DNA from: Occultella gossypii
GTDB taxonomy: Bacteria; Actinomycetota; Actinomycetes; Actinomycetales; Beutenbergiaceae
DNA: 64,000 nucleotides
Direction: 5' to 3'
Assembly (NCBI RefSeq): GCF_019947135.1
Contig: NZ_JAGSHT010000009.1
Span: forward strand, 1-64,000
Position 1 is the stretch's first letter; each line of letters opens with the position of its first letter. The position numbers were made by a program, and so were the translations under genes. This document shows, piece after piece, positions 1 through 64,000 of this stretch. The notes under the pieces were generated by a model. The model did no database searches. It was not told the origin of the DNA and saw nothing but the letters and a program-made list of their open reading frames with translations.

Positions 1-46
1 GTCCGACCGCGCCCGTATGTGGTTCGCACCTGGACGCCGCGGTGCC

Positions 47-77
47 GGCCCCGGGCCCCCCCACGGGCCCCGGGGCC
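47..77 (-). terminator. GC-rich hairpin after rhodanese gene
   Basis: A near-perfect inverted repeat (GGCCCCGGGCCC against GGGCCCCGGGGCC, one bulged G) lies 40 nt beyond the stop of the minus-strand rhodanese-like gene. It could be a terminator. There is no U-tract, so the call rests only on stem stability and position. The remaining bases 1-116 show nothing else recognisable. Confidence 0.35.
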
Positions 78-116
78 GCTGCGGTGCGCCGGTCGCCGGC
101 GCGCCACGCCGCCGGC

Positions 117-509
117 TCAGCCGGCGTTGATCACCGGGAGCCCGGCAGCTCGCCAGGCGGTGAAGCCACCGGTGACGTAGGTGGTCCGGGCGATCCCGAC
201 GGCGTCGAGCCCGGTCGCGAGTTCGGCCGCCAGGGTTCCGTCCTCGGTGAGCAGGATCGCGTCCGCGCCGCGGCCGCTGTGCACGAGCCACGTGGGCAGT
301 TCCCGCGGCTCGATCGTGACGGCGCCGAGGTCCGGGTGGATCGCGCCGGATCCGGCCCGGTCCTCCGCGGCGCGCAGGTCCACCACCACCGCACGCGAGT
401 GGAGTGCGTCCTGGTAGGCGGCGCGGGCGCTCAGGGCCTGCTCGAAGGTGGTGCGGGTGGGGGCGGCGTTGAGGACGATGTCCCAGGTGGTGCCGGTGGT
501 GATGGCCAT
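117..509 (-). CDS. Rhodanese-like domain protein without catalytic cysteine
   Basis: A single rhodanese fold of 130 residues. The first strand and CH2A-like region is seen as VVVDLRAAEDR (residues 41-51) and the C-terminal GGFTAW motif near residue 115. Active rhodaneses carry Cys at the start of the six-residue loop after the fourth strand; here that loop reads TEDGTL (about residues 88-93), and the protein contains no cysteine at all. Thiosulfate:cyanide sulfurtransferase activity is therefore unlikely, and a binding or regulatory role is more plausible. ATG start preceded by GGAG. It stands alone, 227 nt from the glycosyltransferase gene. Confidence 0.75.
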   Translation of the reverse strand: MAITTGTTWDIVLNAAPTRTTFEQALSARAAYQDALHSRAVVVDLRAAEDRAGSGAIHPDLGAVTIEPRELPTWLVHSGRGADAILLTEDGTLAAELATGLDAVGIARTTYVTGGFTAWRAAGLPVINAG

Positions 510-736
510 GTCATGGCTCCAGGGTGTGCAGGCTGGTCGGGTGTGTTGGGGTCGCGCTCAGGCGCAGCAACACATCAGACATGCCCGCATGACGCGGGTC
601 CGCACTCCGTTCACCATGGGTACAGCCAAACAGGCCGGGTGGTCCGTGACGACCACCCGGTCGCACGTCTCACATATCGAGATGACGGGTCGCCGATCCG
701 ACGTCATCCTCAGGCCGGAAGGCCGTCCTGCGCCGC

Positions 737-2011
737 TCAGCCCTCGGCGGGTGATGCGCCCTCGAGGTTCTCGAGCTCCCGGAGCAGCGCGTCGCCGGCG
801 GCGTCCTGCGCGACGGCCGCACCCATCGTCCGCGCTGCCCGTGCGAAGGCCGGGTCGGAGAGCACCCGGTTGATCGCACGGGCGATGGCCGGCGTCGACG
901 ACTCCCGCGAAATCGTGATCCCGGCGCCCCGGTCCGCGATCCGCACGGCGTTGTCCGCCTGGTCGCGGCCGTGCGGGAGCACCACGGTGGGCAGCCCGGC
1001 AGCCAGGGCCTTGATCACGGTCCCGTGGCCGCCGTGGGTCACGACGGCGGCCGCCACAGGGAGCACCTGCGCGTGCGGCGCGGCGGCCACCACGCGCACG
1101 TTCGGGGATGCGTGGATCGTCGACGGGTCGAGCGCCGGTCCGGTGGTCACCAGGCCGCGCACCGGGAGCGCCCCGAGGGCGTCGGCGATGCGTTGCAGGC
1201 ACCCGGTCTGATCCTGGAACGTCGAGGACATCGCGACCAGGACGAGGGGCTGGTCGCCGGGCGGCGGGGTCCAGTCGCCGCCGGCCCAGGGCGGGTCGTC
1301 GAGCACCGGTCCGACGTACCGGGCATTGGCCGGGAGGGTGGCCGGGAAGTCGAACGCCGGGCTGGTCATGACCAGCTCCCGGCGGGCGCGATGGACCTGG
1401 TCCCAGATCGTGGGTACCGGGGCGAGTCCATGGGCAGCACGCGCCGCGTTGACCCGGTCCAGGCCGTAGCGCCCGAGCAGTCGGGTGCTCATCGCGTTCA
1501 TGGCCCGATCGCGCAGCACTCCCTGGCGACCGGTGGCGGGCCGTAGGCCGAGCCCCATCGGTGGCATCCCGGGCGCCGGCATCGTGTAGATGTTCGGCAG
1601 CAACACGTCGAACGGCACCCCGTTCGCCTCGGCACCGATCATCGCACCGAGGGCGGTGAAGGAGGTGAGCACGAGGTCCGGCCGGTCCGTCTCGATGGCG
1701 GCCGCCACGTCACGGGCCTGGCCGGACGCGGGGCCGGCGATCATATGGTCGGCCATGCCCCGGGCGAGCGCGAGGGGGTCGGTGGTCTCCCAGTCCCGGT
1801 AGGCAGTGTGCGCAACGCTACGGTCGGGCCGGTTCGGCGCGTGCCGCCATGGCACGAACGCGGCCCCGGCGGCCGCCACGTCCGCGGCCATGGAGTCCTC
1901 ACCGAGCACCCGCACCCGATGACCGCGTTCGACCAGCCGCCGCGCGACTCCGAGTTCGGGCGGAACGGTGCCGCCCCCGTCGACCAGGGCGAAGAGGTAC
2001 GCGTGCGACAC
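737..2011 (-). CDS. GT1/MGT-like glycosyltransferase
   Basis: About 424 residues with the two-Rossmann layout of GT-B enzymes. The N-terminus reads SHAYLFALVDGGGTVPPELGVA, the usual acceptor-domain entry of UGT/macrolide glycosyltransferases. The C-terminal sugar-nucleotide signature is clear: APHAQVLP, then VTHGGHGTVIKALAAGLP and PHGRDQADNA (roughly residues 315-355). The GTG at 2011 is chosen because GGAG lies just upstream; an in-frame ATG 39 nt earlier lacks a site and the extension is not family-like. Sugar donor and acceptor are unknown (lipid, natural product or xenobiotic). Not linked to any biosynthetic cluster here. Confidence 0.8.
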   Translation of the reverse strand: MSHAYLFALVDGGGTVPPELGVARRLVERGHRVRVLGEDSMAADVAAAGAAFVPWRHAPNRPDRSVAHTAYRDWETTDPLALARGMADHMIAGPASGQARDVAAAIETDRPDLVLTSFTALGAMIGAEANGVPFDVLLPNIYTMPAPGMPPMGLGLRPATGRQGVLRDRAMNAMSTRLLGRYGLDRVNAARAAHGLAPVPTIWDQVHRARRELVMTSPAFDFPATLPANARYVGPVLDDPPWAGGDWTPPPGDQPLVLVAMSSTFQDQTGCLQRIADALGALPVRGLVTTGPALDPSTIHASPNVRVVAAAPHAQVLPVAAAVVTHGGHGTVIKALAAGLPTVVLPHGRDQADNAVRIADRGAGITISRESSTPAIARAINRVLSDPAFARAARTMGAAVAQDAAGDALLRELENLEGASPAEG

Positions 2012-2066
2012 GGGGGCTCCTGCTCGGTGCGGGTGTGACCTGACCCCCACGACCCTACCGACGACC

Positions 2067-2642
2067 TCAGTACTGGCTGGAGCCGCCCCTGGCGATCGTC
2101 ACGCCGTGCCCGGTGCTGATCGCCACGCACGTGACGCCGTCGGTCTCGCTCGTGCAGAGGAAGTCGCCGACGACGGTGCTGGCGCCGTACGCGAGGTCAG
2201 GCAGGTCGGCCGGTGCCTCGGTGGGCGCCTCTGCGCCGCAGATCGGGTCGGCGCTCTCGGCGGTGACCCGCCAGTAGTGTCCGGCGATCGCCGCGTCGCA
2301 GTCCTCGACGGCCGGAGGCGTGAAGGTGATGTCCCCGATCATGCAGGTGGCGCTGTCGTCGTCTATCTGGCACCAGATGTTGCGGCTCGGTGACGAGAAC
2401 GCGGCGACGTCCAGAGCATCCTCCGGCACGGTGACGGCGGGTGCCTGCGTGGTGGGTTCGGTGTCGCCCGTTGCCTCGGACTGAGCGTCCGTTGCCCCGG
2501 TCGTCGCGCCGTCCGTGCCACCGTCCGTTCCGGAGTCACCACGGGGGTGCGTGACCAGCATCACCACGAGGATCCCGATGAGGATGACGTCGATGACGAT
2601 GAGCGCGATCGCCCAGCCGCCGAGCGCACGTTGTTTCGCCAT
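2067..2642 (-). CDS. Membrane-anchored exported protein, DUF6636-like
   Basis: 191 residues. One transmembrane helix (about residues 9-31, rich in Ile, Val and Leu) is followed by a Gly/Thr/Asp/Ser-rich linker and a C-terminal domain with six cysteines spaced as probable disulfide pairs (NIWCQI, ATCMIG, EDCDA, PICGA, FLCTS, VTCVA). The ending VAISTGHGVTIARGG resembles DUF6636 domains of actinobacterial exported proteins. The ATG at 2642 follows GGAGGA at good spacing; the upstream in-frame ATG does not. Predicted topology is N-in with the cysteine-rich domain outside. Function unknown; family assignment moderate. Confidence 0.65.
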   Translation of the reverse strand: MAKQRALGGWAIALIVIDVILIGILVVMLVTHPRGDSGTDGGTDGATTGATDAQSEATGDTEPTTQAPAVTVPEDALDVAAFSSPSRNIWCQIDDDSATCMIGDITFTPPAVEDCDAAIAGHYWRVTAESADPICGAEAPTEAPADLPDLAYGASTVVGDFLCTSETDGVTCVAISTGHGVTIARGGSSQY

Positions 2643-2777
2643 CACTTCCTCCTCCGGAACCGCCACCGGTACCGCCTTCGCGGCCCTGGGAACTCCCATA
2701 CGGTACGCGGTCCGCGCAGGTGCTCGCGATCCCAGGCCCTCGGCGAGGGCCCAGGGACACCGGCGAAACCATCGGCG

Positions 2778-3428
2778 TCAGTCGAAGACCGGGCCCTGCT
2801 TGCGGGTGCGCTTGATCTCGTAGAACCCCGGGTAGGAGGCCACCGTGACCACACCGTCCCAGAGCCGGCCGGCCTCTTCGCCCTTGGGCGCGGGCGTGAT
2901 CACCGGGCCGAAGAACGCGGTGCCGTTGAAGGCGACGACCGGCGTGCCGACGTCCTCGCCCACCAGGGAGATCCCCTCGGCGTGGGAGGCCCGCAGCGAC
3001 TCGTCGTAGGCGTCGGAGTCCTCGAACCGGATCAGGTCCGCGGGCAGGCCCACCTCGGCCAGCGCCTCGACGAGCACGTTGTGCCGGTCCTCGCCACGCC
3101 CGCCCGGGTGGAACCGGGTCCCGATCGCGTCGTAGAGCGGCTTGACGACCTCCTCGCCGTGCAGCTCACGCGCAGCATTGATCACGCGGACCGGTCCCCA
3201 CGACTTGTCGAGCATCTCCCGGTAGCCGGGGTCCAGGTCGCGGTCCTCGTTGAGCACGGACAAGCTCATGATGTGCCAGCGCACACTGATGTCGCGGACC
3301 TTCTGCACCTCGCCGATCCAGCGTGAGGTCATCCAGGCCCACGGACAGGCCGGGTCGAACCAGAAGTCGGCGACGTCCTTGCTGGTCTCACGGGCTACGT
3401 CGGTGGCGGTCTCGGTTGCGGTGCTCAC
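2778..3428 (-). CDS. DsbA-like, mycothiol-dependent nitroreductase family (Rv2466c-like)
   Basis: A thioredoxin-fold protein of 216 residues that matches Rv2466c over its whole length as I recall that sequence: [16 protein letters not shown] near residues 22-37, a helical insert, [18 protein letters not shown], and the FFGPV and [12 protein letters not shown] blocks at the end. Rv2466c uses mycothiol to reduce substrates, including nitro-prodrugs. The active-site CxxC is CPWA here, so only the nucleophilic Cys remains. That suits a monothiol, mycothiol-linked mechanism rather than dithiol exchange. GTG start with GAAGGAG. It is divergent from pepN, an arrangement also found in M. tuberculosis (Rv2466c/Rv2467). 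Confidence 0.85.
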
Positions 3429-3682
3429 GGTGCTCCTTCGGACGGGTTCGGCGGGGGCGAGTTCTCAACGTTGGCGGCAACACCGGCCCCCGCCGTGGCA
3501 TTCCGGGGTGGGGTCGCATCTCGCTGGGTGGTCGTCGGCACGGCCGGCCGATCCGCCCGGGGTCCGGGGCCCGCATTTATCGGTTTCCGGCCGAGCAGGC
3601 GGAGGTGGCAGGATCGCACCACGGCCCACCGGCCCACCATCACCGTCGATACCACCAGCTCGTCGATCAAGGAGTCACGTCC

Positions 3683-6253
3683 GTGCCCGGAGAGAACCTC
3701 ACCCGCGTCGAGGCCCAGGAGCGCGCTGCGCTGCTGAGCGTGTCCAGCTACGAGGTCGAGATCGACCTCACCCGCGGTGCGGAGGTGTTCGGCTCCACGA
3801 CCACGGTCCGCTTCACCGCCACCGCGGGTGCGTCCACCTTCATCGACCTCATCGCGCCGGTGGTGCACGACGTCGTGCTCAACGGGGTCGCGCTGGACCC
3901 GGCGGAGGTGTTCGCCGACTCCCGGATCTCCCTGACCGGGCTGGCCGACGAGAATGAGCTGCGCGTGGTCGCCGACGGCGCCTACATGAACACCGGTGAG
4001 GGCCTGCACCGGTTCGTCGACCCCGTCGACGACGAGGTCTACCTGTACTCGCAGTTCGAGGTCGCCGACACCCGGCGCGTGTTCGCCGTGTTCGAGCAGC
4101 CCGACCTGAAGGCGACCTTCCAGTTCACGGTGACTGCGCCGTCGGGCTGGCAGGTGGTCTCCAACTCCCCGACCCCCGCACCCACGGGTGGCGGCGAGAG
4201 CGCCACGTGGACGTTCGCCCCGACCGGGGTGCTGCCGTGCTACGTCACCGCGCTGGTGGCGGGCCCCTACCACCGGGTCGACGGCGAACTCACGTCGAGC
4301 GACGGCCGCACCATCGCGCTCGGCGTCCTCTGCCGCGCCTCGCTGGCGGAGCACCTGGACGCCGAGAACATCATGGACATCACCCGGGCCGGGTTCACGT
4401 TCTACGAGAACGCGTTCGAGGTCCCGTACCCGTTCGAGAAGTACGACCAGCTGTTCGTGCCCGAGTTCAACGCCGGCGCGATGGAGAACGCCGGCGCGGT
4501 CACATTCGTCGAGACCTACGTGTTCCGCTCCAAGGTGCCCGAGGCGACCGTCGAGCGTCGCGCGGTGACGATCCTGCATGAGCTCGCGCACATGTGGTTC
4601 GGCGACCTGGTGACCATGCGCTGGTGGAACGACCTGTGGCTGAACGAGTCGTTCGCCGAGTACGCCTCGACCCTCGCCACGGCCGAGGCGACCCGATGGA
4701 CGCAGGCATGGACGACGTTCTCCTCGCTGGAGAAGTCCTGGGCGTACCGACAGGACCAGCTGCCGTCCACGCACCCGATCGTCGCGGAGATCAACGACCT
4801 CGAGGACGTTGAGGTGAACTTCGACGGCATCACCTACGCCAAGGGTGCCTCGGTGCTGAAGCAGCTCGTGGCGTGGGTCGGTCAGGACGACTTCCTGGCC
4901 GGCGTACGGGAGTACTTTCGCAAGCACGCCCGGTCCAACACCGAGCTGAAGGACCTGCTCACCGAGCTCGAGGCCACCAGCGGCCGGGACCTGACCGCAT
5001 GGTCGAAACTGTGGCTCGAGGAGGCCGGCGTGACGCTGCTGCGCCCCGAGCTCGAGGTGGACTCCCAGGGCCGGATCACCTCGTTCGTGATCACCCAGGA
5101 GGCACCGGAGACGAACCCGGTGCTGCGGCCGCACCGCATCGCCGTCGGCGGCTACGACGTCGACGCCGACGGAGCCCTGGTGCGCACCCACCGGGTGGAA
5201 CTCGACATCGACGGCGCGGCGACACCGGTACCGGGTTTCGTGGGCATCGACCGCCCGCAGCTGATCCTGGTCAACGACGACGACCTCGCCTACGCCAAGG
5301 TGCGCCTCGACGAGACCTCCCTGGCCACCGCCGTCGAGCACCTGCGCGACTTCACCGACTCGCTGCCGCGCAGCCTGGTGCTGGCGGCCGCCTGGGACAT
5401 GACGCGTGACGGCGAGTGGCCGGCGAGCCGGTTCATCGACCTGGTCACGGCGAACATCGGCGCCGAGACGGACTCGACCGTGGTGCTGGTGCTGCTTCGC
5501 CAGCTCGCCACGAGCGTCGAGTACTACACCGACCCGGCGGCCCGGGAGCACGTCGCCGCAGGCGTCGCGGACGCGCTCTGGGAGCTCGCGGGGGCGGCTG
5601 AGGCAGGGTCGGACTCGCAACTTCAGTTCGTCAAGGCATTCGCGGCACGGGCCACCACCGACGCCCAGGTCGACACCCTGCGTGGTCTGCTCGCCGGTGA
5701 CGTCTCCCTGGACGGGCTCGCCATCGATACCGACCTGCGCTGGAGCCTCCTCAACGGGCTGACCGCCGGCGGCGGCGCGAGCGAGGCCGAGATCGCGGCC
5801 GAGCTCGCACGGGACTCGACGGCGGCCGGCCAGCGGGCCGCGGCGGCGGCCCGGGCGGCGATCCCGACGGCGCGGGCCAAGGAGGCCGCGTGGGCTGCAG
5901 TCGTCGACGGCGACGAGCTGCCGAACGCCGTGCAGGCTGCGGTCATCGAGGGCTTCGGTCGCGCCCGCGACCGAGCCCTGCTGGCTCCGTTCTCAGGCCG
6001 CTACTTCGACGCCCTCGAGAAGGTCTGGGCCGAGCGCACGAACGAGATCGCGCAGAACATCGTGGTCGGCCTGTACCCGGCGCAGCTCGCGGACATCGAC
6101 ACCTCCACCGGTGTCGACGTGCTCGCCCGCACCGACGAGTTCCTGGACCGGCTCGGTGAGCGCACGCCCTCGTTGCGCCGCCTCGTGGTGGAGTCCCGGG
6201 ACACGGTGCGCCGCGCGCTGGCGGCCCAGGCGGTCGACCGCGCCGCTCGCTGA
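3683..6253 (+). CDS. pepN: Aminopeptidase N (M1 metallopeptidase)
   Basis: 856 residues, the usual size for actinobacterial PepN. It removes N-terminal residues from peptides in the cytosol using one zinc ion. Key motifs: the exopeptidase signature GAMENAG, then HELAHMWFGDLVTMRWWNDLWLNESFAEY, giving HExxH with the second Glu 18 residues on (zinc ligands His, His, Glu) around residues 295-325. The C-terminal ERAP1-like helical domain follows. Start is the GTG at 3683, preceded by AAGGAG; the frame stays open upstream but that extension is not protein-like. Divergent from the Rv2466c-like gene across 254 nt that must hold both promoters. Confidence 0.95.
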   Translation: MPGENLTRVEAQERAALLSVSSYEVEIDLTRGAEVFGSTTTVRFTATAGASTFIDLIAPVVHDVVLNGVALDPAEVFADSRISLTGLADENELRVVADGAYMNTGEGLHRFVDPVDDEVYLYSQFEVADTRRVFAVFEQPDLKATFQFTVTAPSGWQVVSNSPTPAPTGGGESATWTFAPTGVLPCYVTALVAGPYHRVDGELTSSDGRTIALGVLCRASLAEHLDAENIMDITRAGFTFYENAFEVPYPFEKYDQLFVPEFNAGAMENAGAVTFVETYVFRSKVPEATVERRAVTILHELAHMWFGDLVTMRWWNDLWLNESFAEYASTLATAEATRWTQAWTTFSSLEKSWAYRQDQLPSTHPIVAEINDLEDVEVNFDGITYAKGASVLKQLVAWVGQDDFLAGVREYFRKHARSNTELKDLLTELEATSGRDLTAWSKLWLEEAGVTLLRPELEVDSQGRITSFVITQEAPETNPVLRPHRIAVGGYDVDADGALVRTHRVELDIDGAATPVPGFVGIDRPQLILVNDDDLAYAKVRLDETSLATAVEHLRDFTDSLPRSLVLAAAWDMTRDGEWPASRFIDLVTANIGAETDSTVVLVLLRQLATSVEYYTDPAAREHVAAGVADALWELAGAAEAGSDSQLQFVKAFAARATTDAQVDTLRGLLAGDVSLDGLAIDTDLRWSLLNGLTAGGGASEAEIAAELARDSTAAGQRAAAAARAAIPTARAKEAAWAAVVDGDELPNAVQAAVIEGFGRARDRALLAPFSGRYFDALEKVWAERTNEIAQNIVVGLYPAQLADIDTSTGVDVLARTDEFLDRLGERTPSLRRLVVESRDTVRRALAAQAVDRAAR

Positions 6254-6289
6254 GGCGAGTCGCCTGGTGCGCGGACGAACTGTGCGGCC

Positions 6290-6295
6290 TAGGGT
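6290..6295 (+). promoter_or_regulatory. -10 box TAGGGT, probable leaderless start
   Basis: TAGGGT fits the TANNNT actinobacterial -10 consensus and ends 7 nt before the ATG at 6303. There is no ribosome binding site between them, so the transcript is expected to begin at or next to the start codon. Confidence 0.5.
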
Positions 6296-6302
6296 GCGCG
6301 GG

Positions 6303-7226
6303 ATGGATCTCTCTCATCTCGGCGCGCCGATCGGGCCGATGACCCGCGTCCATGGCGGGTTCGCCAACCGGATGTATCGGCTCGACACTGACCAGGGCTC
6401 CTTCGCGGTGAAGGAGCTCAACCTCGACGACCGCCGCAGGACCTACCGCGTCGGCGACGTGTTCAGGTTCGAACAGGCTGCCTTCGCCGCCGGCATCCCC
6501 ATGCCAGAGCCGATCTCGGCCAGCGACCACCTGCTCATCCACCGGTGGGTCGATGGCCAGAAGGTGCCCGAGGCACCGGTGCCGGCGGCGTTCGCGTTGG
6601 AGATCGGTGAGATCCTCGCGCGCATCCACGCGCTCGACGTCGAGTGGACCGAGGAGTCGACCGAGGACCCGACGCCACGGGACTGGCCGGAACTCGCCGC
6701 GCGGGCGGCGGCGACCGGCCAACCGTGGGCCGACGAACTCGCCTCCCACGTCGAGGCGTTCCTCGCCATCGCCCACTTCGTCGACACCTGCGAGCGGCCG
6801 GGCCCGGTCGTGCTGACCCACAAGGACATCCAACCCTGGAACCTGCTTGCTCGCGACGATCGGCCGGTGGTGCTCGACTGGGAGCTCTCGGGAATGCTCG
6901 ACCTCGCCGGCGAGCTCGGCTCGACCGCGCTGGGCCTCGCGAAAGGGCCTGGCTTCGACACCATCGAGCCCACCAGCTTCCGCTCGGTCCTCGATGGCTA
7001 CGTCGCAGGGGGCGGCGCGCTGCCGCCCTCGGGTCCGAGCTGGTTCGTGTTCACGATCGCCGGCTGGTTGGGACACACGAGGTGGCACATCCTCCGCTGC
7101 CTCGCCGAGGTCGAGCCGAGCACCGGTCCTGACCTCGCGCTGTCGCACGAGGTCGTCCGCGACGGCGTGCAGGGCCTGCCCGACGTGTTCCGCCGACTTC
7201 CAGAGTTCGAGGCGCTGCTCTCGTGA
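6303..7226 (+). CDS. APH/ChoK-family small-molecule kinase
   Basis: 307 residues of the aminoglycoside-phosphotransferase (APH) fold. The catalytic loop THKDIQPWNLL (HxDxxxxN, near residue 170) carries the catalytic Asp and Mg-binding Asn, and VVLDWE supplies the metal Asp equivalent to DFG. Such proteins phosphorylate hydroxyls on aminoglycosides, macrolides, homoserine, choline or sugars; the substrate cannot be told from the sequence. It lies 49 nt after pepN and has its own candidate leaderless promoter. No resistance genes are nearby, so a housekeeping or detoxification kinase is at least as likely as antibiotic resistance. Confidence 0.8.
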   Translation: MDLSHLGAPIGPMTRVHGGFANRMYRLDTDQGSFAVKELNLDDRRRTYRVGDVFRFEQAAFAAGIPMPEPISASDHLLIHRWVDGQKVPEAPVPAAFALEIGEILARIHALDVEWTEESTEDPTPRDWPELAARAAATGQPWADELASHVEAFLAIAHFVDTCERPGPVVLTHKDIQPWNLLARDDRPVVLDWELSGMLDLAGELGSTALGLAKGPGFDTIEPTSFRSVLDGYVAGGGALPPSGPSWFVFTIAGWLGHTRWHILRCLAEVEPSTGPDLALSHEVVRDGVQGLPDVFRRLPEFEALLS

Positions 7227-7320
7227 GCGTGACCCGCGAGTGCGTAACTGCGTGCGCGGATCTGTCGCATGCTTGGGTGGCGCGAAAGCCACCCGTCCGC
7301 GAGGAGAAGGAACCGTCATC

Positions 7321-8163
7321 GTGACTCGCCACCGCCCGTTCGCTCAGGTCAACGTCTTCTCGGCCGACCCCTATCTGGGCAACCCCCTGGCCGTGATCCA
7401 CGACGCTGACGACCTCGACACCGAGCAGATGCAGCGCATCGCCCGGTGGACCAACCTGTCCGAGACGGTGTTCCTGCTCACGCCCACGACCGCGGAAGCC
7501 GACTACCGGGTGCGGATCTTCACCCCCGGCGGAGAACTGCCCTTCGCCGGCCACCCGACGCTGGGCTCGGCGCACGCCTGGCTCGAACACGGCGGAACAC
7601 CCCACGACGCGCACGTCGTGGTCCAGGAGTGCGGCGTCGGCCTCATCGACGTGCGCCGCGACGCCGACCTGCTCTCCTTCGCCGCCCCACCGACCTTGCG
7701 CAGCGGCAACCTTGACGAGCACGACCTGGACCGGATCGTGGCCGCGTTCGGCATCGACCGCACCCAGGTCCTCGCTCACCAGTGGATCGACAATGGACCC
7801 GGCTGGGCCGTGATCCGTCTGGCCACGGCCCAGGAGGTGCTCGACCTCAACCCCGACCTGACCCTGATCCCGGACGCGATGATCGGCGCGCTCGGGCCGT
7901 ACCCGCCTGGTTCGGAACACGCCTACGAGCTGCGCAGCTTCGCACCCGGTGTCGGCGTGGCCGAGGACCCGGTGTGTGGGTCGATGAACGCGTCCGTCGG
8001 CCAGTGGCTCGTCCGCACCGGCGAGACCGTCGACGGCTACCGCGTCTCCCAGGGTCGCAGGCTCGACCGCGCCGGAGACATCACCGTCACCGTCGACGCC
8101 GACCGGGCCGTCTGGGTCGGCGGCCAGACACAAACGCTGTTCCGCGGTACCGCGCTGGCCTGA
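7321..8163 (+). CDS. PhzF-family isomerase/epimerase
   Basis: 280 residues with the two-half diaminopimelate-epimerase-like fold of PhzF proteins. The start reads FAQVNVFSADPYLGNPLAVI. The family signature with the catalytic Glu is in NLSETVFL (about residue 46), then LPFAGHPTLGSAHAW, and near the end VAEDPVCGSMNASVGQWL. PhzF itself isomerises a phenazine precursor, but most relatives, as probably here, have unknown substrates and no phenazine genes nearby. Start GTG at 7321 after GAGGAGAAGGA. It follows the APH-like gene by 94 nt on the same strand. Confidence 0.85.
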   Translation: MTRHRPFAQVNVFSADPYLGNPLAVIHDADDLDTEQMQRIARWTNLSETVFLLTPTTAEADYRVRIFTPGGELPFAGHPTLGSAHAWLEHGGTPHDAHVVVQECGVGLIDVRRDADLLSFAAPPTLRSGNLDEHDLDRIVAAFGIDRTQVLAHQWIDNGPGWAVIRLATAQEVLDLNPDLTLIPDAMIGALGPYPPGSEHAYELRSFAPGVGVAEDPVCGSMNASVGQWLVRTGETVDGYRVSQGRRLDRAGDITVTVDADRAVWVGGQTQTLFRGTALA

Positions 8164-8198
8164 CGGTCCGGACGTCACCGGAGCGCGTGGTGCCGACC

Positions 8199-9269
8199 TC
8201 AGACCGGTGCCCGCAGTTCCTCATCCCCGAGATGGCGCCGGAAGAAGTCGACCATGACCGGCGCGTACTGGTGGAACGGCGGGCACGTGAGTCCGCTGCG
8301 GGCCAGGTGCCGGCCGGCCTCGGTGGTGTCGTAGCGCACCGGGTGGTGGAGGAAGACGAGGGACTCGAACGGGGTCCCACCGACGTAGCGGCGCACGGGT
8401 GTGAGCGAGAGCAGCGGGCGCAGGAGCGAGTCGGTGACGGCAGGCCCCCGAGGGTCCTTGCCGGTCAGTGCGCGGGAGAGGACGCGCACGAACTCCGCCG
8501 TGGTCAACGGGTCCGGATCGGCGAGCTGCAGGGTGGCACCGACGGTCTCCGGGTCGCGCGAGCACGCCGCGATCGCATCGACGACGAAGTCGACCGGCAC
8601 GGCGTTGAAGGTGGCCTCCTCGCTGCCCATGGTCCCGACGGTCAGGCCGAACTGGTTCATCCGGTGGATGAACCACAGGATGAAGTACGGGCCGTCGAAC
8701 CGCTGGGTCCGGCCGGTGCGTGAGTCACCGACAACGATGCCGGGCCGGTAGATCGTGGTGGGGACCTGCGGCATCGAGTCCCGGACGAGGACCTCTGCTG
8801 CGAACTTCGTGGCCTCGTAGTGGTTCTTGAAGCCTTGGCCCTCGTCGAGCTCGGACTCGAGGACCACACCGGTCCGCTCGCCCCCGACGTAGCAGGTGGA
8901 GACGTAGTGGAGGCGCTCCAGCCGGGCGCAGCCACGGCAGAAGTCGAGGACGTGCCGGGTGCCCTCGACATTGACCCGGGTGGCGATCGCCTCGGCGACG
9001 GCGAGGTCGTAGACCGCGGCCAGGTGGTAGACCCGCGCCACGGTGTCGGCCAGGTCGACGTAGAGGGCTTCGTCGAGTCCGAGTCGGGGCTCGGTGATGT
9101 CGCCCTCGATCACCCGGACCCGGTCGCCGAACTCGCGTGCCACCGCCCGGGCGCGGTCGACCATCCGCGGCTCGACCAGGGCGTCGACCACGACGTCGTC
9201 GTCGACGAGCAGGGCCCGGACGAGCCGCGTCCCGATGAAGCCCGGGAACCCCGTGAGCAGGCACCGCAC
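8199..9269 (-). CDS. Extended SDR, NAD_binding_4-type reductase/epimerase
   Basis: 356 residues. The N-terminal TGFPGFIGTRL is the dinucleotide-binding motif (TGxxGxxG), VYHLAAVYDLAV is the conserved HLAA stretch, and HYEATKFAAE holds the catalytic YxxxK near residue 152. YRPGIVVGDSRTG is typical of the thioester-reductase/fatty-acyl-CoA-reductase (male-sterility) branch, so the substrate may be an acyl thioester or lipid-linked group. It is the last gene of a minus-strand run, 6 nt after the EIIA gene. That spacing implies co-transcription, although the functions do not obviously connect. Confidence 0.75.
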   Translation of the reverse strand: MRCLLTGFPGFIGTRLVRALLVDDDVVVDALVEPRMVDRARAVAREFGDRVRVIEGDITEPRLGLDEALYVDLADTVARVYHLAAVYDLAVAEAIATRVNVEGTRHVLDFCRGCARLERLHYVSTCYVGGERTGVVLESELDEGQGFKNHYEATKFAAEVLVRDSMPQVPTTIYRPGIVVGDSRTGRTQRFDGPYFILWFIHRMNQFGLTVGTMGSEEATFNAVPVDFVVDAIAACSRDPETVGATLQLADPDPLTTAEFVRVLSRALTGKDPRGPAVTDSLLRPLLSLTPVRRYVGGTPFESLVFLHHPVRYDTTEAGRHLARSGLTCPPFHQYAPVMVDFFRRHLGDEELRAPV

Positions 9270-9275
9270 GGCGGG

Positions 9276-9776
9276 TCAGGCCCAGTCGAAGAGCGGGTCC
9301 CCGGCGTCGAGCACGTCGCCGAGCTCCACGCACTCGGTGAGGGCCGCCGCCCTGCTGTCCAGGGCGATCACCGGGCAGATCGGGCTGCGTCCACCGTCGA
9401 CGACGGCCTGCGGGGACCAGGTCGTGACGAGCTGGCCCGCGACGACGTCGGTGCCCTCGGCGACGTGCACCGTGAACCCGTCGCCGGCGAGCTGCACGGT
9501 GTCGATGCCGAGGTGCACCAGCACGGCGTGACCGTTGCCGTCCGCCACCACGAACGCGTGTGGGTGCACCTTGACGAGGGTGCCGCCGATCGGGGCGATC
9601 ACCTCGACCTCCCCCTCGCGATGCGGGTCGACCGCAACGCCGGGGCCGACGATCGCATCGGCGAACACCGGATCTGGCACCTCGGTCAGCGCGACCGCGC
9701 GACCCGGCATTGGCGCCAGGACCGTGACCGCGCCGACGGCCGACGTGGCCGGCCGGTTCCTGCCCGTCGCCGCCAT
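9276..9776 (-). CDS. PTS glucose-family EIIA protein
   Basis: 166 residues matching the EIIA-Glc (Crr) fold: APMPGRAVALTEVPDPVFAD at the N-terminus, APIGGTLVKVHPHAF with the first conserved His, and VLVHLGIDTVQL with the phosphorylated His near residue 90. It receives phosphate from HPr and passes it to a glucose-type EIIB, and the EIIB and EI genes lie 3-4 kb away in this window. It sits 3 nt after the malQ stop and is probably translationally coupled. It could also regulate glycogen or maltodextrin enzymes as EIIA-Glc does elsewhere; that is inference. Confidence 0.88.
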   Translation of the reverse strand: MAATGRNRPATSAVGAVTVLAPMPGRAVALTEVPDPVFADAIVGPGVAVDPHREGEVEVIAPIGGTLVKVHPHAFVVADGNGHAVLVHLGIDTVQLAGDGFTVHVAEGTDVVAGQLVTTWSPQAVVDGGRSPICPVIALDSRAAALTECVELGDVLDAGDPLFDWA

Positions 9777-9779
9777 CGC

Positions 9780-11930
9780 TCAGGCCTGCTCGCGCAGTTC
9801 CTGGGTCAGGGCGGCCACCAGTGAGGCGAACCGGGCGTTGCCGGCCAGGTCCTCGACGAGCACGACCTTCTCCCCGCCGTCGGCCAGGGGCACCTTCCAG
9901 TTCGGGTACTCGGTGTCGGTGCCGGGCTGGTTCTGGGCGCGGCGCTCCCCCACCGCGTCGGCGAGGCCGACCCCGATCAGCACCGACGGTGTCTGTGCGA
10001 CGTACCGGTGCAGCGCCTCGACGATCTGCCGTTCGGTGGGGTCCTCGGGCAGCAGGAACCGGTGCCGCAGGGCCTCGAGCATCCGTTCCCGTTCGACCTG
10101 GGCGGCCAGGCGAACGGTGGCGACCGGTTCGGTCAGCAGCCCGAGCCGGTCCCGCAGGTCCACGTGCTCCTCGGCCAGGTAGCCGGCGGTCGGCGGCAGG
10201 TCGTGGGTGGTCACGGTCGACAGCACGAGGGAGCGGTACTGCTCCGGAGGGAGCGGTCGGTCGTCCTCGCGCTCGAACCAGAGCACGGACGTGCCGAGGA
10301 TGCCCCGGTCGCTCAGGTAGTCCCGGACCCAGGGCTCCACGGTGCCGAGGTCCTCGCCGATGACGATGGCACCGGCCCGGTGCGCCTCGAGGGCGAGCAC
10401 CCCGATCGTCGCCTCGTGGTCGTAACGCACGTACGTGCCCTGAGCGGCGCCGGCGCCCTGCGGGATCCACCACAGTCGGAACAGACCGATGATGTGGTCG
10501 ACCCGGAGCGCGCCAGCGTGCCGCAGAACCGTACGCACCATGTCCCGGATCGGCGCGTACCCCTGCTCGGCGAGCACGTCCGGACGCAATGGGGGCTGGG
10601 ACCAGTCCTGGCCCTGCTGGTTGTACATGTCCGGCGGCGCCCCGACGCTGATCCCGCGGGCGAGCACGTCGCGCAGGGACCATGCGTCGGCTCCCTCGGG
10701 GTGTACCCCGACGGCCAGGTCATGCATGACGCCGATCCGCATGCCGGACGCGAGCGCCGTCTCCTGCGCCCGCTTCAGCTGGGAGTCGGCGATCCACTGG
10801 AGCCAGCAGTGGAAGTCCACCCGCTGCGCCAGCTCCCGGCGCAGTGCGAGGGTCCGAGCCGCGCTGCTCTGCTCCACCGACAGCGGCCAGTTGGACGCGT
10901 CGTACTTCTCCTGGACCGCGCACCAGAGTGCGAAGTCCTCCAGCCCCTGGCCCTGGTCACGTCGGAACCGCTCGAACGCGCGCTGACGGGAGCGGGACCG
11001 GCCCGACGTGTAGATGGTCTCCAGGGCGGGCTTCTTCACGTCCCAGACGGCGTCCCGGTCCAGCGGGCCCGGCTCGGTGTTCGTGTCCTGGATCTCCTCG
11101 ATGCCCCATTCCAGCAGCGTGCGCTGGGAGGTGGGCAGGTAGCCCACCTCGGGGATGTCCTCCGGGCGGATGTAGATCGGGTTGACGAACCGTCGCGTGG
11201 CCGGCAGGTACGGCGATGGCGTCATCGGCGCGCTCGGCTCGGCCGCGTGCAGCGGGTTGATGAGCAGGAAGTCGGCGCCCAGCTCCCCGCTCAGCGACGT
11301 CAGCTCGGTGAGGTCGGCGATATCCCCGATCCCCCACGACCGCTCTGAGCGGACCGAGTACAGCTGCGCCATCAGCCCCCAGGCTCGGTGCCCGAGATCC
11401 TCACGCAGCGGCGGAATCTCGAGCACGGCGGGGGTGACCGCGAGGACGGCACTCGCCTCGCTGCCGCCGGAGCCGACGGTCGCGACCAGCGTGTGCCACC
11501 CGAGTGGCAGGTCGATCGGCAGCAGGAACGTGGCGCGCCCGATCGAGCGGCCGTCCACGAGCCGCGGTTCGACCCAGTCGTCCACCTGCTCCAGGGCGCG
11601 GGAACCGCCGTCCTCCAGGTCCACTCGCAGGTGCACCGTCTCGCCGTCTGGGACGTGGACCGGCACGCGGGACTCGATGCCCGCCGTCACCACCACGCTC
11701 GGCGGCAGCACGCGGCGCCAGGGCGCGAGGTCGCACGCGGCCAGGGACCGCTCGACCTCGCGCGGACTGCCGGCCGGCACGTCCATCGCGGCGAGCACCG
11801 CGGTGATGGTCTCGGCGCTCACCGCACAGTGGTTCCCGTGGAAGTCCCAGAACTCGGTGGCGACGCCATGGGCGGCCGCGAGAGCCCGCAGGCTGTCACT
11901 GAGGACGTCAGTCTTGTCCTGATCGTTCAC
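9780..11930 (-). CDS. malQ: 4-alpha-glucanotransferase (amylomaltase)
   Basis: 716 residues, GH77. It transfers alpha-1,4-glucan segments between maltodextrins in the cytosol. As is usual in actinobacteria, a long N-terminal beta-rich extension (about 160 residues) precedes the catalytic barrel. Catalytic features: RVDHIIGLFRLWWIP with the nucleophile Asp, VIGEDLGTVEPWVRDYL with the acid/base Glu, and TTHDLPPTAGYL with the transition-state His-Asp pair. First gene of a three-gene minus-strand operon with EIIA and the SDR. Confidence 0.93.
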   Translation of the reverse strand: MNDQDKTDVLSDSLRALAAAHGVATEFWDFHGNHCAVSAETITAVLAAMDVPAGSPREVERSLAACDLAPWRRVLPPSVVVTAGIESRVPVHVPDGETVHLRVDLEDGGSRALEQVDDWVEPRLVDGRSIGRATFLLPIDLPLGWHTLVATVGSGGSEASAVLAVTPAVLEIPPLREDLGHRAWGLMAQLYSVRSERSWGIGDIADLTELTSLSGELGADFLLINPLHAAEPSAPMTPSPYLPATRRFVNPIYIRPEDIPEVGYLPTSQRTLLEWGIEEIQDTNTEPGPLDRDAVWDVKKPALETIYTSGRSRSRQRAFERFRRDQGQGLEDFALWCAVQEKYDASNWPLSVEQSSAARTLALRRELAQRVDFHCWLQWIADSQLKRAQETALASGMRIGVMHDLAVGVHPEGADAWSLRDVLARGISVGAPPDMYNQQGQDWSQPPLRPDVLAEQGYAPIRDMVRTVLRHAGALRVDHIIGLFRLWWIPQGAGAAQGTYVRYDHEATIGVLALEAHRAGAIVIGEDLGTVEPWVRDYLSDRGILGTSVLWFEREDDRPLPPEQYRSLVLSTVTTHDLPPTAGYLAEEHVDLRDRLGLLTEPVATVRLAAQVERERMLEALRHRFLLPEDPTERQIVEALHRYVAQTPSVLIGVGLADAVGERRAQNQPGTDTEYPNWKVPLADGGEKVVLVEDLAGNARFASLVAALTQELREQA

Positions 11931-12064
11931 GTGAGGTTCCAGGCTCCTGAGTCAGTGCGAATGGTGGCGGGACGACTCCTGCCCTGATCTTGCCAGAGCG
12001 CGCGGCAATAGTCCGCGTGGCAACGCCCGGGGACCCGGGTGCTCGGCCAGCCGGGCACCGTGGT

Positions 12065-12070
12065 TAGGCT
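12065..12070 (+). promoter_or_regulatory. -10 box TAGGCT, probable leaderless start
   Basis: TAGGCT followed by 7 nt (GACCGAC) and the GTG at 12078, with no Shine-Dalgarno sequence. This decides the start of the MscS gene in favour of 12078 over an ATG at 12039 that would lie upstream of the promoter. Confidence 0.6.
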
Positions 12071-12077
12071 GACCGAC

Positions 12078-12941
12078 GTGAACATCGCCGCGCCCGACGT
12101 CGTCGTCGCGCTGACCGGTGCCCCGCTGACGGTCCTGATCATCATCGCGGTCGCCAGTTTGACCACGGTCATCGTGCGCTTCCTGATCTCCCGGACGATC
12201 CGCGGGCTGATCGCCACTGAGGCGAAGGGCCTGCGACTCGCGCCCGAGAAACTCGGGGTCGCCCCGAACCCGCGCCGCAAGCAGCGCCTGGAGACCCTCC
12301 GGACGGTTCTCATCTCGACGATGACCGCGCTCATCGGGAGCGTCGCGGTGCTGATGATCCTGACCACCCTCGGGGTCAACGTGGCGCCACTGATCGCTTC
12401 TGCCGGCGTGGTCGGCATCGCCGTCGCGTTCGGGGCGCAGGCGCTCGTCAAGGACGTGATCACGGGTGGCTTCATGCTCATCGAGGACCAGTACGGTGTG
12501 GGCGACCGGGTGGAACTCGGCACCGGCGGCGGAATCCTCGCCTCCGGTGTCGTCGAGGAGGTGGGGCTGCGGATCACCCTCATCCGCGACGACGACGGCC
12601 GCCGTTGGTACGTTCGGAACGGCGAGATCCTGAGGGTCGCCAACCTGACGCAGGGCTGGGCCTACGCCGTGGTGGAACTCCGGGTCACGCGCACCACGGA
12701 TCTCACCCTGGCGCGGACCACACTGAGCGAACTCACCACGCAGATGCGCAACGAGGACCTCTACGCGGACGTCGTCAGTCACCTCGAACCGGAGTGTCTG
12801 ATCAATGAGGTCACGGCCGACCTGGTCGCTCTCACCTGGCGGGTGCGCGTCAGCGCCGACCACGACCAGCCGGTCGCCAGCGAACTGCGCCACCGGATCG
12901 CTGTGGCGTTCGCCGAGCGTGGCATCGAACTCGCCCCGTGA
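12078..12941 (+). CDS. MscS-family mechanosensitive channel
   Basis: 287 residues. Two or three transmembrane segments lie at about residues 10-30 and 75-125, ending in the pore helix rich in Gly and Ala (LIASAGVVGIAVAFGAQALVKDVITGGFMLIEDQYGVGD), the MscS hallmark. A cytoplasmic beta domain follows (GVVEEVGLRITLIRDDDGRRWYVRNGEI). It opens under membrane tension and releases solutes on osmotic downshift. Short form, without extra N-terminal helices. It is convergent with the EIIB gene across 28 nt. Confidence 0.9.
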   Translation: MNIAAPDVVVALTGAPLTVLIIIAVASLTTVIVRFLISRTIRGLIATEAKGLRLAPEKLGVAPNPRRKQRLETLRTVLISTMTALIGSVAVLMILTTLGVNVAPLIASAGVVGIAVAFGAQALVKDVITGGFMLIEDQYGVGDRVELGTGGGILASGVVEEVGLRITLIRDDDGRRWYVRNGEILRVANLTQGWAYAVVELRVTRTTDLTLARTTLSELTTQMRNEDLYADVVSHLEPECLINEVTADLVALTWRVRVSADHDQPVASELRHRIAVAFAERGIELAP

Positions 12942-12969
12942 CCACGTTCGCCGGACCGGGGCGCCGGCC

Positions 12970-13209
12970 TCAGGTGCCGGGGCGAAGCCCTTCGATGTCG
13001 GCAGCGAGGTCGTCCGCCTCCGGACCCACCACCACCTGCACGACGCGGCCGGAACGGACCACACCGAACGCACCGTGGGTGCGCAGGTCCTCCTCGTTCA
13101 CGAGCGCCGGGTCATTCACCTCGACCCGCAGTCTGGTGATGCACGGCTCCAGGTCGACCACGTTCGCGTCGCCTCCCAGTGCGGCGAGGATGTCCTCGGC
13201 CTTGCTCAC
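12970..13209 (-). CDS. PTS glucose-type EIIB subunit
   Basis: 79 residues, a free-standing IIB domain of the glucose/GlcNAc family. AEDILAALGGDANVVDLEPCITRLRVEV contains the phosphocysteine in the family motif (Cys at about residue 27). The GTG at 13209 is chosen for the GGGAGAA upstream; a longer frame exists but is not family-like. No IIC membrane subunit is in the window, so the partner permease must be encoded elsewhere. Divergent from ptsI across 113 nt. Confidence 0.85.
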   Translation of the reverse strand: MSKAEDILAALGGDANVVDLEPCITRLRVEVNDPALVNEEDLRTHGAFGVVRSGRVVQVVVGPEADDLAADIEGLRPGT

Positions 13210-13322
13210 TTCTTCTCCCAACAAGCATCGTCCTGTGATGAATGACACTCTACAACCGGTGCCCGCCCCCCAGCGCGCTGGCCACAATATGACGAACCCC
13301 GTGCGACGGAAGGCGGACCACC

Positions 13323-15026
13323 GTGAGTAACGTCGAGATGGACGGCGTCGAGGTCGCCGGGAGCACCAGGCTCCAGGGCGTCGGGGTCTCCCCCGGACGG
13401 GCCGCCGGGCCCACCGTGCGCCTCGCCGCCGGGGTGCCGGAACCGCCGTTGCGGCGTTCCCCCGTCCCGCCCGAGGAATCGGTGGCCGCCCTCACGGCGG
13501 CCGCGGACGCCGTCGCCACCGAACTCAGGGCCCGCGCGGAGACCGTGACCGGCACCGCCAAGGAGGTGCTGGAGACGACCGCCCAGATCGCCACCGACCC
13601 CACCCTGATCAAGGACGCTCGGCAGCGCATCGCGACCGAGCGGGTCAGCCCCGAGCGAGCACTGTGGGAGGCGGCGGCCGCCGTCGCCGCCCAGTTCGAG
13701 GAGCTCGGCGGGTACTTCGCGGAGCGGGTCCGGGACGTCCACGACGTCCGGGACCGGATCGTCGCCCGGCTCACCGGGGTCCCGACGCCGGGGGTGCCGG
13801 CCCGCACCGAGCCGTTCATCCTGGTGGCGCAGGACCTCGCGCCCGCCGATACCGCACAGCTCGACCCGACCGTGGTCCGCGGCCTGATCACCGCCGAGGG
13901 CGGACCCACCTCCCACACCGCGATCCTCGCCCGGGCGCTCGGCATCCCGGCCGTCGTCGGCCTCGGCGAGGCGGCCGCGCAGATCGTCGACAGCACCGTG
14001 ATCGTGCTCGACGGCGGATCGGGCGCCGTGGTCCTGGCGCCCACCTCCGAGGAGGTCGCCCAGGCGAGCGAGCAGCACGAGGCCCGCACGTTCTCCGGGC
14101 GAGGCGCCACCAGCGACGGGCACCGTGTGGAACTGCTCGCGAACGTCGGCGAGGTGGCCCAGGCCGAACCCGCCGCGGCGGCGGGCGCCGAGGGTATCGG
14201 ACTGTTCCGCACCGAGTTCTGCTTCCTGGACCGGGACACCGAGCCCAGCATCGACGAGCAGGTCGAGGCCTACGGCACCGTGCTCGCCGCGTTCGCCGGC
14301 AAGAAGGTGGTGGTCCGCACCCTCGACGCCGGCGCGGACAAGCCGATGCCGTTCCTGAACCCTACGGACGAGGCGAACCCCGCGCTCGGGGTACGCGGGT
14401 TCCGCACCTCCTGGAAGAACCCGGACGTGCTGGAGAACCAGCTCGCCGCGATCGCGACGGCCGCAGCCGCCTCGTCCGCCGAGGTGTGGGTGATGGCGCC
14501 GATGGTCTCCCGGGTCGGCGAGGCCGAGGAGTTCGTCGCCGCCTGCACCCGGCACGGCCTCGAGACCGCCGGGGTGATGGTCGAGGTGCCCAGCGCCGCG
14601 CTGCTGGCCGGCCCGATCCTGGCCCGAGCCGCGTTCGCGTCCATCGGCACCAACGACCTGACGCAGTACACCCTGGCCGCGGACCGGTTGCTCGGGGCCC
14701 TGGCGCCGCTGTCGACCCCATGGGACCCGGCCGTGCTGTCGCTGATCAGGACCACCTGCGAGGGCGGGCAGGCCCAGTCGCGGCCCGTCGGGGTCTGCGG
14801 CGAGGCGGCGGCCGATCCCGCACTGGCCGCCGTGCTGGTCGGTATGGGCGTGACCAGCCTGTCGATGACCCCACGAGCCCTCGGTGACGTCGCCGCCGTC
14901 CTGGCCGCGACGTCCCTCGAGCAGTGCCGCCGCGCGGCAACCCTTGCCCTCGGCACCGACAACGCCGAAGCGGCCCGCCTGACCGCCCGCGAGGCCCTGC
15001 CGGCCCTCGCCGAACTGGGCCTGTGA
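13323..15026 (+). CDS. ptsI: PTS enzyme I
   Basis: 567 residues, full-length phosphoenolpyruvate-protein phosphotransferase. It takes phosphate from PEP and passes it to HPr. GGPTSHTAILARALGIPAVVG holds the phosphorylated His (about residue 196), GIGLFRTEFCFLDR starts the PEP-binding barrel, and VCGEAAADP has the catalytic Cys near residue 480. GTG start after GGAAGG. HPr is not adjacent, which is unusual compared with the common ptsHI pair. Divergently paired with EIIB. Confidence 0.93.
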   Translation: MSNVEMDGVEVAGSTRLQGVGVSPGRAAGPTVRLAAGVPEPPLRRSPVPPEESVAALTAAADAVATELRARAETVTGTAKEVLETTAQIATDPTLIKDARQRIATERVSPERALWEAAAAVAAQFEELGGYFAERVRDVHDVRDRIVARLTGVPTPGVPARTEPFILVAQDLAPADTAQLDPTVVRGLITAEGGPTSHTAILARALGIPAVVGLGEAAAQIVDSTVIVLDGGSGAVVLAPTSEEVAQASEQHEARTFSGRGATSDGHRVELLANVGEVAQAEPAAAAGAEGIGLFRTEFCFLDRDTEPSIDEQVEAYGTVLAAFAGKKVVVRTLDAGADKPMPFLNPTDEANPALGVRGFRTSWKNPDVLENQLAAIATAAAASSAEVWVMAPMVSRVGEAEEFVAACTRHGLETAGVMVEVPSAALLAGPILARAAFASIGTNDLTQYTLAADRLLGALAPLSTPWDPAVLSLIRTTCEGGQAQSRPVGVCGEAAADPALAAVLVGMGVTSLSMTPRALGDVAAVLAATSLEQCRRAATLALGTDNAEAARLTAREALPALAELGL

Positions 15027-15086
15027 CGCCTGACACCCACCGCCGTCGGGCAGGTTGCCCGAGTGAACCGGCGATCCGGCGAGCAT

Positions 15087-15092
15087 TAGGCT
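15087..15092 (+). promoter_or_regulatory. -10 box TAGGCT, probable leaderless start
   Basis: TAGGCT, then six bases (GACCGG), then the GTG of the globin gene, with no ribosome binding site. Same architecture as the site upstream of the MscS gene. Confidence 0.6.
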
Positions 15093-15098
15093 GACCGG

Positions 15099-15581
15099 GT
15101 GAGTACCGCCTCCTCCCCCACCCCGCCCCCGCCGGCCGGACGCCGCAGCCTCGGCCTGCGCGGCGCCGACGCGCCGCCGGCCCGCCGCCCGGACTCCTTC
15201 TACGAGGCGATCGGCGGCGAGCCCACGTTCCGCCGCATCGTGCACCGCTTCTACGAGCAGGTCGCGGGAGACGACATCATGTTCCCGATGTACCCGGAGC
15301 CCGAGGACCTCGGCCCCGCGGAGGACCGGCTGCGGATGTTCCTGGAGCAGTACTGGGGCGGCCCGACCACATATTCGGACACCCGCGGGCACCCGCGGCT
15401 GCGGATGCGGCACGCGCCCTACCAGGTGACGCCGACGGCCCGCGACCGGTGGCTGGAGCTCATGACCGTCGCGGTCAAGGAGGCCGGCCTGGCGCCGCTG
15501 CACGAGGCCACCCTGCTCGACTACCTCGAGCGCGCGGCCTTCTCCCTGGTGAACACCGCCGAGCCCGGGAGTCCGCAATGA
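15099..15581 (+). CDS. glbO: Truncated haemoglobin, group II (GlbO type)
   Basis: 160 residues. A Pro-rich N-terminal tail of about 30 residues is followed by a 2/2 globin: [26 protein letters not shown] with the B10 Tyr, [27 protein letters not shown] with the proximal F8 His, and RDRWLELM with the G8 Trp typical of group II. GlbO proteins bind O2 and NO and are membrane-associated or redox-linked in mycobacteria. The stop overlaps the next start as ATGA, so thioesterase II is co-translated. Confidence 0.9.
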
Positions 15582-16465
15582 CCGAGGAGTCCGCGCAGGA
15601 GCCGGCCCGCCCACTCGAGGCCGTGCTGGCCGCACTGGAGCTGGACCAGGTCGACGAGGACACGTTCACCGGCCGGTCCCTGCCCCAGATCCATGGCCGG
15701 GTCTACGGCGGCCAAGTGCTCGCCCAGGCCCTGCTCGCCGCTGGGCGGACCGTGGCGCCGGACCGGCTCCCGCACTCGGTGCACGGCTACTTCCTGCGCC
15801 CGGGCGACCTCGACGAGCCGATCACGTTCTCGATCGAGCGGATGCGTGACGGCCGGTCGTTCAGCGCCCGGCGGACGCACGCCATCCAGTTCGGCAAGCC
15901 GATCCTCTCCATGATCACCTCCTTCCAGGAACCCCAGCAGGGCCTCGACCACGCCGAGACCATGCCGCAGGTACCGCAGCCCGGGGAGCTGGCCAGTTCA
16001 GTCGAGTTCTTCAACGCGCTCGACCACCCGATCGCTGCGTTCTTCTACCGCAACGGTGCGTTCGACATGCGGCACGTGGATGGCGCCCTGTTCACGAAGC
16101 CGGCCGCCGAGCGGACCGACACCCAATACCTGTGGATGCGCGCGCGGGCCGAGGTGCCAGGTAGCCAGCTGCAGCAGCGCGCGATGCTCGCCTACGCGTG
16201 CGACCAGATCATGCTCGAGCCGATCATGCGCCGCCACGGCCTCAGCTGGCGGACCAAGGGCGCGAGCGTGGCGAGCCTCGATCACGCCATGTGGTGGCAC
16301 CGCGACGTCGACCTGGACGACTGGCTGCTGTACGCGCAGTCCTCGCCGTCCGCCAGCGGTGGGCGCGGTCTCGGTGTCGCGAAGGTCTTCGACCGTTCCG
16401 GCCTGCTGGTCGCGACGATCGCCCAGGAGGGCATGCTGCGGATCCCGGAGATCCCGAGCGAGTAG
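15578..16465 (+). CDS. tesB: Acyl-CoA thioesterase II
   Basis: 295 residues, double-hotdog TesB. It hydrolyses medium- and long-chain acyl-CoA in the cytosol. The N-terminal hotdog contains [19 protein letters not shown] and [12 protein letters not shown]. The C-terminal one contains [11 protein letters not shown] with the catalytic Asp, and [19 protein letters not shown] with the Ser/Thr site and oxyanion region. The ATG overlaps the globin stop by 4 nt, giving a two-gene operon. Confidence 0.92.
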
Positions 16466-16570
16466 GCCGCCTCCGCGCGGTCCCGCACCGGGCCCGGTCA
16501 CGCAGCCCCGCGCCGTGGCGCAGCGGGCGGCGTATCCACGCCGATCACGGCGTGCTCTCGTCGCCCGGAA

Positions 16571-16586
16571 ACTAGATTGATCTAGT
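16571..16586. promoter_or_regulatory. Upstream LacI-type operator (O2)
   Basis: ACTAGATTGATCTAGT, a 16-bp inverted repeat with one mismatch, identical at 15 of 16 positions to the perfect palindrome at 16638. The centres are 67 bp apart, which would permit cooperative binding or looping by a tetrameric LacI-family protein. Confidence 0.75.
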
Positions 16587-16626
16587 AACCAGCGCGCGAT
16601 TCACCACGTCCGTGCGATGCATGGAG

Positions 16627-16655
16627 TTGACATCCCTACTAGATCGATCTAGTTT
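16627..16655 (+). promoter_or_regulatory. Strong promoter overlapped by operator
   Basis: Perfect -35 TTGACA (16627-16632), a 17-bp spacer and -10 TAGTTT (16650-16655). It drives the GHL6-like/ABC operon. The 16-bp palindrome fills most of the spacer and enters the -10, so a bound repressor would exclude RNA polymerase. Confidence 0.75.
16638..16653. promoter_or_regulatory. Primary LacI-type operator (O1)
   Basis: ACTAGATCGATCTAGT is a perfect 16-bp palindrome with the central CG usual for LacI-family operators. The linked LacI gene carries 14 of 16 of these bases over its own start codons (24478-24493), which ties this site to that regulator. Confidence 0.8.
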
Positions 16656-16702
16656 CGGTGCGTGCCCGGACCAGGGCACGACGATCTACAGGGAGCCGGT
16701 CA

Positions 16703-18784
16703 GTGACGACCACGTCCACGCTCGAGCAGTACCAGGAGCCGACCACCCGCTGGTGGCACTCGCCGTTCCGGATGTTCCAGACCAACCTGCGCGAGACAGA
16801 CGTCACCTTCGACGTCGAGACCGTCCTCGATGCCATCGAGGACCACGGTGCCGACACCTGGCTCGTCAACGCGGGCGGCATCCTCTCCTTCTACCCCACC
16901 GATCTCGACTTCCAGACGCGCAACCCGCTGCTGGCCCGGCGGCCTGGTGGCGACCTGCTCGGGGATTGCCTCCGAGGCGCCCAGGACCGCGGGATCCGGC
17001 TCATGGCCCGGATGGACTTCTCCAAGATCGCGCCCCGGATCGCGGACCGCTTCCCGCACTGGTGCTTCCGGAGCGCGGACGGAGGGCGCCAGATCTATCA
17101 GGGACTGGTGAGCACGTGCCCGAGTGCCGGCTACTACCAGGACCGGGCTCTCGACGTGCTGGACGAGGTGCTCGGCCGCTACGACGTCGACGGCTTCTTC
17201 TGCAACTGGTTCGGTTTCAACGAGGTGGACTACGCGGGCACCTACCACGGCGTCTGTCACTGCGACGCGTGCGTGGCGGGCTTCGCGGCCTTCGCCGGCG
17301 GCGCGCGGCTGCCGGCGGGTCGCGATGACGCCGAGTACGGGCGCTGGCGGGCCTATGCCCGCGAGACGGTCGCGACCCTGACCGAGCGGATCCGCGAGCA
17401 CATCAAGTCCCGCCGGCCGGAGGCCGCACTGATCCTCGGCGACTCCAGCGACATCGTCTTCCACGAGGCGAACAACGCCGTCGGACGTCCGCTGTGGCCG
17501 TACGCGACGTCCGCCGCTGTGAGTGCCTCCCGCACCGCACACGAGCAGACCCCGGTCCTGGTGAACTCTGTCGCGTTCGTGGACATGCCCTACCGGATGG
17601 CCGCCGAGGAGCCCCATCACTTCGCCACCTACTTCGCCCAGACGATCGCGCGTGGTGGGACCCCGTCGACCTACATCATGGGCGTTCCCGGAGATATCCC
17701 CTACGCCGGGCTCCCCGCGGCCCGGGCCATCACCCGCTTCCATCGTGATCACCAGGACCTCTATGCCGGCATCCGTCCGATCGCTCCGCTCGCCCTGATC
17801 CGACCGCCGGCCGCCGGCCGGGAACCAGCCGATGCCGCCGCGGCGACGGAGGAGTTCCACGGCTGGTTCGACGCGCTCGCAGAGGTCCACCTGGCGGCCG
17901 ACGTGCTTGCCCTGGAGGAGGTCCCCCGGCTCGCCGTGGACGGTGCCCTGGCTCGGTTCGGTGTGCTCGTGCTCCCCGATGTCGGGCCCCTGACCCCCAG
18001 CGCCGCCCAGGTCCTGGACGCGTTCGTGGAAGCCGGCGGCACGCTCGTCGCCACCGGCTCGAGCGGCCTGCGCGACGGCCGGGTGCAGCTGGAGTCGATG
18101 CCGGCGACGGCGGAACTCGCCGTCGTCGGCGACGTCGAGTCCCTGAAGGGCACGTATGTCAGCGCGGGCCTGGAGTCCACCGCCGACAGCGGCGTCTACA
18201 CGGCTCCCACCGTGCCCATCCTCGGCGCCGGGCGCGCCATGGCCTGGCGTGCGGACATCGACCGCTGGCTGACCGTCATCGGGCCGGCCCCCTACGGGCC
18301 CCCGGAACTGGCCCACGGCCAGCGCGCCACCGACCAACCGGGCCTCGCGACCCGCTCCTACGGGGACGGCACCGCCACCTACCTGCCCTGGACCGCCGGT
18401 CGCACCTACGACCGGCTCGGCACCCGCGAGATCCGCGACGTGCTGCTGAGCGGCGTGCCGGGTGCGCGGACCGGTCCCGACGGCGATCCCTGGGGTTGCC
18501 TTCGCCTCTGGGCGCCCGAGCAGCTCGAACACACCGTGCACCGAACGGCCGACGGGCGCGTCGTCGTGCACCTGATCAACCACAGCGGGCTGCGCCGACG
18601 GTCCTACGGACCGCCGATCCCGATCACCGGCGTTCGGGTCACCCCACCGCGCGGGCTGCACATCGCCGCGGCGACGGCCCTCGTCGCCGGTCAGGACGTG
18701 CCCGTGACACCTGCCGGTGAGCTGCTCCTACCGGCCATCGAGACGTTCGACGTCATCACGATCACAACCAAGGAGAACAGTTGA
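16703..18784 (+). CDS. GHL6-like glycoside hydrolase with GH42-like C-terminal domains
   Basis: 693 residues, no signal peptide, so probably cytosolic. The N-terminal TIM barrel (about 1-340) resembles hypothetical glycosyl hydrolase family 6: FRMFQTNLRETD, DVDGFFCNWFGFNEVDY and a CHCDACVAGF cysteine cluster that may bind metal. Around residues 370-470 is a class-I-glutaminase-like fold as in the GH42 trimerisation domain (FGVLVLPDVGPLT, FVEAGGTLVATGSSGL). A beta-sandwich follows at the end (VVHLINHSG). GTG start 7 nt after GGGAG. First gene of the LacI-controlled operon; its stop overlaps the next start. It probably cleaves an imported oligosaccharide; the substrate is unknown. Confidence 0.7.
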   Translation: MTTTSTLEQYQEPTTRWWHSPFRMFQTNLRETDVTFDVETVLDAIEDHGADTWLVNAGGILSFYPTDLDFQTRNPLLARRPGGDLLGDCLRGAQDRGIRLMARMDFSKIAPRIADRFPHWCFRSADGGRQIYQGLVSTCPSAGYYQDRALDVLDEVLGRYDVDGFFCNWFGFNEVDYAGTYHGVCHCDACVAGFAAFAGGARLPAGRDDAEYGRWRAYARETVATLTERIREHIKSRRPEAALILGDSSDIVFHEANNAVGRPLWPYATSAAVSASRTAHEQTPVLVNSVAFVDMPYRMAAEEPHHFATYFAQTIARGGTPSTYIMGVPGDIPYAGLPAARAITRFHRDHQDLYAGIRPIAPLALIRPPAAGREPADAAAATEEFHGWFDALAEVHLAADVLALEEVPRLAVDGALARFGVLVLPDVGPLTPSAAQVLDAFVEAGGTLVATGSSGLRDGRVQLESMPATAELAVVGDVESLKGTYVSAGLESTADSGVYTAPTVPILGAGRAMAWRADIDRWLTVIGPAPYGPPELAHGQRATDQPGLATRSYGDGTATYLPWTAGRTYDRLGTREIRDVLLSGVPGARTGPDGDPWGCLRLWAPEQLEHTVHRTADGRVVVHLINHSGLRRRSYGPPIPITGVRVTPPRGLHIAAATALVAGQDVPVTPAGELLLPAIETFDVITITTKENS

Positions 18785-19731
18785 CCGAGCACATCGTCGC
18801 CTTCGGATCACTCGACAGCCAGGTACGCAGCCGCGCCGAGGCCCTGTTGGCCGGCCGCGGCGTCCTGGAGGTCCTGTCGAGTGCCTCCGCCGCGAGCCCG
18901 GACACGCTGGCACGTGCGACCGCGATCGCGGGAACCCTGCGACCGGGCCAGCTGACGGCCGCCGTGAACACCCGGTGGGTGCACAGTTGGGCCGCGGGAG
19001 CGAACGCCGACCTGTCGGAGGAGATGCTCGCCAGCGACGTGACCCTGACGAGCTCGACCGGCAACGGCGGGATCCCTCTCGCCGAGCACTCCATGCTGCT
19101 GATGCTGATGCTCAACCGGGACGTGCCACGCTGGCAGCGCGCCCAGGCCGAGCACCGCTGGGACCGGTTCACCCACGGTGAGCTCAACGGCCGCACGGTC
19201 GCGATCGTCGGGCTCGGCAACGCGGGTGCGGACCTCGCCGCGAAGGCGCAGGCCTTCCACATGCACGTGCTCGGCGTCCGCCGCAGGGTCGACCTCCCCG
19301 TGCCCGGCGTGGACGAGCTGTTCGCACCGGAACGGCTCCACGAGGTACTGGCACGGGCCGACTTCGTGGTGGTCACGGTGCCACTGACCGCCGACACCAG
19401 GGGCCTGTTCGACGAGACCGCCTTCCGGGCGATGCCCGCTCACGCCCACTTCATCTGCATCTCCCGGGGCGGGATCGCCGACGACACGGCACTCCTGAGG
19501 GCATTGCGGGAAGGCTGGATCGCCGGGGCCGGCCTGGACGCGCACGGCACCGAGCCACTCCCGCCGGAGAGTCCCTTCTGGGACCTCCCGAACGTCATCG
19601 TGACACCGCACAACGGAGCGACGACCGGGGCCACCGCTGCCCGCGGCGGGGAGATCTTCCTCGGCAATCTCGAGCGTTTCCTGGACGGCGTTCCGCTGGC
19701 GAACATCGTCGACAAGGCCGCCGGGTACTGA
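18781..19731 (+). CDS. D-2-hydroxyacid dehydrogenase family protein
   Basis: 316 residues. The Rossmann core has VAIVGLGNAGADLAAKA (about residues 140-156), followed by FVVVTVPLTADTRGLFDE and ISRGGIADDTALLRAL with the substrate Arg equivalent. The catalytic His lies in VIVTPHNGATTG. These enzymes interconvert 2-oxo acids and D-2-hydroxy acids with NAD(P). Rare TTG start, overlapping the preceding stop (TTGA), so translation is coupled to the GHL6-like protein. It could process a 2-keto or hydroxy-acid product of the sugar substrate (inference). Confidence 0.8.
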   Translation: MTEHIVAFGSLDSQVRSRAEALLAGRGVLEVLSSASAASPDTLARATAIAGTLRPGQLTAAVNTRWVHSWAAGANADLSEEMLASDVTLTSSTGNGGIPLAEHSMLLMLMLNRDVPRWQRAQAEHRWDRFTHGELNGRTVAIVGLGNAGADLAAKAQAFHMHVLGVRRRVDLPVPGVDELFAPERLHEVLARADFVVVTVPLTADTRGLFDETAFRAMPAHAHFICISRGGIADDTALLRALREGWIAGAGLDAHGTEPLPPESPFWDLPNVIVTPHNGATTGATAARGGEIFLGNLERFLDGVPLANIVDKAAGY

Positions 19732-19767
19732 CTCAAGGCCGTCACCGCTACGCCAAAGGAGGCGTTG

Positions 19768-20730
19768 ATGAGCGTGAACACCGCATCACCCCCAGGGACC
19801 ACCGTCGCCGTCCCCCCGACCGGCGACCTCCCCGAGCGGGGGCGCCGCCGGCGCAAACGGAGGTGGGCCGCCTGGCTGTTCCTGCTGCCTTGGCTGGTCG
19901 GGCTCTTCGGGATCACCCTCGGGCCGATGATCGCGTCGCTGTACCTGTCCTTCACCGACTACAACCTGCTCGGCCGGTTGTCGTTCGTCGGTTTCGACAA
20001 CTACGTCCGGATGTTCACCGACGACCCGCGCTTCGTCAGCGCGTGCCTGGTCACCCTGAAGTACGTACTCATCTCCGTACCGCTCCAACTGGCGTTCGCA
20101 CTGGCCCTCGCCACGCTGCTGAACCGGGGCCTGCGCGGCCTGGCGTTCTACCGCTCGGTCTACTACCTGCCCTCCCTGCTCGGCAGCAGCGTGGCGATCG
20201 CACTGCTCTGGCGTCAGATCTTCGGGGGCTCCGGGCTCGTCAACACGGCGCTCGGGGCACTTGGCCTGACCGACCTGCCGAACTGGATCGCCACCCCCGA
20301 ATGGGCGCTCGGCACCTTGATCGTGCTGAACGTCTGGACGTTCGGCTCTCCGATGATCATCTTCCTGGCCGGTCTGCGGCAGGTGCCGCAGGAGCTGTAC
20401 GACGCGGCCAGCGTCGACGGTGCGAACGCGTGGGGACGGTTCCGGCGAATCACCATGCCGATGCTCACACCGGTGATCTTCTTCAATCTGGTGCTGCAGA
20501 TGATCAATGCCTTCCAGGCATTCACGCAGTCCTACATCATCTCCGGCGGTTCCGGCGGTCCGGTCGACTCGACGCTCTTCTACACCTTGTACCTCTACCA
20601 GAAGGCGTTCACCGACTTCGACATGGGTTACGCCTCGGCGATGGCGTGGTTCCTGCTGGTCGTCATCGGCCTGTTCACCGGCGCAGCCTTCTTCACCTCC
20701 CGGTACTGGGTCCACTACGACGGGGAATGA
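19768..20730 (+). CDS. Sugar ABC transporter permease (MalF type)
   Basis: 320 residues with six predicted membrane helices after a basic N-terminal tail (RGRRRRKRRWAAWLFLLPWLVGLF). The EAA loop ELYDAASVDGANAWGRFRRITMP is the docking site for the ATPase. Carbohydrate uptake family 1. ATG at 19768 after a strong AAAGGAGG; the TTG one codon earlier is less likely. Its permease partner and binding protein follow. Confidence 0.9.
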   Translation: MSVNTASPPGTTVAVPPTGDLPERGRRRRKRRWAAWLFLLPWLVGLFGITLGPMIASLYLSFTDYNLLGRLSFVGFDNYVRMFTDDPRFVSACLVTLKYVLISVPLQLAFALALATLLNRGLRGLAFYRSVYYLPSLLGSSVAIALLWRQIFGGSGLVNTALGALGLTDLPNWIATPEWALGTLIVLNVWTFGSPMIIFLAGLRQVPQELYDAASVDGANAWGRFRRITMPMLTPVIFFNLVLQMINAFQAFTQSYIISGGSGGPVDSTLFYTLYLYQKAFTDFDMGYASAMAWFLLVVIGLFTGAAFFTSRYWVHYDGE

Positions 20731-20731
20731 C

Positions 20732-21616
20732 ATGACTTCGACCGCAACGCAACCCGCCGCTGTGCACGCCCCGGCCCTGAGGCCGCAACGTCGCCCGTGG
20801 CGTCGGATCGTCCTCCACGGCATCGTCCTGCTCGGGGGCATCGCCATGGTCTACCCGCTCCTGTGGATGGTGGCGAGCGCCTTCAAACCGGAGTCCGACA
20901 TCTTCTCCGACCCCGGACTCCTGCCTGCGACGTTCACGACCGAGAACTTCACGCAGGGCTGGGACGCGCTCGGCATCCCGTTCTCGACGTTCTTCCTGAA
21001 CTCATTCGTCATCGCGGCGATCTCGGTGCTCGGGAACCTCCTGTCCTGCTCACTGGCCGCCTACGCGTTCGCGCGGCTCGACTTCCGGTTCAAGAAGACG
21101 CTCTTCGCCGCCATGCTCGCCACGCTGATGCTGCCGTTCCACGTCACCCTCGTGCCCCAGTACATCCTCTTCCAGTCGATCGACTGGACGAACACGTACT
21201 TCCCGCTCGTGGTGCCGAAGTTCCTCGCGGTCGACGCGTTCTTCATCTTCCTCATGGTCCAGTTCATGCGGGGCCTGCCGAGGACCCTCGACGACGCCGC
21301 GACGGTGGACGGCTGCGGCCCGTTCGGAGTGTTCTGGCGGATCATCCTGCCCCTGATGCGACCCGCCCTCGCGGTTGCTGCGATCTTCACCTTCATCTGG
21401 ACCTGGAACGACTTCCTCGGGCCGCTGTTGTACATCTCCGACCGTGAGCTCTACACGGCCCCGATCGCCCTGAACGCGTTCCTGGACTCGACCGGAGCCT
21501 CCTCGTGGGGCCCGATGTTCGCGATGTCGATCTTGTCGATCCTGCCGCTCTTCCTGGTCTTCCTGTTCGCCCAGAAGCACCTGATCAACGGCATCGCCAC
21601 CACCGGGCTGAAGTAG
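20732..21616 (+). CDS. Sugar ABC transporter permease (MalG type)
   Basis: 294 residues, six membrane helices. YPLLWMVASAFKPESDIF is the usual MalG-type entry, and TLDDAATVDGCGPFGVFWRI is the EAA loop. Its ATG lies 1 nt after the stop of the previous permease. The two form the membrane channel; no ATPase gene is in the operon, so a shared MsiK-type ATPase is expected. Confidence 0.9.
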   Translation: MTSTATQPAAVHAPALRPQRRPWRRIVLHGIVLLGGIAMVYPLLWMVASAFKPESDIFSDPGLLPATFTTENFTQGWDALGIPFSTFFLNSFVIAAISVLGNLLSCSLAAYAFARLDFRFKKTLFAAMLATLMLPFHVTLVPQYILFQSIDWTNTYFPLVVPKFLAVDAFFIFLMVQFMRGLPRTLDDAATVDGCGPFGVFWRIILPLMRPALAVAAIFTFIWTWNDFLGPLLYISDRELYTAPIALNAFLDSTGASSWGPMFAMSILSILPLFLVFLFAQKHLINGIATTGLK

Positions 21617-21661
21617 CCGGCCCGGCCCACCACCAGCAATGACGCTCCTGAAGGGAATCCC

Positions 21662-22990
21662 ATGTTGAACCCGTTGAACCCGAACCCACCACTGTCCCGT
21701 CGCTCCTTCCTCGGCACCGCTGCAGCCGGCGCTCTCCTGACCACCGCCGGCTGCGCCGGATTCGGCGGCGGTGGTTCCGGGTCGGAGTCCGACGGCGACG
21801 CGAGCCTCACCGTGACCTGGTGGGGCGACGCGAGCCGGACCGAGCTCTATGACGCCGCGCTCGCGTTGTTCGAAGCCGACCATGAGGGCGTCACGACCCG
21901 ATCCGAGTTCGCCGATCTCGGTCCCTACCTGGAGCGGATGGCGACCGCCGCCGCGGCCGGGAACCTCGCGGACGTCCTGTGGATGCGGGACACGCACGTC
22001 GGCCGCTATGGCGCCGGCGGCTCACTGCTCGACCTCTCCGAGTACCTCGACGACGTGATCGACGTCAGCGCGATCGGTGACGCCGGCATCGCCAGCGGGA
22101 CGGTCGGCGACGGCGTGTTCGCGCTGCCGACGCACTACGTCGGCCAAGCGCTCATCACAGCAGAGGACGTACTGGGCGCAGCCGGCGTCTCGGGTGGCGA
22201 CATCGCGACCTGGGACGACCTCGCTGCTGCTGCCCGCGAGGCGGCAGACCCCTCCGCCGGCGTCTTCGGGATCAACGACCCCACGCTCGACGACACGCAC
22301 CGGCACCTGGAGGCGTGGATCCGGCAGGCCGGCGGGGAGCTGTTCACCCCCGAAGGCACCCTCGCGGCCGACCCGGCCGCGATCGAGGAATGGTTCGTCT
22401 TCTGGAAGACGCTCCGGGACGAGGGGGTGCTGCCTCCGGCCGACTCCCAGAGCGAGGCCAACGGTGCCGGCTGGTCCGGCGACTTCCTGGTCCTCGGGAC
22501 CTCCGCGATGCGGCTGTCCAGCACGAACCACTTCACGATCGTCTCGGGTCTCACCGAGGCGCCGCTCGGGCTGTTCAGTACCCCCGCCCTCGCCGACGCC
22601 ACCGACGACTGGTGGTTCTTCCCGCCGATCCTGATCAGCGCCGCGGCCAACACCGACTCGCCCGAGGTCGCCGCCGCGCTCATCGACTTCTTCATCAACG
22701 ACGCTGCTGCGGCCGATGTCACCCGGCTCAACCAGGGCGCACCGTCCTCGTCCGAGATCCGTGACGGGCTCACTCCCGACCTCGAAGGGGCGGAGACCGC
22801 CTTCATCGAACAGATCTCGCGGGAGATGGAGCAACCGGCCCGACCGTTCCCCATCCGGCCCGAGGGCTCCGAGCAGTTCAACGGCGCCCTCACCAGGATC
22901 GGTGAGGAGATCGCCTATGGCGGGGCCACGGTCAGCGAGGCGGTCGCCCGCCTCGTCTCCGACGCCGCCGGCTACCTCACGGCGGAGTGA
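21662..22990 (+). CDS. Sugar ABC transporter substrate-binding lipoprotein
   Basis: 442 residues. The N-terminus has a twin-arginine motif (SRRSFLG) and a lipobox-like LTTAGC (Cys about residue 30), so it is probably Tat-exported and lipid-anchored. The mature part is an extracellular solute-binding protein family 1 fold (LTVTWWGDASRTELYDAALALFE, LADVLWMRDTHVGRYG). It captures the sugar for the two upstream permeases. Unusually it is encoded after the permeases rather than first. Confidence 0.9.
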   Translation: MLNPLNPNPPLSRRSFLGTAAAGALLTTAGCAGFGGGGSGSESDGDASLTVTWWGDASRTELYDAALALFEADHEGVTTRSEFADLGPYLERMATAAAAGNLADVLWMRDTHVGRYGAGGSLLDLSEYLDDVIDVSAIGDAGIASGTVGDGVFALPTHYVGQALITAEDVLGAAGVSGGDIATWDDLAAAAREAADPSAGVFGINDPTLDDTHRHLEAWIRQAGGELFTPEGTLAADPAAIEEWFVFWKTLRDEGVLPPADSQSEANGAGWSGDFLVLGTSAMRLSSTNHFTIVSGLTEAPLGLFSTPALADATDDWWFFPPILISAAANTDSPEVAAALIDFFINDAAAADVTRLNQGAPSSSEIRDGLTPDLEGAETAFIEQISREMEQPARPFPIRPEGSEQFNGALTRIGEEIAYGGATVSEAVARLVSDAAGYLTAE

Positions 22991-22997
22991 GGCGACC

Positions 22998-23429
22998 ATG
23001 ACCGAGTGCACCCTCTGCGCCGGGAACGCCCGAGCGGAGTCCGAGTTGCCACCCCGGGAACGGGTTCGGATGACCGAGAACTGGCGGGTGATCGCCCACC
23101 GCAGCGCGCTCCCGGGCTGGATGCTCGTCGTTCCCCGGAGGCACGTCGAATCGCTGGCAGACCTGACGGAGCTCGAAGCGGCCGAACTCGGCACGCTGCT
23201 GCGTGCGGGGACGCGGACGCTCGTGGACGCCGTGGGTGCGGACCGCTCCTACGTGATGCAGTTCTCCGAGGGCATCCGGCACCTGCACTTCAGCCTGGTG
23301 CCGCGGATGGCGGATCTGCCGGCCGACCGGCGCGGCGCGAAGGTCGGCGCCTACAACGCGCAGGACACCCCACTGGGCGAGGAGGAGCGCGACCAGATCG
23401 CGCTCAGCCTGCAGTCGCGGTGGCCGTAG
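22998..23429 (+). CDS. HIT-family protein with HxHxS motif
   Basis: 143 residues, starting 7 nt after the binding-protein stop, so it belongs to the ABC operon. CTLC at the N-terminus is the zinc-knuckle half often seen in this family, and RHLHFSLVPR near residue 96 is the HIT loop. The canonical triad is HxHxH; here the third His is Ser, while the central nucleophilic His is kept. HIT proteins hydrolyse or transfer nucleotidyl groups (GalT, Ap4A hydrolase). In a sugar operon, a role in sugar-nucleotide turnover is possible but unproven. The 3' end overlaps the convergent lacI gene by 26 bp. Confidence 0.8.
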   Translation: MTECTLCAGNARAESELPPRERVRMTENWRVIAHRSALPGWMLVVPRRHVESLADLTELEAAELGTLLRAGTRTLVDAVGADRSYVMQFSEGIRHLHFSLVPRMADLPADRRGAKVGAYNAQDTPLGEEERDQIALSLQSRWP

Positions 23430-24498
23430 CCGCCTCACGTGGGGGTGCGGTCGAGGCCCGGATCACGAGCTCCGGGTCGACGACCTCCTCATCCGACGCC
23501 TCGACCGTCACTCCCATCAGGCCCAGGAGCGCGCGGGCAGCCGCCCGACCGCGCTGGGACACATCCCGCCGGACCGTCGTGAGCGCGGGCGAGTACCACG
23601 CGCCGATGTCGGTGCCGTTGTACCCGACCACGGAGACGTCCTCGGGGATCCGCAGACCGTGTTCGCGCAGGGTCGCCATCCCCGCGATCGCCATCTCGTC
23701 GGTCGCATAGACGATCGCGGTGATCTCCGGGTGCTGTGCGAGGATCGCCCGCGTGCGTTCGGCCGCCGTGACCGGTGTGTACGGCCCTGGGCGATGTGCC
23801 ACGAGACCGGCACCACCGGCCGCAAGGACCTCGCGGAGGATCCGGTCCCGGTGGCTCGACTCGACGTAGTCCTCCGGCCCGCTCACCGCGGCGATCGACC
23901 GATGGCCCAGTTCGAGGAGGTGTTCGGCCACCTCGCGCATCCCGGCGCCTCGTGGGCCGTGGCCGATGTAGGAGATCGGATCGTCGACCCACGGGGTCCC
24001 GAGGAGCACGGCGGGCAGCCCGAGCCGACGAACCAGTTCGAACCGGGTGTCACCCACCCGTGATTCCAGGAGCACGACTCCATCGACCCGACGGGCCTCG
24101 GCCAGCCGCCGGTAGGTCTGTTCCTCGTGCTCCACGGAGGTGGCGATGTGCAGCAGCAGCCCGAAGTCGTGCCTGGCGAGCACCTTCTCGAGACCGGTGA
24201 ACATCCCGGACGGCAGTTCGGGATCGCCGTCCTCGGCGACGCCCGGACGGTTCAGCACCAGCCCCACGGTGCGGGACCTGGCTGACCGCAACGCGATCGC
24301 CGTGGCGCTCGGAGTCCAGTGCAGCTTGCGCGCAGCATCCCGGATCCGCTCCTCGGTGGCAGCGGAGATACCGCCCTGGGCGTTGAACACCCGGGAGACG
24401 GCCGAGCGCGACACTCCCGCCAGTTGGGCGACGTCGGTGATCGTCGCCCGGCGCGAGCGGGTTGCGTCGGCATCGCTACTAGATCGATCCATTCCCAT
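23404..24498 (-). CDS. LacI-family transcriptional regulator
   Basis: 364 residues. The HTH is TITDVAQLAGVSRSAVSRVFN (about 19-39), followed by the hinge helix region and a periplasmic-binding-protein-like effector domain (VGLVLNRPG through VVGYNGTDIGAW and TTVRRDVSQRG). It should repress the adjacent GHL6/ABC operon until a sugar effector binds. Start is the ATG at 24498 or the one at 24492. The codons just after it contain ACTAGATCGATC, matching the operators at 16571 and 16638, so it probably represses itself too. Confidence 0.9.
   Translation of the reverse strand: MGMDRSSSDADATRSRRATITDVAQLAGVSRSAVSRVFNAQGGISAATEERIRDAARKLHWTPSATAIALRSARSRTVGLVLNRPGVAEDGDPELPSGMFTGLEKVLARHDFGLLLHIATSVEHEEQTYRRLAEARRVDGVVLLESRVGDTRFELVRRLGLPAVLLGTPWVDDPISYIGHGPRGAGMREVAEHLLELGHRSIAAVSGPEDYVESSHRDRILREVLAAGGAGLVAHRPGPYTPVTAAERTRAILAQHPEITAIVYATDEMAIAGMATLREHGLRIPEDVSVVGYNGTDIGAWYSPALTTVRRDVSQRGRAAARALLGLMGVTVEASDEEVVDPELVIRASTAPPREAATATATAG
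24478..24493. promoter_or_regulatory. LacI operator-like site over lacI start codons
   Basis: ACTAGATCGATCCATT matches the operator palindrome ACTAGATCGATCTAGT at 14 of 16 positions. It lies across codons 2-7 of the regulator gene, where binding would block initiation or early elongation (autoregulation). Confidence 0.6.
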
Positions 24499-24591
24499 AT
24501 CCTGACACGCACTCGACCCCCGCCGGGACGGACCGCACCGCCGCCCTCGCCGACCCGACCTCCGTGGCCGGGCCGACGAGGGCGGGCACCC

Positions 24592-26124
24592 TCAGACCCC
24601 GCCGGCAGTAACCTCCGCCGACGTGATCTGACCGGCAGCGACGACGAGGACCGTCGCCCCTGCCCCGGTGGCGCCGTCCTCGACCACCCGCAGCCGGTAC
24701 CGGCCCGGGGCAAGGTCCACGGCGGCGAACCACCCGGACCCGTCCGTGGTCACCGTGAACGACTCCCCCGGTGTGCGGCCCAGCGGCTGGACCTGCACGT
24801 CGACCTGGTCGGCGACCACGCCGGTCCGCAGCGTGACCGTGCCCTCGAGCACGCCGGCGGTGGGCTGGGTCTTCCACTCCATCTCGGGCACCACCACGTC
24901 ATCAGCGAGCGGCCCGGCCCGAAGTGCCGCGGTCACCGCCTCCCGTTCGGCGTCCTTGACCGCCGGGTTCGAGGACGCCGTCGCCGTGGCGCTGAAGTTC
25001 GCGTAGGAGTATCCACTCCAGCCATCGAACCCGGCGGCCACCGTCTCCTCCGCCTGGGCGACGATGTCCGGCAGCTCGTTCAGGTAGAGCGCCGGCCCGT
25101 TGACCACGTGCCGGTCGGCACGGCTGGCGATGAGTGCATCGTTCCACTCCGTGAACATCTGCGCCTGGGCCGGCATCCAGTTGCGCTTGTAGTTCATCGC
25201 CGTGATCGTGTCGATGATGCCCTCGTCCAGCCAGCTCACCCAGTCCTGGAGCACGTTCGTGTACGGGCGGGTGTTCTCCCAGCCGCCGTAACTGACCGGG
25301 CCGAACGCGTACGTGATGCCGTTGATGCTGAGCCGGTCACTCGGATCGGAGCCGTACATCGCCACATAGATCTTGCGCACCAGCGCGGAGACCTGGTCGC
25401 GACGCCACTGGCTGAACTCCTCGTCGGTGACGGCCGGACGGTCCGTGCGGCCGGTCTCGGCGGCGAACCGGGCCAGAGATGTCTCGGAGTAGCCCCAGTC
25501 GTTCTGGAACTCGCCGGAGTTGTAGTCCGGATAGCGGATGTAGTCGAGGTTCACCCCGTCCACGTCATAGTTCTCCGTGATCGACGTGATCGCCTCGACG
25601 ACGTAGTCGACGGCAGCCGGGTTGGCCGGGTCGATGTAGGAGTTGTTGCCGACGAGTTCGGTGCCGTCCTCACGCTGGTTGAGCCAGCGATCCGCACCGG
25701 TCGCGGTGGGCCCGTGCGCGTTGAATGCGTGCTCGGGCGAGGTCGGCGGGGTGGCCGAGTTCCACAGCGTGGTGGCGTTCACCCACGCGTGCACCTCGAT
25801 CCCGGCCGCGTGCGCCACCTCGATGACCTCGGCCAGCGGGTCGTAGGGCGCCGGGTCGACGCGCGCGTCGGTGCGCGGGTAGAGCGCGTCGTTGCAGAAG
25901 CAGTCGAACCGCCGACCGATCTGCACGATCAGGGCGTTGACGCCCAGGTCGCTCGCGTCCTCGACCAAGGTGGTGACTTGGTCGGGCGTGTAGATGCCGA
26001 CGTTGAACGCGTCGACCCAGAGTGCGCGGAACTGCTCCTCGGGTTCGTCGGCTGCGGCCGGTCCGGCCAGCGCCAGGGCCGGCACCAGCGCCAGGCCGAG
26101 TACTGCTGCGAGTGATCGTCGCAT
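24592..26124 (-). CDS. Secreted GHL10-family glycoside hydrolase (DigH/YngK-like)
   Basis: 510 residues. A signal peptide (MRRSLAAVLGLALVPALALAG, cleavage near AAA-DEP) is followed by a GHL10/DUF187 barrel: FRALWVDAFNVG, GVNALIVQIGRR, YDPLAEVIEVAHAAGIEVHAWVN, ENYDVDGVNLDYIRYP and TAMNYKRNW. A C-terminal Ig-like/carboxypeptidase-regulatory-type domain (VTTDGSGWFAAVDLAPGRYRLRV) ends the protein. E. coli DigH, of the same family, hydrolyses denuded peptidoglycan glycan. Start ATG at 26124 after GGAGGG. It lies 40 nt after the RpiR gene in the AnmK-MurQ operon, which fits digestion of peptidoglycan outside the cell. Confidence 0.85.
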   Translation of the reverse strand: MRRSLAAVLGLALVPALALAGPAAADEPEEQFRALWVDAFNVGIYTPDQVTTLVEDASDLGVNALIVQIGRRFDCFCNDALYPRTDARVDPAPYDPLAEVIEVAHAAGIEVHAWVNATTLWNSATPPTSPEHAFNAHGPTATGADRWLNQREDGTELVGNNSYIDPANPAAVDYVVEAITSITENYDVDGVNLDYIRYPDYNSGEFQNDWGYSETSLARFAAETGRTDRPAVTDEEFSQWRRDQVSALVRKIYVAMYGSDPSDRLSINGITYAFGPVSYGGWENTRPYTNVLQDWVSWLDEGIIDTITAMNYKRNWMPAQAQMFTEWNDALIASRADRHVVNGPALYLNELPDIVAQAEETVAAGFDGWSGYSYANFSATATASSNPAVKDAEREAVTAALRAGPLADDVVVPEMEWKTQPTAGVLEGTVTLRTGVVADQVDVQVQPLGRTPGESFTVTTDGSGWFAAVDLAPGRYRLRVVEDGATGAGATVLVVAAGQITSAEVTAGGV

Positions 26125-26164
26125 GTTTCCCTCCATGTACGAGATTCGTCGTGATCGTCGATGA

Positions 26165-27058
26165 TCAGATCCCGCTGGGACCGGATCGGGTCCGGGTGTA
26201 CCTCCTGTCCTCGACAGCGGCGCGGGTGACCTCGAGCGCCGCTTGACTGGCGTCGTAGGTGCGCTGGGCGATCGCCACGAAGACGCAGTCCACGACGGTG
26301 AGCTGAGCCAGGCGGCTCGCGGTCGCCCCCGACCGGAACGTGGTCTCCCGCGCGGCGGTGAGCAGCACGTGATCGGCGAGCCGTGCGATCGGCGACTCGG
26401 GGGCGTTCGTCAGAGCCACCGTGGTGGCACCGCGGGTCCCGGCGAGCCGCAGTGCCTCGACGGTGTCGATGGTGGTCCCGGTGTGGGAGATCCCGACCGC
26501 GACGTCCCGCGCCCCGAGCAGCGCGGCCGACGTGAGAGCGAGGTGCGAATCGGCGTGCGCGAACGCGACCCGCCCGATCCGGTGCAGCTTCTGCTGCAGG
26601 TCCGTTGCGACAGTGCCGGAGGCGCCGACCCCGTAGATGTCCACCCGGCCCGCGGTCGCGATGGCTTCCACCACCGCCTCGAGTTCCGGGACGGAGAGGG
26701 AACGGGCGGTGTCCTCCACGGCGCGGGCGTCCGCATAGGCGATCTTCGCGATCACGCTGGCCAGATCGTCACCCTCGGCGATGTCCCCGGTACGCAGCTC
26801 GCGCTCGGCGGCGGCATCGCTGCGGCCCGTCTCGGCCGCGAGGGCGAGCCGGAACTCCCGGTACCCGGCCAGGCCGAGCTCGTGACACAGCCGCATCACC
26901 GTGGTCTGGCTGACGCCGCTCGCCGCGGACAGGTCGGTGATGGTGGTCCGGGCGGCCCGGTGCGGATCCTCGAGCACGTACTCGGCCACTCGGCGCATGG
27001 ACGGCTGGAACTGGTCCAGCCCGCCGCGCAGCCGCAGCACCAGCGGGGGGCGGGTCAT
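26165..27058 (-). CDS. RpiR/MurR-family transcriptional regulator
   Basis: 297 residues. The N-terminal HTH_6 domain (about 1-77; LSAASGVSQTTVMRLCHELGLAGYREF) is followed by a SIS sugar-phosphate-binding domain (about 120-250; VDIYGVGASGTVATDLQQKLHRIG). MurR in E. coli senses MurNAc-6-phosphate; the overlap of this gene with murQ (ATGA, 4 nt) makes the same ligand likely here. The expected target is the promoter upstream of the binding-protein gene at 32347. Confidence 0.88.
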   Translation of the reverse strand: MTRPPLVLRLRGGLDQFQPSMRRVAEYVLEDPHRAARTTITDLSAASGVSQTTVMRLCHELGLAGYREFRLALAAETGRSDAAAERELRTGDIAEGDDLASVIAKIAYADARAVEDTARSLSVPELEAVVEAIATAGRVDIYGVGASGTVATDLQQKLHRIGRVAFAHADSHLALTSAALLGARDVAVGISHTGTTIDTVEALRLAGTRGATTVALTNAPESPIARLADHVLLTAARETTFRSGATASRLAQLTVVDCVFVAIAQRTYDASQAALEVTRAAVEDRRYTRTRSGPSGI

Positions 27059-28017
27059 TCGTGGTGCCCTCCCCTGGCCGCGGCGACGGCGGAGCGCACG
27101 CCACCTGGATCGGCGATGCGGGTGACGTCGGGCGGGTACTGGGCAATCAGTTCACGGGCCTGTGCCACATCGATCCCGGCGATCAGGGCCACCAGGGCGG
27201 TGCGGGCGTCCCCGGCCGCGGCCAGCACGTCCGCACACCGCTCGGGGTCCTGGTCCGTGGCCTGCACCAGCATCCGCACGGTGCGCGCCCGCAGCTTCTG
27301 GTTCGTGGGCGCCACCTCGGTCATCAGGTTCGAGTACGTCTTGCCGAGGCGGACCATCACCGCCGTCGAGAACATGTTCAGGACCATCTTCTGGGCGGTG
27401 CCCGCCTTCATCCGGGTGGAGCCGGTGATCACCTCCGGCCCGGTGTCGACGAGGACAGCCACGTCCACACCCTCGGCCAGGGTGGCGCGGGGGTTCGTGG
27501 CGATCAGGGCGGTCCGGGCCCCCTGCTCCCGCGCGCTGGCGAGGGCGCCGCCCACGTACGGCGTGCGTCCGCTGGCAGCGATCCCGATCACCATGTCCGC
27601 CGGGCCGACGACGCCCAGGTCCGCGGCGCCCGCGGCCGGGTCATCCTCCACACCCTCCACCGCCTGCATCATGGCCCGATCACCGCCGGCCAGGTGTGCC
27701 ACCACCGTCTCCGCGCCGACCCGGTAGGTGGGCATCAGCTCGACGGCGTCGAGCACGCCGAGCCGCCCGGAGGTCCCGGCGCCGCTGTAGTGCACCCGCC
27801 CGCCCGCGCCCAGGGCGGCCACCGCGAGGTCGACCAGGGCGGCCACCTGGTCGGCGACCGCTCCCACCGCCGTCAGGACCGCCGCGTCCTCCTCCATCAT
27901 CAGGCTCACCAGTTCGTCGGTGGGCAGCCGATCGAGGTCCTCGGTGCGGGGGTTGCGCTCCTCCGTGGGTGAGTGCAACCCCAGCACCTCGCGCCAGTCG
28001 TGGGACATCTCGGCCAT
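27055..28017 (-). CDS. murQ: N-acetylmuramic acid 6-phosphate etherase
   Basis: 320 residues, a SIS-domain lyase that removes D-lactate from MurNAc-6-P to give GlcNAc-6-P. GRVHYSGAGTSGRLGVLDAVE contains the first catalytic Glu, and MQAVEGVEDDPAAG carries the second. ITGSTRMKAGTAQKMVLNM is the conserved C-terminal block. The ATG at 28017 is chosen because GAGGAAGG sits at proper distance; the ATG at 28023 would abut that site. Overlaps the regulator gene and starts 2 nt after anmK, so the operon is tightly coupled. Confidence 0.93.
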   Translation of the reverse strand: MAEMSHDWREVLGLHSPTEERNPRTEDLDRLPTDELVSLMMEEDAAVLTAVGAVADQVAALVDLAVAALGAGGRVHYSGAGTSGRLGVLDAVELMPTYRVGAETVVAHLAGGDRAMMQAVEGVEDDPAAGAADLGVVGPADMVIGIAASGRTPYVGGALASAREQGARTALIATNPRATLAEGVDVAVLVDTGPEVITGSTRMKAGTAQKMVLNMFSTAVMVRLGKTYSNLMTEVAPTNQKLRARTVRMLVQATDQDPERCADVLAAAGDARTALVALIAGIDVAQARELIAQYPPDVTRIADPGGVRSAVAAARGGHHE

Positions 28018-28019
28018 GG

Positions 28020-29225
28020 TCATCCTTCCTCGAGTACAAGCGTGTGCACCGGGTCGCGTCCGGGTGGACACGGCGCTGGCGCGGGTGGGGTCAACGAGCC
28101 CAGCACGACGGCGGACCTCGCCCCGGTTGCCCGCCGGCGGCCCGCGCCTGGGGCCGTGCCGGGCAACCCACGAGCCGACAGGTAGCCGAGCAACGCGAAC
28201 AGGTAGGCCTCCTTCGCCTCGGCGGCCAGCCCGAGCGCGTCGGAGGTGACCACGCCCGGTAGCCGTGAGCGTAGTCCGGCCATCAGCGTGGCATTGCGCA
28301 CGCCGCCGCCGGACACCACGACGCGTTCGGTGCGGGCGCCGTCACGAATGATCGCCTCGGCGATGGTCCGGGCGGTGAGCTCGGTGAGCGTGGCGAACAG
28401 GTCGTTGCCACTGGGCACGGCCACCCCGGCGGCGCCCAGTGCAGCGGTGACATAGCCGCCGTCGAAGGTCTCCCGTCCGGTGCTCTTCGGCAACGGCCGG
28501 GCGTAGTACGGATCCGCGAGCAGCACGGCCAGGGCCTGCGGGTCCACGCGACCCGCCGCGGCGAGCGCTCCGTCGGCGTCGAACCTACGCCCGGTGCCGG
28601 CCGCGACCGCGTCGTCCAGGAGGCAGTTGCCAGGCCCGGTGTCGCCGGTCCGCACCGGCCCGTCGCCCACCAGCGTGATGTTCGCGATACCGCCGATGTT
28701 CAGCGCCGCCGTGGGCCGGTCGCCGAGCCAGAGCGCGTCCAGCAGGCTCACCAGCGGGGCACCCTGACCACCGGCGGCGATATCGGCGCTGCGCAGGTCA
28801 TGGATCACGGGCCGCCCGGTGCGCGCCGCGATCCACGCCGCCGAGCCCAGTTGCAACGTGCCCCGCGCCGAGCCGGCGTCATCGCTCACGCCACCACCGC
28901 CGTCGGGTGTGCCCTGTTCCACCCAGTGGTGCACCGTCTGGCCGTGGCTGACCACCAGGTCCACGGCGCCCCACGCCTCGATCGCCCAAGCGCCCGCGTC
29001 TCCGAAGGACTGCCCGATCTCGGTGTCCAACCGGCACACCTCACCCAGGTCGGTGGCCGCCGGCGGCAGCGCAGCCAGGATCCGCCCGCGCAGCGGCGCG
29101 GGCCAGGTCCGCTCCGTGTGCGCCACCATCCGCATCCGGACCACGCCCTCGGCATCGTCGAGATCGGCCAGGGCCACGTCGATGGCGTCGACCGAGGTGC
29201 CCGAACTCAGCGCGAGGACCCTCAT
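28020..29225 (-). CDS. anmK: Anhydro-N-acetylmuramic acid kinase
   Basis: 401 residues. It phosphorylates and ring-opens 1,6-anhydroMurNAc with ATP to MurNAc-6-P, the MurQ substrate. LALSSGTSVDAIDVAL is the N-terminal ATP/phosphate motif, DLVVSHGQTVHHW and TAALNIGGIANITLV follow, and DTGPGNCLLDDAV has the catalytic Asp. The C-terminal about 30 residues are Pro/Arg-rich and beyond the usual family end. The start overlaps the permease stop (ATGA), which fixes the ATG at 29225. Confidence 0.92.
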   Translation of the reverse strand: MRVLALSSGTSVDAIDVALADLDDAEGVVRMRMVAHTERTWPAPLRGRILAALPPAATDLGEVCRLDTEIGQSFGDAGAWAIEAWGAVDLVVSHGQTVHHWVEQGTPDGGGGVSDDAGSARGTLQLGSAAWIAARTGRPVIHDLRSADIAAGGQGAPLVSLLDALWLGDRPTAALNIGGIANITLVGDGPVRTGDTGPGNCLLDDAVAAGTGRRFDADGALAAAGRVDPQALAVLLADPYYARPLPKSTGRETFDGGYVTAALGAAGVAVPSGNDLFATLTELTARTIAEAIIRDGARTERVVVSGGGVRNATLMAGLRSRLPGVVTSDALGLAAEAKEAYLFALLGYLSARGLPGTAPGAGRRRATGARSAVVLGSLTPPAPAPCPPGRDPVHTLVLEEG

Positions 29226-30058
29226 CCCTTCACCGCCCCCGCCGTCAGACCGGATGCGAGGCGCCGCTGGACGACCACGAAGAAGATCACCACGGGCACC
29301 GTGATCAGCGAGGAGGCGGCCATCACCGCCCCCCAGTCCGCGGTGTTCTGGCCGAAGAACCGCTGCAGGCCCACGGCCACCGTGTACTTGTCCGCATCCT
29401 GCAGGAACGTGAGCGCGAAGATGAACTCGTTCCATGCGGTGATGAACGAGAACACGCTGGTCGCCACCACGCCGGGAGCCACCAGCGGCAGCAGTACCGC
29501 CCAGAACATCCGGCCCCAGGATGCACCGTCCATATAGGCGGCCTCCTCGACCTCCTTCGGCACCGCGGCCACGAAGCCACGGAGCATCCAGACCGCGAAC
29601 GGCAGCGAGAAGGCGAGGTAGACGATCACCAGGCCGAGGAGACTGTTCAGCATCTGCAGGTTCTTCGCCTGCAGGAACAACGGGATGACCAGCGCCTCGA
29701 GCGGAACCATCTGCACGATCAGGATCAGCACCAGCACCGCCTTGCGGAACGTGAACGCGAAGCGTGCCACCGCCACCGCGGCGAGCAGTGCCACGGCAGC
29801 GGAGATGAGCACGGTACCCACCGCGACGATCGCCGAGTTCCGCATGAACTGGCCGAACCCGCCGACGTCCAGGACCCGGACGAAGTGGTCCAGGGTCAGA
29901 TCGGTGGGGATCAGGGTGGCGCCGCGGTGCGCCGCGTCCACATCGACCGCGCTGGAGAACATCCAGTACGCGGGGAAGAGCGCGAACGCGAGGATCGCGG
30001 CCACCCCGAGCGACTTGCCGAGGGCCGGCCACGCCAGTGCCGAACCGGTCCGCCTCAC
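29222..30058 (-). CDS. ABC transporter permease (MalG type), MurNAc operon
   Basis: 278 residues, six membrane helices; PKEVEEAAYMDGASWGRMFWAVLLP is the EAA loop. It overlaps both neighbours by 4 nt. Partner of the permease encoded upstream. By operon content it should import MurNAc, anhydroMurNAc or a GlcNAc-containing disaccharide; the sugar is inferred, not read from the permease itself. Confidence 0.88.
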   Translation of the reverse strand: MRRTGSALAWPALGKSLGVAAILAFALFPAYWMFSSAVDVDAAHRGATLIPTDLTLDHFVRVLDVGGFGQFMRNSAIVAVGTVLISAAVALLAAVAVARFAFTFRKAVLVLILIVQMVPLEALVIPLFLQAKNLQMLNSLLGLVIVYLAFSLPFAVWMLRGFVAAVPKEVEEAAYMDGASWGRMFWAVLLPLVAPGVVATSVFSFITAWNEFIFALTFLQDADKYTVAVGLQRFFGQNTADWGAVMAASSLITVPVVIFFVVVQRRLASGLTAGAVKG

Positions 30059-31023
30059 AGGTCCTCCTCCCTGAACAGCGTGCGCATGTACACCACCGTG
30101 ATGACGAGCAGGATCCCGGTGAGCAGCACCGCGATGGCCGAGCCCATGCCGTACTTGCCCTGCGCGAAGGACTGGATGTAGGACCAGACACCCAGGTTGA
30201 ACACCTCGGCGTTGCCGCCGTTGCCGCCCGGCATCAGGTAGATCTGGGTGAACACCTTGAAGTCCCAGATCGTGGAGAGGATCGTCACCACGGCGAAGAC
30301 CGGCTTGAGCATCGGCGCGGTGATCTGCCAGAACCGTCGCCAGGCGCCGGCGCCGTCCATGGTGGCCGCCTCATAGAGTTCCTTCGGCACGGTGAGCAGG
30401 CCGGCGAGCACGGTGATCGCCACGAACGGGAAACCGTGGTGGACCACGTTCAGGGTGGCGATGGCGTAGAAGCCGAGCCGGTCCGTGTACCAGTTCACGG
30501 TGCCGGGCTCGATGATGCCGAGCCCGGCCAGCACGCTCGCCACCAGCCCGTTCAGCGGGTCGAACAGCCAGATCCAGACGTAGGTGCCGGTGACAGCGGG
30601 CACCGCCCAGGCGACCATGATCGCCGTCGAGCAGACCGTCTTCCAGAACGTGCCGAGGATGTTCAGGAACAGGGCCACAAGCGTGCCGAGTCCCACGGTC
30701 AGCACCACACAGCAGGCGGCGAAGCCCACCGTGTTCGGCAGCACGACCGTCCACAGGTAGGAGTCACCGAGGATCGCCGCGTAGTTCTCCCAGCCGATGT
30801 AGTTCGCCTCTCCGGAGACCAGCTCACGCAGGCCGAAGTCCTGGAAGGACAGATCCACCACGCGCACCAGCGGCCACAGCAGCAGCACTGCCAGCACGGC
30901 CAGGGTCGGTGCGAGCAGCACCCACGGGCGCACGGCCCGGCGCCGGGCGGCTCGGCGCCGACGCGCGTCCGGGGCCGGCCCGCGTGGCACGATCGGTGCC
31001 ACGCGGGCCGTGGACGTGGTCAC
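30055..31023 (-). CDS. ABC transporter permease (MalF type), MurNAc operon
   Basis: 322 residues. An Arg-rich cytosolic tail (ARRRRAARRRAVRPW) precedes six helices; the EAA loop is ELYEAATMDGAGAWRRFWQITAP. It begins 1 nt after the binding-protein stop. No ATP-binding subunit is encoded in the operon. Confidence 0.88.
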   Translation of the reverse strand: MTTSTARVAPIVPRGPAPDARRRRAARRRAVRPWVLLAPTLAVLAVLLLWPLVRVVDLSFQDFGLRELVSGEANYIGWENYAAILGDSYLWTVVLPNTVGFAACCVVLTVGLGTLVALFLNILGTFWKTVCSTAIMVAWAVPAVTGTYVWIWLFDPLNGLVASVLAGLGIIEPGTVNWYTDRLGFYAIATLNVVHHGFPFVAITVLAGLLTVPKELYEAATMDGAGAWRRFWQITAPMLKPVFAVVTILSTIWDFKVFTQIYLMPGGNGGNAEVFNLGVWSYIQSFAQGKYGMGSAIAVLLTGILLVITVVYMRTLFREEDL

Positions 31024-31024
31024 C

Positions 31025-32347
31025 TCAGGACCCGGCGCTGAACGTCTCGTTCATGGCGGTGACCGCCTCCGCGGCCGCCTCCTCGACACCCATCCGCCCG
31101 GTCAGGATGTTCTGGACCATGGCCTCGACGGTCTTCGCGCCCTGGATCTGACCGAAGGCCGGCGTCAGCGGCACCGACCTACCCGCCTCCAGCATCTGCT
31201 GGGCGAACGGGGCGACCAGCGGGTCCTCGCTCTCGGCGATCTCCGCCAGGGCGCTCGCCTGGCCCGGGAAGAAGCCGGTCTGCTCGGACCAGTCGGCGGC
31301 GGACTGACCGGTGCTCATCAGCTCGATGAACTCCCAACCGAGATCCTGTTGATCGGAATCGGCCCACACCCCGAGGTGCGAGCCGCCGAGGAACGAGCCG
31401 GCCGGCCCGCCGTCACGCGACGGGATCGGGAACGCGCCGATGCTCTCCATCAGATCCGGGGCGTCCTGCGCGATCCTCCCCACGGTCCAGTTGCCGGCGA
31501 TGATCATCCCGACGTTGCCCTGCTCGAACGCGGCGAGCGCGTCCGCCTCGTTCCAGGTGTCCGCGGCCGCGGTCGAGGCCCCGTGCTCGAGTGCGAGGCC
31601 GGTGTAGTACTCCAGCCCTTCGATCGACTCCGGGGAGTCGAGGGTTGCGGTCCAGGTACCGTCGGACTCGGTGGCGATCTCTCCCCCGGCGCCCCAGATG
31701 AACGGGTACGCGCTGTACTGGGAGTCCCCCGGGATCGGGAACGGGATCACGTTCGGGTCGGAGGCCTTGAGTGCCTCCACCGCCGCAGTCAGCTCCTCCC
31801 AGTTCGTGGGCGTCTCGGTGATGCCCGCCGCCTCGAACAGATCCCGGTTGTAGATGATCGAGCGCACCCCGGCGTACCAGGGCATGCCGTAGAGCGCGCC
31901 GTCGTAGGTGCCCGCCTCGGCGAGTCCCTCGACGAGATCGCCGTCGAGGCCGGCCCCCTCGATGCTGGCCGTCAGGTCCGCGAGCACACCGAGCTCGGCG
32001 AACTCGGCGGTCCAGGTGGTGCCCACCTCGGCGACGTCCGGACCGGTGCCGCCTGCGATCGAGGTGACGAACTTGTCATGGGCGCCGTCCCAGGGCTGGA
32101 ACTGCACGTCCAGCTCGGCTCCGGTCCGGGCCGTGAACTCCTCCGCCACACCGTCGAAATAGCCGCTGGCATCCGGGTTGGTGCCTTCCATGATCCAGAC
32201 GGTGAGCGTCTGTCCCTCGAAGCCACCGCCCTCCTCGGCGCCACTGCCGGCGTCCGTCGGCTCGTCTCCGGTGTCGCCGCCACTGCTGCACGCCGCCAGC
32301 GCCAGAACCAGGGCGCCAGCCGTCAATGCGGGAATCGATCTCTTCAT
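31025..32347 (-). CDS. ABC substrate-binding lipoprotein, MurNAc operon
   Basis: 440 residues. Signal peptide with lipobox LALAACSS (Cys about residue 20), then a Gly/Asp/Glu linker and a family 1 solute-binding fold (LTVWIMEGTNPDASGYFDGVAEEF). ATG at 32347 with GAGGGAG upstream; the longer open frame is not protein-like. First main gene of the operon, preceded by a short ORF whose stop is 5 nt from this ATG. Proposed ligand is a muropeptide-derived sugar, inferred from AnmK/MurQ. Confidence 0.88.
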   Translation of the reverse strand: MKRSIPALTAGALVLALAACSSGGDTGDEPTDAGSGAEEGGGFEGQTLTVWIMEGTNPDASGYFDGVAEEFTARTGAELDVQFQPWDGAHDKFVTSIAGGTGPDVAEVGTTWTAEFAELGVLADLTASIEGAGLDGDLVEGLAEAGTYDGALYGMPWYAGVRSIIYNRDLFEAAGITETPTNWEELTAAVEALKASDPNVIPFPIPGDSQYSAYPFIWGAGGEIATESDGTWTATLDSPESIEGLEYYTGLALEHGASTAAADTWNEADALAAFEQGNVGMIIAGNWTVGRIAQDAPDLMESIGAFPIPSRDGGPAGSFLGGSHLGVWADSDQQDLGWEFIELMSTGQSAADWSEQTGFFPGQASALAEIAESEDPLVAPFAQQMLEAGRSVPLTPAFGQIQGAKTVEAMVQNILTGRMGVEEAAAEAVTAMNETFSAGS

Positions 32348-32352
32348 GCCGA

Positions 32353-32427
32353 TTACTCCCTCGCGTCCGGCTGTCGTCCCCCGCCGGTCCAGGGTGGTGC
32401 GTCGGCCTCGTCGCCGACATCCGTCAT
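32353..32427 (-). CDS. Possible 24-residue leader ORF
   Basis: An ATG at 32427 follows GGAAG at 8 nt and opens 24 codons (begins MTDVGDEADAPPW, ends GGRQPDARE) to a TAA 5 nt before the binding-protein ATG. The ribosome binding site of that gene lies inside this ORF, so translation could be coupled. Acidic, hydrophilic, no membrane segment. No relative recognised; it may also be chance. Confidence 0.35.
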   Translation of the reverse strand: MTDVGDEADAPPWTGGGRQPDARE

Positions 32428-32596
32428 GGTGATTTCTTCCTAGATCCCCTGCTTGTCGGGAAACTATCATCATCTCGGCCAGGGCAACAGGGCCGGGCGA
32501 GCACCGGCACGTCGTGGCTGGAGGCGTGCCTCGGCGACCCGGCTCGGTCGACGTCGACCAGCCGGGACGAATGGCGATGACCGGCACGTCGATCGA

Positions 32597-32806
32597 GGTG
32601 CGGACCGGACTCGGCACGGCAGCACCAGGACGCCTCTGCATGCAGCCGCGGCGAAGCTCCTCCCCAAGACGGTCGATATCCTGGTGGCCGCAAGTGCCGA
32701 TGCCACGGCCACGGACGACCGCGGGCGCACCGCGCTCGACATCGCCATGATCCGGGCGGCCCCAGGCATCGCCGTCGCCGCCGTCGAGGTTGCGCACCTG
32801 CCATGA
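32597..32806 (+). pseudogene. Ankyrin-repeat protein remnant
   Basis: The reading frame from about 32597 encodes GADRTRHGSTRTPLHAAA followed by DILVAASADATATDDRGRTALDIA, about one and a half ankyrin repeats. There is no credible start: the frame upstream (32453 on) is low-complexity antisense-like sequence with no binding site, and further ankyrin-like traces appear in other frames. It ends in TGA overlapping the ATG of the next short ORF. Read as the 3' end of a decayed ankyrin gene. Apart from the leader ORF, nothing else is seen in 32428-32596. Confidence 0.55.
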
Positions 32807-32997
32807 CCAAGCTCCTCTCGATGTTCGAGGTCTCCATTCCGCTCGAAGCCGCCGCAGTGCAGGGCGTCGCCGGCGCAGTGGCGACGCTGACCGGCGGTGC
32901 GTACTCGCCGCCGGCGATCGACACGCTCACCGAGCAGGCGGTGGCCTGGTTGCCGGCCAGTCCGGCTCGGGTGCCACTGGGCGCTCATCGTCGCTGA
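32803..32997 (+). CDS. Short hypothetical ORF after ankyrin remnant
   Basis: 64 residues (TKLLSMFEVSIPLEAAAVQGVAGAVATLTGG at the start), ATG overlapping the ankyrin stop as ATGA. The same frame continues after its TGA through 33079 into the next ORF, so it may be the first part of one gene interrupted by a stop codon. No family recognised. Confidence 0.25.
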   Translation: MTKLLSMFEVSIPLEAAAVQGVAGAVATLTGGAYSPPAIDTLTEQAVAWLPASPARVPLGAHRR

Positions 32998-33078
32998 GAG
33001 ACCCCGAGCTCGGTACGCCCCTCAGGCAACTGTGCGGCGGAACCCGATCCAGGCGAGCCCGCGACGTGCTACTCCTAC

Positions 33079-33729
33079 GTGATGACCACGGCCTACTCGC
33101 TGCTCGAACGGGTCTACGCGATCGACAACGGCGACGCGCACGTCCCCAAACTCAATCGACGCGACCCGACACTTCCACGAACCCGTACGGTGACGCACGA
33201 CGAGGCCATGGCGTACTGGGCGGATTTCCGCGCGCTGCTCGAGCCGTACGAGTTAGCCGCGCACCAGTTGCGCACGGGCCATGCCGGCGGGCTCAGGGAT
33301 GCGGTCGCCTATCTCGACGCGCGACCGCGCTTCTTCGGCTCTGGCTACCTGACCGAGGAGTTGATGCACGCCCTCTCCGTGGGTCCGGACCCAGGTTCGT
33401 ACAAGCCGCTACTTCGTCGCGTCGTGCTGCGGGATACCCCTCACCTGCCGCACAGGTCCTTGCGATACGTGGCACAGTTGGCGGCGCGGGTCTGGGACCC
33501 ATCTCTGGACTACGACCTCGCCCAGCTCGAGCGGGGGCCTGCTCAGCGCCCGGCATGGACTGCGCGAATGGTCCGCACGCGAGCCACACAGGTGCTGGCC
33601 TCACGGGGCGGACAGGGTCGCCTCGGTCAACTGGGCAGGGTACGGCAGCTCGATGCCCGGACCCATCCCGTCTCCGGACCTCCCGGAACCAGGACGCGGC
33701 GAACGGCCGACGCGGAACGGTCGGGCTGA
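33079..33729 (+). CDS. Hypothetical protein, possibly part of a broken gene
   Basis: 216 residues from GTG 33079 (ATG at 33082 also possible). The first about 150 residues look like a real soluble alpha-helical protein (AYSLLERVYAIDNGDAH, EAMAYWADFRALLEPYELAAH, FFGSGYLTEELMHAL). The last 50 become Arg/Gly/Thr-rich and look like read-through. The frame is open upstream for 27 codons to a TGA at 32995 and joins the preceding short ORF. Family not recognised. No ribosome binding site stands out, so expression is doubtful. Confidence 0.4.
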   Translation: MMTTAYSLLERVYAIDNGDAHVPKLNRRDPTLPRTRTVTHDEAMAYWADFRALLEPYELAAHQLRTGHAGGLRDAVAYLDARPRFFGSGYLTEELMHALSVGPDPGSYKPLLRRVVLRDTPHLPHRSLRYVAQLAARVWDPSLDYDLAQLERGPAQRPAWTARMVRTRATQVLASRGGQGRLGQLGRVRQLDARTHPVSGPPGTRTRRTADAERSG

Positions 33730-33797
33730 GGTCCCACCCGATGGAGGACGGAAGGAGTCTCGCGCGGACCGGGATCAGGAGAAGCGCTGGGTGTTGC

Positions 33798-33803
33798 TAC
33801 GGT
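33798..33803 (+). promoter_or_regulatory. -10 box TACGGT, probable leaderless start
   Basis: TACGGT, seven bases, then GTG at 33811. It favours that GTG over the GTG at 33802, which overlaps the box. Confidence 0.5.
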
Positions 33804-33810
33804 GACTGGC

Positions 33811-34473
33811 GTGTTCTCGGACTGGAAGCGGCGGCGCGCTGCCCGGCGAGTCAAGCCCGGGGATGGGCACGCGCTCCAGCGGTTCCGGTGGTGGCAGCTG
33901 CTCTCTCGTGCACTGTTCCATCTGTCCCTGACCGGTGCGGACGGCGAGCCGGAGATCTGGACCGTGGACGTGCGCCTCTGGGGAGACTCGAACGGGGAGG
34001 TCCGAGCCGAGCTCTACCGGGACGGCCAGCACTACGCCCGGTCCAAACTTCCGGCCGCGTTCTCGGTGCCCGGCGGCACCGTGGAGGTGGCGACCAGCAG
34101 TTATGGACTGAAGCGCTGCCACTACGTGAGCGACGGCGGCGCCGTGCGGCAACTCCAGCCCGACCCCGCTTCGGCCGAGGGCCGCCGCGCGCGTCTGGAC
34201 CGTAAGCGCCCCGGCCTGAGCCGCGCCATCGGGTTCGCGAGCGTGGCTGTCCTCATCGTTGCTCTGACCCTCGGCATCCCGCAGATCGTTGAGGAGATCT
34301 CGCAGATACCGCCGGTGGCGGCCAACCTCGGCACCTTCACCTCACCGGTCCAGCTCCCCGCGTGGCTCAACGTCGCACTCCTGCTGGCCACCCTCGTGGC
34401 CAGCACCGAACGTGCCCTGCGCCTGCGCTACCACTGGCTGCTCGACGGCGGGCTCTTCGACGGCGAAGGCTAG
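33811..34473 (+). CDS. Hypothetical membrane protein with two C-terminal helices
   Basis: 220 residues. A basic N-terminus (WKRRRAARRVK), a soluble beta-rich domain of about 130 residues containing FHLSLTGADGEPEIWTVDV and ARSKLPAAFSVPGG, then two membrane helices (about residues 140-160 and 180-200) joined by a short loop. Family not recognised. The soluble domain is predicted cytosolic. It ends 20 nt before the convergent thioesterase gene. Confidence 0.65.
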   Translation: MFSDWKRRRAARRVKPGDGHALQRFRWWQLLSRALFHLSLTGADGEPEIWTVDVRLWGDSNGEVRAELYRDGQHYARSKLPAAFSVPGGTVEVATSSYGLKRCHYVSDGGAVRQLQPDPASAEGRRARLDRKRPGLSRAIGFASVAVLIVALTLGIPQIVEEISQIPPVAANLGTFTSPVQLPAWLNVALLLATLVASTERALRLRYHWLLDGGLFDGEG

Positions 34474-34493
34474 GCGCCCGTGGACGCTCTGGC

Positions 34494-34955
34494 TCAGCCC
34501 CGGCGTCGGAACTCGATCGGTTCCTCAAGGAGCGGCTCGAGCGCACCGCGCTCGTCGTCGGTGAGGCGCCGGGGCCGCCCGGAGGCGGCGTCGACCATGA
34601 CGATCGACGTCGCCGCCCGGGCGCAGACCTGCCCGCCGGGGCCGTGCACCTCGTAGCAGACCTCGAGGCTGGCGCCGCCGATCTTGCCGATCCACAACTC
34701 GACGTGGACCGGCTCCTGGCGGTATTCCAGCGGCGCCAGATACTCGATCTCCTGCCGAGCCACCAGCGTGTAGCTGGACGCGCCCGCCCCGCCGGCCAGC
34801 ACCTTCGTGGCAGCCGACTCGCGGTCATCACCCGTGGCCCAGAACGTGGCGATGCGGGCCTCCTCGAGGAGGGTCAGCATCGCCGCGTTGTTGACGTGGC
34901 CGTACGCGTCCAGGTCGGCCCAGCGCATCGGCACCGGGACGCTGATCCGTGGCAC
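34494..34955 (-). CDS. 4HBT-type acyl-CoA thioesterase
   Basis: 153 residues, single hotdog. RWADLDAYGHVNNAAMLTLLEEAR is the 4-hydroxybenzoyl-CoA thioesterase signature with the catalytic Asp. It hydrolyses short acyl or aroyl CoA esters. It begins 3 nt after the EttA stop, so is co-transcribed with it. The same pairing occurs in M. tuberculosis (Rv2475c near Rv2477c, from memory). Confidence 0.85.
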   Translation of the reverse strand: MPRISVPVPMRWADLDAYGHVNNAAMLTLLEEARIATFWATGDDRESAATKVLAGGAGASSYTLVARQEIEYLAPLEYRQEPVHVELWIGKIGGASLEVCYEVHGPGGQVCARAATSIVMVDAASGRPRRLTDDERGALEPLLEEPIEFRRRG

Positions 34956-34958
34956 GGA

Positions 34959-36641
<1,683 letters not shown>

Positions 36642-36827
36642 AACTCTCCCAGGACTGGATACGGGGTGATCAACCCCTAACCCTACGCATCGCAGCGCTG
36701 GATGTCGTATCGCCCGTCCACCGGGCCGGGCACTGCCGGAGCCGCGCCCTGGCGCGCCGACCACGCAGGAGGAGCTGCGCCGTCGGCTGCGGTGCGGTCC
36801 GGGGCAGGGCGGACCGCACCGCCCTGC

Positions 36828-37376
36828 TCAGAACGGGGCCCCGACCTTCTCGACCAGCGACTGGCCGTCCTCGAAATGCGACGCTCCGTCGCCGGAGTCC
36901 TCGGCGTCCGGGTCCTGGTCGAGCGCGTCGTCCAGGGGGTCGGGCGGCGCCTCCTCCTCGTCGGACAGCACGGCCAGGCCGGAGACATCCACCGACCCGT
37001 CCGCCGCATCCCGCCGCACCTTCCGGACCGACGCGATGGCACGGCTGATCTCCACCCCGAAGGCGGACGGGCGGATGACGGGCTCCCACCCGGACCCGCC
37101 GTCCTTGGTGGCGTACTCGTGGAAGGACAACCGGCCCTGGACGAGCACGGCGTCCCCCTTGTGGACGCTCTCGGAGATGTTGGTGGCGAGGTCGCCGTTC
37201 GCCTTCACGGCGTACCACTGGGTGGCGCCGTCGGTCCACTCCTGCGACTTGCGGTCGAAGTAGCGGGGCGTGGTGGCGACGCTCACGCTGACGAAGGGCG
37301 GGCGCCCATCGTTGAGGTAGAGCGTGGGGGTTTGGCCCACGTGTCCTTGGATCGTGACTTCGACGTCCTTCGGCAT
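36828..37376 (-). CDS. ssb: Single-stranded DNA-binding protein paralogue
   Basis: 182 residues. An OB fold occupies residues 1-110 (VEVTIQGHVGQTPTLY, ATQWYAVKANGDLATNISESVHKGDAVLVQGRL). The acidic linker is rich in Asp/Glu/Pro. The tail ends VEKVGAPF, not the DDDIPF-like tip by which canonical SSB recruits partner proteins, so this is probably the second actinobacterial SSB-type protein (Rv2478c-like), not the replication SSB. ATG after GAAGGAA. Confidence 0.85.
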   Translation of the reverse strand: MPKDVEVTIQGHVGQTPTLYLNDGRPPFVSVSVATTPRYFDRKSQEWTDGATQWYAVKANGDLATNISESVHKGDAVLVQGRLSFHEYATKDGGSGWEPVIRPSAFGVEISRAIASVRKVRRDAADGSVDVSGLAVLSDEEEAPPDPLDDALDQDPDAEDSGDGASHFEDGQSLVEKVGAPF

Positions 37377-37501
37377 GATCTGTTCCTTCGCTCGAACCGG
37401 CGTGTTCCGGTGTGCTCAAGCGTGGGACCAGGCGCCCTTGGGACGTTCGGCTGGGATGCGGGCTGGGGACGCCGTGGCATCGGCTGCGAGGCTGTGGACG
37501 T

Positions 37502-38968
37502 TCAGGCGCCGCGAATACCTCTGCGCACGGCGGCGTGATCGGCGAGCGCACCGGCCGTCGGCTCGCTCAGGTCACGTCGGACCACACCGGCGATCGCACT
37601 CGTGGTCCGGGCGAGGTAGTCCTCGGACCGGGCGACCGCCGTCGCCTGTCGTTGTCGCTTCGCGGCGCCGAGCAGCAGGATCCCACCGATGAGCACGACC
37701 ACGCCGCCTGCGGCGAGGGCCGCGGCGGGCACCGGGGTGTGCAGCACCAGGATCACGAGGGCACCGATCACGAGCGCGGCACCGAGGATGGTGGCGAGCA
37801 CGCCCAGGATCCTTCGCCGTGCCGCCGCGCCGTCCTGCGCGGAGGGCAGTTCCTCGGCCGAGAGCACCTTCCACACGTGCGCGTCGAACTCCGCGCCGCC
37901 GGGGACCGTGGCGGTCACGGACTCCAGCCACAGCGGCGGCAGTCCCTTGGTCGCCTCAGCGATCCAGCGGTCCCGGATCGCCTCGATCCGACTGCGGGCC
38001 GGCTGCTGGACCGGGCTGAGCGCGACCCGGCGCGGGCTCGACACCGCCGACCGGATGGACTCGGTCACCGACGGCACCCCGGCCGCGACCGCGATGCGCT
38101 CGGCCGTGGCCTCCTCGTACGGAGGCTGCGGTTCGCCGTCGCCGAGGTGCGGTCGCAGCCGCTCGGCGATGGCGTCGATCTCGGAGCGCGCGGTCCGGGC
38201 GCTGATGGACTCCCCCGCGATGACCTCGCCCAGTTCGCCGTGCAGCGCCTCCACGCCGTCACCGGTGCGTGCGGAGACCATCCGGATCCGCACGTCGCCG
38301 AGGCCGTCCTCGTCGATCAGGCGTCGGACGTCATCGCGGACCCGGTCGCGGGAGCGCTCCGGGATCGTGTCGATCTGGTTGATCACCACGATCATCGCCT
38401 CGTGCCTGGCCGCGAGCGCACGCAGGTACTTCTCATGGAGCGCGTTGTCCGCGTACTTCTGTGGGTCCACGACCCAGACGAGCAGGTCGATCAGCGGCAG
38501 GAGCCGGTTGACCTGGAGGGCGTGGTCCTCCTCGACCGAGTCGTGGTCCGGGAGGTCGAGCAGGACCAGCCCGTTCAGTTCCTCCTCGCCGGTGCCGGCG
38601 TCCAATTCGGACACACGCTGGATCCGCCGCTTCGGATCCACCTGCAGGAAGTCCAGCAGGGCGGTGGCGTCGCTCCCCCACACGCACGCGGCAGCCCGCG
38701 CGGTGGTGGGTCGGAGCACGCCGACGTCGGCGAACTCGAGGCGGGTGAGCGCGTTGAACAGGCTGGACTTTCCGGAACCGGTGCCTCCCACGAGCGCGAC
38801 CACCGTGTAGTCCACGCCCAGTTCGACGCGCTGGGTGACCGCCGCGAGGTCAGCCCGGGCCTGGCCGAGCACGTCGGCATCGATCCGGTCACCGGCGAGT
38901 TCCAGCGCCGCCTCGATCTCGGCGATCCGCCGGCTCAGTTCGGCGCCGGTCTCCGCGGCATTGCTCAC
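37502..38968 (-). CDS. Dynamin-like GTPase with membrane hairpin
   Basis: 488 residues. G1 is GGTGSGKSS, G3 is LLDLPDHDS (DxxD in place of DxxG), G4 is VINQIDT. Helical middle, then two adjacent transmembrane helices near residues 395-445 (LATILGAALVIGALVILVL, AALAAGGVVVLIGGILLLG), as in YfjP-type and other bacterial dynamin-like GTPases. It overlaps the upstream GTPase gene by 4 nt, so the two are made together and may hetero-oligomerise on the membrane. Roles reported for such pairs include septation and membrane protection; the role here is unknown. Confidence 0.8.
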   Translation of the reverse strand: MSNAAETGAELSRRIAEIEAALELAGDRIDADVLGQARADLAAVTQRVELGVDYTVVALVGGTGSGKSSLFNALTRLEFADVGVLRPTTARAAACVWGSDATALLDFLQVDPKRRIQRVSELDAGTGEEELNGLVLLDLPDHDSVEEDHALQVNRLLPLIDLLVWVVDPQKYADNALHEKYLRALAARHEAMIVVINQIDTIPERSRDRVRDDVRRLIDEDGLGDVRIRMVSARTGDGVEALHGELGEVIAGESISARTARSEIDAIAERLRPHLGDGEPQPPYEEATAERIAVAAGVPSVTESIRSAVSSPRRVALSPVQQPARSRIEAIRDRWIAEATKGLPPLWLESVTATVPGGAEFDAHVWKVLSAEELPSAQDGAAARRRILGVLATILGAALVIGALVILVLHTPVPAAALAAGGVVVLIGGILLLGAAKRQRQATAVARSEDYLARTTSAIAGVVRRDLSEPTAGALADHAAVRRGIRGA

Positions 38969-40593
38969 AGGTACCCCTTCAGCTCGCTCGCACGCACACG
39001 CAACCGGTGCGCTGCGCCGTCGTCCAGGCCGATGCCGTCGAGCGCGGTCAGGAACGGCTCGGCCTCGGCATTGACCGCGACCTCCGCCCAGTCCGCCAGG
39101 TCCCGGCGCAGGCGCGTGACGGCGCTGACGCCGCGATCACCGAAGATCCGCCGCACCGCCCGCTCGGCGCCGTCCAGGCCGGCCGCGGCCACCTCCACAA
39201 GGGCGGACAGTGCGTCGGGCTCCAGCCCGGCGTCGTCGCCGACCGGCTTGAGCGCCGCGCAGACGTCCGCGACGACGGCGTCCCACTCCCGCACGAGCAC
39301 CTCGAGGCGGTTCGTGCGAGCCGCGACCGAGGCATCGGTGGAGACCAGCTCGGCGACCTGCCGGCCTGCCGGCGTGCGCTCGGCCGCCGTGCGCACCAGT
39401 CGCTCGCCGCGTTCGGCGGCCTCCTTGATCAGCGTGCGGGTCGCCCCGATCGCCACTTCCCTCAGGTTCCGCACCGACTCGTTGCGCGCGTTGGCGGCCC
39501 TGCGGAAGCGCCAGCTCTCGAACACGTTCGCGGGCGGCGCGACGAGCGGGGCGAGGATGCCACCGCTGCTGGCGCCGGCCAGCCACGTGGTGGTCGGGGC
39601 ACCTGTTGCCGCCGCACCGGAGGCGACATCCGCCTTGGCCTGGGCGGCCGCGCTCGACGGCGCAGCGGCCAGTTGGTTGCGCAGCGCCAGCGCGGTCCGG
39701 CGCTGGGTGTCCAAAGCCGCGGCGACGTCCTGGACGTCCTGGCGTAGCGCGGGCCACGCGCCGCGCACGGTGCGGGCGATGATGCTCCGGGACTGGCTCT
39801 GGGAGCCGAGCACGGTGAGCCACTTGGCGAACTCGGCGACCCGCTCCGGGGGCAGGACCCCCTCGTGCGGGCCGACGTCGGGGATCACGAAGAACGGGAC
39901 CGCGCCGAAACCCTGCGCGTCAAGGCGGTCGAACAGGTCCCGGCGGACCTTGCCGAGGCCGGCCCGCTCCACCCGGTTGAGCACGACGGCGAGGGAGACG
40001 CCGCGCTCGGAGGCGGTGTGCAGTCGCGCCCACGGCACGGCGTCGCCGTACCGTGACCCGGTGGTCACGAACACCCACAGATCGGCGAGCTCCACGAGTT
40101 CGTCGGCGAGGCCACGGTTGCCGGAATGCACGGAGTCGAGGTCCGGGGCGTCCAGCAGGGCGAGCCCACGGGGCACCTCCTCGTGGGCACTCACCCGGGC
40201 GACGGCGGTGACCGGGTGCTCCTCGAGCAGTTCCGCATCCTTGGGGTGCACCACGAGGACGGGCTCGCGGGTGGTGGGCCGCAGTACGCCGGCCTCGCTC
40301 ACGTCCGAGCCGACCACCGAGTTGACGATGGTGGACTTGCCCGCGCCGGTACTTCCACCGACCACGACGATCACCGGGGCGGCGACCTGTTTCAGGCGCG
40401 GCAGCAGGTGATTGCGGACCTGCGTGGAGAGCCTGTCGCGGCGGCCACGCGCGTTCTCGGCATCCGCGGTGTCCAGGGGCAGCGACGCCGCGTCGAGGTT
40501 GGCGAGCAGGTCCTCGATGACCTCAACCATCGGCAGCCGCTCCGGGCGCGCGGTCGCGTCCGGGTCTGCGGTGGTGGTGGGGGTGTCGGTCAC
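38965..40593 (-). CDS. Dynamin-like GTPase, partner
   Basis: 542 residues. G1 is GGSTGAGKST, switch I threonines lie in RPTTREP, G3 is LLDAPDLDS, G4 is VLNRVE. Long helical stalk (about 300 residues) with a Gly/Ala/Pro stretch near residue 390 (GAPTTTWLAGASSGGILAPL) that may insert in or touch the membrane; no clear transmembrane helix. The GTG at 40593 is chosen where the Thr/Asp-rich N-terminus begins; the sequence upstream is Arg/Pro-rich and not protein-like. First gene of the pair. Confidence 0.8.
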   Translation of the reverse strand: MTDTPTTTADPDATARPERLPMVEVIEDLLANLDAASLPLDTADAENARGRRDRLSTQVRNHLLPRLKQVAAPVIVVVGGSTGAGKSTIVNSVVGSDVSEAGVLRPTTREPVLVVHPKDAELLEEHPVTAVARVSAHEEVPRGLALLDAPDLDSVHSGNRGLADELVELADLWVFVTTGSRYGDAVPWARLHTASERGVSLAVVLNRVERAGLGKVRRDLFDRLDAQGFGAVPFFVIPDVGPHEGVLPPERVAEFAKWLTVLGSQSQSRSIIARTVRGAWPALRQDVQDVAAALDTQRRTALALRNQLAAAPSSAAAQAKADVASGAAATGAPTTTWLAGASSGGILAPLVAPPANVFESWRFRRAANARNESVRNLREVAIGATRTLIKEAAERGERLVRTAAERTPAGRQVAELVSTDASVAARTNRLEVLVREWDAVVADVCAALKPVGDDAGLEPDALSALVEVAAAGLDGAERAVRRIFGDRGVSAVTRLRRDLADWAEVAVNAEAEPFLTALDGIGLDDGAAHRLRVRASELKGYL

Positions 40594-40783
40594 GGCCCTA
40601 GCCTGCCCGTTCCGGGTGCCCTGGGCCAAACGCGGCCCCACGCAACCAGGCAGGGTCGCGACGGATCGGTGCCCGTCCCGGCGGCGGCAGTGCAGGAGGT
40701 CGGGACACGGTGGCCATTCTATGCGTGGCGGCGGCGACCGACCCCGACGGCGGAGCGCCCGCACCCGGATATCCTGAGCGGGC

Positions 40784-40859
<76 letters not shown>

Positions 40860-40964
40860 CGCGTTCGAGTGTCTGTCCACGCGGCACGAGGATCACGTGT
40901 GCCACGCAGTCGGGGCAATCCGATGGGACATCGGCACGGACCGCGTATGGGGCGCGGCCACCGT

Positions 40965-42392
40965 TCACGTGGCCGGTGTCGGCGCCTTGGTCAGAGGCAG
41001 AAGGACCGCCACAAGAAGTCCGGCGGCCAGGGCAAGAGCCGCGTTGACGGCGATCGCGGCCTGTAGCCCAGGCAGGAGGGTTGCCGCAGCCCGTGCTGTG
41101 ACGATCGCCGACATGATCGGTGTGCCGAGAACGATGCCGACCTGTTGGCTCATCGTGACGAGTCCCGTTGCGAGGCCCTGCTGGTGGTCGGGGACGCCGC
41201 TCGTGGAGGTCACGACGTAGCCGACGATCGCGACGAGGTTCGCCACGCCGCCGATGAACGTGACGACGAGCAAGGGGAGGACCCAGCCGCGGCTGTCGGA
41301 GACGAAGACCAGTGGCACGGTCGCTGCGGCCTGGACCAGGAAGCCAACGACGATTGCGGCCTTGGCGCTCGTTCGAGTGATGACATTGGGAGCGATGAGC
41401 CCGCCGACGACGGTTCCGATGCCCAGGAGACCGAGGATGAGGCCGGCGGCCACCGCGGTGAACCCGAGAGTCTCCTGCAGGTACAGGGTCAGTAGGAACA
41501 CCAAGGATGTCTCTGTCGCGAAGGCGAGCAGACCCGCGATGTTGCCCCAGGCGATCGTGCGACGTCTGAGTAGCGCGGGGGCCAGAAGCGGTTGGGCGAC
41601 GCTGGACTCTATGGCCCAGAACAGCACGAACAGCACGAACGCAGCAAGGATCGGCCCCCATGCGCCGGGGTGGAGCCAGCCTGCGTTTGCGGCGGTGTCG
41701 ATGCCGAACACGAGAGCGACGAGGGCCGAGGTGATCGTGATCGCGCCGGGGATGTCCAGTCGGGGACGCGCTTCGCCACGAGTCTCGCGCAGCACGAACG
41801 GCGCGATGAGGGTCACGGCGATCGAAACGACGACGTTGATGAAGAACGCCCACCGCCAGGACACGGTGCCCGTGAGGACGCCACCAAGGACGGCGCCCGC
41901 CGTGAAGCCGGCAGCCATGAGCGCGCCGTTGAGCCCCAGCACCCGGGAGCGGGCGGGCCCTTCGCGAGCCATGGTGGTCATCAGCGACAGCGCCGCTGGC
42001 GTGACCATCGCGGTGGCGATACCTTGCCCGACCCGAGCGACGATCAGTTGGGGCGGGTCTTGGGCGAGTCCGCCGGCGAGGGAGGAGACACCGAGCAGCA
42101 CGATCCCGATCAGGAACAGCCTCCTGCGGCCGAACAGGTCAGCGACCCGGCCGAAGAGCAGGGTGAATCCAGCCGCGCACAGCGCGAACGAGGTGACGAT
42201 CCACTGCAACGAGTCGGTGGCGAGTCCGAGGTCACGCCCGATGTGCGGCAACGCGACGTTCAGGATCGAGAAGTCCACCGCGAGGGTGAAGTTCGCCGTC
42301 AGCAGCACGGCCATCGCGATCTTCTGGAGCGGGGTGAACCGATCCGTGCGGGTTGCGGATGAAGCAGTTGGTGATTCGTCGAGTTGAGCCAT
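40965..42392 (-). CDS. MFS drug transporter, DHA2 type
   Basis: 475 residues, about 14 predicted helices. LNVALPHIGRDLG is the DHA2 motif D1-like stretch, GRVADLFGRRRLFLIG is MFS motif A, and GLNGALMAAGFTAGAVLGGVL is motif C of drug:H+ antiporters. Likely exports cationic or hydrophobic compounds. The ATG at 42392 is chosen; longer upstream sequence would cross the divergent promoter. Divergent from an XRE/MmyB regulator, probably its controller. Confidence 0.88.
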   Translation of the reverse strand: MAQLDESPTASSATRTDRFTPLQKIAMAVLLTANFTLAVDFSILNVALPHIGRDLGLATDSLQWIVTSFALCAAGFTLLFGRVADLFGRRRLFLIGIVLLGVSSLAGGLAQDPPQLIVARVGQGIATAMVTPAALSLMTTMAREGPARSRVLGLNGALMAAGFTAGAVLGGVLTGTVSWRWAFFINVVVSIAVTLIAPFVLRETRGEARPRLDIPGAITITSALVALVFGIDTAANAGWLHPGAWGPILAAFVLFVLFWAIESSVAQPLLAPALLRRRTIAWGNIAGLLAFATETSLVFLLTLYLQETLGFTAVAAGLILGLLGIGTVVGGLIAPNVITRTSAKAAIVVGFLVQAAATVPLVFVSDSRGWVLPLLVVTFIGGVANLVAIVGYVVTSTSGVPDHQQGLATGLVTMSQQVGIVLGTPIMSAIVTARAAATLLPGLQAAIAVNAALALAAGLLVAVLLPLTKAPTPAT

Positions 42393-42440
42393 GTCGTCCA
42401 GACTGCGGATCGGCGACGTCGGCAGCCAGAACCCCGGTTT

Positions 42441-42458
42441 GCTTGGCCACCGCTTGCC
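42441..42458. promoter_or_regulatory. Direct repeat in MFS/XRE intergenic region
   Basis: GCTTGGC (42441-42447) and GCTTGCC (42452-42458) are repeated 11 bp apart, one helical turn, in the 112-nt gap between the divergent genes. Plausible binding site for the adjacent XRE regulator; no independent copy was found to confirm it. Confidence 0.35.
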
Positions 42459-42504
42459 TAGCACTGGCGGGGTCAGGCTCGGCCAGGAGTACTGAGCCAC
42501 ACTG

Positions 42505-43392
42505 GTGTCCATGGAGCGACCTGCGACTGACACGACGCGAGCCACCGGTTCGGGCAGTCCCGTGACCGAGCTCGGCGAGTTCCTGCGCTCCCGCCGCGAC
42601 CGGCTCACTCCCGGCGATGTCGGCGTCAGCAGCTACGGACGTCGCCGCGTGCCCGGTCTCCGACGCGAAGAGCTGGCCCTGATCGCGGGAGTGTCGATCA
42701 CGTACCTGACCCGGCTGGAACAGGGACAGTCGCAGAACGCCTCCGCAGAGGTCATCGGTGCACTCGCCCGCGCGCTGCAACTCGACGCGGACGAGCGCGC
42801 GCATCTGTTCGCCCTCGCGCACTCGGCCCCGGCGAAGCGGCCCTACCGATCGGAGTCGGAGAACGCAAAACCGGGAGCCGAGCGGTTGCTCCATGCCATG
42901 GGCGAGGTGCCAGCGGTGCTCCTGGGCCGGTTCAATGACATCCTCGCCTGGAATCGCACGGGACACCTGCTGCTCGCCGGCCACCTCGACCCCGAAGATC
43001 CGGCCCACCCGGGAAGGCGTCCGAACCAGATCAGGTTGCTGTTCCTCGACGAGCGCGTGCGCGACCTCTACATCGACTGGGAGGACGAGGCCGCGCTGGC
43101 GGTGGCATCTTTGCGATTCGTCGCCGCACAGTTCGCTGAGGATCGCCGCGTCGTCGAACTGGTCGGCGACCTGAGCGTGAACAGCGCGGAATTCGCCCGG
43201 CTATGGGCCGGTCATGACGTGCGGTTGTGCACCAGTGGGACGAAGCGGCTCCACCACCCCGAGCTCGGCGATCTCACGCTGGGTTACGAGCTCCTGCACC
43301 TACCCGAAGGAAACGGCCAGCGCATTCTCACCCACACCGCCGAGCCTGGCAGCGCGTCCTCCGCCGCGCTGCGACTGCTCACCGGCTCCTGA
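42505..43392 (+). CDS. XRE-family regulator with MmyB-like ligand domain
   Basis: 295 residues (GTG 42505; ATG 42511 also possible). N-terminal HTH: LGEFLRSRRDRLTP and GLRREELALIAGVSITYLTRLEQG (about residues 15-75). C-terminal PAS-like MmyB domain (about 110-280; NDILAWNRTGHLLLAGHLD, HDVRLCTSGTKRLHHPELG, GYELLHLPEGNGQRIL). These regulators bind a small hydrophobic ligand and often control a neighbouring efflux or oxidoreductase gene, here the divergent MFS transporter. Confidence 0.9.
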   Translation: MSMERPATDTTRATGSGSPVTELGEFLRSRRDRLTPGDVGVSSYGRRRVPGLRREELALIAGVSITYLTRLEQGQSQNASAEVIGALARALQLDADERAHLFALAHSAPAKRPYRSESENAKPGAERLLHAMGEVPAVLLGRFNDILAWNRTGHLLLAGHLDPEDPAHPGRRPNQIRLLFLDERVRDLYIDWEDEAALAVASLRFVAAQFAEDRRVVELVGDLSVNSAEFARLWAGHDVRLCTSGTKRLHHPELGDLTLGYELLHLPEGNGQRILTHTAEPGSASSAALRLLTGS

Positions 43393-43430
43393 GATCCGAC
43401 GACTCAATCCCCCATTGACGGATGCTCACT

Positions 43431-43614
<184 letters not shown>

Positions 43615-43618
<4 letters not shown>

Positions 43619-44175
43619 GAGCCCGCGCCGTACGGCGCAGACGGATGGCGGAGACGAGGAAGAAGACCCCTCCGAGGGTCGCGTATCCGGCGATCGAGCC
43701 CAGACTCGTCGCGTTCCCCAACCCCTGGGTGATGAACCCGAACCCGACGAGGAACGAGAGTCCACCGCTGATGATCAGCGGGCCACTGTCCGCCCAGCCG
43801 GCGGCGGCTGACGCCGGTCAGCAGTTGCGTGGCGCCGGACACGACGGCCCAGACACCCCACACGGTCAGGACCGCGGCGACGGAGTTGAAGGCCGCCCAG
43901 CCCAGCGCGAGCGCCGCGAGGACGCTCAGCACGATATTGGCCCGCTCGCTCAGCCTGGATCGCGAGGACGATCCTGACGCTCGGGTCTCGACGTACACCG
44001 AGGCCGCGTCCACCATCGGGTACAGCACCAGCAGCACGGTCAGGAGGGCGTCGGACCCGGGCGAGACGAGTGCCACCAGCAGCGCCCACACGACGGCGAA
44101 GCCGAAGCGGCCGAGGTAGAGGCGGCGCAGGGTGCCGGCGAGGGTCGATGCAGACGGGAGTTCGGTCGTGATCAT
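43615..44175 (-). pseudogene. Frameshifted DUF308/HdeD-like membrane protein
   Basis: The first about 130 residues form a good membrane protein with four helices (RFGFAVVWALLVALVSPGSD, LTVLLVLYPMVDAASVYV, IVLSVLAALALGWAAFNSV, VLTVWGVWAVVSGATQLL) ending in GVSRRRLGGQWP, as in DUF308 proteins. After that the annotated frame becomes Arg/His-rich noise, while the next frame reads LIISGGLSFLVGFGFITQGLG and AGYATLGGVFFLVSAIRLRR, the expected last two helices. One extra base in the GGG at 43780-43782 explains it. Downstream of ohr on the same strand. Confidence 0.7.
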
Positions 44176-44214
44176 GGGTCTGTCCGTTTCAGGATTCGTG
44201 GATGGTTTGCGCGG

Positions 44215-44622
44215 TCAGGCCACGGTGGTGGCGAGGACGACGGGGATGTTGCCGCGGGTGGCGACCGAGTAGGGGCAGACCGCGTGGGCAGCCTCCGTGA
44301 TCGCCTCGGCGACGCCTTGCTGGATGCCGCCGCCGAGCTCGACGTTCAGCACCGCACTGAGCCCGAAGCCGCCCACCCGCGTCGGCGTGACGCTCACCTC
44401 GGCGACCACCGCGGAGTCGACGAGCGGCACCTTGCGCTGGGCTGCCACGAGCTTGAGCGCGGAGTGGAAGCACGACGACCACCCGGCGGCGAAGAGCTGC
44501 TCGGGGTTCGTGGCGCCTCCCGGGCCTCCCATGGATCGTGGGATCGCCATGGTGACGTCGAGCAGGCGGTCGTCCGTGACCGTGCGGCCGCCGGAGCGAC
44601 CGTCACCGGTCGAGGTGGCCAC
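44215..44622 (-). CDS. ohr: Ohr/OsmC-type peroxiredoxin, 5' truncated
   Basis: Family-like sequence begins at VATSTGDGRSGGRTV (GTG 44622) and is otherwise complete: GGPGGATNPEQLFAAGWSSCFHSALKL with the peroxidatic Cys and AAHAVCPYSVATRGNI with the resolving Cys. It reduces organic hydroperoxides. About 6-7 normal N-terminal residues (usually LYTA before the ATS) are missing, and the upstream codons belong to the antisense of a truncated tetR. An alternative GTG at 44718 would add 32 unrelated residues. No ribosome binding site precedes 44622, so expression is uncertain. Confidence 0.75.
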   Translation of the reverse strand: MATSTGDGRSGGRTVTDDRLLDVTMAIPRSMGGPGGATNPEQLFAAGWSSCFHSALKLVAAQRKVPLVDSAVVAEVSVTPTRVGGFGLSAVLNVELGGGIQQGVAEAITEAAHAVCPYSVATRGNIPVVLATTVA

Positions 44623-45156
44623 GGCGGCGAGCTGTTCTATGCGAACGGCATCCGTGCCACGAGTGCGGACCGCATCATCGAGCAGGTCGGGATCACGAAG
44701 GTCACCTTCTACCGGCACCTCCGGACCAAGGACGATCTGGTGGTGGCGTATCTCGAACGGACCGCGGGGTGGGAGCGGAGTGCAGTCTCACTCGCCCTCG
44801 AGGGGCGCGGCGCAGTTGACGCGCTTCGCGCGATCGCCATGAGCATCGGGGCTGACAGTTGCCGACCCGGGTTCCGCGGGTGCGCGTTCATCAACGCGGC
44901 GGCCGAGTTTCCCGATGCCGAACACTCCGTCCGCATCGTCGTCGACGCACACCGCCGGTGGACCCTGGACGTCTTCACCGGACTCGCCGTCGACGCCGGC
45001 GTGGCCGACCCGGGTGCGGTCGCCGGGCAACTGATGATGTTGCGCGACGGCGCGATGGTGAGTGGCTATCTCAGCGACCCCGAGTCGATCGCGGAGGCCC
45101 TCGGTGCCGCCTACCTCGCGGTCGTCGAGGCCGGGCGCCACCCACAAGGCGCCTGA
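44623..45156 (+). pseudogene. TetR-family regulator lacking start
   Basis: The frame from 44629 reads ELFYANGIRATSADRII and EQVGITKVTFYRHLRTKDDL, a standard TetR HTH, then a complete C-terminal domain (CRPGFRGCAFINAAAEFPD, GQLMMLRDGAMVSGYLSD). The first about 12 residues and the start codon are absent; the sequence immediately before is the ohr coding region in antisense. The first in-frame start afterwards is a GTG at 44740, beyond the HTH. Divergent ohr/tetR pairs normally have an intergenic promoter region, and here it is gone. Confidence 0.65.
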
Positions 45157-45186
45157 CTCACCCGCCGATCGCAGCGGTCGATCGCG

Positions 45187-45561
45187 TCAAGGCCGAGGTG
45201 TTCGGCGCGCGGCCTCGGCGAGCAGTTCCCGGATTCCGGGTCTGTCGGCATCTGCGGCGGTGACGAACCGGATGTGCCGGGCCCGCTTCCCGGTGCCCTC
45301 CAGGAGGCGGCCCTGGTCATGCCCAGCGAGTTCGGCGCCTCTCGCCAACATCAGGTTGACGTGGGCGGTGTGCGGTGCGATTCCGGCGACCAGGAACTTG
45401 TAGGTGCCGGGCTTGAATGTGTATCCGATCAACCCGGACGCCGGGTCCGGCTCCTCGAGCACCCCCGGGATTGCCGCCGCCACCACGTCCCGGAGCCGTT
45501 CGACGATCTCACGGACGGGCGCGTCGAGGTCGTCGATGACGTCCTCGACGCGACTGCCCAT
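45187..45561 (-). CDS. DUF1801-domain protein
   Basis: 124 residues. The YdhG/DUF1801 pattern is visible: VREIVERLRDVVAAAIPGVLE, GLIGYTFKPGTYKFLVAGIAPHTAHVNLML and KRARHIRFVTAADADRPG. Small cytosolic alpha/beta protein of unknown biochemical role. Convergent with the truncated tetR across 30 nt, and 29 nt beyond the start of the next minus-strand gene's 3' end. Confidence 0.75.
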   Translation of the reverse strand: MGSRVEDVIDDLDAPVREIVERLRDVVAAAIPGVLEEPDPASGLIGYTFKPGTYKFLVAGIAPHTAHVNLMLARGAELAGHDQGRLLEGTGKRARHIRFVTAADADRPGIRELLAEAARRTPRP

Positions 45562-45590
45562 GACCGCAGCCTACGATCGTCGGTTCTCCA

Positions 45591-45974
45591 TCACGCGGCG
45601 AGCGCCTTGGCCTTGATGCCGTTGAACTCCTCCGAGGTGATCGTGCCCGCGTCGAGGAGTTGCTTGGCCTTGGCGATCTCATCGGCCGGACTGGCACCCG
45701 CCACGGAACGGATGTAGTCGTCAGCCGCGCGCTGGGACTGCTGGATCTGCTTGGCGTTACGGTCCGCCATGCCGTCGCCGCGAGCGATCAGGTAGATGAG
45801 CGCGGTGAGCAGCGGCACGAAGACGAGGAAGATCAGCCAGATCGCCTTCTTCCAGCCCGCCAGGGCCTTGTCCCGGAACAGGTCCGAGATGATCGTGATC
45901 AGCGTGACCAACGCGGCGATGAACACGAACGCCCAGAAGAAGACGACGATGATGTTCCAGATCGTTTCGAACAC
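45591..45974 (-). CDS. PLDc_N/SHOCT membrane protein
   Basis: 127 residues. Two membrane helices at the N-terminus (IIVVFFWAFVFIAALVTLITI and KKAIWLIFLVFVPLLTALIYLI, the PLDc_N pattern) are followed by a cytosolic tail ending in a SHOCT motif (IAKAKQLLDAGTITSEEFNGIKAKALA). GTG at 45974 after GAGGAG. Such proteins are common in actinobacteria and linked loosely to envelope stress; the specific role is unknown. Confidence 0.8.
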   Translation of the reverse strand: MFETIWNIIVVFFWAFVFIAALVTLITIISDLFRDKALAGWKKAIWLIFLVFVPLLTALIYLIARGDGMADRNAKQIQQSQRAADDYIRSVAGASPADEIAKAKQLLDAGTITSEEFNGIKAKALAA

Positions 45975-46137
45975 TGTGGGACTCCTCAGTTCGGTGAAGC
46001 ACGGAACCAACTGACGACGAGTGCGCCCTGGGGCGCACGGCTGCGCGAAATGCCGCACCGTTGGCCGATCGTGGCATCGTGTATCGGGTGGCGGACCCAC
46101 CCGTTTCGGGTGAACCGGTTGCCGGGAACCCGCGTGC

Positions 46138-47223
46138 CTACGCCGGGCGGAGCGGGACCTTCACGTCCGAGCCGCCCTCCTCGGTGAGCCGCTCCCCCAT
46201 CTGCACGAGGGTGGGCTCGCCGATGAAGCCACCCGCGAAGAGTGCCTGCCCCTGCGTGAATGAGGCTGCACGGGCCAGGAGTTCCTCGGGTACGAACCCG
46301 AAGACGTCGGCCAACTCGGCAAGGTCACGCGGTGCGTTCATCCGCATGAGGCCGAGGTTGTCGCACTGTGAGAGGACGTTCGGGTGGATCTTGGTGGGGC
46401 GCTGGGTCGAGACGAACAACCAGAGTCCGAACTTCCGGCCCTCCGCGGCGATCTGGATGATGCGGTTCGTCAATGCGCGTTCTACGGCTGACACCGGGTC
46501 CGGCGGGCAGAGGTTGTGCGCCTCGTCGATCACGATCAGGATCGGGCGCCGGGACTCCCGGGTGTTCCACAGGTGCTCGATCATGGCCAGGGCCGCGACC
46601 TTCGGTTCGGCCGGGTGCGCGAAGCCGCCCAGGTCGAGCACGGTGACCGCGGGGCGTTCGTCGATGATCTGGGTCGCCGACCTCGCGCCGCGTGACCACA
46701 ACTCCCACTCGAGCACCTCGAGGTTCTCGATACGCCGGGCCAGCCGCTGCCGACCGGGATCATCCGAGTCGCGCAGCGACCCCAGGAAGGTCTCGTTCGT
46801 GAATGTCCGGTGGTCCGCGTCGACGTGCAGCAGGACGTTGTACTCCTCGGCGTCCGCGACCGGGTCGAGCTGGAGCACGGCCGCCTTCGACGCCGCCGAC
46901 AGGTCGGTGAACGTCACGTGCAGCCGCTCACCCTCGGGTCGCGTGGAGTGCAGGATCCGGACGTCGGAACCTTCGATCGCCGCAACGGCGTCCGGGTCCC
47001 GGCCCGGCCGTGTCTGGTGTAGCCGGGTGAAGTCTGCGTTCGGGTCGAAGATGAGGAGCGGCAGCTCGGTGTTGAGCAGGAGCTGCTCGAGCACCACTCC
47101 GAGCGCGTACGTCTTTCCCGACCCGCTCTGGCCGCACCAGAACGTGTGTCGGTTGAACCGGGCCGCCGCCAGACGCGCTTCGTCCTCGGGTCGTTCCAGG
47201 CCCGTACCGATCGTCAGGTCCAC
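46138..47223 (-). CDS. HerA/DUF87-like ATPase
   Basis: 361 residues. The HerA-FtsK-type P-loop is GQSGSGKT (about residue 33), with Walker B ILIVIDEAHN near 225, followed by AAEGRKFGLWLFVSTQRPTKIHPNVLSQCDN, a typical sensor/arginine region of HerA-like translocases. VLDLGGF and FDPNADF are also family-like. Such ATPases translocate DNA or act with nucleases; no NurA, SIR2 or other partner is adjacent. GTG start at 47223 after GGAAGG. A C-terminal domain of about 60 residues may bind DNA or a partner. Confidence 0.8.
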   Translation of the reverse strand: MDLTIGTGLERPEDEARLAAARFNRHTFWCGQSGSGKTYALGVVLEQLLLNTELPLLIFDPNADFTRLHQTRPGRDPDAVAAIEGSDVRILHSTRPEGERLHVTFTDLSAASKAAVLQLDPVADAEEYNVLLHVDADHRTFTNETFLGSLRDSDDPGRQRLARRIENLEVLEWELWSRGARSATQIIDERPAVTVLDLGGFAHPAEPKVAALAMIEHLWNTRESRRPILIVIDEAHNLCPPDPVSAVERALTNRIIQIAAEGRKFGLWLFVSTQRPTKIHPNVLSQCDNLGLMRMNAPRDLAELADVFGFVPEELLARAASFTQGQALFAGGFIGEPTLVQMGERLTEEGGSDVKVPLRPA

Positions 47224-47350
47224 GACTGAAGCCTTCCACAATCCCCTCGGCCCGGACAGGGTGTTCGCCGTGGTCCGAGGAGAATCATCCGGGATGGATG
47301 AGTCCCCGCGATCACCCGACCCCGTTCGGCGGGCTGGGATACTCGGGCCC

Positions 47351-47839
47351 ATGAGCGAGCACCTCGACGAGGGCACCGCGCCGTGCTCCGAGTGCGGCGC
47401 CGTCCTACCCGCCGGTGGTGACTGCTGGGACCGGGTGCACGAACTCCTCGAGATCGAGGCCCGGCTGCTGCCGGGCATCGACGACGTCGAGACGGGCATG
47501 CGCGCACACTACTTCGCGATCGCGACCTATCAGTTGCAGCACCCTTCACGCCTCACCACCGCAGCCGTGGCGCAACTGCGCGACGGCGTACGGCGGATGC
47601 TCGCCAGCGACCCCCCTCCGATCGACCACCTTCGCAGGCAGGTGCGCGGGTTCGCCGAGGGGCCACGCCGTGTCACCCGCCGCGCCTCGGCTGGCGACCG
47701 CGCGCATGTGCCGCACTGGCCCACGCGCTGGACCATGACGGCGACGGACGTGATCGGCCGGCCGGACGCCGAGTACGCCGACACCGTCGGAGATTGGGCG
47801 CGGCGCACGCTCGATGATCTCGACGGGCTCGGCCCGTAG
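47351..47839 (+). CDS. DUF5946-like protein
   Basis: 162 residues. CSECGAVLPAGGDCWDRVHELLEIEAR opens with a CxxC, and HYFAIATYQLQHPSRLT matches the DUF5946 pattern. RDRAHV- and WPTRWTMTATDV-like segments follow. Probably a small cytosolic metal-binding helical protein. Divergent from the HerA-like gene. Family assigned from pattern memory only. Confidence 0.6.
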   Translation: MSEHLDEGTAPCSECGAVLPAGGDCWDRVHELLEIEARLLPGIDDVETGMRAHYFAIATYQLQHPSRLTTAAVAQLRDGVRRMLASDPPPIDHLRRQVRGFAEGPRRVTRRASAGDRAHVPHWPTRWTMTATDVIGRPDAEYADTVGDWARRTLDDLDGLGP

Positions 47840-47871
47840 GACGAGCGGCGAGCACGCGACCGATCTGAGAG

Positions 47872-48747
47872 TCAGCGACCAGTCACCGTGATCGAGGAGC
47901 GGCGGCCCGGGGCACGCCGGAACAGCGCCTGCCGCGTGGGCGCCAGGACCGCCACCACCGTGATCCCGACGGCGAAGGGCACGACGCCGAGCGCGAGCAT
48001 CGCCATCCCGGTGCTGCCGCCGAACTCGAGCACGTCATGCGCGAGCAGCAGTTGGGAGACCGTCTGGAACGCCGCGTGGAAGCCGATGCACGTCCACACC
48101 GATCCTGTGATCATCCGCAGGTAGCCGAGCCCGATCCCCATCGCGACGAACATCGACAGGTCGGCCACACCCGTGAATCCGCGCAGTGCAAGCGCGAACC
48201 CCGCGAACAGTACGGCTTGGCCCATGATGATCCACCAGCCCCGCAGCCGCTCCCCGAGGACCCCGGTCACGTAGCCACGGAACACGACCTCCTCCGGAAT
48301 CGCCTCGCTGACCAGGACCGCCGCGAGGACGAGCACCACGGCAGTGACGACCTCAGTCGTCGACCCATGCAGCGACAGCGTGGTCCCGGTCAGCGCCATG
48401 ACCGCGAGAACCACCGCCGCCGGCACCAGCCAGGCCAGGAAGCCCGTCGTGAAGGCTCGCCAGCCATCCCGCGGGCCGTCGATCCCGAAAGCGGCGAGCT
48501 CACGCCGGTCCACGCGCCGCGCGAGGACCGCGACGATCGTGAGGACGGCCACGGAGAGGATCGCACCGCCGACCACCCGCACGGCGAGGGAACGGGCCTC
48601 GGTCGGTGCGCCGTCGCCCGCGACGGCGACCAACACCAGGAGGCCACCGGCCAAGGCCCCGACGGCGATCGCAAGCCGCGCGAGCAGACTCACCACCCCG
48701 GGTCGCCGCGTCTCGACGATCGTCCTGGTCCTGCCGTCCGCACTCAT
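47872..48747 (-). CDS. CPBP intramembrane metalloprotease
   Basis: 291 residues with about seven membrane helices. SEAIPEEVVFRGYVTGVLGERL carries the EExxxR motif, and VADLSMFVAMGIGLGYLRMITGSVWTCIGFHAAFQ holds the second and third (FxxxH-like) motifs of CAAX/bacteriocin-processing proteases. It cleaves within the membrane; the substrate is unknown. Last gene of an overlapping operon with the TIM-barrel protein and the TetR regulator. Confidence 0.88.
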   Translation of the reverse strand: MSADGRTRTIVETRRPGVVSLLARLAIAVGALAGGLLVLVAVAGDGAPTEARSLAVRVVGGAILSVAVLTIVAVLARRVDRRELAAFGIDGPRDGWRAFTTGFLAWLVPAAVVLAVMALTGTTLSLHGSTTEVVTAVVLVLAAVLVSEAIPEEVVFRGYVTGVLGERLRGWWIIMGQAVLFAGFALALRGFTGVADLSMFVAMGIGLGYLRMITGSVWTCIGFHAAFQTVSQLLLAHDVLEFGGSTGMAMLALGVVPFAVGITVVAVLAPTRQALFRRAPGRRSSITVTGR

Positions 48748-49793
48748 GGTGAACTCCGCTCGTCGGTGTGTATGGGCGCCGGGCTTCCGCTACCCCCGTA
48801 GCGGCGCGCGATGGTGCCGAACGCCAGCTTCGGCAGCCACGAGTCCCCGATCGGGGCGACGACGCCGTAGCTGGCGGCGTCGAGGTCATGACCGGGTTCC
48901 TCGGACCGGGTCAGGGCGGGCTCGCTGAAGCCCCACACGAACGTGCCGTCCACACCCACGTCCGCGAAGATGTCGAACAGCTCATCGAGATAGTCCGCCT
49001 GGACGCGCTCGTCGCGTTCGAGCGACGTCGGGACCCGCATCCCGCCGTCGGGGTCGGCACTGAGCACGTTGGCCGCCTCGGAGGCGTTCTCCGCAGCACC
49101 GACGTAGGCGCAGGTGCCGAACTCGAACACGAGGACCGGACGTCCGGCCCGGTGGTGACGCTCGACGGCATGGCGCACATCGCCGGAGAACCGCCAGGCG
49201 TTCGCCGCGCCCCGGTACGCGTCGAGCCCGACGGCGTCGAACAACGACCAGTCCGGCCGTTCCCACTCTCCCGCGCCGTAGCTGATCGGCCCGGCGAACC
49301 GGTCCCGGGCCACGGTCACGAGCCGCGCGAGGAATCGGCGCAGCCGCCAGTTGATCAGCGGCAGGGCCATCGATACATACGGCAGCGCCAGCCCTCGTCT
49401 GATGAAGGTCCCACCCAGCACGAAGCCGTTGGCGGACAGGCTGAGTTCGCAACCGAGGTTGAGGCTCACCTTTCCCTGGCTGACCCGCAGCGCCTCGGCT
49501 CGCTCAGCCACGAGCTCGAGGTTCTCGGCAATCCGATCCGGGTCGACGTCGAACACGCGCGGCTGGATCCAGACGGCGAGGCCCTCCTCTCGGGCGACGG
49601 TGGCGGTCTCCAGGAGCCGGCCGGTGTCCGTCGCCATCACGAGCACGGTGTCGCAGCCGAGTCCGTCCCGGATGGCCCGCATATCGCGGCGGACCCGCTC
49701 GGGGGCCCAGTGCGGGTTGGACTCGAAGTCACGTTCGTAGAGGACACCGGCGTCGTAACCGATACCCTGCACGCCGAACGCACGCTCACCCAT
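48744..49793 (-). CDS. GH-A-like TIM-barrel protein
   Basis: 349 residues, soluble. The pattern of a clan GH-A glycoside hydrolase is visible: NLGCELSLSANGF (candidate acid/base Glu, about residue 115) and PVLVFEFGTCAYVGAAENASE (candidate nucleophile Glu, near 220), with VDGTFVWGFSEP on a late strand. The N-terminus reads GVQGIGYDAGVLYERDF. Relatives are often mislabelled abortive infection protein. It overlaps the TetR gene by 8 nt and the CPBP gene by 4 nt, so the three are one translational unit. Substrate unknown. Confidence 0.6.
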   Translation of the reverse strand: MGERAFGVQGIGYDAGVLYERDFESNPHWAPERVRRDMRAIRDGLGCDTVLVMATDTGRLLETATVAREEGLAVWIQPRVFDVDPDRIAENLELVAERAEALRVSQGKVSLNLGCELSLSANGFVLGGTFIRRGLALPYVSMALPLINWRLRRFLARLVTVARDRFAGPISYGAGEWERPDWSLFDAVGLDAYRGAANAWRFSGDVRHAVERHHRAGRPVLVFEFGTCAYVGAAENASEAANVLSADPDGGMRVPTSLERDERVQADYLDELFDIFADVGVDGTFVWGFSEPALTRSEEPGHDLDAASYGVVAPIGDSWLPKLAFGTIARRYGGSGSPAPIHTDERSSP

Positions 49794-50412
49794 CCGGCCG
49801 ATATCCCAGCGCCGCGAGCAGCATCGGGATCAGCTGGTCGCCATAGGCATCCAGGTCAACGCGCGCGTCGATCTGCGATCTGGTGAGGGCGCCGTCGAGG
49901 GCGTGGATCACGGTGGTCCTGGCGACGGTGAGGTCCACCTGGCGGAACTGGCCGGCGGCGATGCCGTCCGCGACCATCCCCTCGAGCAGCGCGTTCTCCT
50001 CGTCGCTCTCCGCCAGATAGAGCGGCATTCCGTCGACATCGCGATGCGAGACCGCGATCTCGACCGCCGCGATCATCTCCTCCCGATGGTCCCTGACGAA
50101 CGTCAGGTAGCCGCGCGCGAACGCCGCGAGGCGGGCCGCGGGATCGTCGGCGGCTGCGACGGCTGCGCGCGTGACCTTCTCGACACCGGTGAATACCTCA
50201 TCGATGACGTACAGGAGCAATTGCTCCTTGCCCTCGAAGTGGTAGCTGATGATGCTCTTCGCGATCCCGGCCCGGGCCGCGATCTGCGCGAGCGACGCCC
50301 GGTGGTAGCCGACGTCGTTCACGGTCGCGATGGCCGCGTCCATGATCTGCGCTCGGCGGGCGGCCTCGGTGAACGTCCCGGACCGACCGGTTGAACCGCT
50401 TTCTGACCGCAT
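49786..50412 (-). CDS. TetR-family transcriptional regulator
   Basis: 208 residues. HTH: IMDAAIATVNDVGYHRASLAQIAARAGIAKSIISYHFEGKEQLL (about residues 24-67). The C-terminal effector domain is helical. First gene of the TIM-barrel/CPBP operon and presumably its autorepressor. Its promoter is unusually strong and clear, and the transcript should be leaderless. Confidence 0.9.
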   Translation of the reverse strand: MRSESGSTGRSGTFTEAARRAQIMDAAIATVNDVGYHRASLAQIAARAGIAKSIISYHFEGKEQLLLYVIDEVFTGVEKVTRAAVAAADDPAARLAAFARGYLTFVRDHREEMIAAVEIAVSHRDVDGMPLYLAESDEENALLEGMVADGIAAGQFRQVDLTVARTTVIHALDGALTRSQIDARVDLDAYGDQLIPMLLAALGYRPDG

Positions 50413-50418
50413 GATCCG

Positions 50419-50447
50419 AAATTAGGCCAATCGGTCAAAAAGGTCAA
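50419..50447 (-). promoter_or_regulatory. Consensus promoter of the TetR operon
   Basis: Minus strand: -35 TTGACC (50447-50442), 17-bp spacer, -10 TAATTT (50424-50419), then six bases to the ATG at 50412. TTGACC is repeated with a 3-nt gap (TTGACCTTTTTGACC), a possible half-site array for the TetR protein over its own -35. It abuts the stop of the VOC gene at 50448. Confidence 0.7.
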
Positions 50448-50816
50448 TCACCCCCAGTTGGCGGCGTTCGTGAGGCAGAACGGGTGGCCGGCGGGGTCCA
50501 GCACCACGCGCCAGGTCTCACCGGGCTGGTCCGCGGGGACGGTCGCACCCAGTTCCACGCAGCGCGCCTCGGTGGCGGCGATGTCCTCGCAGGCGAGGTC
50601 GAAGTGGAACTGCTTGCTTCCGTTCGGGTTCGGCCACGCGGGCGGCACGTAGTTCTCGACACGGCCGATCCCGATGGCAGCACCGGGACCGGCCAGCATG
50701 GCGTACTCATCCTGGACGACCAGGGTCTCCGTCTCGAGCAGGGCGGACCAGAAGGTCGCAAGCGGGCGCACGTCGGCGCAGTCCAGGGTGATCATCTTCA
50801 GCGTTGGTGCGGGCAT
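50448..50816 (-). CDS. VOC-family protein (glyoxalase-like)
   Basis: 122 residues, paired beta-alpha-beta-beta-beta modules: LKMITLDCADVRPLATFWSALL and KQFHFDLACEDIAATEARCVELGA, ending WRVVLDPAGHPFCLTN. Metal-dependent lyase/dioxygenase fold without a specific substrate clue. The ATG at 50816 fits the family start; a longer frame adds 17 Arg-rich residues. Confidence 0.8.
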   Translation of the reverse strand: MPAPTLKMITLDCADVRPLATFWSALLETETLVVQDEYAMLAGPGAAIGIGRVENYVPPAWPNPNGSKQFHFDLACEDIAATEARCVELGATVPADQPGETWRVVLDPAGHPFCLTNAANWG

Positions 50817-50884
50817 GACAGCCACCCTGCCGAACCGGAGGCGGCGTCGATAGAACAAATCCGACACGCGGCTCCCCGCTCGGG

Positions 50885-51433
50885 TCAGATCAGCTTCCGC
50901 AGCGTCCGGAGGTTGCGGGTGGTGAGCACCGACCTGTACCGCGCCCGGGACGTCAGCTTCGCGAACGTGGTGTCCGTGCTGGACCCCTTCGGCGCCTCCC
51001 AGTAGATGACCCCCTCCCCTGGGCGCACCTTCTCGACGTCGGGGTCGATCTCGGCGGCCAGCGCACCCACGTCCGCGAGCGCGCCGTCGTCGGCGCAGAA
51101 CATCACGTACGGGTGGTGGGTGGCCTCGTCGGTGTCGAACGGAAAGTCCGCCACGATGGCGGCGATCCGCTCGAGCGGCAGCACCTGCACCCAGGCCTCG
51201 TAGCCGAACGCCTCCCGCAGCACCGCCTCGATCTGCGGCCGCAACCGTCGAGGAGGGAGCTCGGAGGTGACCAGGACGTTGCCACTGGCGAGCACCGTGC
51301 GCACATCGGTGAGACCGGCAGCCTCCAGGACCCTTCGCAGATCGGCCATCTTGACGTTGATCCCACCGACGTTGACCCCGCGCAGCAGGACGGCGTACCG
51401 CGCGGCCGGCGCTTCCGATGACTTCGATGACAT
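50885..51433 (-). CDS. DUF1697-domain protein
   Basis: 182 residues. YAVLLRGVNVGGINVKMADLRRVLEAAGLTDVRTVLASGNVLV is the DUF1697 signature, with GYEAWVQVLPLERIAAIVADFPFD after it and SRARYRSVLTTRNLRTLRKL at the end. Cytosolic, found across bacteria, biochemical role unknown. The fold is two ferredoxin-like subdomains. No operon partners. Confidence 0.85.
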   Translation of the reverse strand: MSSKSSEAPAARYAVLLRGVNVGGINVKMADLRRVLEAAGLTDVRTVLASGNVLVTSELPPRRLRPQIEAVLREAFGYEAWVQVLPLERIAAIVADFPFDTDEATHHPYVMFCADDGALADVGALAAEIDPDVEKVRPGEGVIYWEAPKGSSTDTTFAKLTSRARYRSVLTTRNLRTLRKLI

Positions 51434-51604
51434 GTCGTCGACCCTACGACCCGTCCACCGTCACCGGGAAGCAATCACTCGCGCCGGCCCTGCGCCGAGA
51501 TCGTTCAGAAATAAAGGAGTGACCGCCACGACGGTCCGATGGTTACCTATCGGGGTCGCCCCATCGGGCGGCACCCACCACCACCACATCGAGAGGTTTC
51601 ACCC

Positions 51605-51817
51605 ATGCACCCGTTGACGATCCATGACGTCCAACACCTCGAGCAGGCACAGCTGCGCACCGAGGTCGAACAGCGCCGCAAACTCAGGCAGCAACTGTTC
51701 GATCGCATCACGCGAAGCAACCAGATCACCGCTCGGGGCGGCCGGAGAATCGGCCGTCCTTCTTCTTTGTCCGGCTCGAACGAGCCCGCGAACCGCGACT
51801 ACGTCAAGGCCAGCTGA
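51605..51817 (+). CDS. Small basic protein, 70 residues
   Basis: ATG after GAGAGG. The first half is a likely amphipathic helix (HPLTIHDVQHLEQAQLRTEVEQRRKLRQQ, shown in parts), the second half basic and Gly/Ser-rich (GGRRIGRPSS). Family not recognised; short His/Gln/Arg-rich proteins of this type are common in actinobacteria. A strong hairpin terminator 77 nt downstream supports an independent transcript. The 171 nt upstream (51434-51604) holds no recognisable gene. Confidence 0.55.
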   Translation: MHPLTIHDVQHLEQAQLRTEVEQRRKLRQQLFDRITRSNQITARGGRRIGRPSSLSGSNEPANRDYVKAS

Positions 51818-51893
51818 ACGCCGGCCCGTGTGGGCGCGTGGTGGTGGTCGCCTCGCCCGAAACCAGACCGGACGGATCGAGTCCGGACCGGCC

Positions 51894-51931
51894 AGAGAAC
51901 CCAGTGGCACTTCGGTGCCGCTGGGTTCTCT
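51894..51931. terminator. Bidirectional hairpin terminator, TTCG loop
   Basis: Stem arms of 17 nt (51894-51910 and 51915-51931; AGAGAACCCAGTGGCAC pairs fully with one G-T wobble) around a stable TTCG tetraloop. It lies between the small protein gene (plus) and the convergent TIGR03086 gene (minus), so it can serve both. Confidence 0.85.
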
Positions 51932-51968
51932 GCTTTCCCGGGCCGTGCGGTCGCCGGGCCCGGGCCGC

Positions 51969-52544
51969 TCAGACGGCCCGGCGATCCGGTGCCCGCCAGG
52001 ACGGGTCCCTGCCGATGAACCCGAGCATCCGGTCCTGCACGTCGGCGTCTTCGGGCACAGGCACCCGCGGACCGAACTGGCCACTCGAACGCATGATCTC
52101 CTCCATCGGCTCGCCGGCCGCCAACCCCGCGGCGCATCGTTCGGGATCCAACCGGTCGTCCTGACCGGTCGCCCGCGCGAGATCCCAGGTATGCATGAAC
52201 ACGTCCGGTGTGTAGAGCCGGTCGACCACATCCGCAGCCGCCATCTCGCCGAAGTTCGGATTGCTCACCGTCATCCGGCAGCGCGCCGGATCGTCGAGCA
52301 GCGCCTGGACGCCGTCCGAATGCGCACGCCATGCGGCGACGGGATCGTCGGCCACCGGCGGCACGTCCGCGACCTGGAAGCCCAGCACCTGCGGCAACCA
52401 CTCGATCAGGTGGGCCACCACATCCCGGGCGGCCCACTCCGGCACCGGCGACGGATCGCCCCAGCGGTCCGGCTCGGCGCCCTCCACCCGCGCGGTGAAC
52501 GTCGCGGCGACCTCTCGGTACTCGACTGCGGGATCCCTGCTCAT
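51969..52544 (-). CDS. TIGR03086/DinB-like metal-binding protein
   Basis: 191 residues. The mycothiol-dependent maleylpyruvate isomerase N-terminal pattern is visible: VEGAEPDRWGDPSPVPEWAARDVVAHLIEW has the first metal His, and TPDVFMHTWDLARATGQD has the others. Four-helix DinB-type bundle, cytosolic. Possibly mycothiol-linked detoxification. Its upstream region carries a duplicated operator shared with orn. Confidence 0.8.
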   Translation of the reverse strand: MSRDPAVEYREVAATFTARVEGAEPDRWGDPSPVPEWAARDVVAHLIEWLPQVLGFQVADVPPVADDPVAAWRAHSDGVQALLDDPARCRMTVSNPNFGEMAAADVVDRLYTPDVFMHTWDLARATGQDDRLDPERCAAGLAAGEPMEEIMRSSGQFGPRVPVPEDADVQDRMLGFIGRDPSWRAPDRRAV

Positions 52545-52587
52545 CTCGTTGCCCTACCTCTCATCGGTACGTCGATCGTCGTCGTAA

Positions 52588-52607
52588 TCAACCGAATGGT
52601 TGACTAC
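52588..52607. promoter_or_regulatory. Operator copy 1
   Basis: TCAACCgaatggTTGACTAC: TCAACC and GGTTGA form a 6-bp inverted repeat with a 4-nt gap. The 14 flanking bases are repeated exactly at 52635 with only the centre changed. Confidence 0.6.
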
Positions 52608-52634
52608 AATTCAAGACCGCAAGACGTGTCGTTG

Positions 52635-52654
52635 TCAACCCTTGAATTGACTAC
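52635..52654. promoter_or_regulatory. Operator copy 2
   Basis: TCAACCcttgaaTTGACTAC, 47 bp after copy 1, same outer 14 bases. In addition, CAATTCAAG (52607-52615) and CTTGAATTG (52641-52649) are a perfect 9-bp inverted repeat spanning the gap. Likely bound by an ArsR-, MarR- or TetR-type repressor encoded elsewhere. Confidence 0.55.
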
Positions 52655-52693
52655 ACCTGGGGCGACGACGGCCGTCATGTCGCGGGCTCGGAC

Positions 52694-52699
52694 TACGCT
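52694..52699 (+). promoter_or_regulatory. -10 box TACGCT, probable leaderless start
   Basis: TACGCT, six bases (GACCCG), then the GTG of orn; no ribosome binding site. Confidence 0.6.
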
Positions 52700-52705
52700 G
52701 ACCCG

Positions 52706-53359
52706 GTGAGCAATTCCGCCAAGACCGCCGGCTCCGATGCGATCGTCTGGATCGACTGCGAGATGACCGGCCTCGACCTGTCCAGGGACGCGCTCGTCGA
52801 GATCGCCGTCATCGTCACCGACTCCGAGCTGCATGCCCTCGACCCGGGCCTCGACCTCGTGATCAAGCCACCGGCCGAGTCGCTGGTGGACATGAACGAG
52901 GTGGTCGTCGAGATGCACACCTCCTCCGGCCTGCTGGACGAGCTCGACTCGGGCATCACGCTCGCCGAGGCCGAGGAGCAGGTCCTGGCCTACATCCGCC
53001 GGTTCGTGCCGGACTCGGCCAAGGCTCCTCTCGCGGGCAACTCCGTGGGCACCGACCGCGGCTTCCTCGAGCGGGACATGCCGACACTCACCGAGTTCCT
53101 GCACTACCGGATCATCGACGTCTCCTCGATCAAGGAGCTGGCCCGCCGCTGGTACCCGCGGGCCTACTTCAACGCGCCCAAGAAGGCCGGCGGCCACCGC
53201 GCGCTCGCGGACATCGCCGAGAGCATCGACGAGCTGCGGTACTACCGTGCCGTGTTGTTCCCCGACGGCTCCGGGCCGGACTCGGCCACCAGCAGGAAGG
53301 TCGCCGCGATGATCGCGTCGGCACCCACGGTCGCGGCGGCGCCGACCTCCGCGACCTGA
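52706..53359 (+). CDS. orn: Oligoribonuclease
   Basis: 217 residues, DEDDh 3'-5' exonuclease that degrades 2-5 nt RNAs, including pGpG, to mononucleotides. VWIDCEMTGLD supplies the first Asp-Glu pair, GNSVGTDRGFLERDMP and HYRIIDVSSIKEL the middle Asp, and GGHRALADIAESIDEL the catalytic His and last Asp. The last about 25 residues are an Ala/Thr-rich tail beyond the usual end. Start GTG with a leaderless promoter. Confidence 0.95.
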   Translation: MSNSAKTAGSDAIVWIDCEMTGLDLSRDALVEIAVIVTDSELHALDPGLDLVIKPPAESLVDMNEVVVEMHTSSGLLDELDSGITLAEAEEQVLAYIRRFVPDSAKAPLAGNSVGTDRGFLERDMPTLTEFLHYRIIDVSSIKELARRWYPRAYFNAPKKAGGHRALADIAESIDELRYYRAVLFPDGSGPDSATSRKVAAMIASAPTVAAAPTSAT

Positions 53360-53449
53360 CCTCCGCCGTCGGGCATTCGGCGGTGGCGCGACCACCCTCC
53401 GAACTTCGCTATGATTGGCAATCGCGACCGCGCCTGCGCGGAGCGTCAT

Positions 53450-53526
53450 GGTGGGTATAGCTCAGTCGGTAGAGCGCCTGGTTGTGGTCCAGGAGGCCGC
53501 GGGTTCAAGCCCCGTTACTCACCCCA
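53450..53526 (+). tRNA. tRNA-His (anticodon GTG)
   Basis: Acceptor GTGGGTA pairs with TACTCAC, with the diagnostic extra 5' G (53450) opposite C before the encoded CCA. Anticodon stem CCTGG/CCAGG with loop TTGTGGT region gives GTG. T arm GCGGG-TTCAAGC-CCCGT. Confidence 0.95.
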
Positions 53527-53537
53527 AGCACGAACGA

Positions 53538-53553
53538 GGCCCGGACCCGGGCC
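53538..53553 (+). terminator. Short hairpin after tRNA-His
   Basis: GGCCCG-GACC-CGGGCC, a perfect 6-bp GC stem 12 nt after the tRNA. No T-tract follows. Modest candidate. Confidence 0.4.
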
Positions 53554-53647
53554 GGACGAACACTCCGGCCAGGGTTCGGGTCTCGCTCCAGTTCGGCCAG
53601 GGGCGCCGCAGGCGAGCAGGGTGACCCCTCCACGGCAGCTCCGGCGT

Positions 53648-54133
53648 TCAGCCCTCGAACGCCTGCCGGACCTCGTCGGCCTCGCCGGCGACCAGGTTGG
53701 TCGCGACGAGCGTGCCCTCGTGGCCGCGGAACCGTTCGGCCACCAGGTCGAGGTCGCTCTCACTGGTGACGACGAACAGCGCGGAATTACCCGGGCCCAC
53801 CTGCTTGCCGATGGCGTCGAGCTGTTCACGGGTGATGCCGACGTCCTGCATGTGCTTGTTCAGCAGTGAGATCGCGGCGCCCGCGGCCGCCCCGATGAGG
53901 GGCAGGAAGAAGAGCGCCCCGAACAGCACGCCCCAGAACGCACCCCAGCCGGCAGCGCGCCAGTTGTCGCGGTTCTCGTACTTGACCTCGGGACGATCGG
54001 CATCGGCGGGCCAGGTGAGGACGGCGTAGTCCTCGACCTTGATCAGCCCGGCGCTGCGGACCTGATTGAGTGTGTCCGCCGCCCGATCGGCACCGTCGAC
54101 GGTCTCGAATTTCCATGTGGTGAACGTGGTCAC
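53648..54133 (-). CDS. DUF1269-type general stress membrane protein
   Basis: 161 residues. The N-terminal ferredoxin-like half (WKFETVDGADRAADTLNQV) is followed by a Gly/Ala-rich membrane stretch (WGAFWGVLFGALFFLPLIGAAAGAAISLL, residues about 65-93) resembling a glycine-zipper hairpin, then a second soluble half (ISREQLD-like, SALFVVTSESDLDLVAERF). GTG at 54133 after AGAGGAAA. Function unknown, often stress-induced. Divergent from the M23 gene. Confidence 0.75.
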   Translation of the reverse strand: MTTFTTWKFETVDGADRAADTLNQVRSAGLIKVEDYAVLTWPADADRPEVKYENRDNWRAAGWGAFWGVLFGALFFLPLIGAAAGAAISLLNKHMQDVGITREQLDAIGKQVGPGNSALFVVTSESDLDLVAERFRGHEGTLVATNLVAGEADEVRQAFEG

Positions 54134-54242
54134 GCGTATGTTTCCTCTCGAGTGGCACTGAGGTGACCAGTATCACGTTCCCGGTTCGCGGCCGCTAGAT
54201 CGTCACTCACGACCACCCGAAACGGATGAGAGGTTCCCGCCC

Positions 54243-54932
54243 GTGAGATCGGATGCCAACGCGCCGGCCGTGAGCCTCGCCCTGCCCTTCGCCGGCCGGT
54301 GGCGAGTGGAGAACAGTCCGGCCCGCCGGGTGCCGAGCCACGGTACGAACCTGTTCGCGACCACGTACGCGATCGACTTCGTCGGGGTCGACGAGCGTGG
54401 CCGGACCGCGCCGAGCAGGAGTTGGCGCACGCTCGTTTCCACCGAGCCGGCGGAACTGTTCTACGCGTTCGGACGCCCGATCCTGGCGCCGGTCGGCGGC
54501 CGGGTGGCGAGTGTGCACGACGGCGAGGTCGACCACGGCGCCAGGCGCTCGGTGGCCCTGGTGCCGTACTTGCTCGGCCAGGCGGGCCGCGCCCGGCAGG
54601 GCGCGAACGCCCTCGCCGGCAATCACATACTGATCGAGACGTCCGACGGCGGAGCGTACGTCGGTCTGATGCACCTGCGGTCGGGCTCCGTCCGGGTGGC
54701 CGTCGGCCAACTGGTGACCGTGGGTGAGCAGGTGGCCGAGTGCGGCAATTCGGGCAATTCCACCCAGCCGCACGTCCACGTGCAGGCGATGGACGCCGTC
54801 GACCCCTTGTCCGCACGCGGCCTGCCCATCGCTTTCACCCGCTTCGAGGAGAAGCCCGCGCGTGGCGGAACGTTCGTGACCCGCGAGCACGCGGTACCCG
54901 GCGAGCGCTCGATCGTGGCGAGCCTGTCCTGA
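54243..54932 (+). CDS. M23-family (LytM-like) metallopeptidase domain protein
   Basis: 229 residues. A LytM beta fold with NLFATTYAIDFVGVD (metal Asp), APVGGRVASVHDGEVDH, ALAGNHILIETSDG and QPHVHVQAMD (HxH zinc/base motif). No signal peptide or membrane helix is visible, so either it acts inside the cell or it is exported by another route; peptidoglycan cleavage is therefore uncertain. GTG at 54243 after GAGAGG. Convergent with the ATP-grasp gene across 15 nt. Confidence 0.8.
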   Translation: MRSDANAPAVSLALPFAGRWRVENSPARRVPSHGTNLFATTYAIDFVGVDERGRTAPSRSWRTLVSTEPAELFYAFGRPILAPVGGRVASVHDGEVDHGARRSVALVPYLLGQAGRARQGANALAGNHILIETSDGGAYVGLMHLRSGSVRVAVGQLVTVGEQVAECGNSGNSTQPHVHVQAMDAVDPLSARGLPIAFTRFEEKPARGGTFVTREHAVPGERSIVASLS

Positions 54933-54947
54933 CCCACCGGACGGACG

Positions 54948-55889
54948 CTAGGCCAGGTCGATATTGTTGCTGTCCGGCCCCATCCGGAGTTCCGCGACGA
55001 GGGAGTCGGCGAACCGGTCGAGCGCGCCACGTCCGAGCGAGGCGAACAGCGACGGCTCGATGAGTTCGAGCTCCATCACCACGGACTTCCCGTTGGTGGG
55101 CACCAGGTCCACCCGCGCGTAGGCGAGCGGCCGGCTGGAGATGGACCGGCCAGGGATCCTGGCCCGGGCGAACGCGAGGGCCTGCTGTCCCGCCGCGATC
55201 TCCTCGGGGGTCGCATGGTAGGCCTCCATGACCTCCTCGCGGGGACGTTCGGCCTCCACCTCCTCGGTGGTCAACATCGCGGCCTTGCGGGTCGCGTGCG
55301 AATACGTGCCGTGGAAGAACACGAGCGCGATCTCGCCGTGTGAGTCCACCTCGGGCAGGTACCGCTGGACCATCACCGAACGGCCCTCGCCGAGGAGCCG
55401 CTTGGCGTGCTCGATGGCAAACCGGCGGGAGTCCGCGTCGGTGGCGGTGTACCGGCCGGCGTCCAGGGAACCCGAGCTGATCGCCGGCTTGATGACGAAG
55501 TCCTCGCGGGCCGGGAACCTGTTGTGCAGGGCACGCTTGTCGTAGCCGCGCTCCGGCTCCAGCCACGTCGTCTGCACGACGGGCAGACCGTGGTCCTCGA
55601 GTGCCTGCAGATAGTGCTTGTCCGAGTTCCAGCGCACCACGTTCGGCGGGTTGACCAGGCGCGGCACGGACCCGGCCCAGGCCACGAACTCCTCACGGCG
55701 GGACGCGTAGTCCCACGCGGACCGGATCACGGTCAGGTCGTAGCGCGACCAGTCCACCGCCGGGTCGTCCCAGATCACAGCCTCGGCCGTCACGCCGCGC
55801 TCGGCCAGTGCGGGGATGAGTGGGGCGTCCTCGTCGTCGAGGTCGGGCAGTTCGGAGCAGGTGACGAGCGCGAGGCGTGGAGTGGGCAC
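54948..55889 (-). CDS. ATP-grasp family ligase-like protein
   Basis: 313 residues. The pre-ATP-grasp region has LTVIRSAWDYASRREEFVAW and VNPPNVVRWNSDKHYLQALEDHGLPVV. ATP-binding lysines and acids lie in DFVIKPAISSGS (about residue 140) and MVQRYLPEVDSHGEIALVFFHG; LELIEPSLF is the Mg-binding end motif. RimK/glutathione-synthetase-like: joins a carboxylate to an amine or thiol. Substrates unknown. GTG at 55889 with a leaderless-type promoter divergent from pip. Confidence 0.85.
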   Translation of the reverse strand: MPTPRLALVTCSELPDLDDEDAPLIPALAERGVTAEAVIWDDPAVDWSRYDLTVIRSAWDYASRREEFVAWAGSVPRLVNPPNVVRWNSDKHYLQALEDHGLPVVQTTWLEPERGYDKRALHNRFPAREDFVIKPAISSGSLDAGRYTATDADSRRFAIEHAKRLLGEGRSVMVQRYLPEVDSHGEIALVFFHGTYSHATRKAAMLTTEEVEAERPREEVMEAYHATPEEIAAGQQALAFARARIPGRSISSRPLAYARVDLVPTNGKSVVMELELIEPSLFASLGRGALDRFADSLVAELRMGPDSNNIDLA

Positions 55890-55895
55890 ACCTGA

Positions 55896-55901
55896 ACCGT
55901 A
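55896..55901 (-). promoter_or_regulatory. -10 box TACGGT for ATP-grasp gene
   Basis: On the minus strand TACGGT is followed by six bases and the GTG at 55889; no ribosome binding site. It faces the identical box of the divergent pip gene 48 bp away. Confidence 0.55.
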
Positions 55902-55948
55902 CTAAGAAGTTCACGTCGGCGTGGCTCCGCCCAGCGCGCAGGCGCCCG

Positions 55949-55954
55949 TACGGT
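55949..55954 (+). promoter_or_regulatory. -10 box TACGGT for pip
   Basis: TACGGT, six bases (GGTGCC), then ATG 55961; no ribosome binding site. Confidence 0.55.
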
Positions 55955-55960
55955 GGTGCC

Positions 55961-56947
55961 ATGGCCATCTCGTCGGACGACTCTCCCCTCTACCCACCGA
56001 TCGACCCGTACGAGAGCGGCATGCTCGCCGTCGGCGACGGGCACGAGATCTACTGGGAGGTCTCCGGCAATCCCGACGGGCAGCCGGTGGTGTTCCTGCA
56101 CGGCGGTCCGGGCGGCGCCACCATCCCCGACCAGCGCCGGTTCTTCGACCCGGCCACCTACCGGATCGTCCTGTTCGACCAGCGCGGCTGTGGCCGCTCC
56201 ACGCCCCACGCAGCCACCCCGGGTGCGGACATGAGCGCGAACACCACCTGGCACCTGGTCGCGGACATCGAGGCGCTGCGCGCGCACCTGGACGTCGAGT
56301 CCTGGCACGTGTTCGGCGGGTCCTGGGGCTCGGCCCTCGCCCTCGCCTACGCACAGCAGCACGCCGAGCGGGTCCGCTCGCTCGTGCTGCGTGGCATCTT
56401 CACGCTGCGCGAGGCCGAGCTGGCCTGGTTCTACGAGGGCGGCGCGAGCGCACTGTTCCCGGACTGGTTCGAGCGGTACGTCGCACCGGTGCCGACGCAG
56501 GAACGGGGCGACTGCATGGGCGCGTTCCACCGGCTGCTGCACGACCCGGACCCGAAGGTGCACGGCCCGGCCGCCGTCGCCTGGTCCACCTGGGAGGCCG
56601 CGACCACGTCCCTGCTCGTCGACGACGACTCGATCACGAAGTTCTCCCAGCCGGAGTTCGCGCTCGCGTTCGCGCGGATCGAGAACCACTACTTCGTGAA
56701 CAAGGGCTGGTTCAGCGAGGGCCAGCTGATCGAGGGCGCCACCGCGCTGGCGAACATCCCCGGCGTGATCGTCCAGGGCCGCTACGACGCGTGCACCCCG
56801 GCCACGACCGCCTGGGACCTGCACCGGGCCTGGCCGCAGGCCGAGTTCGTCATGGTGCCGGACGCCGGCCACGCCTCCACCGAGCCCGGCATCGCCCGCG
56901 CCCTGGTCGCCGCCACGGACAAGATGGCGCACCTGCCGCTGAGGTGA
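55961..56947 (+). CDS. pip: Proline iminopeptidase
   Basis: 328 residues, alpha/beta hydrolase S33. It releases N-terminal proline from peptides. FLHGGPGGATIPDQRRFFD contains the HGGPG oxyanion motif, LFDQRGCGRSTPH is family-specific, VFGGSWGSALALAYAQ has the nucleophile Ser (about 115), RYDACTPATTAWDLH the Asp, and DAGHASTEPG the His. The catalytic triad is intact. Confidence 0.95.
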   Translation: MAISSDDSPLYPPIDPYESGMLAVGDGHEIYWEVSGNPDGQPVVFLHGGPGGATIPDQRRFFDPATYRIVLFDQRGCGRSTPHAATPGADMSANTTWHLVADIEALRAHLDVESWHVFGGSWGSALALAYAQQHAERVRSLVLRGIFTLREAELAWFYEGGASALFPDWFERYVAPVPTQERGDCMGAFHRLLHDPDPKVHGPAAVAWSTWEAATTSLLVDDDSITKFSQPEFALAFARIENHYFVNKGWFSEGQLIEGATALANIPGVIVQGRYDACTPATTAWDLHRAWPQAEFVMVPDAGHASTEPGIARALVAATDKMAHLPLR

Positions 56948-56984
56948 GTGCCCGACGGCGGTGGCCGGCCCGGTCGGGGCGCGC

Positions 56985-57416
56985 TCAGATCCAGTCGGGC
57001 TCGTAGGGCAGGAACTGCAGTCGCATGTCGCAGTCGCGCAGCGACTTGTCCGCCTTGGCCTGGTTGCACGGGCGGCAGGCCGCGACCAGGTTCAGCCAGG
57101 AGGACCGGCCGCCGCGGGCGCGCGGCACCACGTGGTCGACCGTGGTGGCCGAGCGGCCGCAGTAGGCGCACGTGTACCGGTCACGGCGCAGCACACCCGC
57201 CTTGGAGAACACCGGGCGTCGGCCCTCCAGCTGGTGGACGATCGAGACGGCGCGGGTCAGGCGCAGGACGCGGGGCACCACGTACGGGCCGAAGGTGGAG
57301 CCGTCCTCGACCTCCACGATCTCCACGACGTTGCGGCGCAGCAGCGCGATCGCCTTGCGCAGGGGCACGATGTGCAGGACCTGGTCATCGGGCGGGTTCA
57401 GCACCGCGATCGCCAT
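56985..57416 (-). CDS. HNH endonuclease
   Basis: 143 residues. VLRRDRYTCAYCGRSATTVDHVVPRARGG and SWLNLVAACRPCNQAKADKSL (shown in part) form the zinc-bound HNH fold: two CxxC pairs and the catalytic DHVxPxxxGG. The N-terminal half (LNPPDDQVLHIVPLRKAIALL) is the conserved helper domain of the widespread actinobacterial housekeeping-like HNH protein. ATG at 57416 after GAGGAG. No phage genes nearby. Confidence 0.9.
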   Translation of the reverse strand: MAIAVLNPPDDQVLHIVPLRKAIALLRRNVVEIVEVEDGSTFGPYVVPRVLRLTRAVSIVHQLEGRRPVFSKAGVLRRDRYTCAYCGRSATTVDHVVPRARGGRSSWLNLVAACRPCNQAKADKSLRDCDMRLQFLPYEPDWI

Positions 57417-57502
57417 AGTCACCACTCTCCTCGTCTGGTCCCCGGGACGTTCCTACGCCACACCGGGGACCAGATCAAGGACTTTCTGCCAGGACGCCGC
57501 TC

Positions 57503-58681
57503 TCAGTACAGGATCTCCAGTTGCCCGCGGGGCCAGGCGAGCGTGGCGTAGATCTGCACCATGGCCGCCTGATCGAGCAGTGCCGTGGTCGTGCCATCGA
57601 CCGGGAACAGGCCGGTCTCGGGGTCGCGGACCTGCTCCCACTGGTGGTCCGCGTACTCCTCCATCGCGTCGCGGTAGCGGTGGCCGCCGGTGGTGGACTC
57701 CAGCAGCAGCAGGTTCTTGAAGTAGATGGAGTTGAAGAAGATCTCGTGCTCGTTCAGTCGGTCCTCCTCCACGAAGTACGTGTACGAGGCAACCGCGATC
57801 GACTCGGCCCTGGCCAGGTACTGCTCGTCTCCGGTGGCCTCGTACAGCAACGCGTAGGTGCCGATCGGCACGCCTTGGTTGTAGGAGAAGTGCCGCTCGT
57901 CGATGGCGCCGTCGAGTTTGATGTTGTCCCAGTACAGGCCGTTCGGGGCGAGCAGGTGCTCGTCGGTCCACTCGACGAACCGCAGCGCCCAGTCCAGATA
58001 GTGCTGCTCTCCGGTGATCATGTACAGGCGCACCCCGAGCTGCGCGCCGGGCATGGTGGAGACCGTGTTGCGGTCGGTGCTCCAGGGCGCCTGCGTCCAG
58101 AAGACCCCACCCGGTGCGGCATGCGAGGGGTCTGTGTCCCAACCGGAGATCACCAGATCGAAGATCTCCACCGCCCGATCGAATGCCGCCTGGTCTCCGG
58201 TGGCCAGGTACTCCTGCACCTTCGCCAGGGCGACCCACTCGTTGTCGTCGTAGAACATGTCGCCACCGTCGCCGTAGGGCGCGCGAGGGTAGGAGTCGTA
58301 ACCCGGCAGGCCGGTGGTGCCGCCGTCGGCGTTCCAGTACCGCTCCTGGCCGACGGCTCGATCGGCGAGGTCGTCGGCGAAACCGTTGCCTAGCCGACCG
58401 GGGATGCCGGTGAGATCCAGGGTGGCGATGTGCGCCTGGGAGAACGGCCACTCGAAGGAGTAGGCCCGGTCCTCACCCCCGAGCGGGTACCGCTCGAGAT
58501 AGAGGTTCGAGCCGTCATCGGCGTACAGGTACTCCTGCATCGCCTCGTAGCTGGCGACTGCTCGCTCCACCTGGACCCGGTGGGGTTGGCGCGCCGGCTC
58601 CGCACCGGCCGGTGCGGACAGCGCCAGGCTGCCGACCAGCACTGCGGCGGCGGTACCTCCGATGGTTCTCTTCAGCGTCAT
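57503..58681 (-). CDS. Secreted GH76-like glycoside hydrolase
   Basis: 392 residues. Signal peptide (AAAVLVGSLALSAPAGA, cleavage before EPARQ). An alpha/alpha-barrel follows: GGDMFYDDNEWVALAKVQEYLATGD has the adjacent catalytic aspartates of GH76, GGVFWTQAPWSTDRNTVSTMPGAQLGVRLYMITG and YNQGVPIGTYALLYEATGDEQYLARAESIA are family-like (quoted in part elsewhere). GH76 enzymes are endo-alpha-1,6-mannanases acting on yeast or actinobacterial mannans. ATG at 58681 after AGGAG. Alone, with about 290 nt of regulatory sequence upstream. Confidence 0.75.
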   Translation of the reverse strand: MTLKRTIGGTAAAVLVGSLALSAPAGAEPARQPHRVQVERAVASYEAMQEYLYADDGSNLYLERYPLGGEDRAYSFEWPFSQAHIATLDLTGIPGRLGNGFADDLADRAVGQERYWNADGGTTGLPGYDSYPRAPYGDGGDMFYDDNEWVALAKVQEYLATGDQAAFDRAVEIFDLVISGWDTDPSHAAPGGVFWTQAPWSTDRNTVSTMPGAQLGVRLYMITGEQHYLDWALRFVEWTDEHLLAPNGLYWDNIKLDGAIDERHFSYNQGVPIGTYALLYEATGDEQYLARAESIAVASYTYFVEEDRLNEHEIFFNSIYFKNLLLLESTTGGHRYRDAMEEYADHQWEQVRDPETGLFPVDGTTTALLDQAAMVQIYATLAWPRGQLEILY

Positions 58682-58754
58682 TGCTCCTACTCTCCCGTCG
58701 GCGTCAGCACCGACCTCGTCATCGTTGACCTTCAGGCGGGACCGATCGTCGCAC

Positions 58755-58769
58755 AATATGCTGAATATG
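58755..58769. repeat. AATATG direct repeat in GH76 upstream region
   Basis: AATATG occurs at 58755-58760 and 58764-58769, 9 bp apart, in an AT-rich patch 75-90 nt upstream of the GH76-like start. It could be a regulator site or promoter element. An ACCC-TTCT-GGGT inverted repeat lies 45 nt further upstream. The rest of 58682-58938 shows no gene. Confidence 0.3.
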
Positions 58770-58938
58770 GCCATGACTCCAGGGGGCCACGTGTGACCGA
58801 CATTCGGCACCCTTCTGGGTATATCAAGACTCCGGATCGGGCGAGGGCCGCAGGACGACGCCCGTGACCGGATGCGTCCGCGGTGCGTTCGAGCAAGGCT
58901 GCAGCGACGGCCGGACGGGGACATCCACGGCGACAGGA

Positions 58939-58970
58939 ACGGGGCCGGATCTCGTAAGATCCGGCCCCGT
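58939..58970 (-). terminator. Hairpin after tRNA-Lys
   Basis: Perfect 14-bp stem ACGGGGCCGGATCT / AGATCCGGCCCCGT with CGTA loop, starting 6 nt beyond the tRNA-Lys 3' end. Strong terminator candidate for the tRNA transcript. Confidence 0.75.
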
Positions 58971-58975
58971 GGCGG

Positions 58976-59048
58976 TACACCCCCTGGGACTCGAACCCAG
59001 AACCCAGTGATTAAGAGTCACTTGCTCTGCCAATTGAGCTAGAGGTGC
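58976..59048 (-). tRNA. tRNA-Lys (anticodon CTT)
   Basis: 73 nt. Acceptor GCACCTC/GGGGTGT with two wobble pairs, D arm GCTC/GAGC, anticodon stem AGTGA/TCACT with loop CTCTTAA, T arm CTGGG-TTCGAGT-CCCAG. CCA is not encoded (ACCG follows) and must be added by the nucleotidyltransferase, unlike the other three tRNAs here. Confidence 0.95.
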
Positions 59049-59148
59049 TTGCGGTGGACGATATTACCAGCCTGTGAGCGTCCGGGGCCAACCGGCCGAA
59101 GGGGGCCTAACCTGTCCGGAACGGCACCCGACACGGAGGTTCACACCC

Positions 59149-59625
59149 ATGGCGCGACTCACTCCCGGCCAGACCGCACCCGACTTCACCCTGCCTACCG
59201 CGGACGGCGGCTCGCTCAGCCTCACCGAGGTCCTCCCGACCGCCGAGAACGGCGTGATCGTTTACTTCTACCCCGCTGCGGGCACCCCCGGATGCACCAA
59301 GGAAGCGTGCGATTTCCGCGACTCGTTGGCCTCCCTCCAGGGCGCCGGGTACGCCGTCGTGGGCGTCTCCCCCGACCCCGTGACCAAGCTCGCAAGCTTC
59401 GTCGAGGCCGAGTCCCTGACGTTCCCGCTGGTCAGTGACGTTGAACACACCACGCTCGAGGCGTACGGCGCATGGGGCGAGAAGAAGAACTACGGACGCA
59501 CCTACACGGGCGTGATCCGCTCCACGGTCGTGGTCGCTCCGGACGGAACCGTGGCCCTCGCCCAGTACAACGTGAAGGCGACCGGGCACGTGGCGAAGCT
59601 GCGCCGCGACCTGAAGATCGACTGA
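59149..59625 (+). CDS. bcp: Thioredoxin-dependent peroxiredoxin (Bcp/PrxQ)
   Basis: 158 residues. It reduces H2O2 and alkyl hydroperoxides. YFYPAAGTPGCTKEACDFRD holds the peroxidatic Cys (about 47) and the resolving Cys five residues on, the alpha2-type Bcp arrangement. Ends with the usual EKKNYGRTYTGVIRSTVVV. ATG after GGAGGT; an upstream TAACCT may be the -10. Confidence 0.93.
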   Translation: MARLTPGQTAPDFTLPTADGGSLSLTEVLPTAENGVIVYFYPAAGTPGCTKEACDFRDSLASLQGAGYAVVGVSPDPVTKLASFVEAESLTFPLVSDVEHTTLEAYGAWGEKKNYGRTYTGVIRSTVVVAPDGTVALAQYNVKATGHVAKLRRDLKID

Positions 59626-59660
59626 GCCCGCGTGCGCGGCGGCACGGACCCGTGCGTCCG

Positions 59661-60347
59661 TCAGTCGCGCGCAGCCCAGTCCCGAACGTCGCGGTACAGC
59701 TCGACGAACGTGGCCGTCGTCCGCGAACTGCGCCCTCGGTGCAGGTCGAACCGGTCGATGTGGAAGGCCGCGCACCCGAGGGCCAGGGCGGGTCCGACGT
59801 CGTTCGCCCAGACATCGCCGATGCTCAGGAGCCGGTCCGGTCGGCCATCCAGGTCTGCCTCGGTCAGCAGCCGACCGAGCAGGGCGGGCATCGCTGCGGG
59901 CTTGCCGGCGTCGGTGATCACGGCGCCCAGTCGGTCGGCGAGCCCCACCTCGTCGAGCCACCCGAACACGCCGGTGCCCGGGGCGTTGGTCAGCAGCACC
60001 GTCCGCACACCGGCGGCTCGGACGCCGTCCAGGAGTTCGCCCAGTCCGGGTGGCGGGGCCACCTCGCCCTCGCCGGCGTCGAGCCGCTTCCGGGAAGCCA
60101 GGTACGCGGCCGACATCGATGCACGATCGAGGCCGGCGGCGAACCCCAGCGCGTGCACAGCCTGATAGCCGTCCTGGGCGTCGCCCGGCCGCGAGCGTCC
60201 GGCGAGGAAGTCCTCCGCGCCGGCGACGATCTGCTCCCCCCACGGAGCCGACACCCGCCACGCCACCTCTTGCGCGTACAACCGCACCGGGTCGTCGCCG
60301 AGGCGGACGGTGCCATCGAAGTCCAGTACGAGGGTGGGGGTGGGCAC
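59661..60347 (-). CDS. HAD-superfamily hydrolase
   Basis: 228 residues. Motif I LVLDFDGTV with the nucleophile Asp, motif II VLLTNAPG, motif III Lys in DAGKPAAM, and motif IV SIGDVWANDVGPALALG. A helical cap sits between motifs I and II. Phosphatase of unknown substrate. The GTG at 60347 after GGAGGAA is chosen because the open frame upstream runs into tRNA-Leu. Confidence 0.88.
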   Translation of the reverse strand: MPTPTLVLDFDGTVRLGDDPVRLYAQEVAWRVSAPWGEQIVAGAEDFLAGRSRPGDAQDGYQAVHALGFAAGLDRASMSAAYLASRKRLDAGEGEVAPPPGLGELLDGVRAAGVRTVLLTNAPGTGVFGWLDEVGLADRLGAVITDAGKPAAMPALLGRLLTEADLDGRPDRLLSIGDVWANDVGPALALGCAAFHIDRFDLHRGRSSRTTATFVELYRDVRDWAARD

Positions 60348-60391
60348 GTCGATTCCTCCGTCAGGTCGGGCGGCACATAGGCTAGGGGTGG

Positions 60392-60476
60392 GCGCGAGTG
60401 GCGTAATTGGCAGCCGCGCAGGATTTAGGTTCCTGTGCCTTCGGGCGTGTGGGTTCGAGTCCCATCTCGCGCACCA
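60392..60476 (+). tRNA. tRNA-Leu (anticodon TAG)
   Basis: 85 nt including CCA, class II with a long variable arm (GTGCCTTCGGGCGT region). Acceptor GCGCGAG/CTCGCGC, anticodon stem CAGGA/TCCTG with loop TTTAGGT, T arm TGGG-TTCGAGT-CCCA. Reads CUA. Confidence 0.95.
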
Positions 60477-60491
60477 GTGGCTGCGCCGCAC

Positions 60492-61178
60492 TCAGGCGGG
60501 CGGCGCGACAGCCGCCCGCCCGGGCTTGGCGCGGGCCTTGAGCTCGGCGGCCTGCTGCGCCTTGGTGGCGGCGAAGGAGCAGATCGGGCAGGTCGCGAAC
60601 ACATGCCGTTGCGCGGGGCAGTACTCGCGGCCGAAATAGATGATCTGCAGGTGCCGCCGGTTCCAGGTCTCACGCGGGAACGCCTTCTTGAGATCGGTCT
60701 CGACGCGCTCGACCGTCGTACCGCGGGACAGTCCCCACCGCCGGGCGAGCCGGAAGATGTGGGTGTCGATCGGGAACGCGGGCACGCCGAACGCCTGCGC
60801 CATCACCACGCTCGCGGTCTTGTGCCCGACCCCGGCAAGACCCTCGAGGAAGTCCCACTCGGGCACCAGCTCGCCGCCGGCGTCGACGATCTGACCGGCC
60901 GCCGTCCAGAGGTTGCGGGCCTTGGTCGGTGCGAGTCCGACCTCCCGGATCAGCTCAAGGATCCGCTCCGACCCCAACGCGTACATCTGCGCGGGCGTGG
61001 AGGCCTCCGCGAACAGTGCCGGGGTGACCTCGTTGACCTTCTTGTCCGTGGTCTGTGCCGACAGGGCGACGGCGACCAGGAGCGTGTACGGATTGACATG
61101 ATCCAGCGGGATCGGGGGCTCCGGATACAGCCCGTCGAGGATCTCGCCGATACGTGCCACCTTCTCATCGCGTCGCAT
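60492..61178 (-). CDS. nth: Endonuclease III-type DNA glycosylase
   Basis: 228 residues. It excises oxidised pyrimidines and cleaves AP sites. The HhH motif with catalytic Lys is LEGLAGVGHKTASVVM (about residue 120), and PIDTHIFRLARRWGL has the catalytic Asp. Odd point: the C-terminal iron-sulfur loop should be C-x6-C-x2-C-x5-C, but here it reads YCPAQRHVFATCPICSF, i.e. C-x9-C-x2-C with no fourth Cys. The cluster may be absent or altered. Convergent with tRNA-Leu, 15 nt apart. Confidence 0.9.
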   Translation of the reverse strand: MRRDEKVARIGEILDGLYPEPPIPLDHVNPYTLLVAVALSAQTTDKKVNEVTPALFAEASTPAQMYALGSERILELIREVGLAPTKARNLWTAAGQIVDAGGELVPEWDFLEGLAGVGHKTASVVMAQAFGVPAFPIDTHIFRLARRWGLSRGTTVERVETDLKKAFPRETWNRRHLQIIYFGREYCPAQRHVFATCPICSFAATKAQQAAELKARAKPGRAAVAPPA

Positions 61179-61227
61179 GCGCTCACGCTAGCGGCAGCCG
61201 CTGACACCCGGCCGGTGCGCGGGTCCG

Positions 61228-62475
61228 TCAGCCGCCGGCCGGAACCGACGACGCCACCGTGTACTCGGCGGGCATCCGCACCGCCGACGGCCTCGGCACC
61301 AGCTCGCTCTGAAGCACCAGTGCGGCAGCTCCGATGGCCGCCGCCTCGTGCGCGCTCGAGGACAGGCGCACCCGCAGCCCGTGGCTGCTGCGTGCGAAGA
61401 AGGTCCGCTGGAGGTGCTCCTCGATCACCGGCAGGTAGAGGGAGCCCGCCACGGCGAAAGCCGGACCGGTGAGCACGATGTGGTCGAGGTCCATCACGGC
61501 GGCCAGCGTCTGGGCCGCCACCGCCAGGTACCGAGCGGAGAACGTCAACAGCGAGGACGCCACGGCGTCGCCGCGCAGCGCGGCGCGAGCCAGGGTGCCG
61601 AAGTCCTCGGTCGCCGGTCGGCCGGCCGGCCCCAGATCGACCCCGCGCGCCCTCGCGGCCGCCACGACCGCGGCGGGGCCGGCGACCGCTTCGACGCACC
61701 CGCGGGCACCACACCAGCACTCCGGCCCGGTCAGATCGACGCACACGTGCCCGATCTCCCCGGCATTGGAACTGGACCCACGGTAGACGGAGCCGTCGAC
61801 GAGGACGCCCGCGCCGACCCCGGCGGCCATGTGGAGGGCGCCGAACGACGATGTCGACTCGATCCCACCCGACCAGTACTCCCCCACCGCGGCGGCGGTT
61901 GCGTCGTTGTCCAGCAGGACCGGCATCCCGAGCGCCGACTCCAGTGCGTCCACCAGCGCGAACCCGGCGAGCCTCGCCGGCTCGGGCGTCGTCGTCCAGG
62001 CGGCGGCCGGGTAGGACAACGGCCCAGGGCCGACTACCCCGACGCCGAGGACCCGGTCCCGTTCCACGTCGACGCGGTGCATCATGTCGTCGACCTCACG
62101 CGCGACCCGGTCCACGATCTCCTCGGCGGCGTCGCTCCCGGTGCCGGCGGTCCGCCACCTGGTCACCACACCGCCGCCAAGGTTCGCGATCACGTAGGTG
62201 ATGCCGCCGATGTCCAGGTGCACCCCCACCGCGAACCGGGCCAGCGGCTCCAGCCGCAGCAGGGTCCGTGGTTTCCCACCGGTGGACTCGGCGCGACCGA
62301 CTTCGACGATCAGGCCCTCGTCGATCAGCCGTCGGACCACGGTCGAGACGGTCGCGCCGGTCAGCCCGGTGGCACGGGTCAACTCGACCCGGCTGATCGT
62401 GCCTGCGGCACGGACGACGTCGAGGATCGCCGATCGGCTGCGCGTCTGCTGCGCCCCGCCACCATCCGTGCTCAT
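61228..62475 (-). CDS. ROK-family transcriptional regulator
   Basis: 415 residues. N-terminal winged HTH (SRVELTRATGLTGATVSTVVRRLIDEGLI, about 28-57), then a ROK sugar-kinase-like fold: LDIGGITYVIANLGG as the phosphate loop, LLDNDATAAAVGEYW, and the zinc motif CWCGARGCVEAVAG (C-x-C-x4-C). NagC/XylR-type repressors bind a sugar or sugar phosphate. It lies 83 nt downstream of an ABC transporter operon on the same strand, so it probably controls that importer. The final 25 residues are a non-conserved tail. Confidence 0.9.
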   Translation of the reverse strand: MSTDGGGAQQTRSRSAILDVVRAAGTISRVELTRATGLTGATVSTVVRRLIDEGLIVEVGRAESTGGKPRTLLRLEPLARFAVGVHLDIGGITYVIANLGGGVVTRWRTAGTGSDAAEEIVDRVAREVDDMMHRVDVERDRVLGVGVVGPGPLSYPAAAWTTTPEPARLAGFALVDALESALGMPVLLDNDATAAAVGEYWSGGIESTSSFGALHMAAGVGAGVLVDGSVYRGSSSNAGEIGHVCVDLTGPECWCGARGCVEAVAGPAAVVAAARARGVDLGPAGRPATEDFGTLARAALRGDAVASSLLTFSARYLAVAAQTLAAVMDLDHIVLTGPAFAVAGSLYLPVIEEHLQRTFFARSSHGLRVRLSSSAHEAAAIGAAALVLQSELVPRPSAVRMPAEYTVASSVPAGG

Positions 62476-62558
62476 CGTGCGACTCCTCGTTCTGCCCGTC
62501 TCCGTCTACCCCCAGTCTCCCCCGTCCCCGACCGGGGCGACGGCGTAACGTGCGGCCG

Positions 62559-63368
62559 TCATGGGCCGGCCAGTTCCCGGAGCCGCCGCTCGGGATCGGG
62601 AGCCGCCGCACGGAGCAGCTTGGTGTACTCGTGCTGCGGATCGAGGATGACGTCATCGGCTGGGCCCCGCTCGACCACGCTGCCTCGGTACATCACCAGG
62701 ATCTCGTCCGAGAAGTGCCGCGCGGTCGCGAGATCATGAGTGATGTAGAGGACGCCGAGCTGCTCTTCGCGCTGCAGTTCCGACAGCAGGTTGAGGACCC
62801 CCAGCCGGATCGACACGTCGAGCATCGAGACGGGCTCGTCCGCGATGAGGATGCCGGGCCCCGGTGCGAGGGCCCGCGCGATCGCGACCCGCTGCCGCTG
62901 CCCGCCGGACAACTCGTGCGGGCGCCGTTGTGCGAACTCCTCGACCGGGTCGAGCCGGACCCGGGCCAGCAGTTCGTGGACGCGGTCGAGGACCGCGGTG
63001 CGGCCGAGCCCGGGATGATGGAGCGTGACCGGCCGGGCGAGGTGATGCGCCACAGAGTGGTACGGGTTGAGTGACGCGAACGGATCCTGGAACACCATCT
63101 GCACGGCGCCCCGGTAGGCGCGCCCGGCGGCGCCGCGCTCGGGCAGGTTCTTCCCGTCCAGGAGGATCCGACCGGAGGTCGGGCGCTCGAGCCGGAGCAG
63201 GAGTTTCGCGACCGTCGACTTGCCGGATCCCGACTGGCCGACGAGCGCCGTCGTCCGCCCGGGCTCGAGAGTGAAGCTGACATCGTCGACGGCGCGCAGG
63301 GTCGAGTGCCGAAGCCCGCTGCGAAGCCGGTACTCCTTGACGACCTCACGTAGCTCGAGCGTGGTCAC
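62559..63368 (-). CDS. Dipeptide/oligosaccharide ABC ATPase (DppF type)
   Basis: 269 residues. Walker A GQSGSGKST, Q-loop VQMVFQDPFASLNPYHSV, signature LSGGQRQRVAIARAL, Walker B GILIADEPVSMLD, and C-terminal DPQHEYTKLL typical of the Opp/Dpp family. Overlaps the upstream ATPase gene by 4 nt. In actinobacteria this importer class also carries oligosaccharides; the adjacent ROK regulator favours a sugar ligand (inference). Confidence 0.92.
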   Translation of the reverse strand: MTTLELREVVKEYRLRSGLRHSTLRAVDDVSFTLEPGRTTALVGQSGSGKSTVAKLLLRLERPTSGRILLDGKNLPERGAAGRAYRGAVQMVFQDPFASLNPYHSVAHHLARPVTLHHPGLGRTAVLDRVHELLARVRLDPVEEFAQRRPHELSGGQRQRVAIARALAPGPGILIADEPVSMLDVSIRLGVLNLLSELQREEQLGVLYITHDLATARHFSDEILVMYRGSVVERGPADDVILDPQHEYTKLLRAAAPDPERRLRELAGP

Positions 63369-64000
63369 AGGGCCACCTCCACGTTCTCCCGCGGACCGGC
63401 TCCGGCGCCGGTGCGGATAAAGTCACCGCGCGTCCCGGTGAGGCTGGGGAACGAGCGGAGCAGCGCCTTGGTGTACTCGTGCTGCGGATCGGTGTAGAGG
63501 GTGCGGGCGTCCGCGATCTCGACGATGCGCCCCTCGCGCATGACGGCTATCCGGTCGCTGATCTCGAGCAGCAACGGCAGGTCGTGGGTGATGAACACGA
63601 CGGCGAACCCGAGTTCCTCGCGCAGGCGGGTCAGTTCCTGCAGGATCTCCCGCTGCACGACGACGTCGAGCGCCGTCGTCGGTTCGTCCATCAGCAGCAC
63701 CTGCGGGTCGAGTGCGAGCGCCATCGCGATCATGACCCGCTGCCGCATCCCGCCGGACAGTTCGTGAGGGTAGGACGACAGCCGGTCCGGGTCGACGCCT
63801 ACCCGCTCCAGCAGCTCCGCACTGCGCCGTCTGCGCGTGCGGCGGTCGAGGTCCGGGCGGTGGGTGGTGAACACGTCCTCGAGCTGGTCGCGGATCCGGA
63901 TCACGGGGTTGAGCGAGTTCATCGCGCCCTGGAACACCATCGCGATCTTGTCCCAGCGGAACGCCCGCAGGTCCTCGCCGTGCAGGTTCCCGAGGTCGAT
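63365..64000 (-). CDS. Dipeptide/oligosaccharide ABC ATPase (DppD type), partial
   Basis: The 3' 212 codons only; the gene runs off the window at 64000. Q-loop MVFQGAMNSLNPV, signature LSGGMRQRVMIAMALALDPQ, Walker B VLLMDEPTTALD, H-loop FITHDLPLL, and C-terminal DPQHEYTKALL. The frame is open to the edge (LGNLHGEDLRAFRW precedes the Q-loop). Walker A must lie outside. Pairs with the downstream DppF-type ATPase. Confidence 0.92.
   Translation of the reverse strand: MDLGNLHGEDLRAFRWDKIAMVFQGAMNSLNPVIRIRDQLEDVFTTHRPDLDRRTRRRRSAELLERVGVDPDRLSSYPHELSGGMRQRVMIAMALALDPQVLLMDEPTTALDVVVQREILQELTRLREELGFAVVFITHDLPLLLEISDRIAVMREGRIVEIADARTLYTDPQHEYTKALLRSFPSLTGTRGDFIRTGAGAGPRENVEVAL

Follow-up and report, generated by a model that had tools for sequence, protein, structure and literature searches.

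The window, i.e. the whole 64,000-nucleotide stretch of Occultella gossypii DNA that was analysed, carries a seven-gene operon on its minus strand (24592–32347), which probably takes up and degrades peptidoglycan sugar carrying 1,6-anhydroMurNAc through the successive steps of GHL10, importer, NagZ, AnmK and MurQ. Open reading frames and profile searches place in it the genes for a solute-binding protein (SBP), two CUT1 permeases, anhydro-N-acetylmuramic acid kinase (AnmK), N-acetylmuramic acid 6-phosphate etherase (MurQ), an RpiR/MurR-type regulator and a secreted GHL10 protein. From gene content, gene order, recurrence, co-occurrence and family membership, we infer the substrates, GHL10 chemistry, import step and regulator ligand as follows: (i) the secreted GHL10 protein would cut bare glycan, so that GlcNAc-anhydroMurNAc units are most likely left behind or set free; (ii) the SBP and the two permeases would import the anhydroMurNAc-bearing sugar, probably as the disaccharide, driven by an ATPase whose gene must lie outside the operon; (iii) NagZ would split the disaccharide (the NagZ-type gene lies at a second locus here and within the operon in relatives); (iv) AnmK would produce MurNAc-6-P; and (v) MurQ would convert this to GlcNAc-6-P and D-lactate. 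The regulator probably responds to MurNAc-6-P.

The genes are arranged, in order of transcription, as SBP (31025–32347), permease 1 (30055–31023), permease 2 (29222–30058), AnmK (28020–29225), MurQ (27055–28023), regulator (26165–27058) and GHL10 (24592–26124, with an alternative start at 26136), all on the minus strand. They are separated by 1 nt, then joined by four 4-nt overlaps, and the gap before GHL10 measures 28 nt with the first ATG (26136) as start and 40 nt with the one at 26124. The motif GGAGGG lies just 5' of the latter, and the 40-nt gap given in the initial annotation agrees with a start there. The tightly spaced seven-gene operon that it described is real, and its order is kept in relatives. 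The 5' limit, however, has to be moved: the SBP starts at 32347, and 32427 is the ATG of a short out-of-frame ORF. Two further candidates were rejected. A LacI gene (23404–24498) adjoins GHL10 in genomes G001 and G002 and is absent from the stretches read in G003 and G004, and a weak GHL10 match at 16937–17425 (19.2 bits) is part of a separate plus-strand cluster.

The identities first proposed for AnmK and MurQ are upheld by profile scores. AnmK matches PF03702 (319.3 bits) and exceeds the equivalog cut-off of NF007146 (458.2 versus 440); it is the sole strong copy in the genome (G000), where the other two matches score ∼21 bits. MurQ exceeds the cut-off of the subfamily model NF003915 (360.4 versus 168), and falls 0.5 bits under that of the equivalog TIGR00274 (301.5 versus 302); the genome contains just one other strong match. 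The regulator has an HTH_6 + SIS architecture and reaches the cut-off of none of the NCBIfam models listed, the MurR model NF012026 included (110.8 versus 408). Upstream of the SBP, the element GATGATGATAGTTTCCC (32458–32474, minus strand), a putative promoter or operator, does not vary among the four aligned upstream regions from the genus. It occurs once in the genome at up to one mismatch, and allowing as many as three mismatches revealed no copy beside the second MurQ gene; we therefore propose no regulon. A search for inverted repeats upstream of the SBP returned short repeats only, which are of doubtful meaning.

All seven genes are present in the same order and on the same strand in 4/4 genomes of the genus and in the sister genus (G004), there with a GH3 gene inserted among them. 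Because order and strand are kept throughout these genomes, the arrangement exceeds chance. Related genera hold a NagZ-type gene inside the equivalent operon. G006, for instance, contains SBP, permease, NagZ-type GH3, AnmK, MurR and MurQ genes together with a divergent GHL10, and its SBP orthologue (51% identity) adjoins MurQ/AnmK. Serinicoccus loci contain an extra NagA-like gene and a kinase–MurQ fusion.

The pairing of GHL10 with AnmK is found again in several actinobacteria that are only distantly related. In a set of 297 genomes from the order, with thresholds of at least 90 bits for GHL10 and at least 100 bits for AnmK, GHL10 is present in 32, AnmK in 76 and both in 28 (Fisher P 5.5e-15, related genomes being counted as independent), and MurQ accompanies GHL10 in 31 of 32 genomes versus 79 of the 265 others. 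The two genes lie within 10 kb of each other in 11 of the 28 genomes that hold both, representing 7/14 genera (0.15 expected), and are not close in 17. Across 396 genomes of the phylum, GHL10 is found in 40, AnmK in 17 and both in 11 (P 2.3e-8, with the same counting of relatives as independent), and five of these 11 place them within 10 kb (0.06 expected). Three of the five close pairs (G369, G391 and G422) fall outside the class, at loci with SBP, permease 1, AnmK, GHL10 and, by sequence reading, a GntR-like regulator. MurQ is near in one of these other-class loci (L153) and unseen in the stretches read of the other two (L154, and L155 with only 8.6 kb); L154 carries an AnmK-linked GHL10 of the same subfamily (A) as that of the window, 62% identical to it. 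Three GHL10 subfamilies show linkage to AnmK, and their tree requires five label changes, at least three of them forced by well-supported branches. The neighbourhood check suggested with the initial annotation, for relatives in which GHL10 does not lie beside anmK/murQ, was thus run and did not overturn the proposal: the association of GHL10 with AnmK, MurQ and an ABC importer proved to be conserved and recurrent in the genus, in G004, in the order, in the phylum and among permease 1 relatives.

Some loci differ in layout. In the close pair of G150, GHL10 and AnmK are convergently oriented, and the 19.5 kb read there contains no importer; in that of G059, two other genes separate GHL10 from AnmK, with a nearby importer only weakly like that of the window. 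G086 and G052 contain GHL10 proteins at 68% and 60%, respectively, but the 19 kb read around them shows none of the remaining operon genes.

The window GHL10 protein belongs to its family (PF02638, 105.6 bits versus a gathering threshold of 27.9), has a C-terminal CarboxypepD_reg domain and, by sequence reading, a Sec-type signal. The GHL10 domain is described as widely distributed (PMC6016235). Like the window protein, Cwp19 of C. difficile contains a secreted GHL10 domain (phmmer against 5oq2, E 3.1e-13); it is described as a lytic transglycosylase that cuts peptidoglycan to give anhydroMurNAc ends and anhydromuropeptides, with reducing-end products seen as well (PMC6016235, PMC5765458). Unlike the window protein, it has CWB2 anchors and the residues Arg132 and Asp196, which are proposed, not proven, to be catalytic (PMC6016235, PMC5765458). 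In our alignment, Thr123 and Tyr199 occupy these two columns in the window protein, while Arg132/Asp196 equivalents are present in E. coli DigH and in the six aligned rows of subfamilies B and C. DigH, 24% identical to the window protein over 271 aligned columns, also differs from it in retaining the NPYR and FDDYFY motifs. Subfamily A, which lacks both residues, therefore departs from the Cwp19/DigH-type active site, and its catalysis is putative. The description of the window protein as DigH-like is not supported for the same reason, and DigH is a doubtful model for it. Modelling of the window protein alongside six relatives gave no usable structure (mean pLDDT 38.6).

It is conceivable, if somewhat unlikely, that GHL10 is nonetheless a plain DigH-like hydrolase trimming glycan, with anhydroMurNAc ends supplied by other lytic transglycosylases and the rest of the pathway unchanged. 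AnmK requires the anhydro end alone, whatever its maker, and DigH is described as a hydrolase of denuded glycan that reportedly can free anhydro-capped ends as well (PMC12288456). However, Cwp19, a GHL10 protein from a Gram-positive that the initial annotation leaves unmentioned, acts as a lytic transglycosylase, although not to the exclusion of reducing-end products (PMC6016235), and fits AnmK better than DigH does because it makes anhydroMurNAc ends. Since the residues that Cwp19 and DigH share as a signature are missing from the window protein, neither precedent transfers cleanly. The recurrent partnership with AnmK, for its part, argues for an anhydro sugar as the GHL10 product in this setting.

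The SBP (SBP_bac_1, 168.1 bits; signal with a lipobox-like LAAC by sequence reading) and the two BPD_transp_1 permeases constitute a CUT1-type sugar ABC importer, of which the SBP would be the lipoprotein component. Profile searches of the seven operon proteins found no ATPase, NagZ, NagA, MurNAc kinase or PTS. The pathway is therefore not self-contained, contrary to the initial annotation: NagZ, NagA and the ATPase are missing from the operon, and the NagZ-type gene of this genome, a GH3 gene, adjoins a second MurQ copy (G000:C35:287439-288281, 47%). The NagZ-type GH3 proteins score 164–171 against an NCBIfam equivalog cut-off of 207. MurNAc import had been put forward. AnmK points to anhydroMurNAc, and free MurNAc is less likely because the operon contains neither a MurNAc kinase nor a PTS.

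Among the best 80 relatives of permease 1, NagZ or AnmK adjoins at 50 of the 80 named loci, and GHL10 occurs at 10 of these 50 and at none of the other 30. GHL10 is absent from 40 of the 50 NagZ/AnmK loci, and AnmK is not within reach at 20 of the 50 (14/41 where at least 8 kb is available on both sides). Non-anhydro sugar may therefore be a further cargo of the importer. That it carries free MurNAc or GlcNAc-MurNAc from muramidases or NamZ, with AnmK serving internal recycling, is nevertheless unlikely. The loci out of reach of AnmK are consistent with such cargo, as are two NamZ-family genes in the genome, one of them at the second MurQ locus. Both, however, lie outside the operon, the operon proteins include no kinase for free MurNAc, and two of the three other-class loci pair AnmK with the importer and GHL10, with MurQ unseen in the stretch read.

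Less probable still is that the subfamily A protein is an operon passenger, acting on a non-peptidoglycan glycan or surviving as a catalytically dead glycan binder. Its altered active-site motif is compatible with this, and Deinococcus DogH is reported to be active on starch in a paper that mentions GHL10 (PMC9967864). On the other hand, at least three GHL10 subfamilies adjoin AnmK in separate lineages, and the subfamily A protein of L154 is AnmK-linked outside the class. Import of a different amino sugar (e.g. chitobiose), in which case AnmK and MurQ would be bystanders, is very improbable. In its favour are a weak match of the SBP to the NgcE model TIGR03851 and the 30 permease 1 relatives without NagZ and AnmK nearby (26 of them Streptomyces and Nocardiopsis permeases, 60–73% alike). 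Against it, that match lies far under the cut-off (52.1 versus 399.65 bits), and the other 50 relatives adjoin NagZ or AnmK.

The preferred route, from GHL10 through the importer to AnmK and MurQ, can be compared with known systems. The last gene of the B. subtilis murQRP-amiE-nagZ-ybbC cluster, ybbC, corresponds to namZ. Like the window, this cluster combines MurQ, a MurR-type regulator, a NagZ partner and extracellular degradation beside import and catabolism; unlike it, the cluster as described uses the PTS MurP and an extracellular NagZ and includes no GHL10 or ABC importer (PMC5061867). A search of the B. subtilis control genome yielded no AnmK. E. coli (murQ-murP-yfeW and murR, with AmpG/NagZ/AnmK recycling) resembles the window in using AnmK and then MurQ to reach GlcNAc-6-P, but is described as importing through AmpG or MurP (PMC5061867). 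The transport genes of the window are ABC permeases, in place of the MurP PTS of the E. coli and B. subtilis mur operons, and the E. coli DigH gene lies apart from the mur genes, between yddY and gadC. YejBEF-YepA is a peptide-type ABC system, in contrast to the CUT1 sugar type here. In Agrobacterium, this ABC importer takes the place of AmpG for peptidoglycan fragments, as in the window, but is described as a muropeptide importer (PMC9790009).

Titles and abstract openings of the papers listed, from literature with most subscription papers left out, yielded no GHL10–AnmK linkage and no CUT1 importer for MurNAc sugars. S. coelicolor is described as recycling MurNAc via MurQ, without MurP (PMC5061867), and a 2026 mycobacterial preprint refers to an unknown transporter (PMC13041923). 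AnmK emerges here as a recurrent genomic partner for GHL10, a domain for which little biochemistry was found, and a GHL10 subfamily is flagged whose active site needs re-examination. More tentatively, several GHL10 subfamilies of Actinomycetota, one with a rebuilt active site, might turn bare glycan into GlcNAc-anhydroMurNAc for a dedicated CUT1 importer. This uptake route for muramic-acid sugar would be separate from AmpG, MurP and YejBEF, and its importer would be the one that is missing for MurNAc in many actinobacteria. The importer is a candidate for the MurNAc uptake system of actinobacteria, and the operon supplies, together with this candidate importer for muramic-acid sugar, its likely substrate and the putative cleaving enzyme.

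Seven genes on the minus strand of the window form the operon, in the order set out by the initial annotation: the solute-binding lipoprotein (SBP), permease 1 and permease 2 of a CUT1-type sugar ABC importer, AnmK (anhydro-N-acetylmuramic acid kinase), MurQ (N-acetylmuramic acid 6-phosphate etherase), an RpiR/MurR-type regulator and the secreted PF02638 protein GHL10. Five junctions have a 1-nt gap or a 4-nt overlap, and the 40-nt gap proposed between the regulator and GHL10 fits if GHL10 starts at the ATG at 26124, which has GGAGGG in front; the operon start at 32427 was not borne out, as the SBP gene begins at 32347. We read the GHL10 N-terminus as a probable Sec-type signal, and its C-terminus carries a CarboxypepD_reg domain. 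The sequence GATGATGATAGTTTCCC (32458-32474) lies 5' of the SBP gene, is the same in four aligned same-genus regions and is unique in the genome at up to one mismatch. In the adjoining plus-strand cluster (16658-22990), a second CUT1 importer accompanies a 2-hydroxyacid dehydrogenase and a large protein that matches GHL10 weakly (19.2 bits); the cluster is kept in the same-genus genomes G001 and G002, and the G003 stretch that we read does not show it.

When 99 genomes, the window's own among them, were searched with the GHL10 protein, 14 had a match, which in seven was near full length and at least 60% identical. All seven genes occur in order in five of these seven, i.e. all four genomes of the genus and the sister genus (G004); in G086 and G052, which also have a close GHL10, the other operon genes are absent from the 19 kb read. 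In G004 a NagZ-type GH3 gene is inserted between permease 2 and AnmK, and G006 has MurQ, MurR, AnmK, NagZ, permease 2, permease 1 and SBP, with a different GHL10 adjoining SBP. The name NagZ is our assignment for these GH3 proteins, which exceed the PF00933 cut-off and score 164-171 bits, below 207, with the NCBIfam beta-N-acetylhexosaminidase model.

We searched one set of 297 genomes of the order for both AnmK (≥100 bits) and GHL10 (≥90 bits), dropping weaker rows. AnmK is present in 76, GHL10 in 32 and both in 28 (Fisher P 5.5e-15), and 11 of the 28 (seven of 14 genera, four families) have the two genes no more than 10 kb apart, versus 0.15 expected (genus-level Poisson P 2.9e-10); significance is overstated in these tests because they assume independent genomes or genera. 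In the other 17 the two genes are not close. Same-strand clusters including the importer occur in G000-G004, G006, G186 and G220. GHL10 and the importer are divergent from AnmK and MurQ in G261; GHL10 adjoins AnmK convergently in G150, where the importer is absent from the 19.5 kb read; and two other genes separate AnmK from GHL10 in G059, where a nearby importer is only weakly similar. Of the 32 genomes with GHL10, 31 also have MurQ (TIGR00274 search), versus 79 of the 265 others.

Across the phylum (396 genomes, E 1e-20), GHL10 is present in 40 genomes, AnmK in 17 and both in 11 (P 2.3e-8), with the pair within 10 kb in five of the 11 versus 0.06 expected. Two of the five (G000, the window's own genome, and G059) were already in the order sample, and three (G369, G391 and G422) are new and outside the class. 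G369 and G422 (on an 8.6 kb contig) have a GntR-like regulator, SBP, permease 1, a GHL10 of the window's type (subfamily A; A, B and C are our own labels) and AnmK, while in G391 the same kind of regulator accompanies AnmK, a GHL10 of subfamily B, SBP and permease 1, and MurQ lies farther away. The regulator type is our reading of the sequence rather than a profile match, and our profile did not detect permease 2 at these three loci. Here importer, AnmK and GHL10 are kept together, and the regulator and MurQ are variable.

Sequence searching with the window protein found only one GHL10 relative of solved structure, Clostridioides difficile Cwp19 (5oq2; phmmer E 3.1e-13), a reported lytic transglycosylase that yields 1,6-anhydromuropeptides plus some reducing-end products (PMC6016235). 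Asp196 and perhaps Arg132 were offered as its catalytic residues, as conjecture, in the structure paper (PMC5765458). Their equivalents (NPYR or NPFR, FDDYFY) are retained in Escherichia coli DigH and six aligned subfamily B and C rows. At these motifs the window subfamily reads NATT and LDYIRYP, so both residues are lost and the neighbouring Asp (D198) is retained; the G369 protein repeats this pattern, and in the more distant protein of G422 the two places read VTPI and LDRVRYP. Among 35 GHL10 domains placed in a tree, of which 17 are linked and 18 free, A stands apart from B, C and DigH, and the linked/free label needs five changes, at least three of them forced; the tree shows recurrence rather than frequency, because some linked rows came in via the importer.

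A named-genome scan with the permease 1 alignment gave 546 relatives, of which the best 80 were kept and their neighbours called with our profiles built from window and relative proteins. NagZ or AnmK occurs at 50 of these 80 loci (NagZ 47, AnmK 30, MurQ 23, MurR 30), and GHL10 at 10 of the 50 versus none of the other 30. The ten are in Occultella (two), Helcobacillus, Serinicoccus (four), Nocardioides, a Nocardioidaceae MAG and a Nesterenkonia MAG (only a fragment at a contig end). Among the 62 loci with at least 8 kb on each side, 41 have NagZ or AnmK, 27 have AnmK and eight of the 41 have GHL10. AnmK is missing within reach at 20 of the 50 loci (14 of the 41), which favours a disaccharide substrate in general and disfavours a strictly anhydro one. 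The 30 loci with neither NagZ nor AnmK (22 Streptomyces, four Nocardiopsis and four others, two of these on 4-5 kb contigs) may have a different transporter substrate. At L069, L074, L076 and other Streptomyces loci, the close permease relatives lie 3' of what we read as glutamate synthase subunit-like genes, without NagZ or AnmK.

Pathway genes vary further among these loci. In Serinicoccus, a single chain (L099:4260-6182) joins an N-terminal BadF/N-acetylglucosamine-kinase-like domain to a MurQ etherase part; a protein at L086 appears, on our reading, similar in length and start. A NagA-like gene at three of four Serinicoccus loci and the Nocardioides locus (in L087, 225.4 bits versus 225.65) would extend the pathway to glucosamine-6-phosphate. 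In Microbacterium, permease-like genes and a peptide-type binding protein of family 5 follow the NagZ-MurR end (L122:15749-17485), an arrangement that suggests combined sugar and muropeptide import; eight other loci have similar genes.

The operon parts are known families, and both AnmK-MurQ and the uptake of muropeptides by ABC importers have been described already (PMC5061867, PMC9790009); our searches of an open-access library found no description of a CUT1 importer for anhydroMurNAc-bearing sugars or of a GHL10-AnmK partnership. The best-supported reading is that GHL10 would free an anhydroMurNAc-bearing sugar, which the operon would take up and catabolise.

The window AnmK is the only strong copy in the genome. 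A second locus (contig C35, ~286-299 kb, within the stretch 280000-312000; L140 and L148) contains a serine hydrolase (PF00144; top NCBIfam match PBP4B, 90.5 bits, below 385), a second MurQ (47% identical to that of the window), a NagZ-type GH3, an ABC importer whose genes we read as dipeptide-type and a NamZ-family gene. A further NamZ-family gene lies on contig C15, ~1 kb from a GH3 gene, and NagA-like matches on two other contigs each contain an internal stop as read. Muramic-acid use in this organism thus seems to be split, with an anhydro route in the window and, at C35, one that is hydrolytic or takes in muropeptides.
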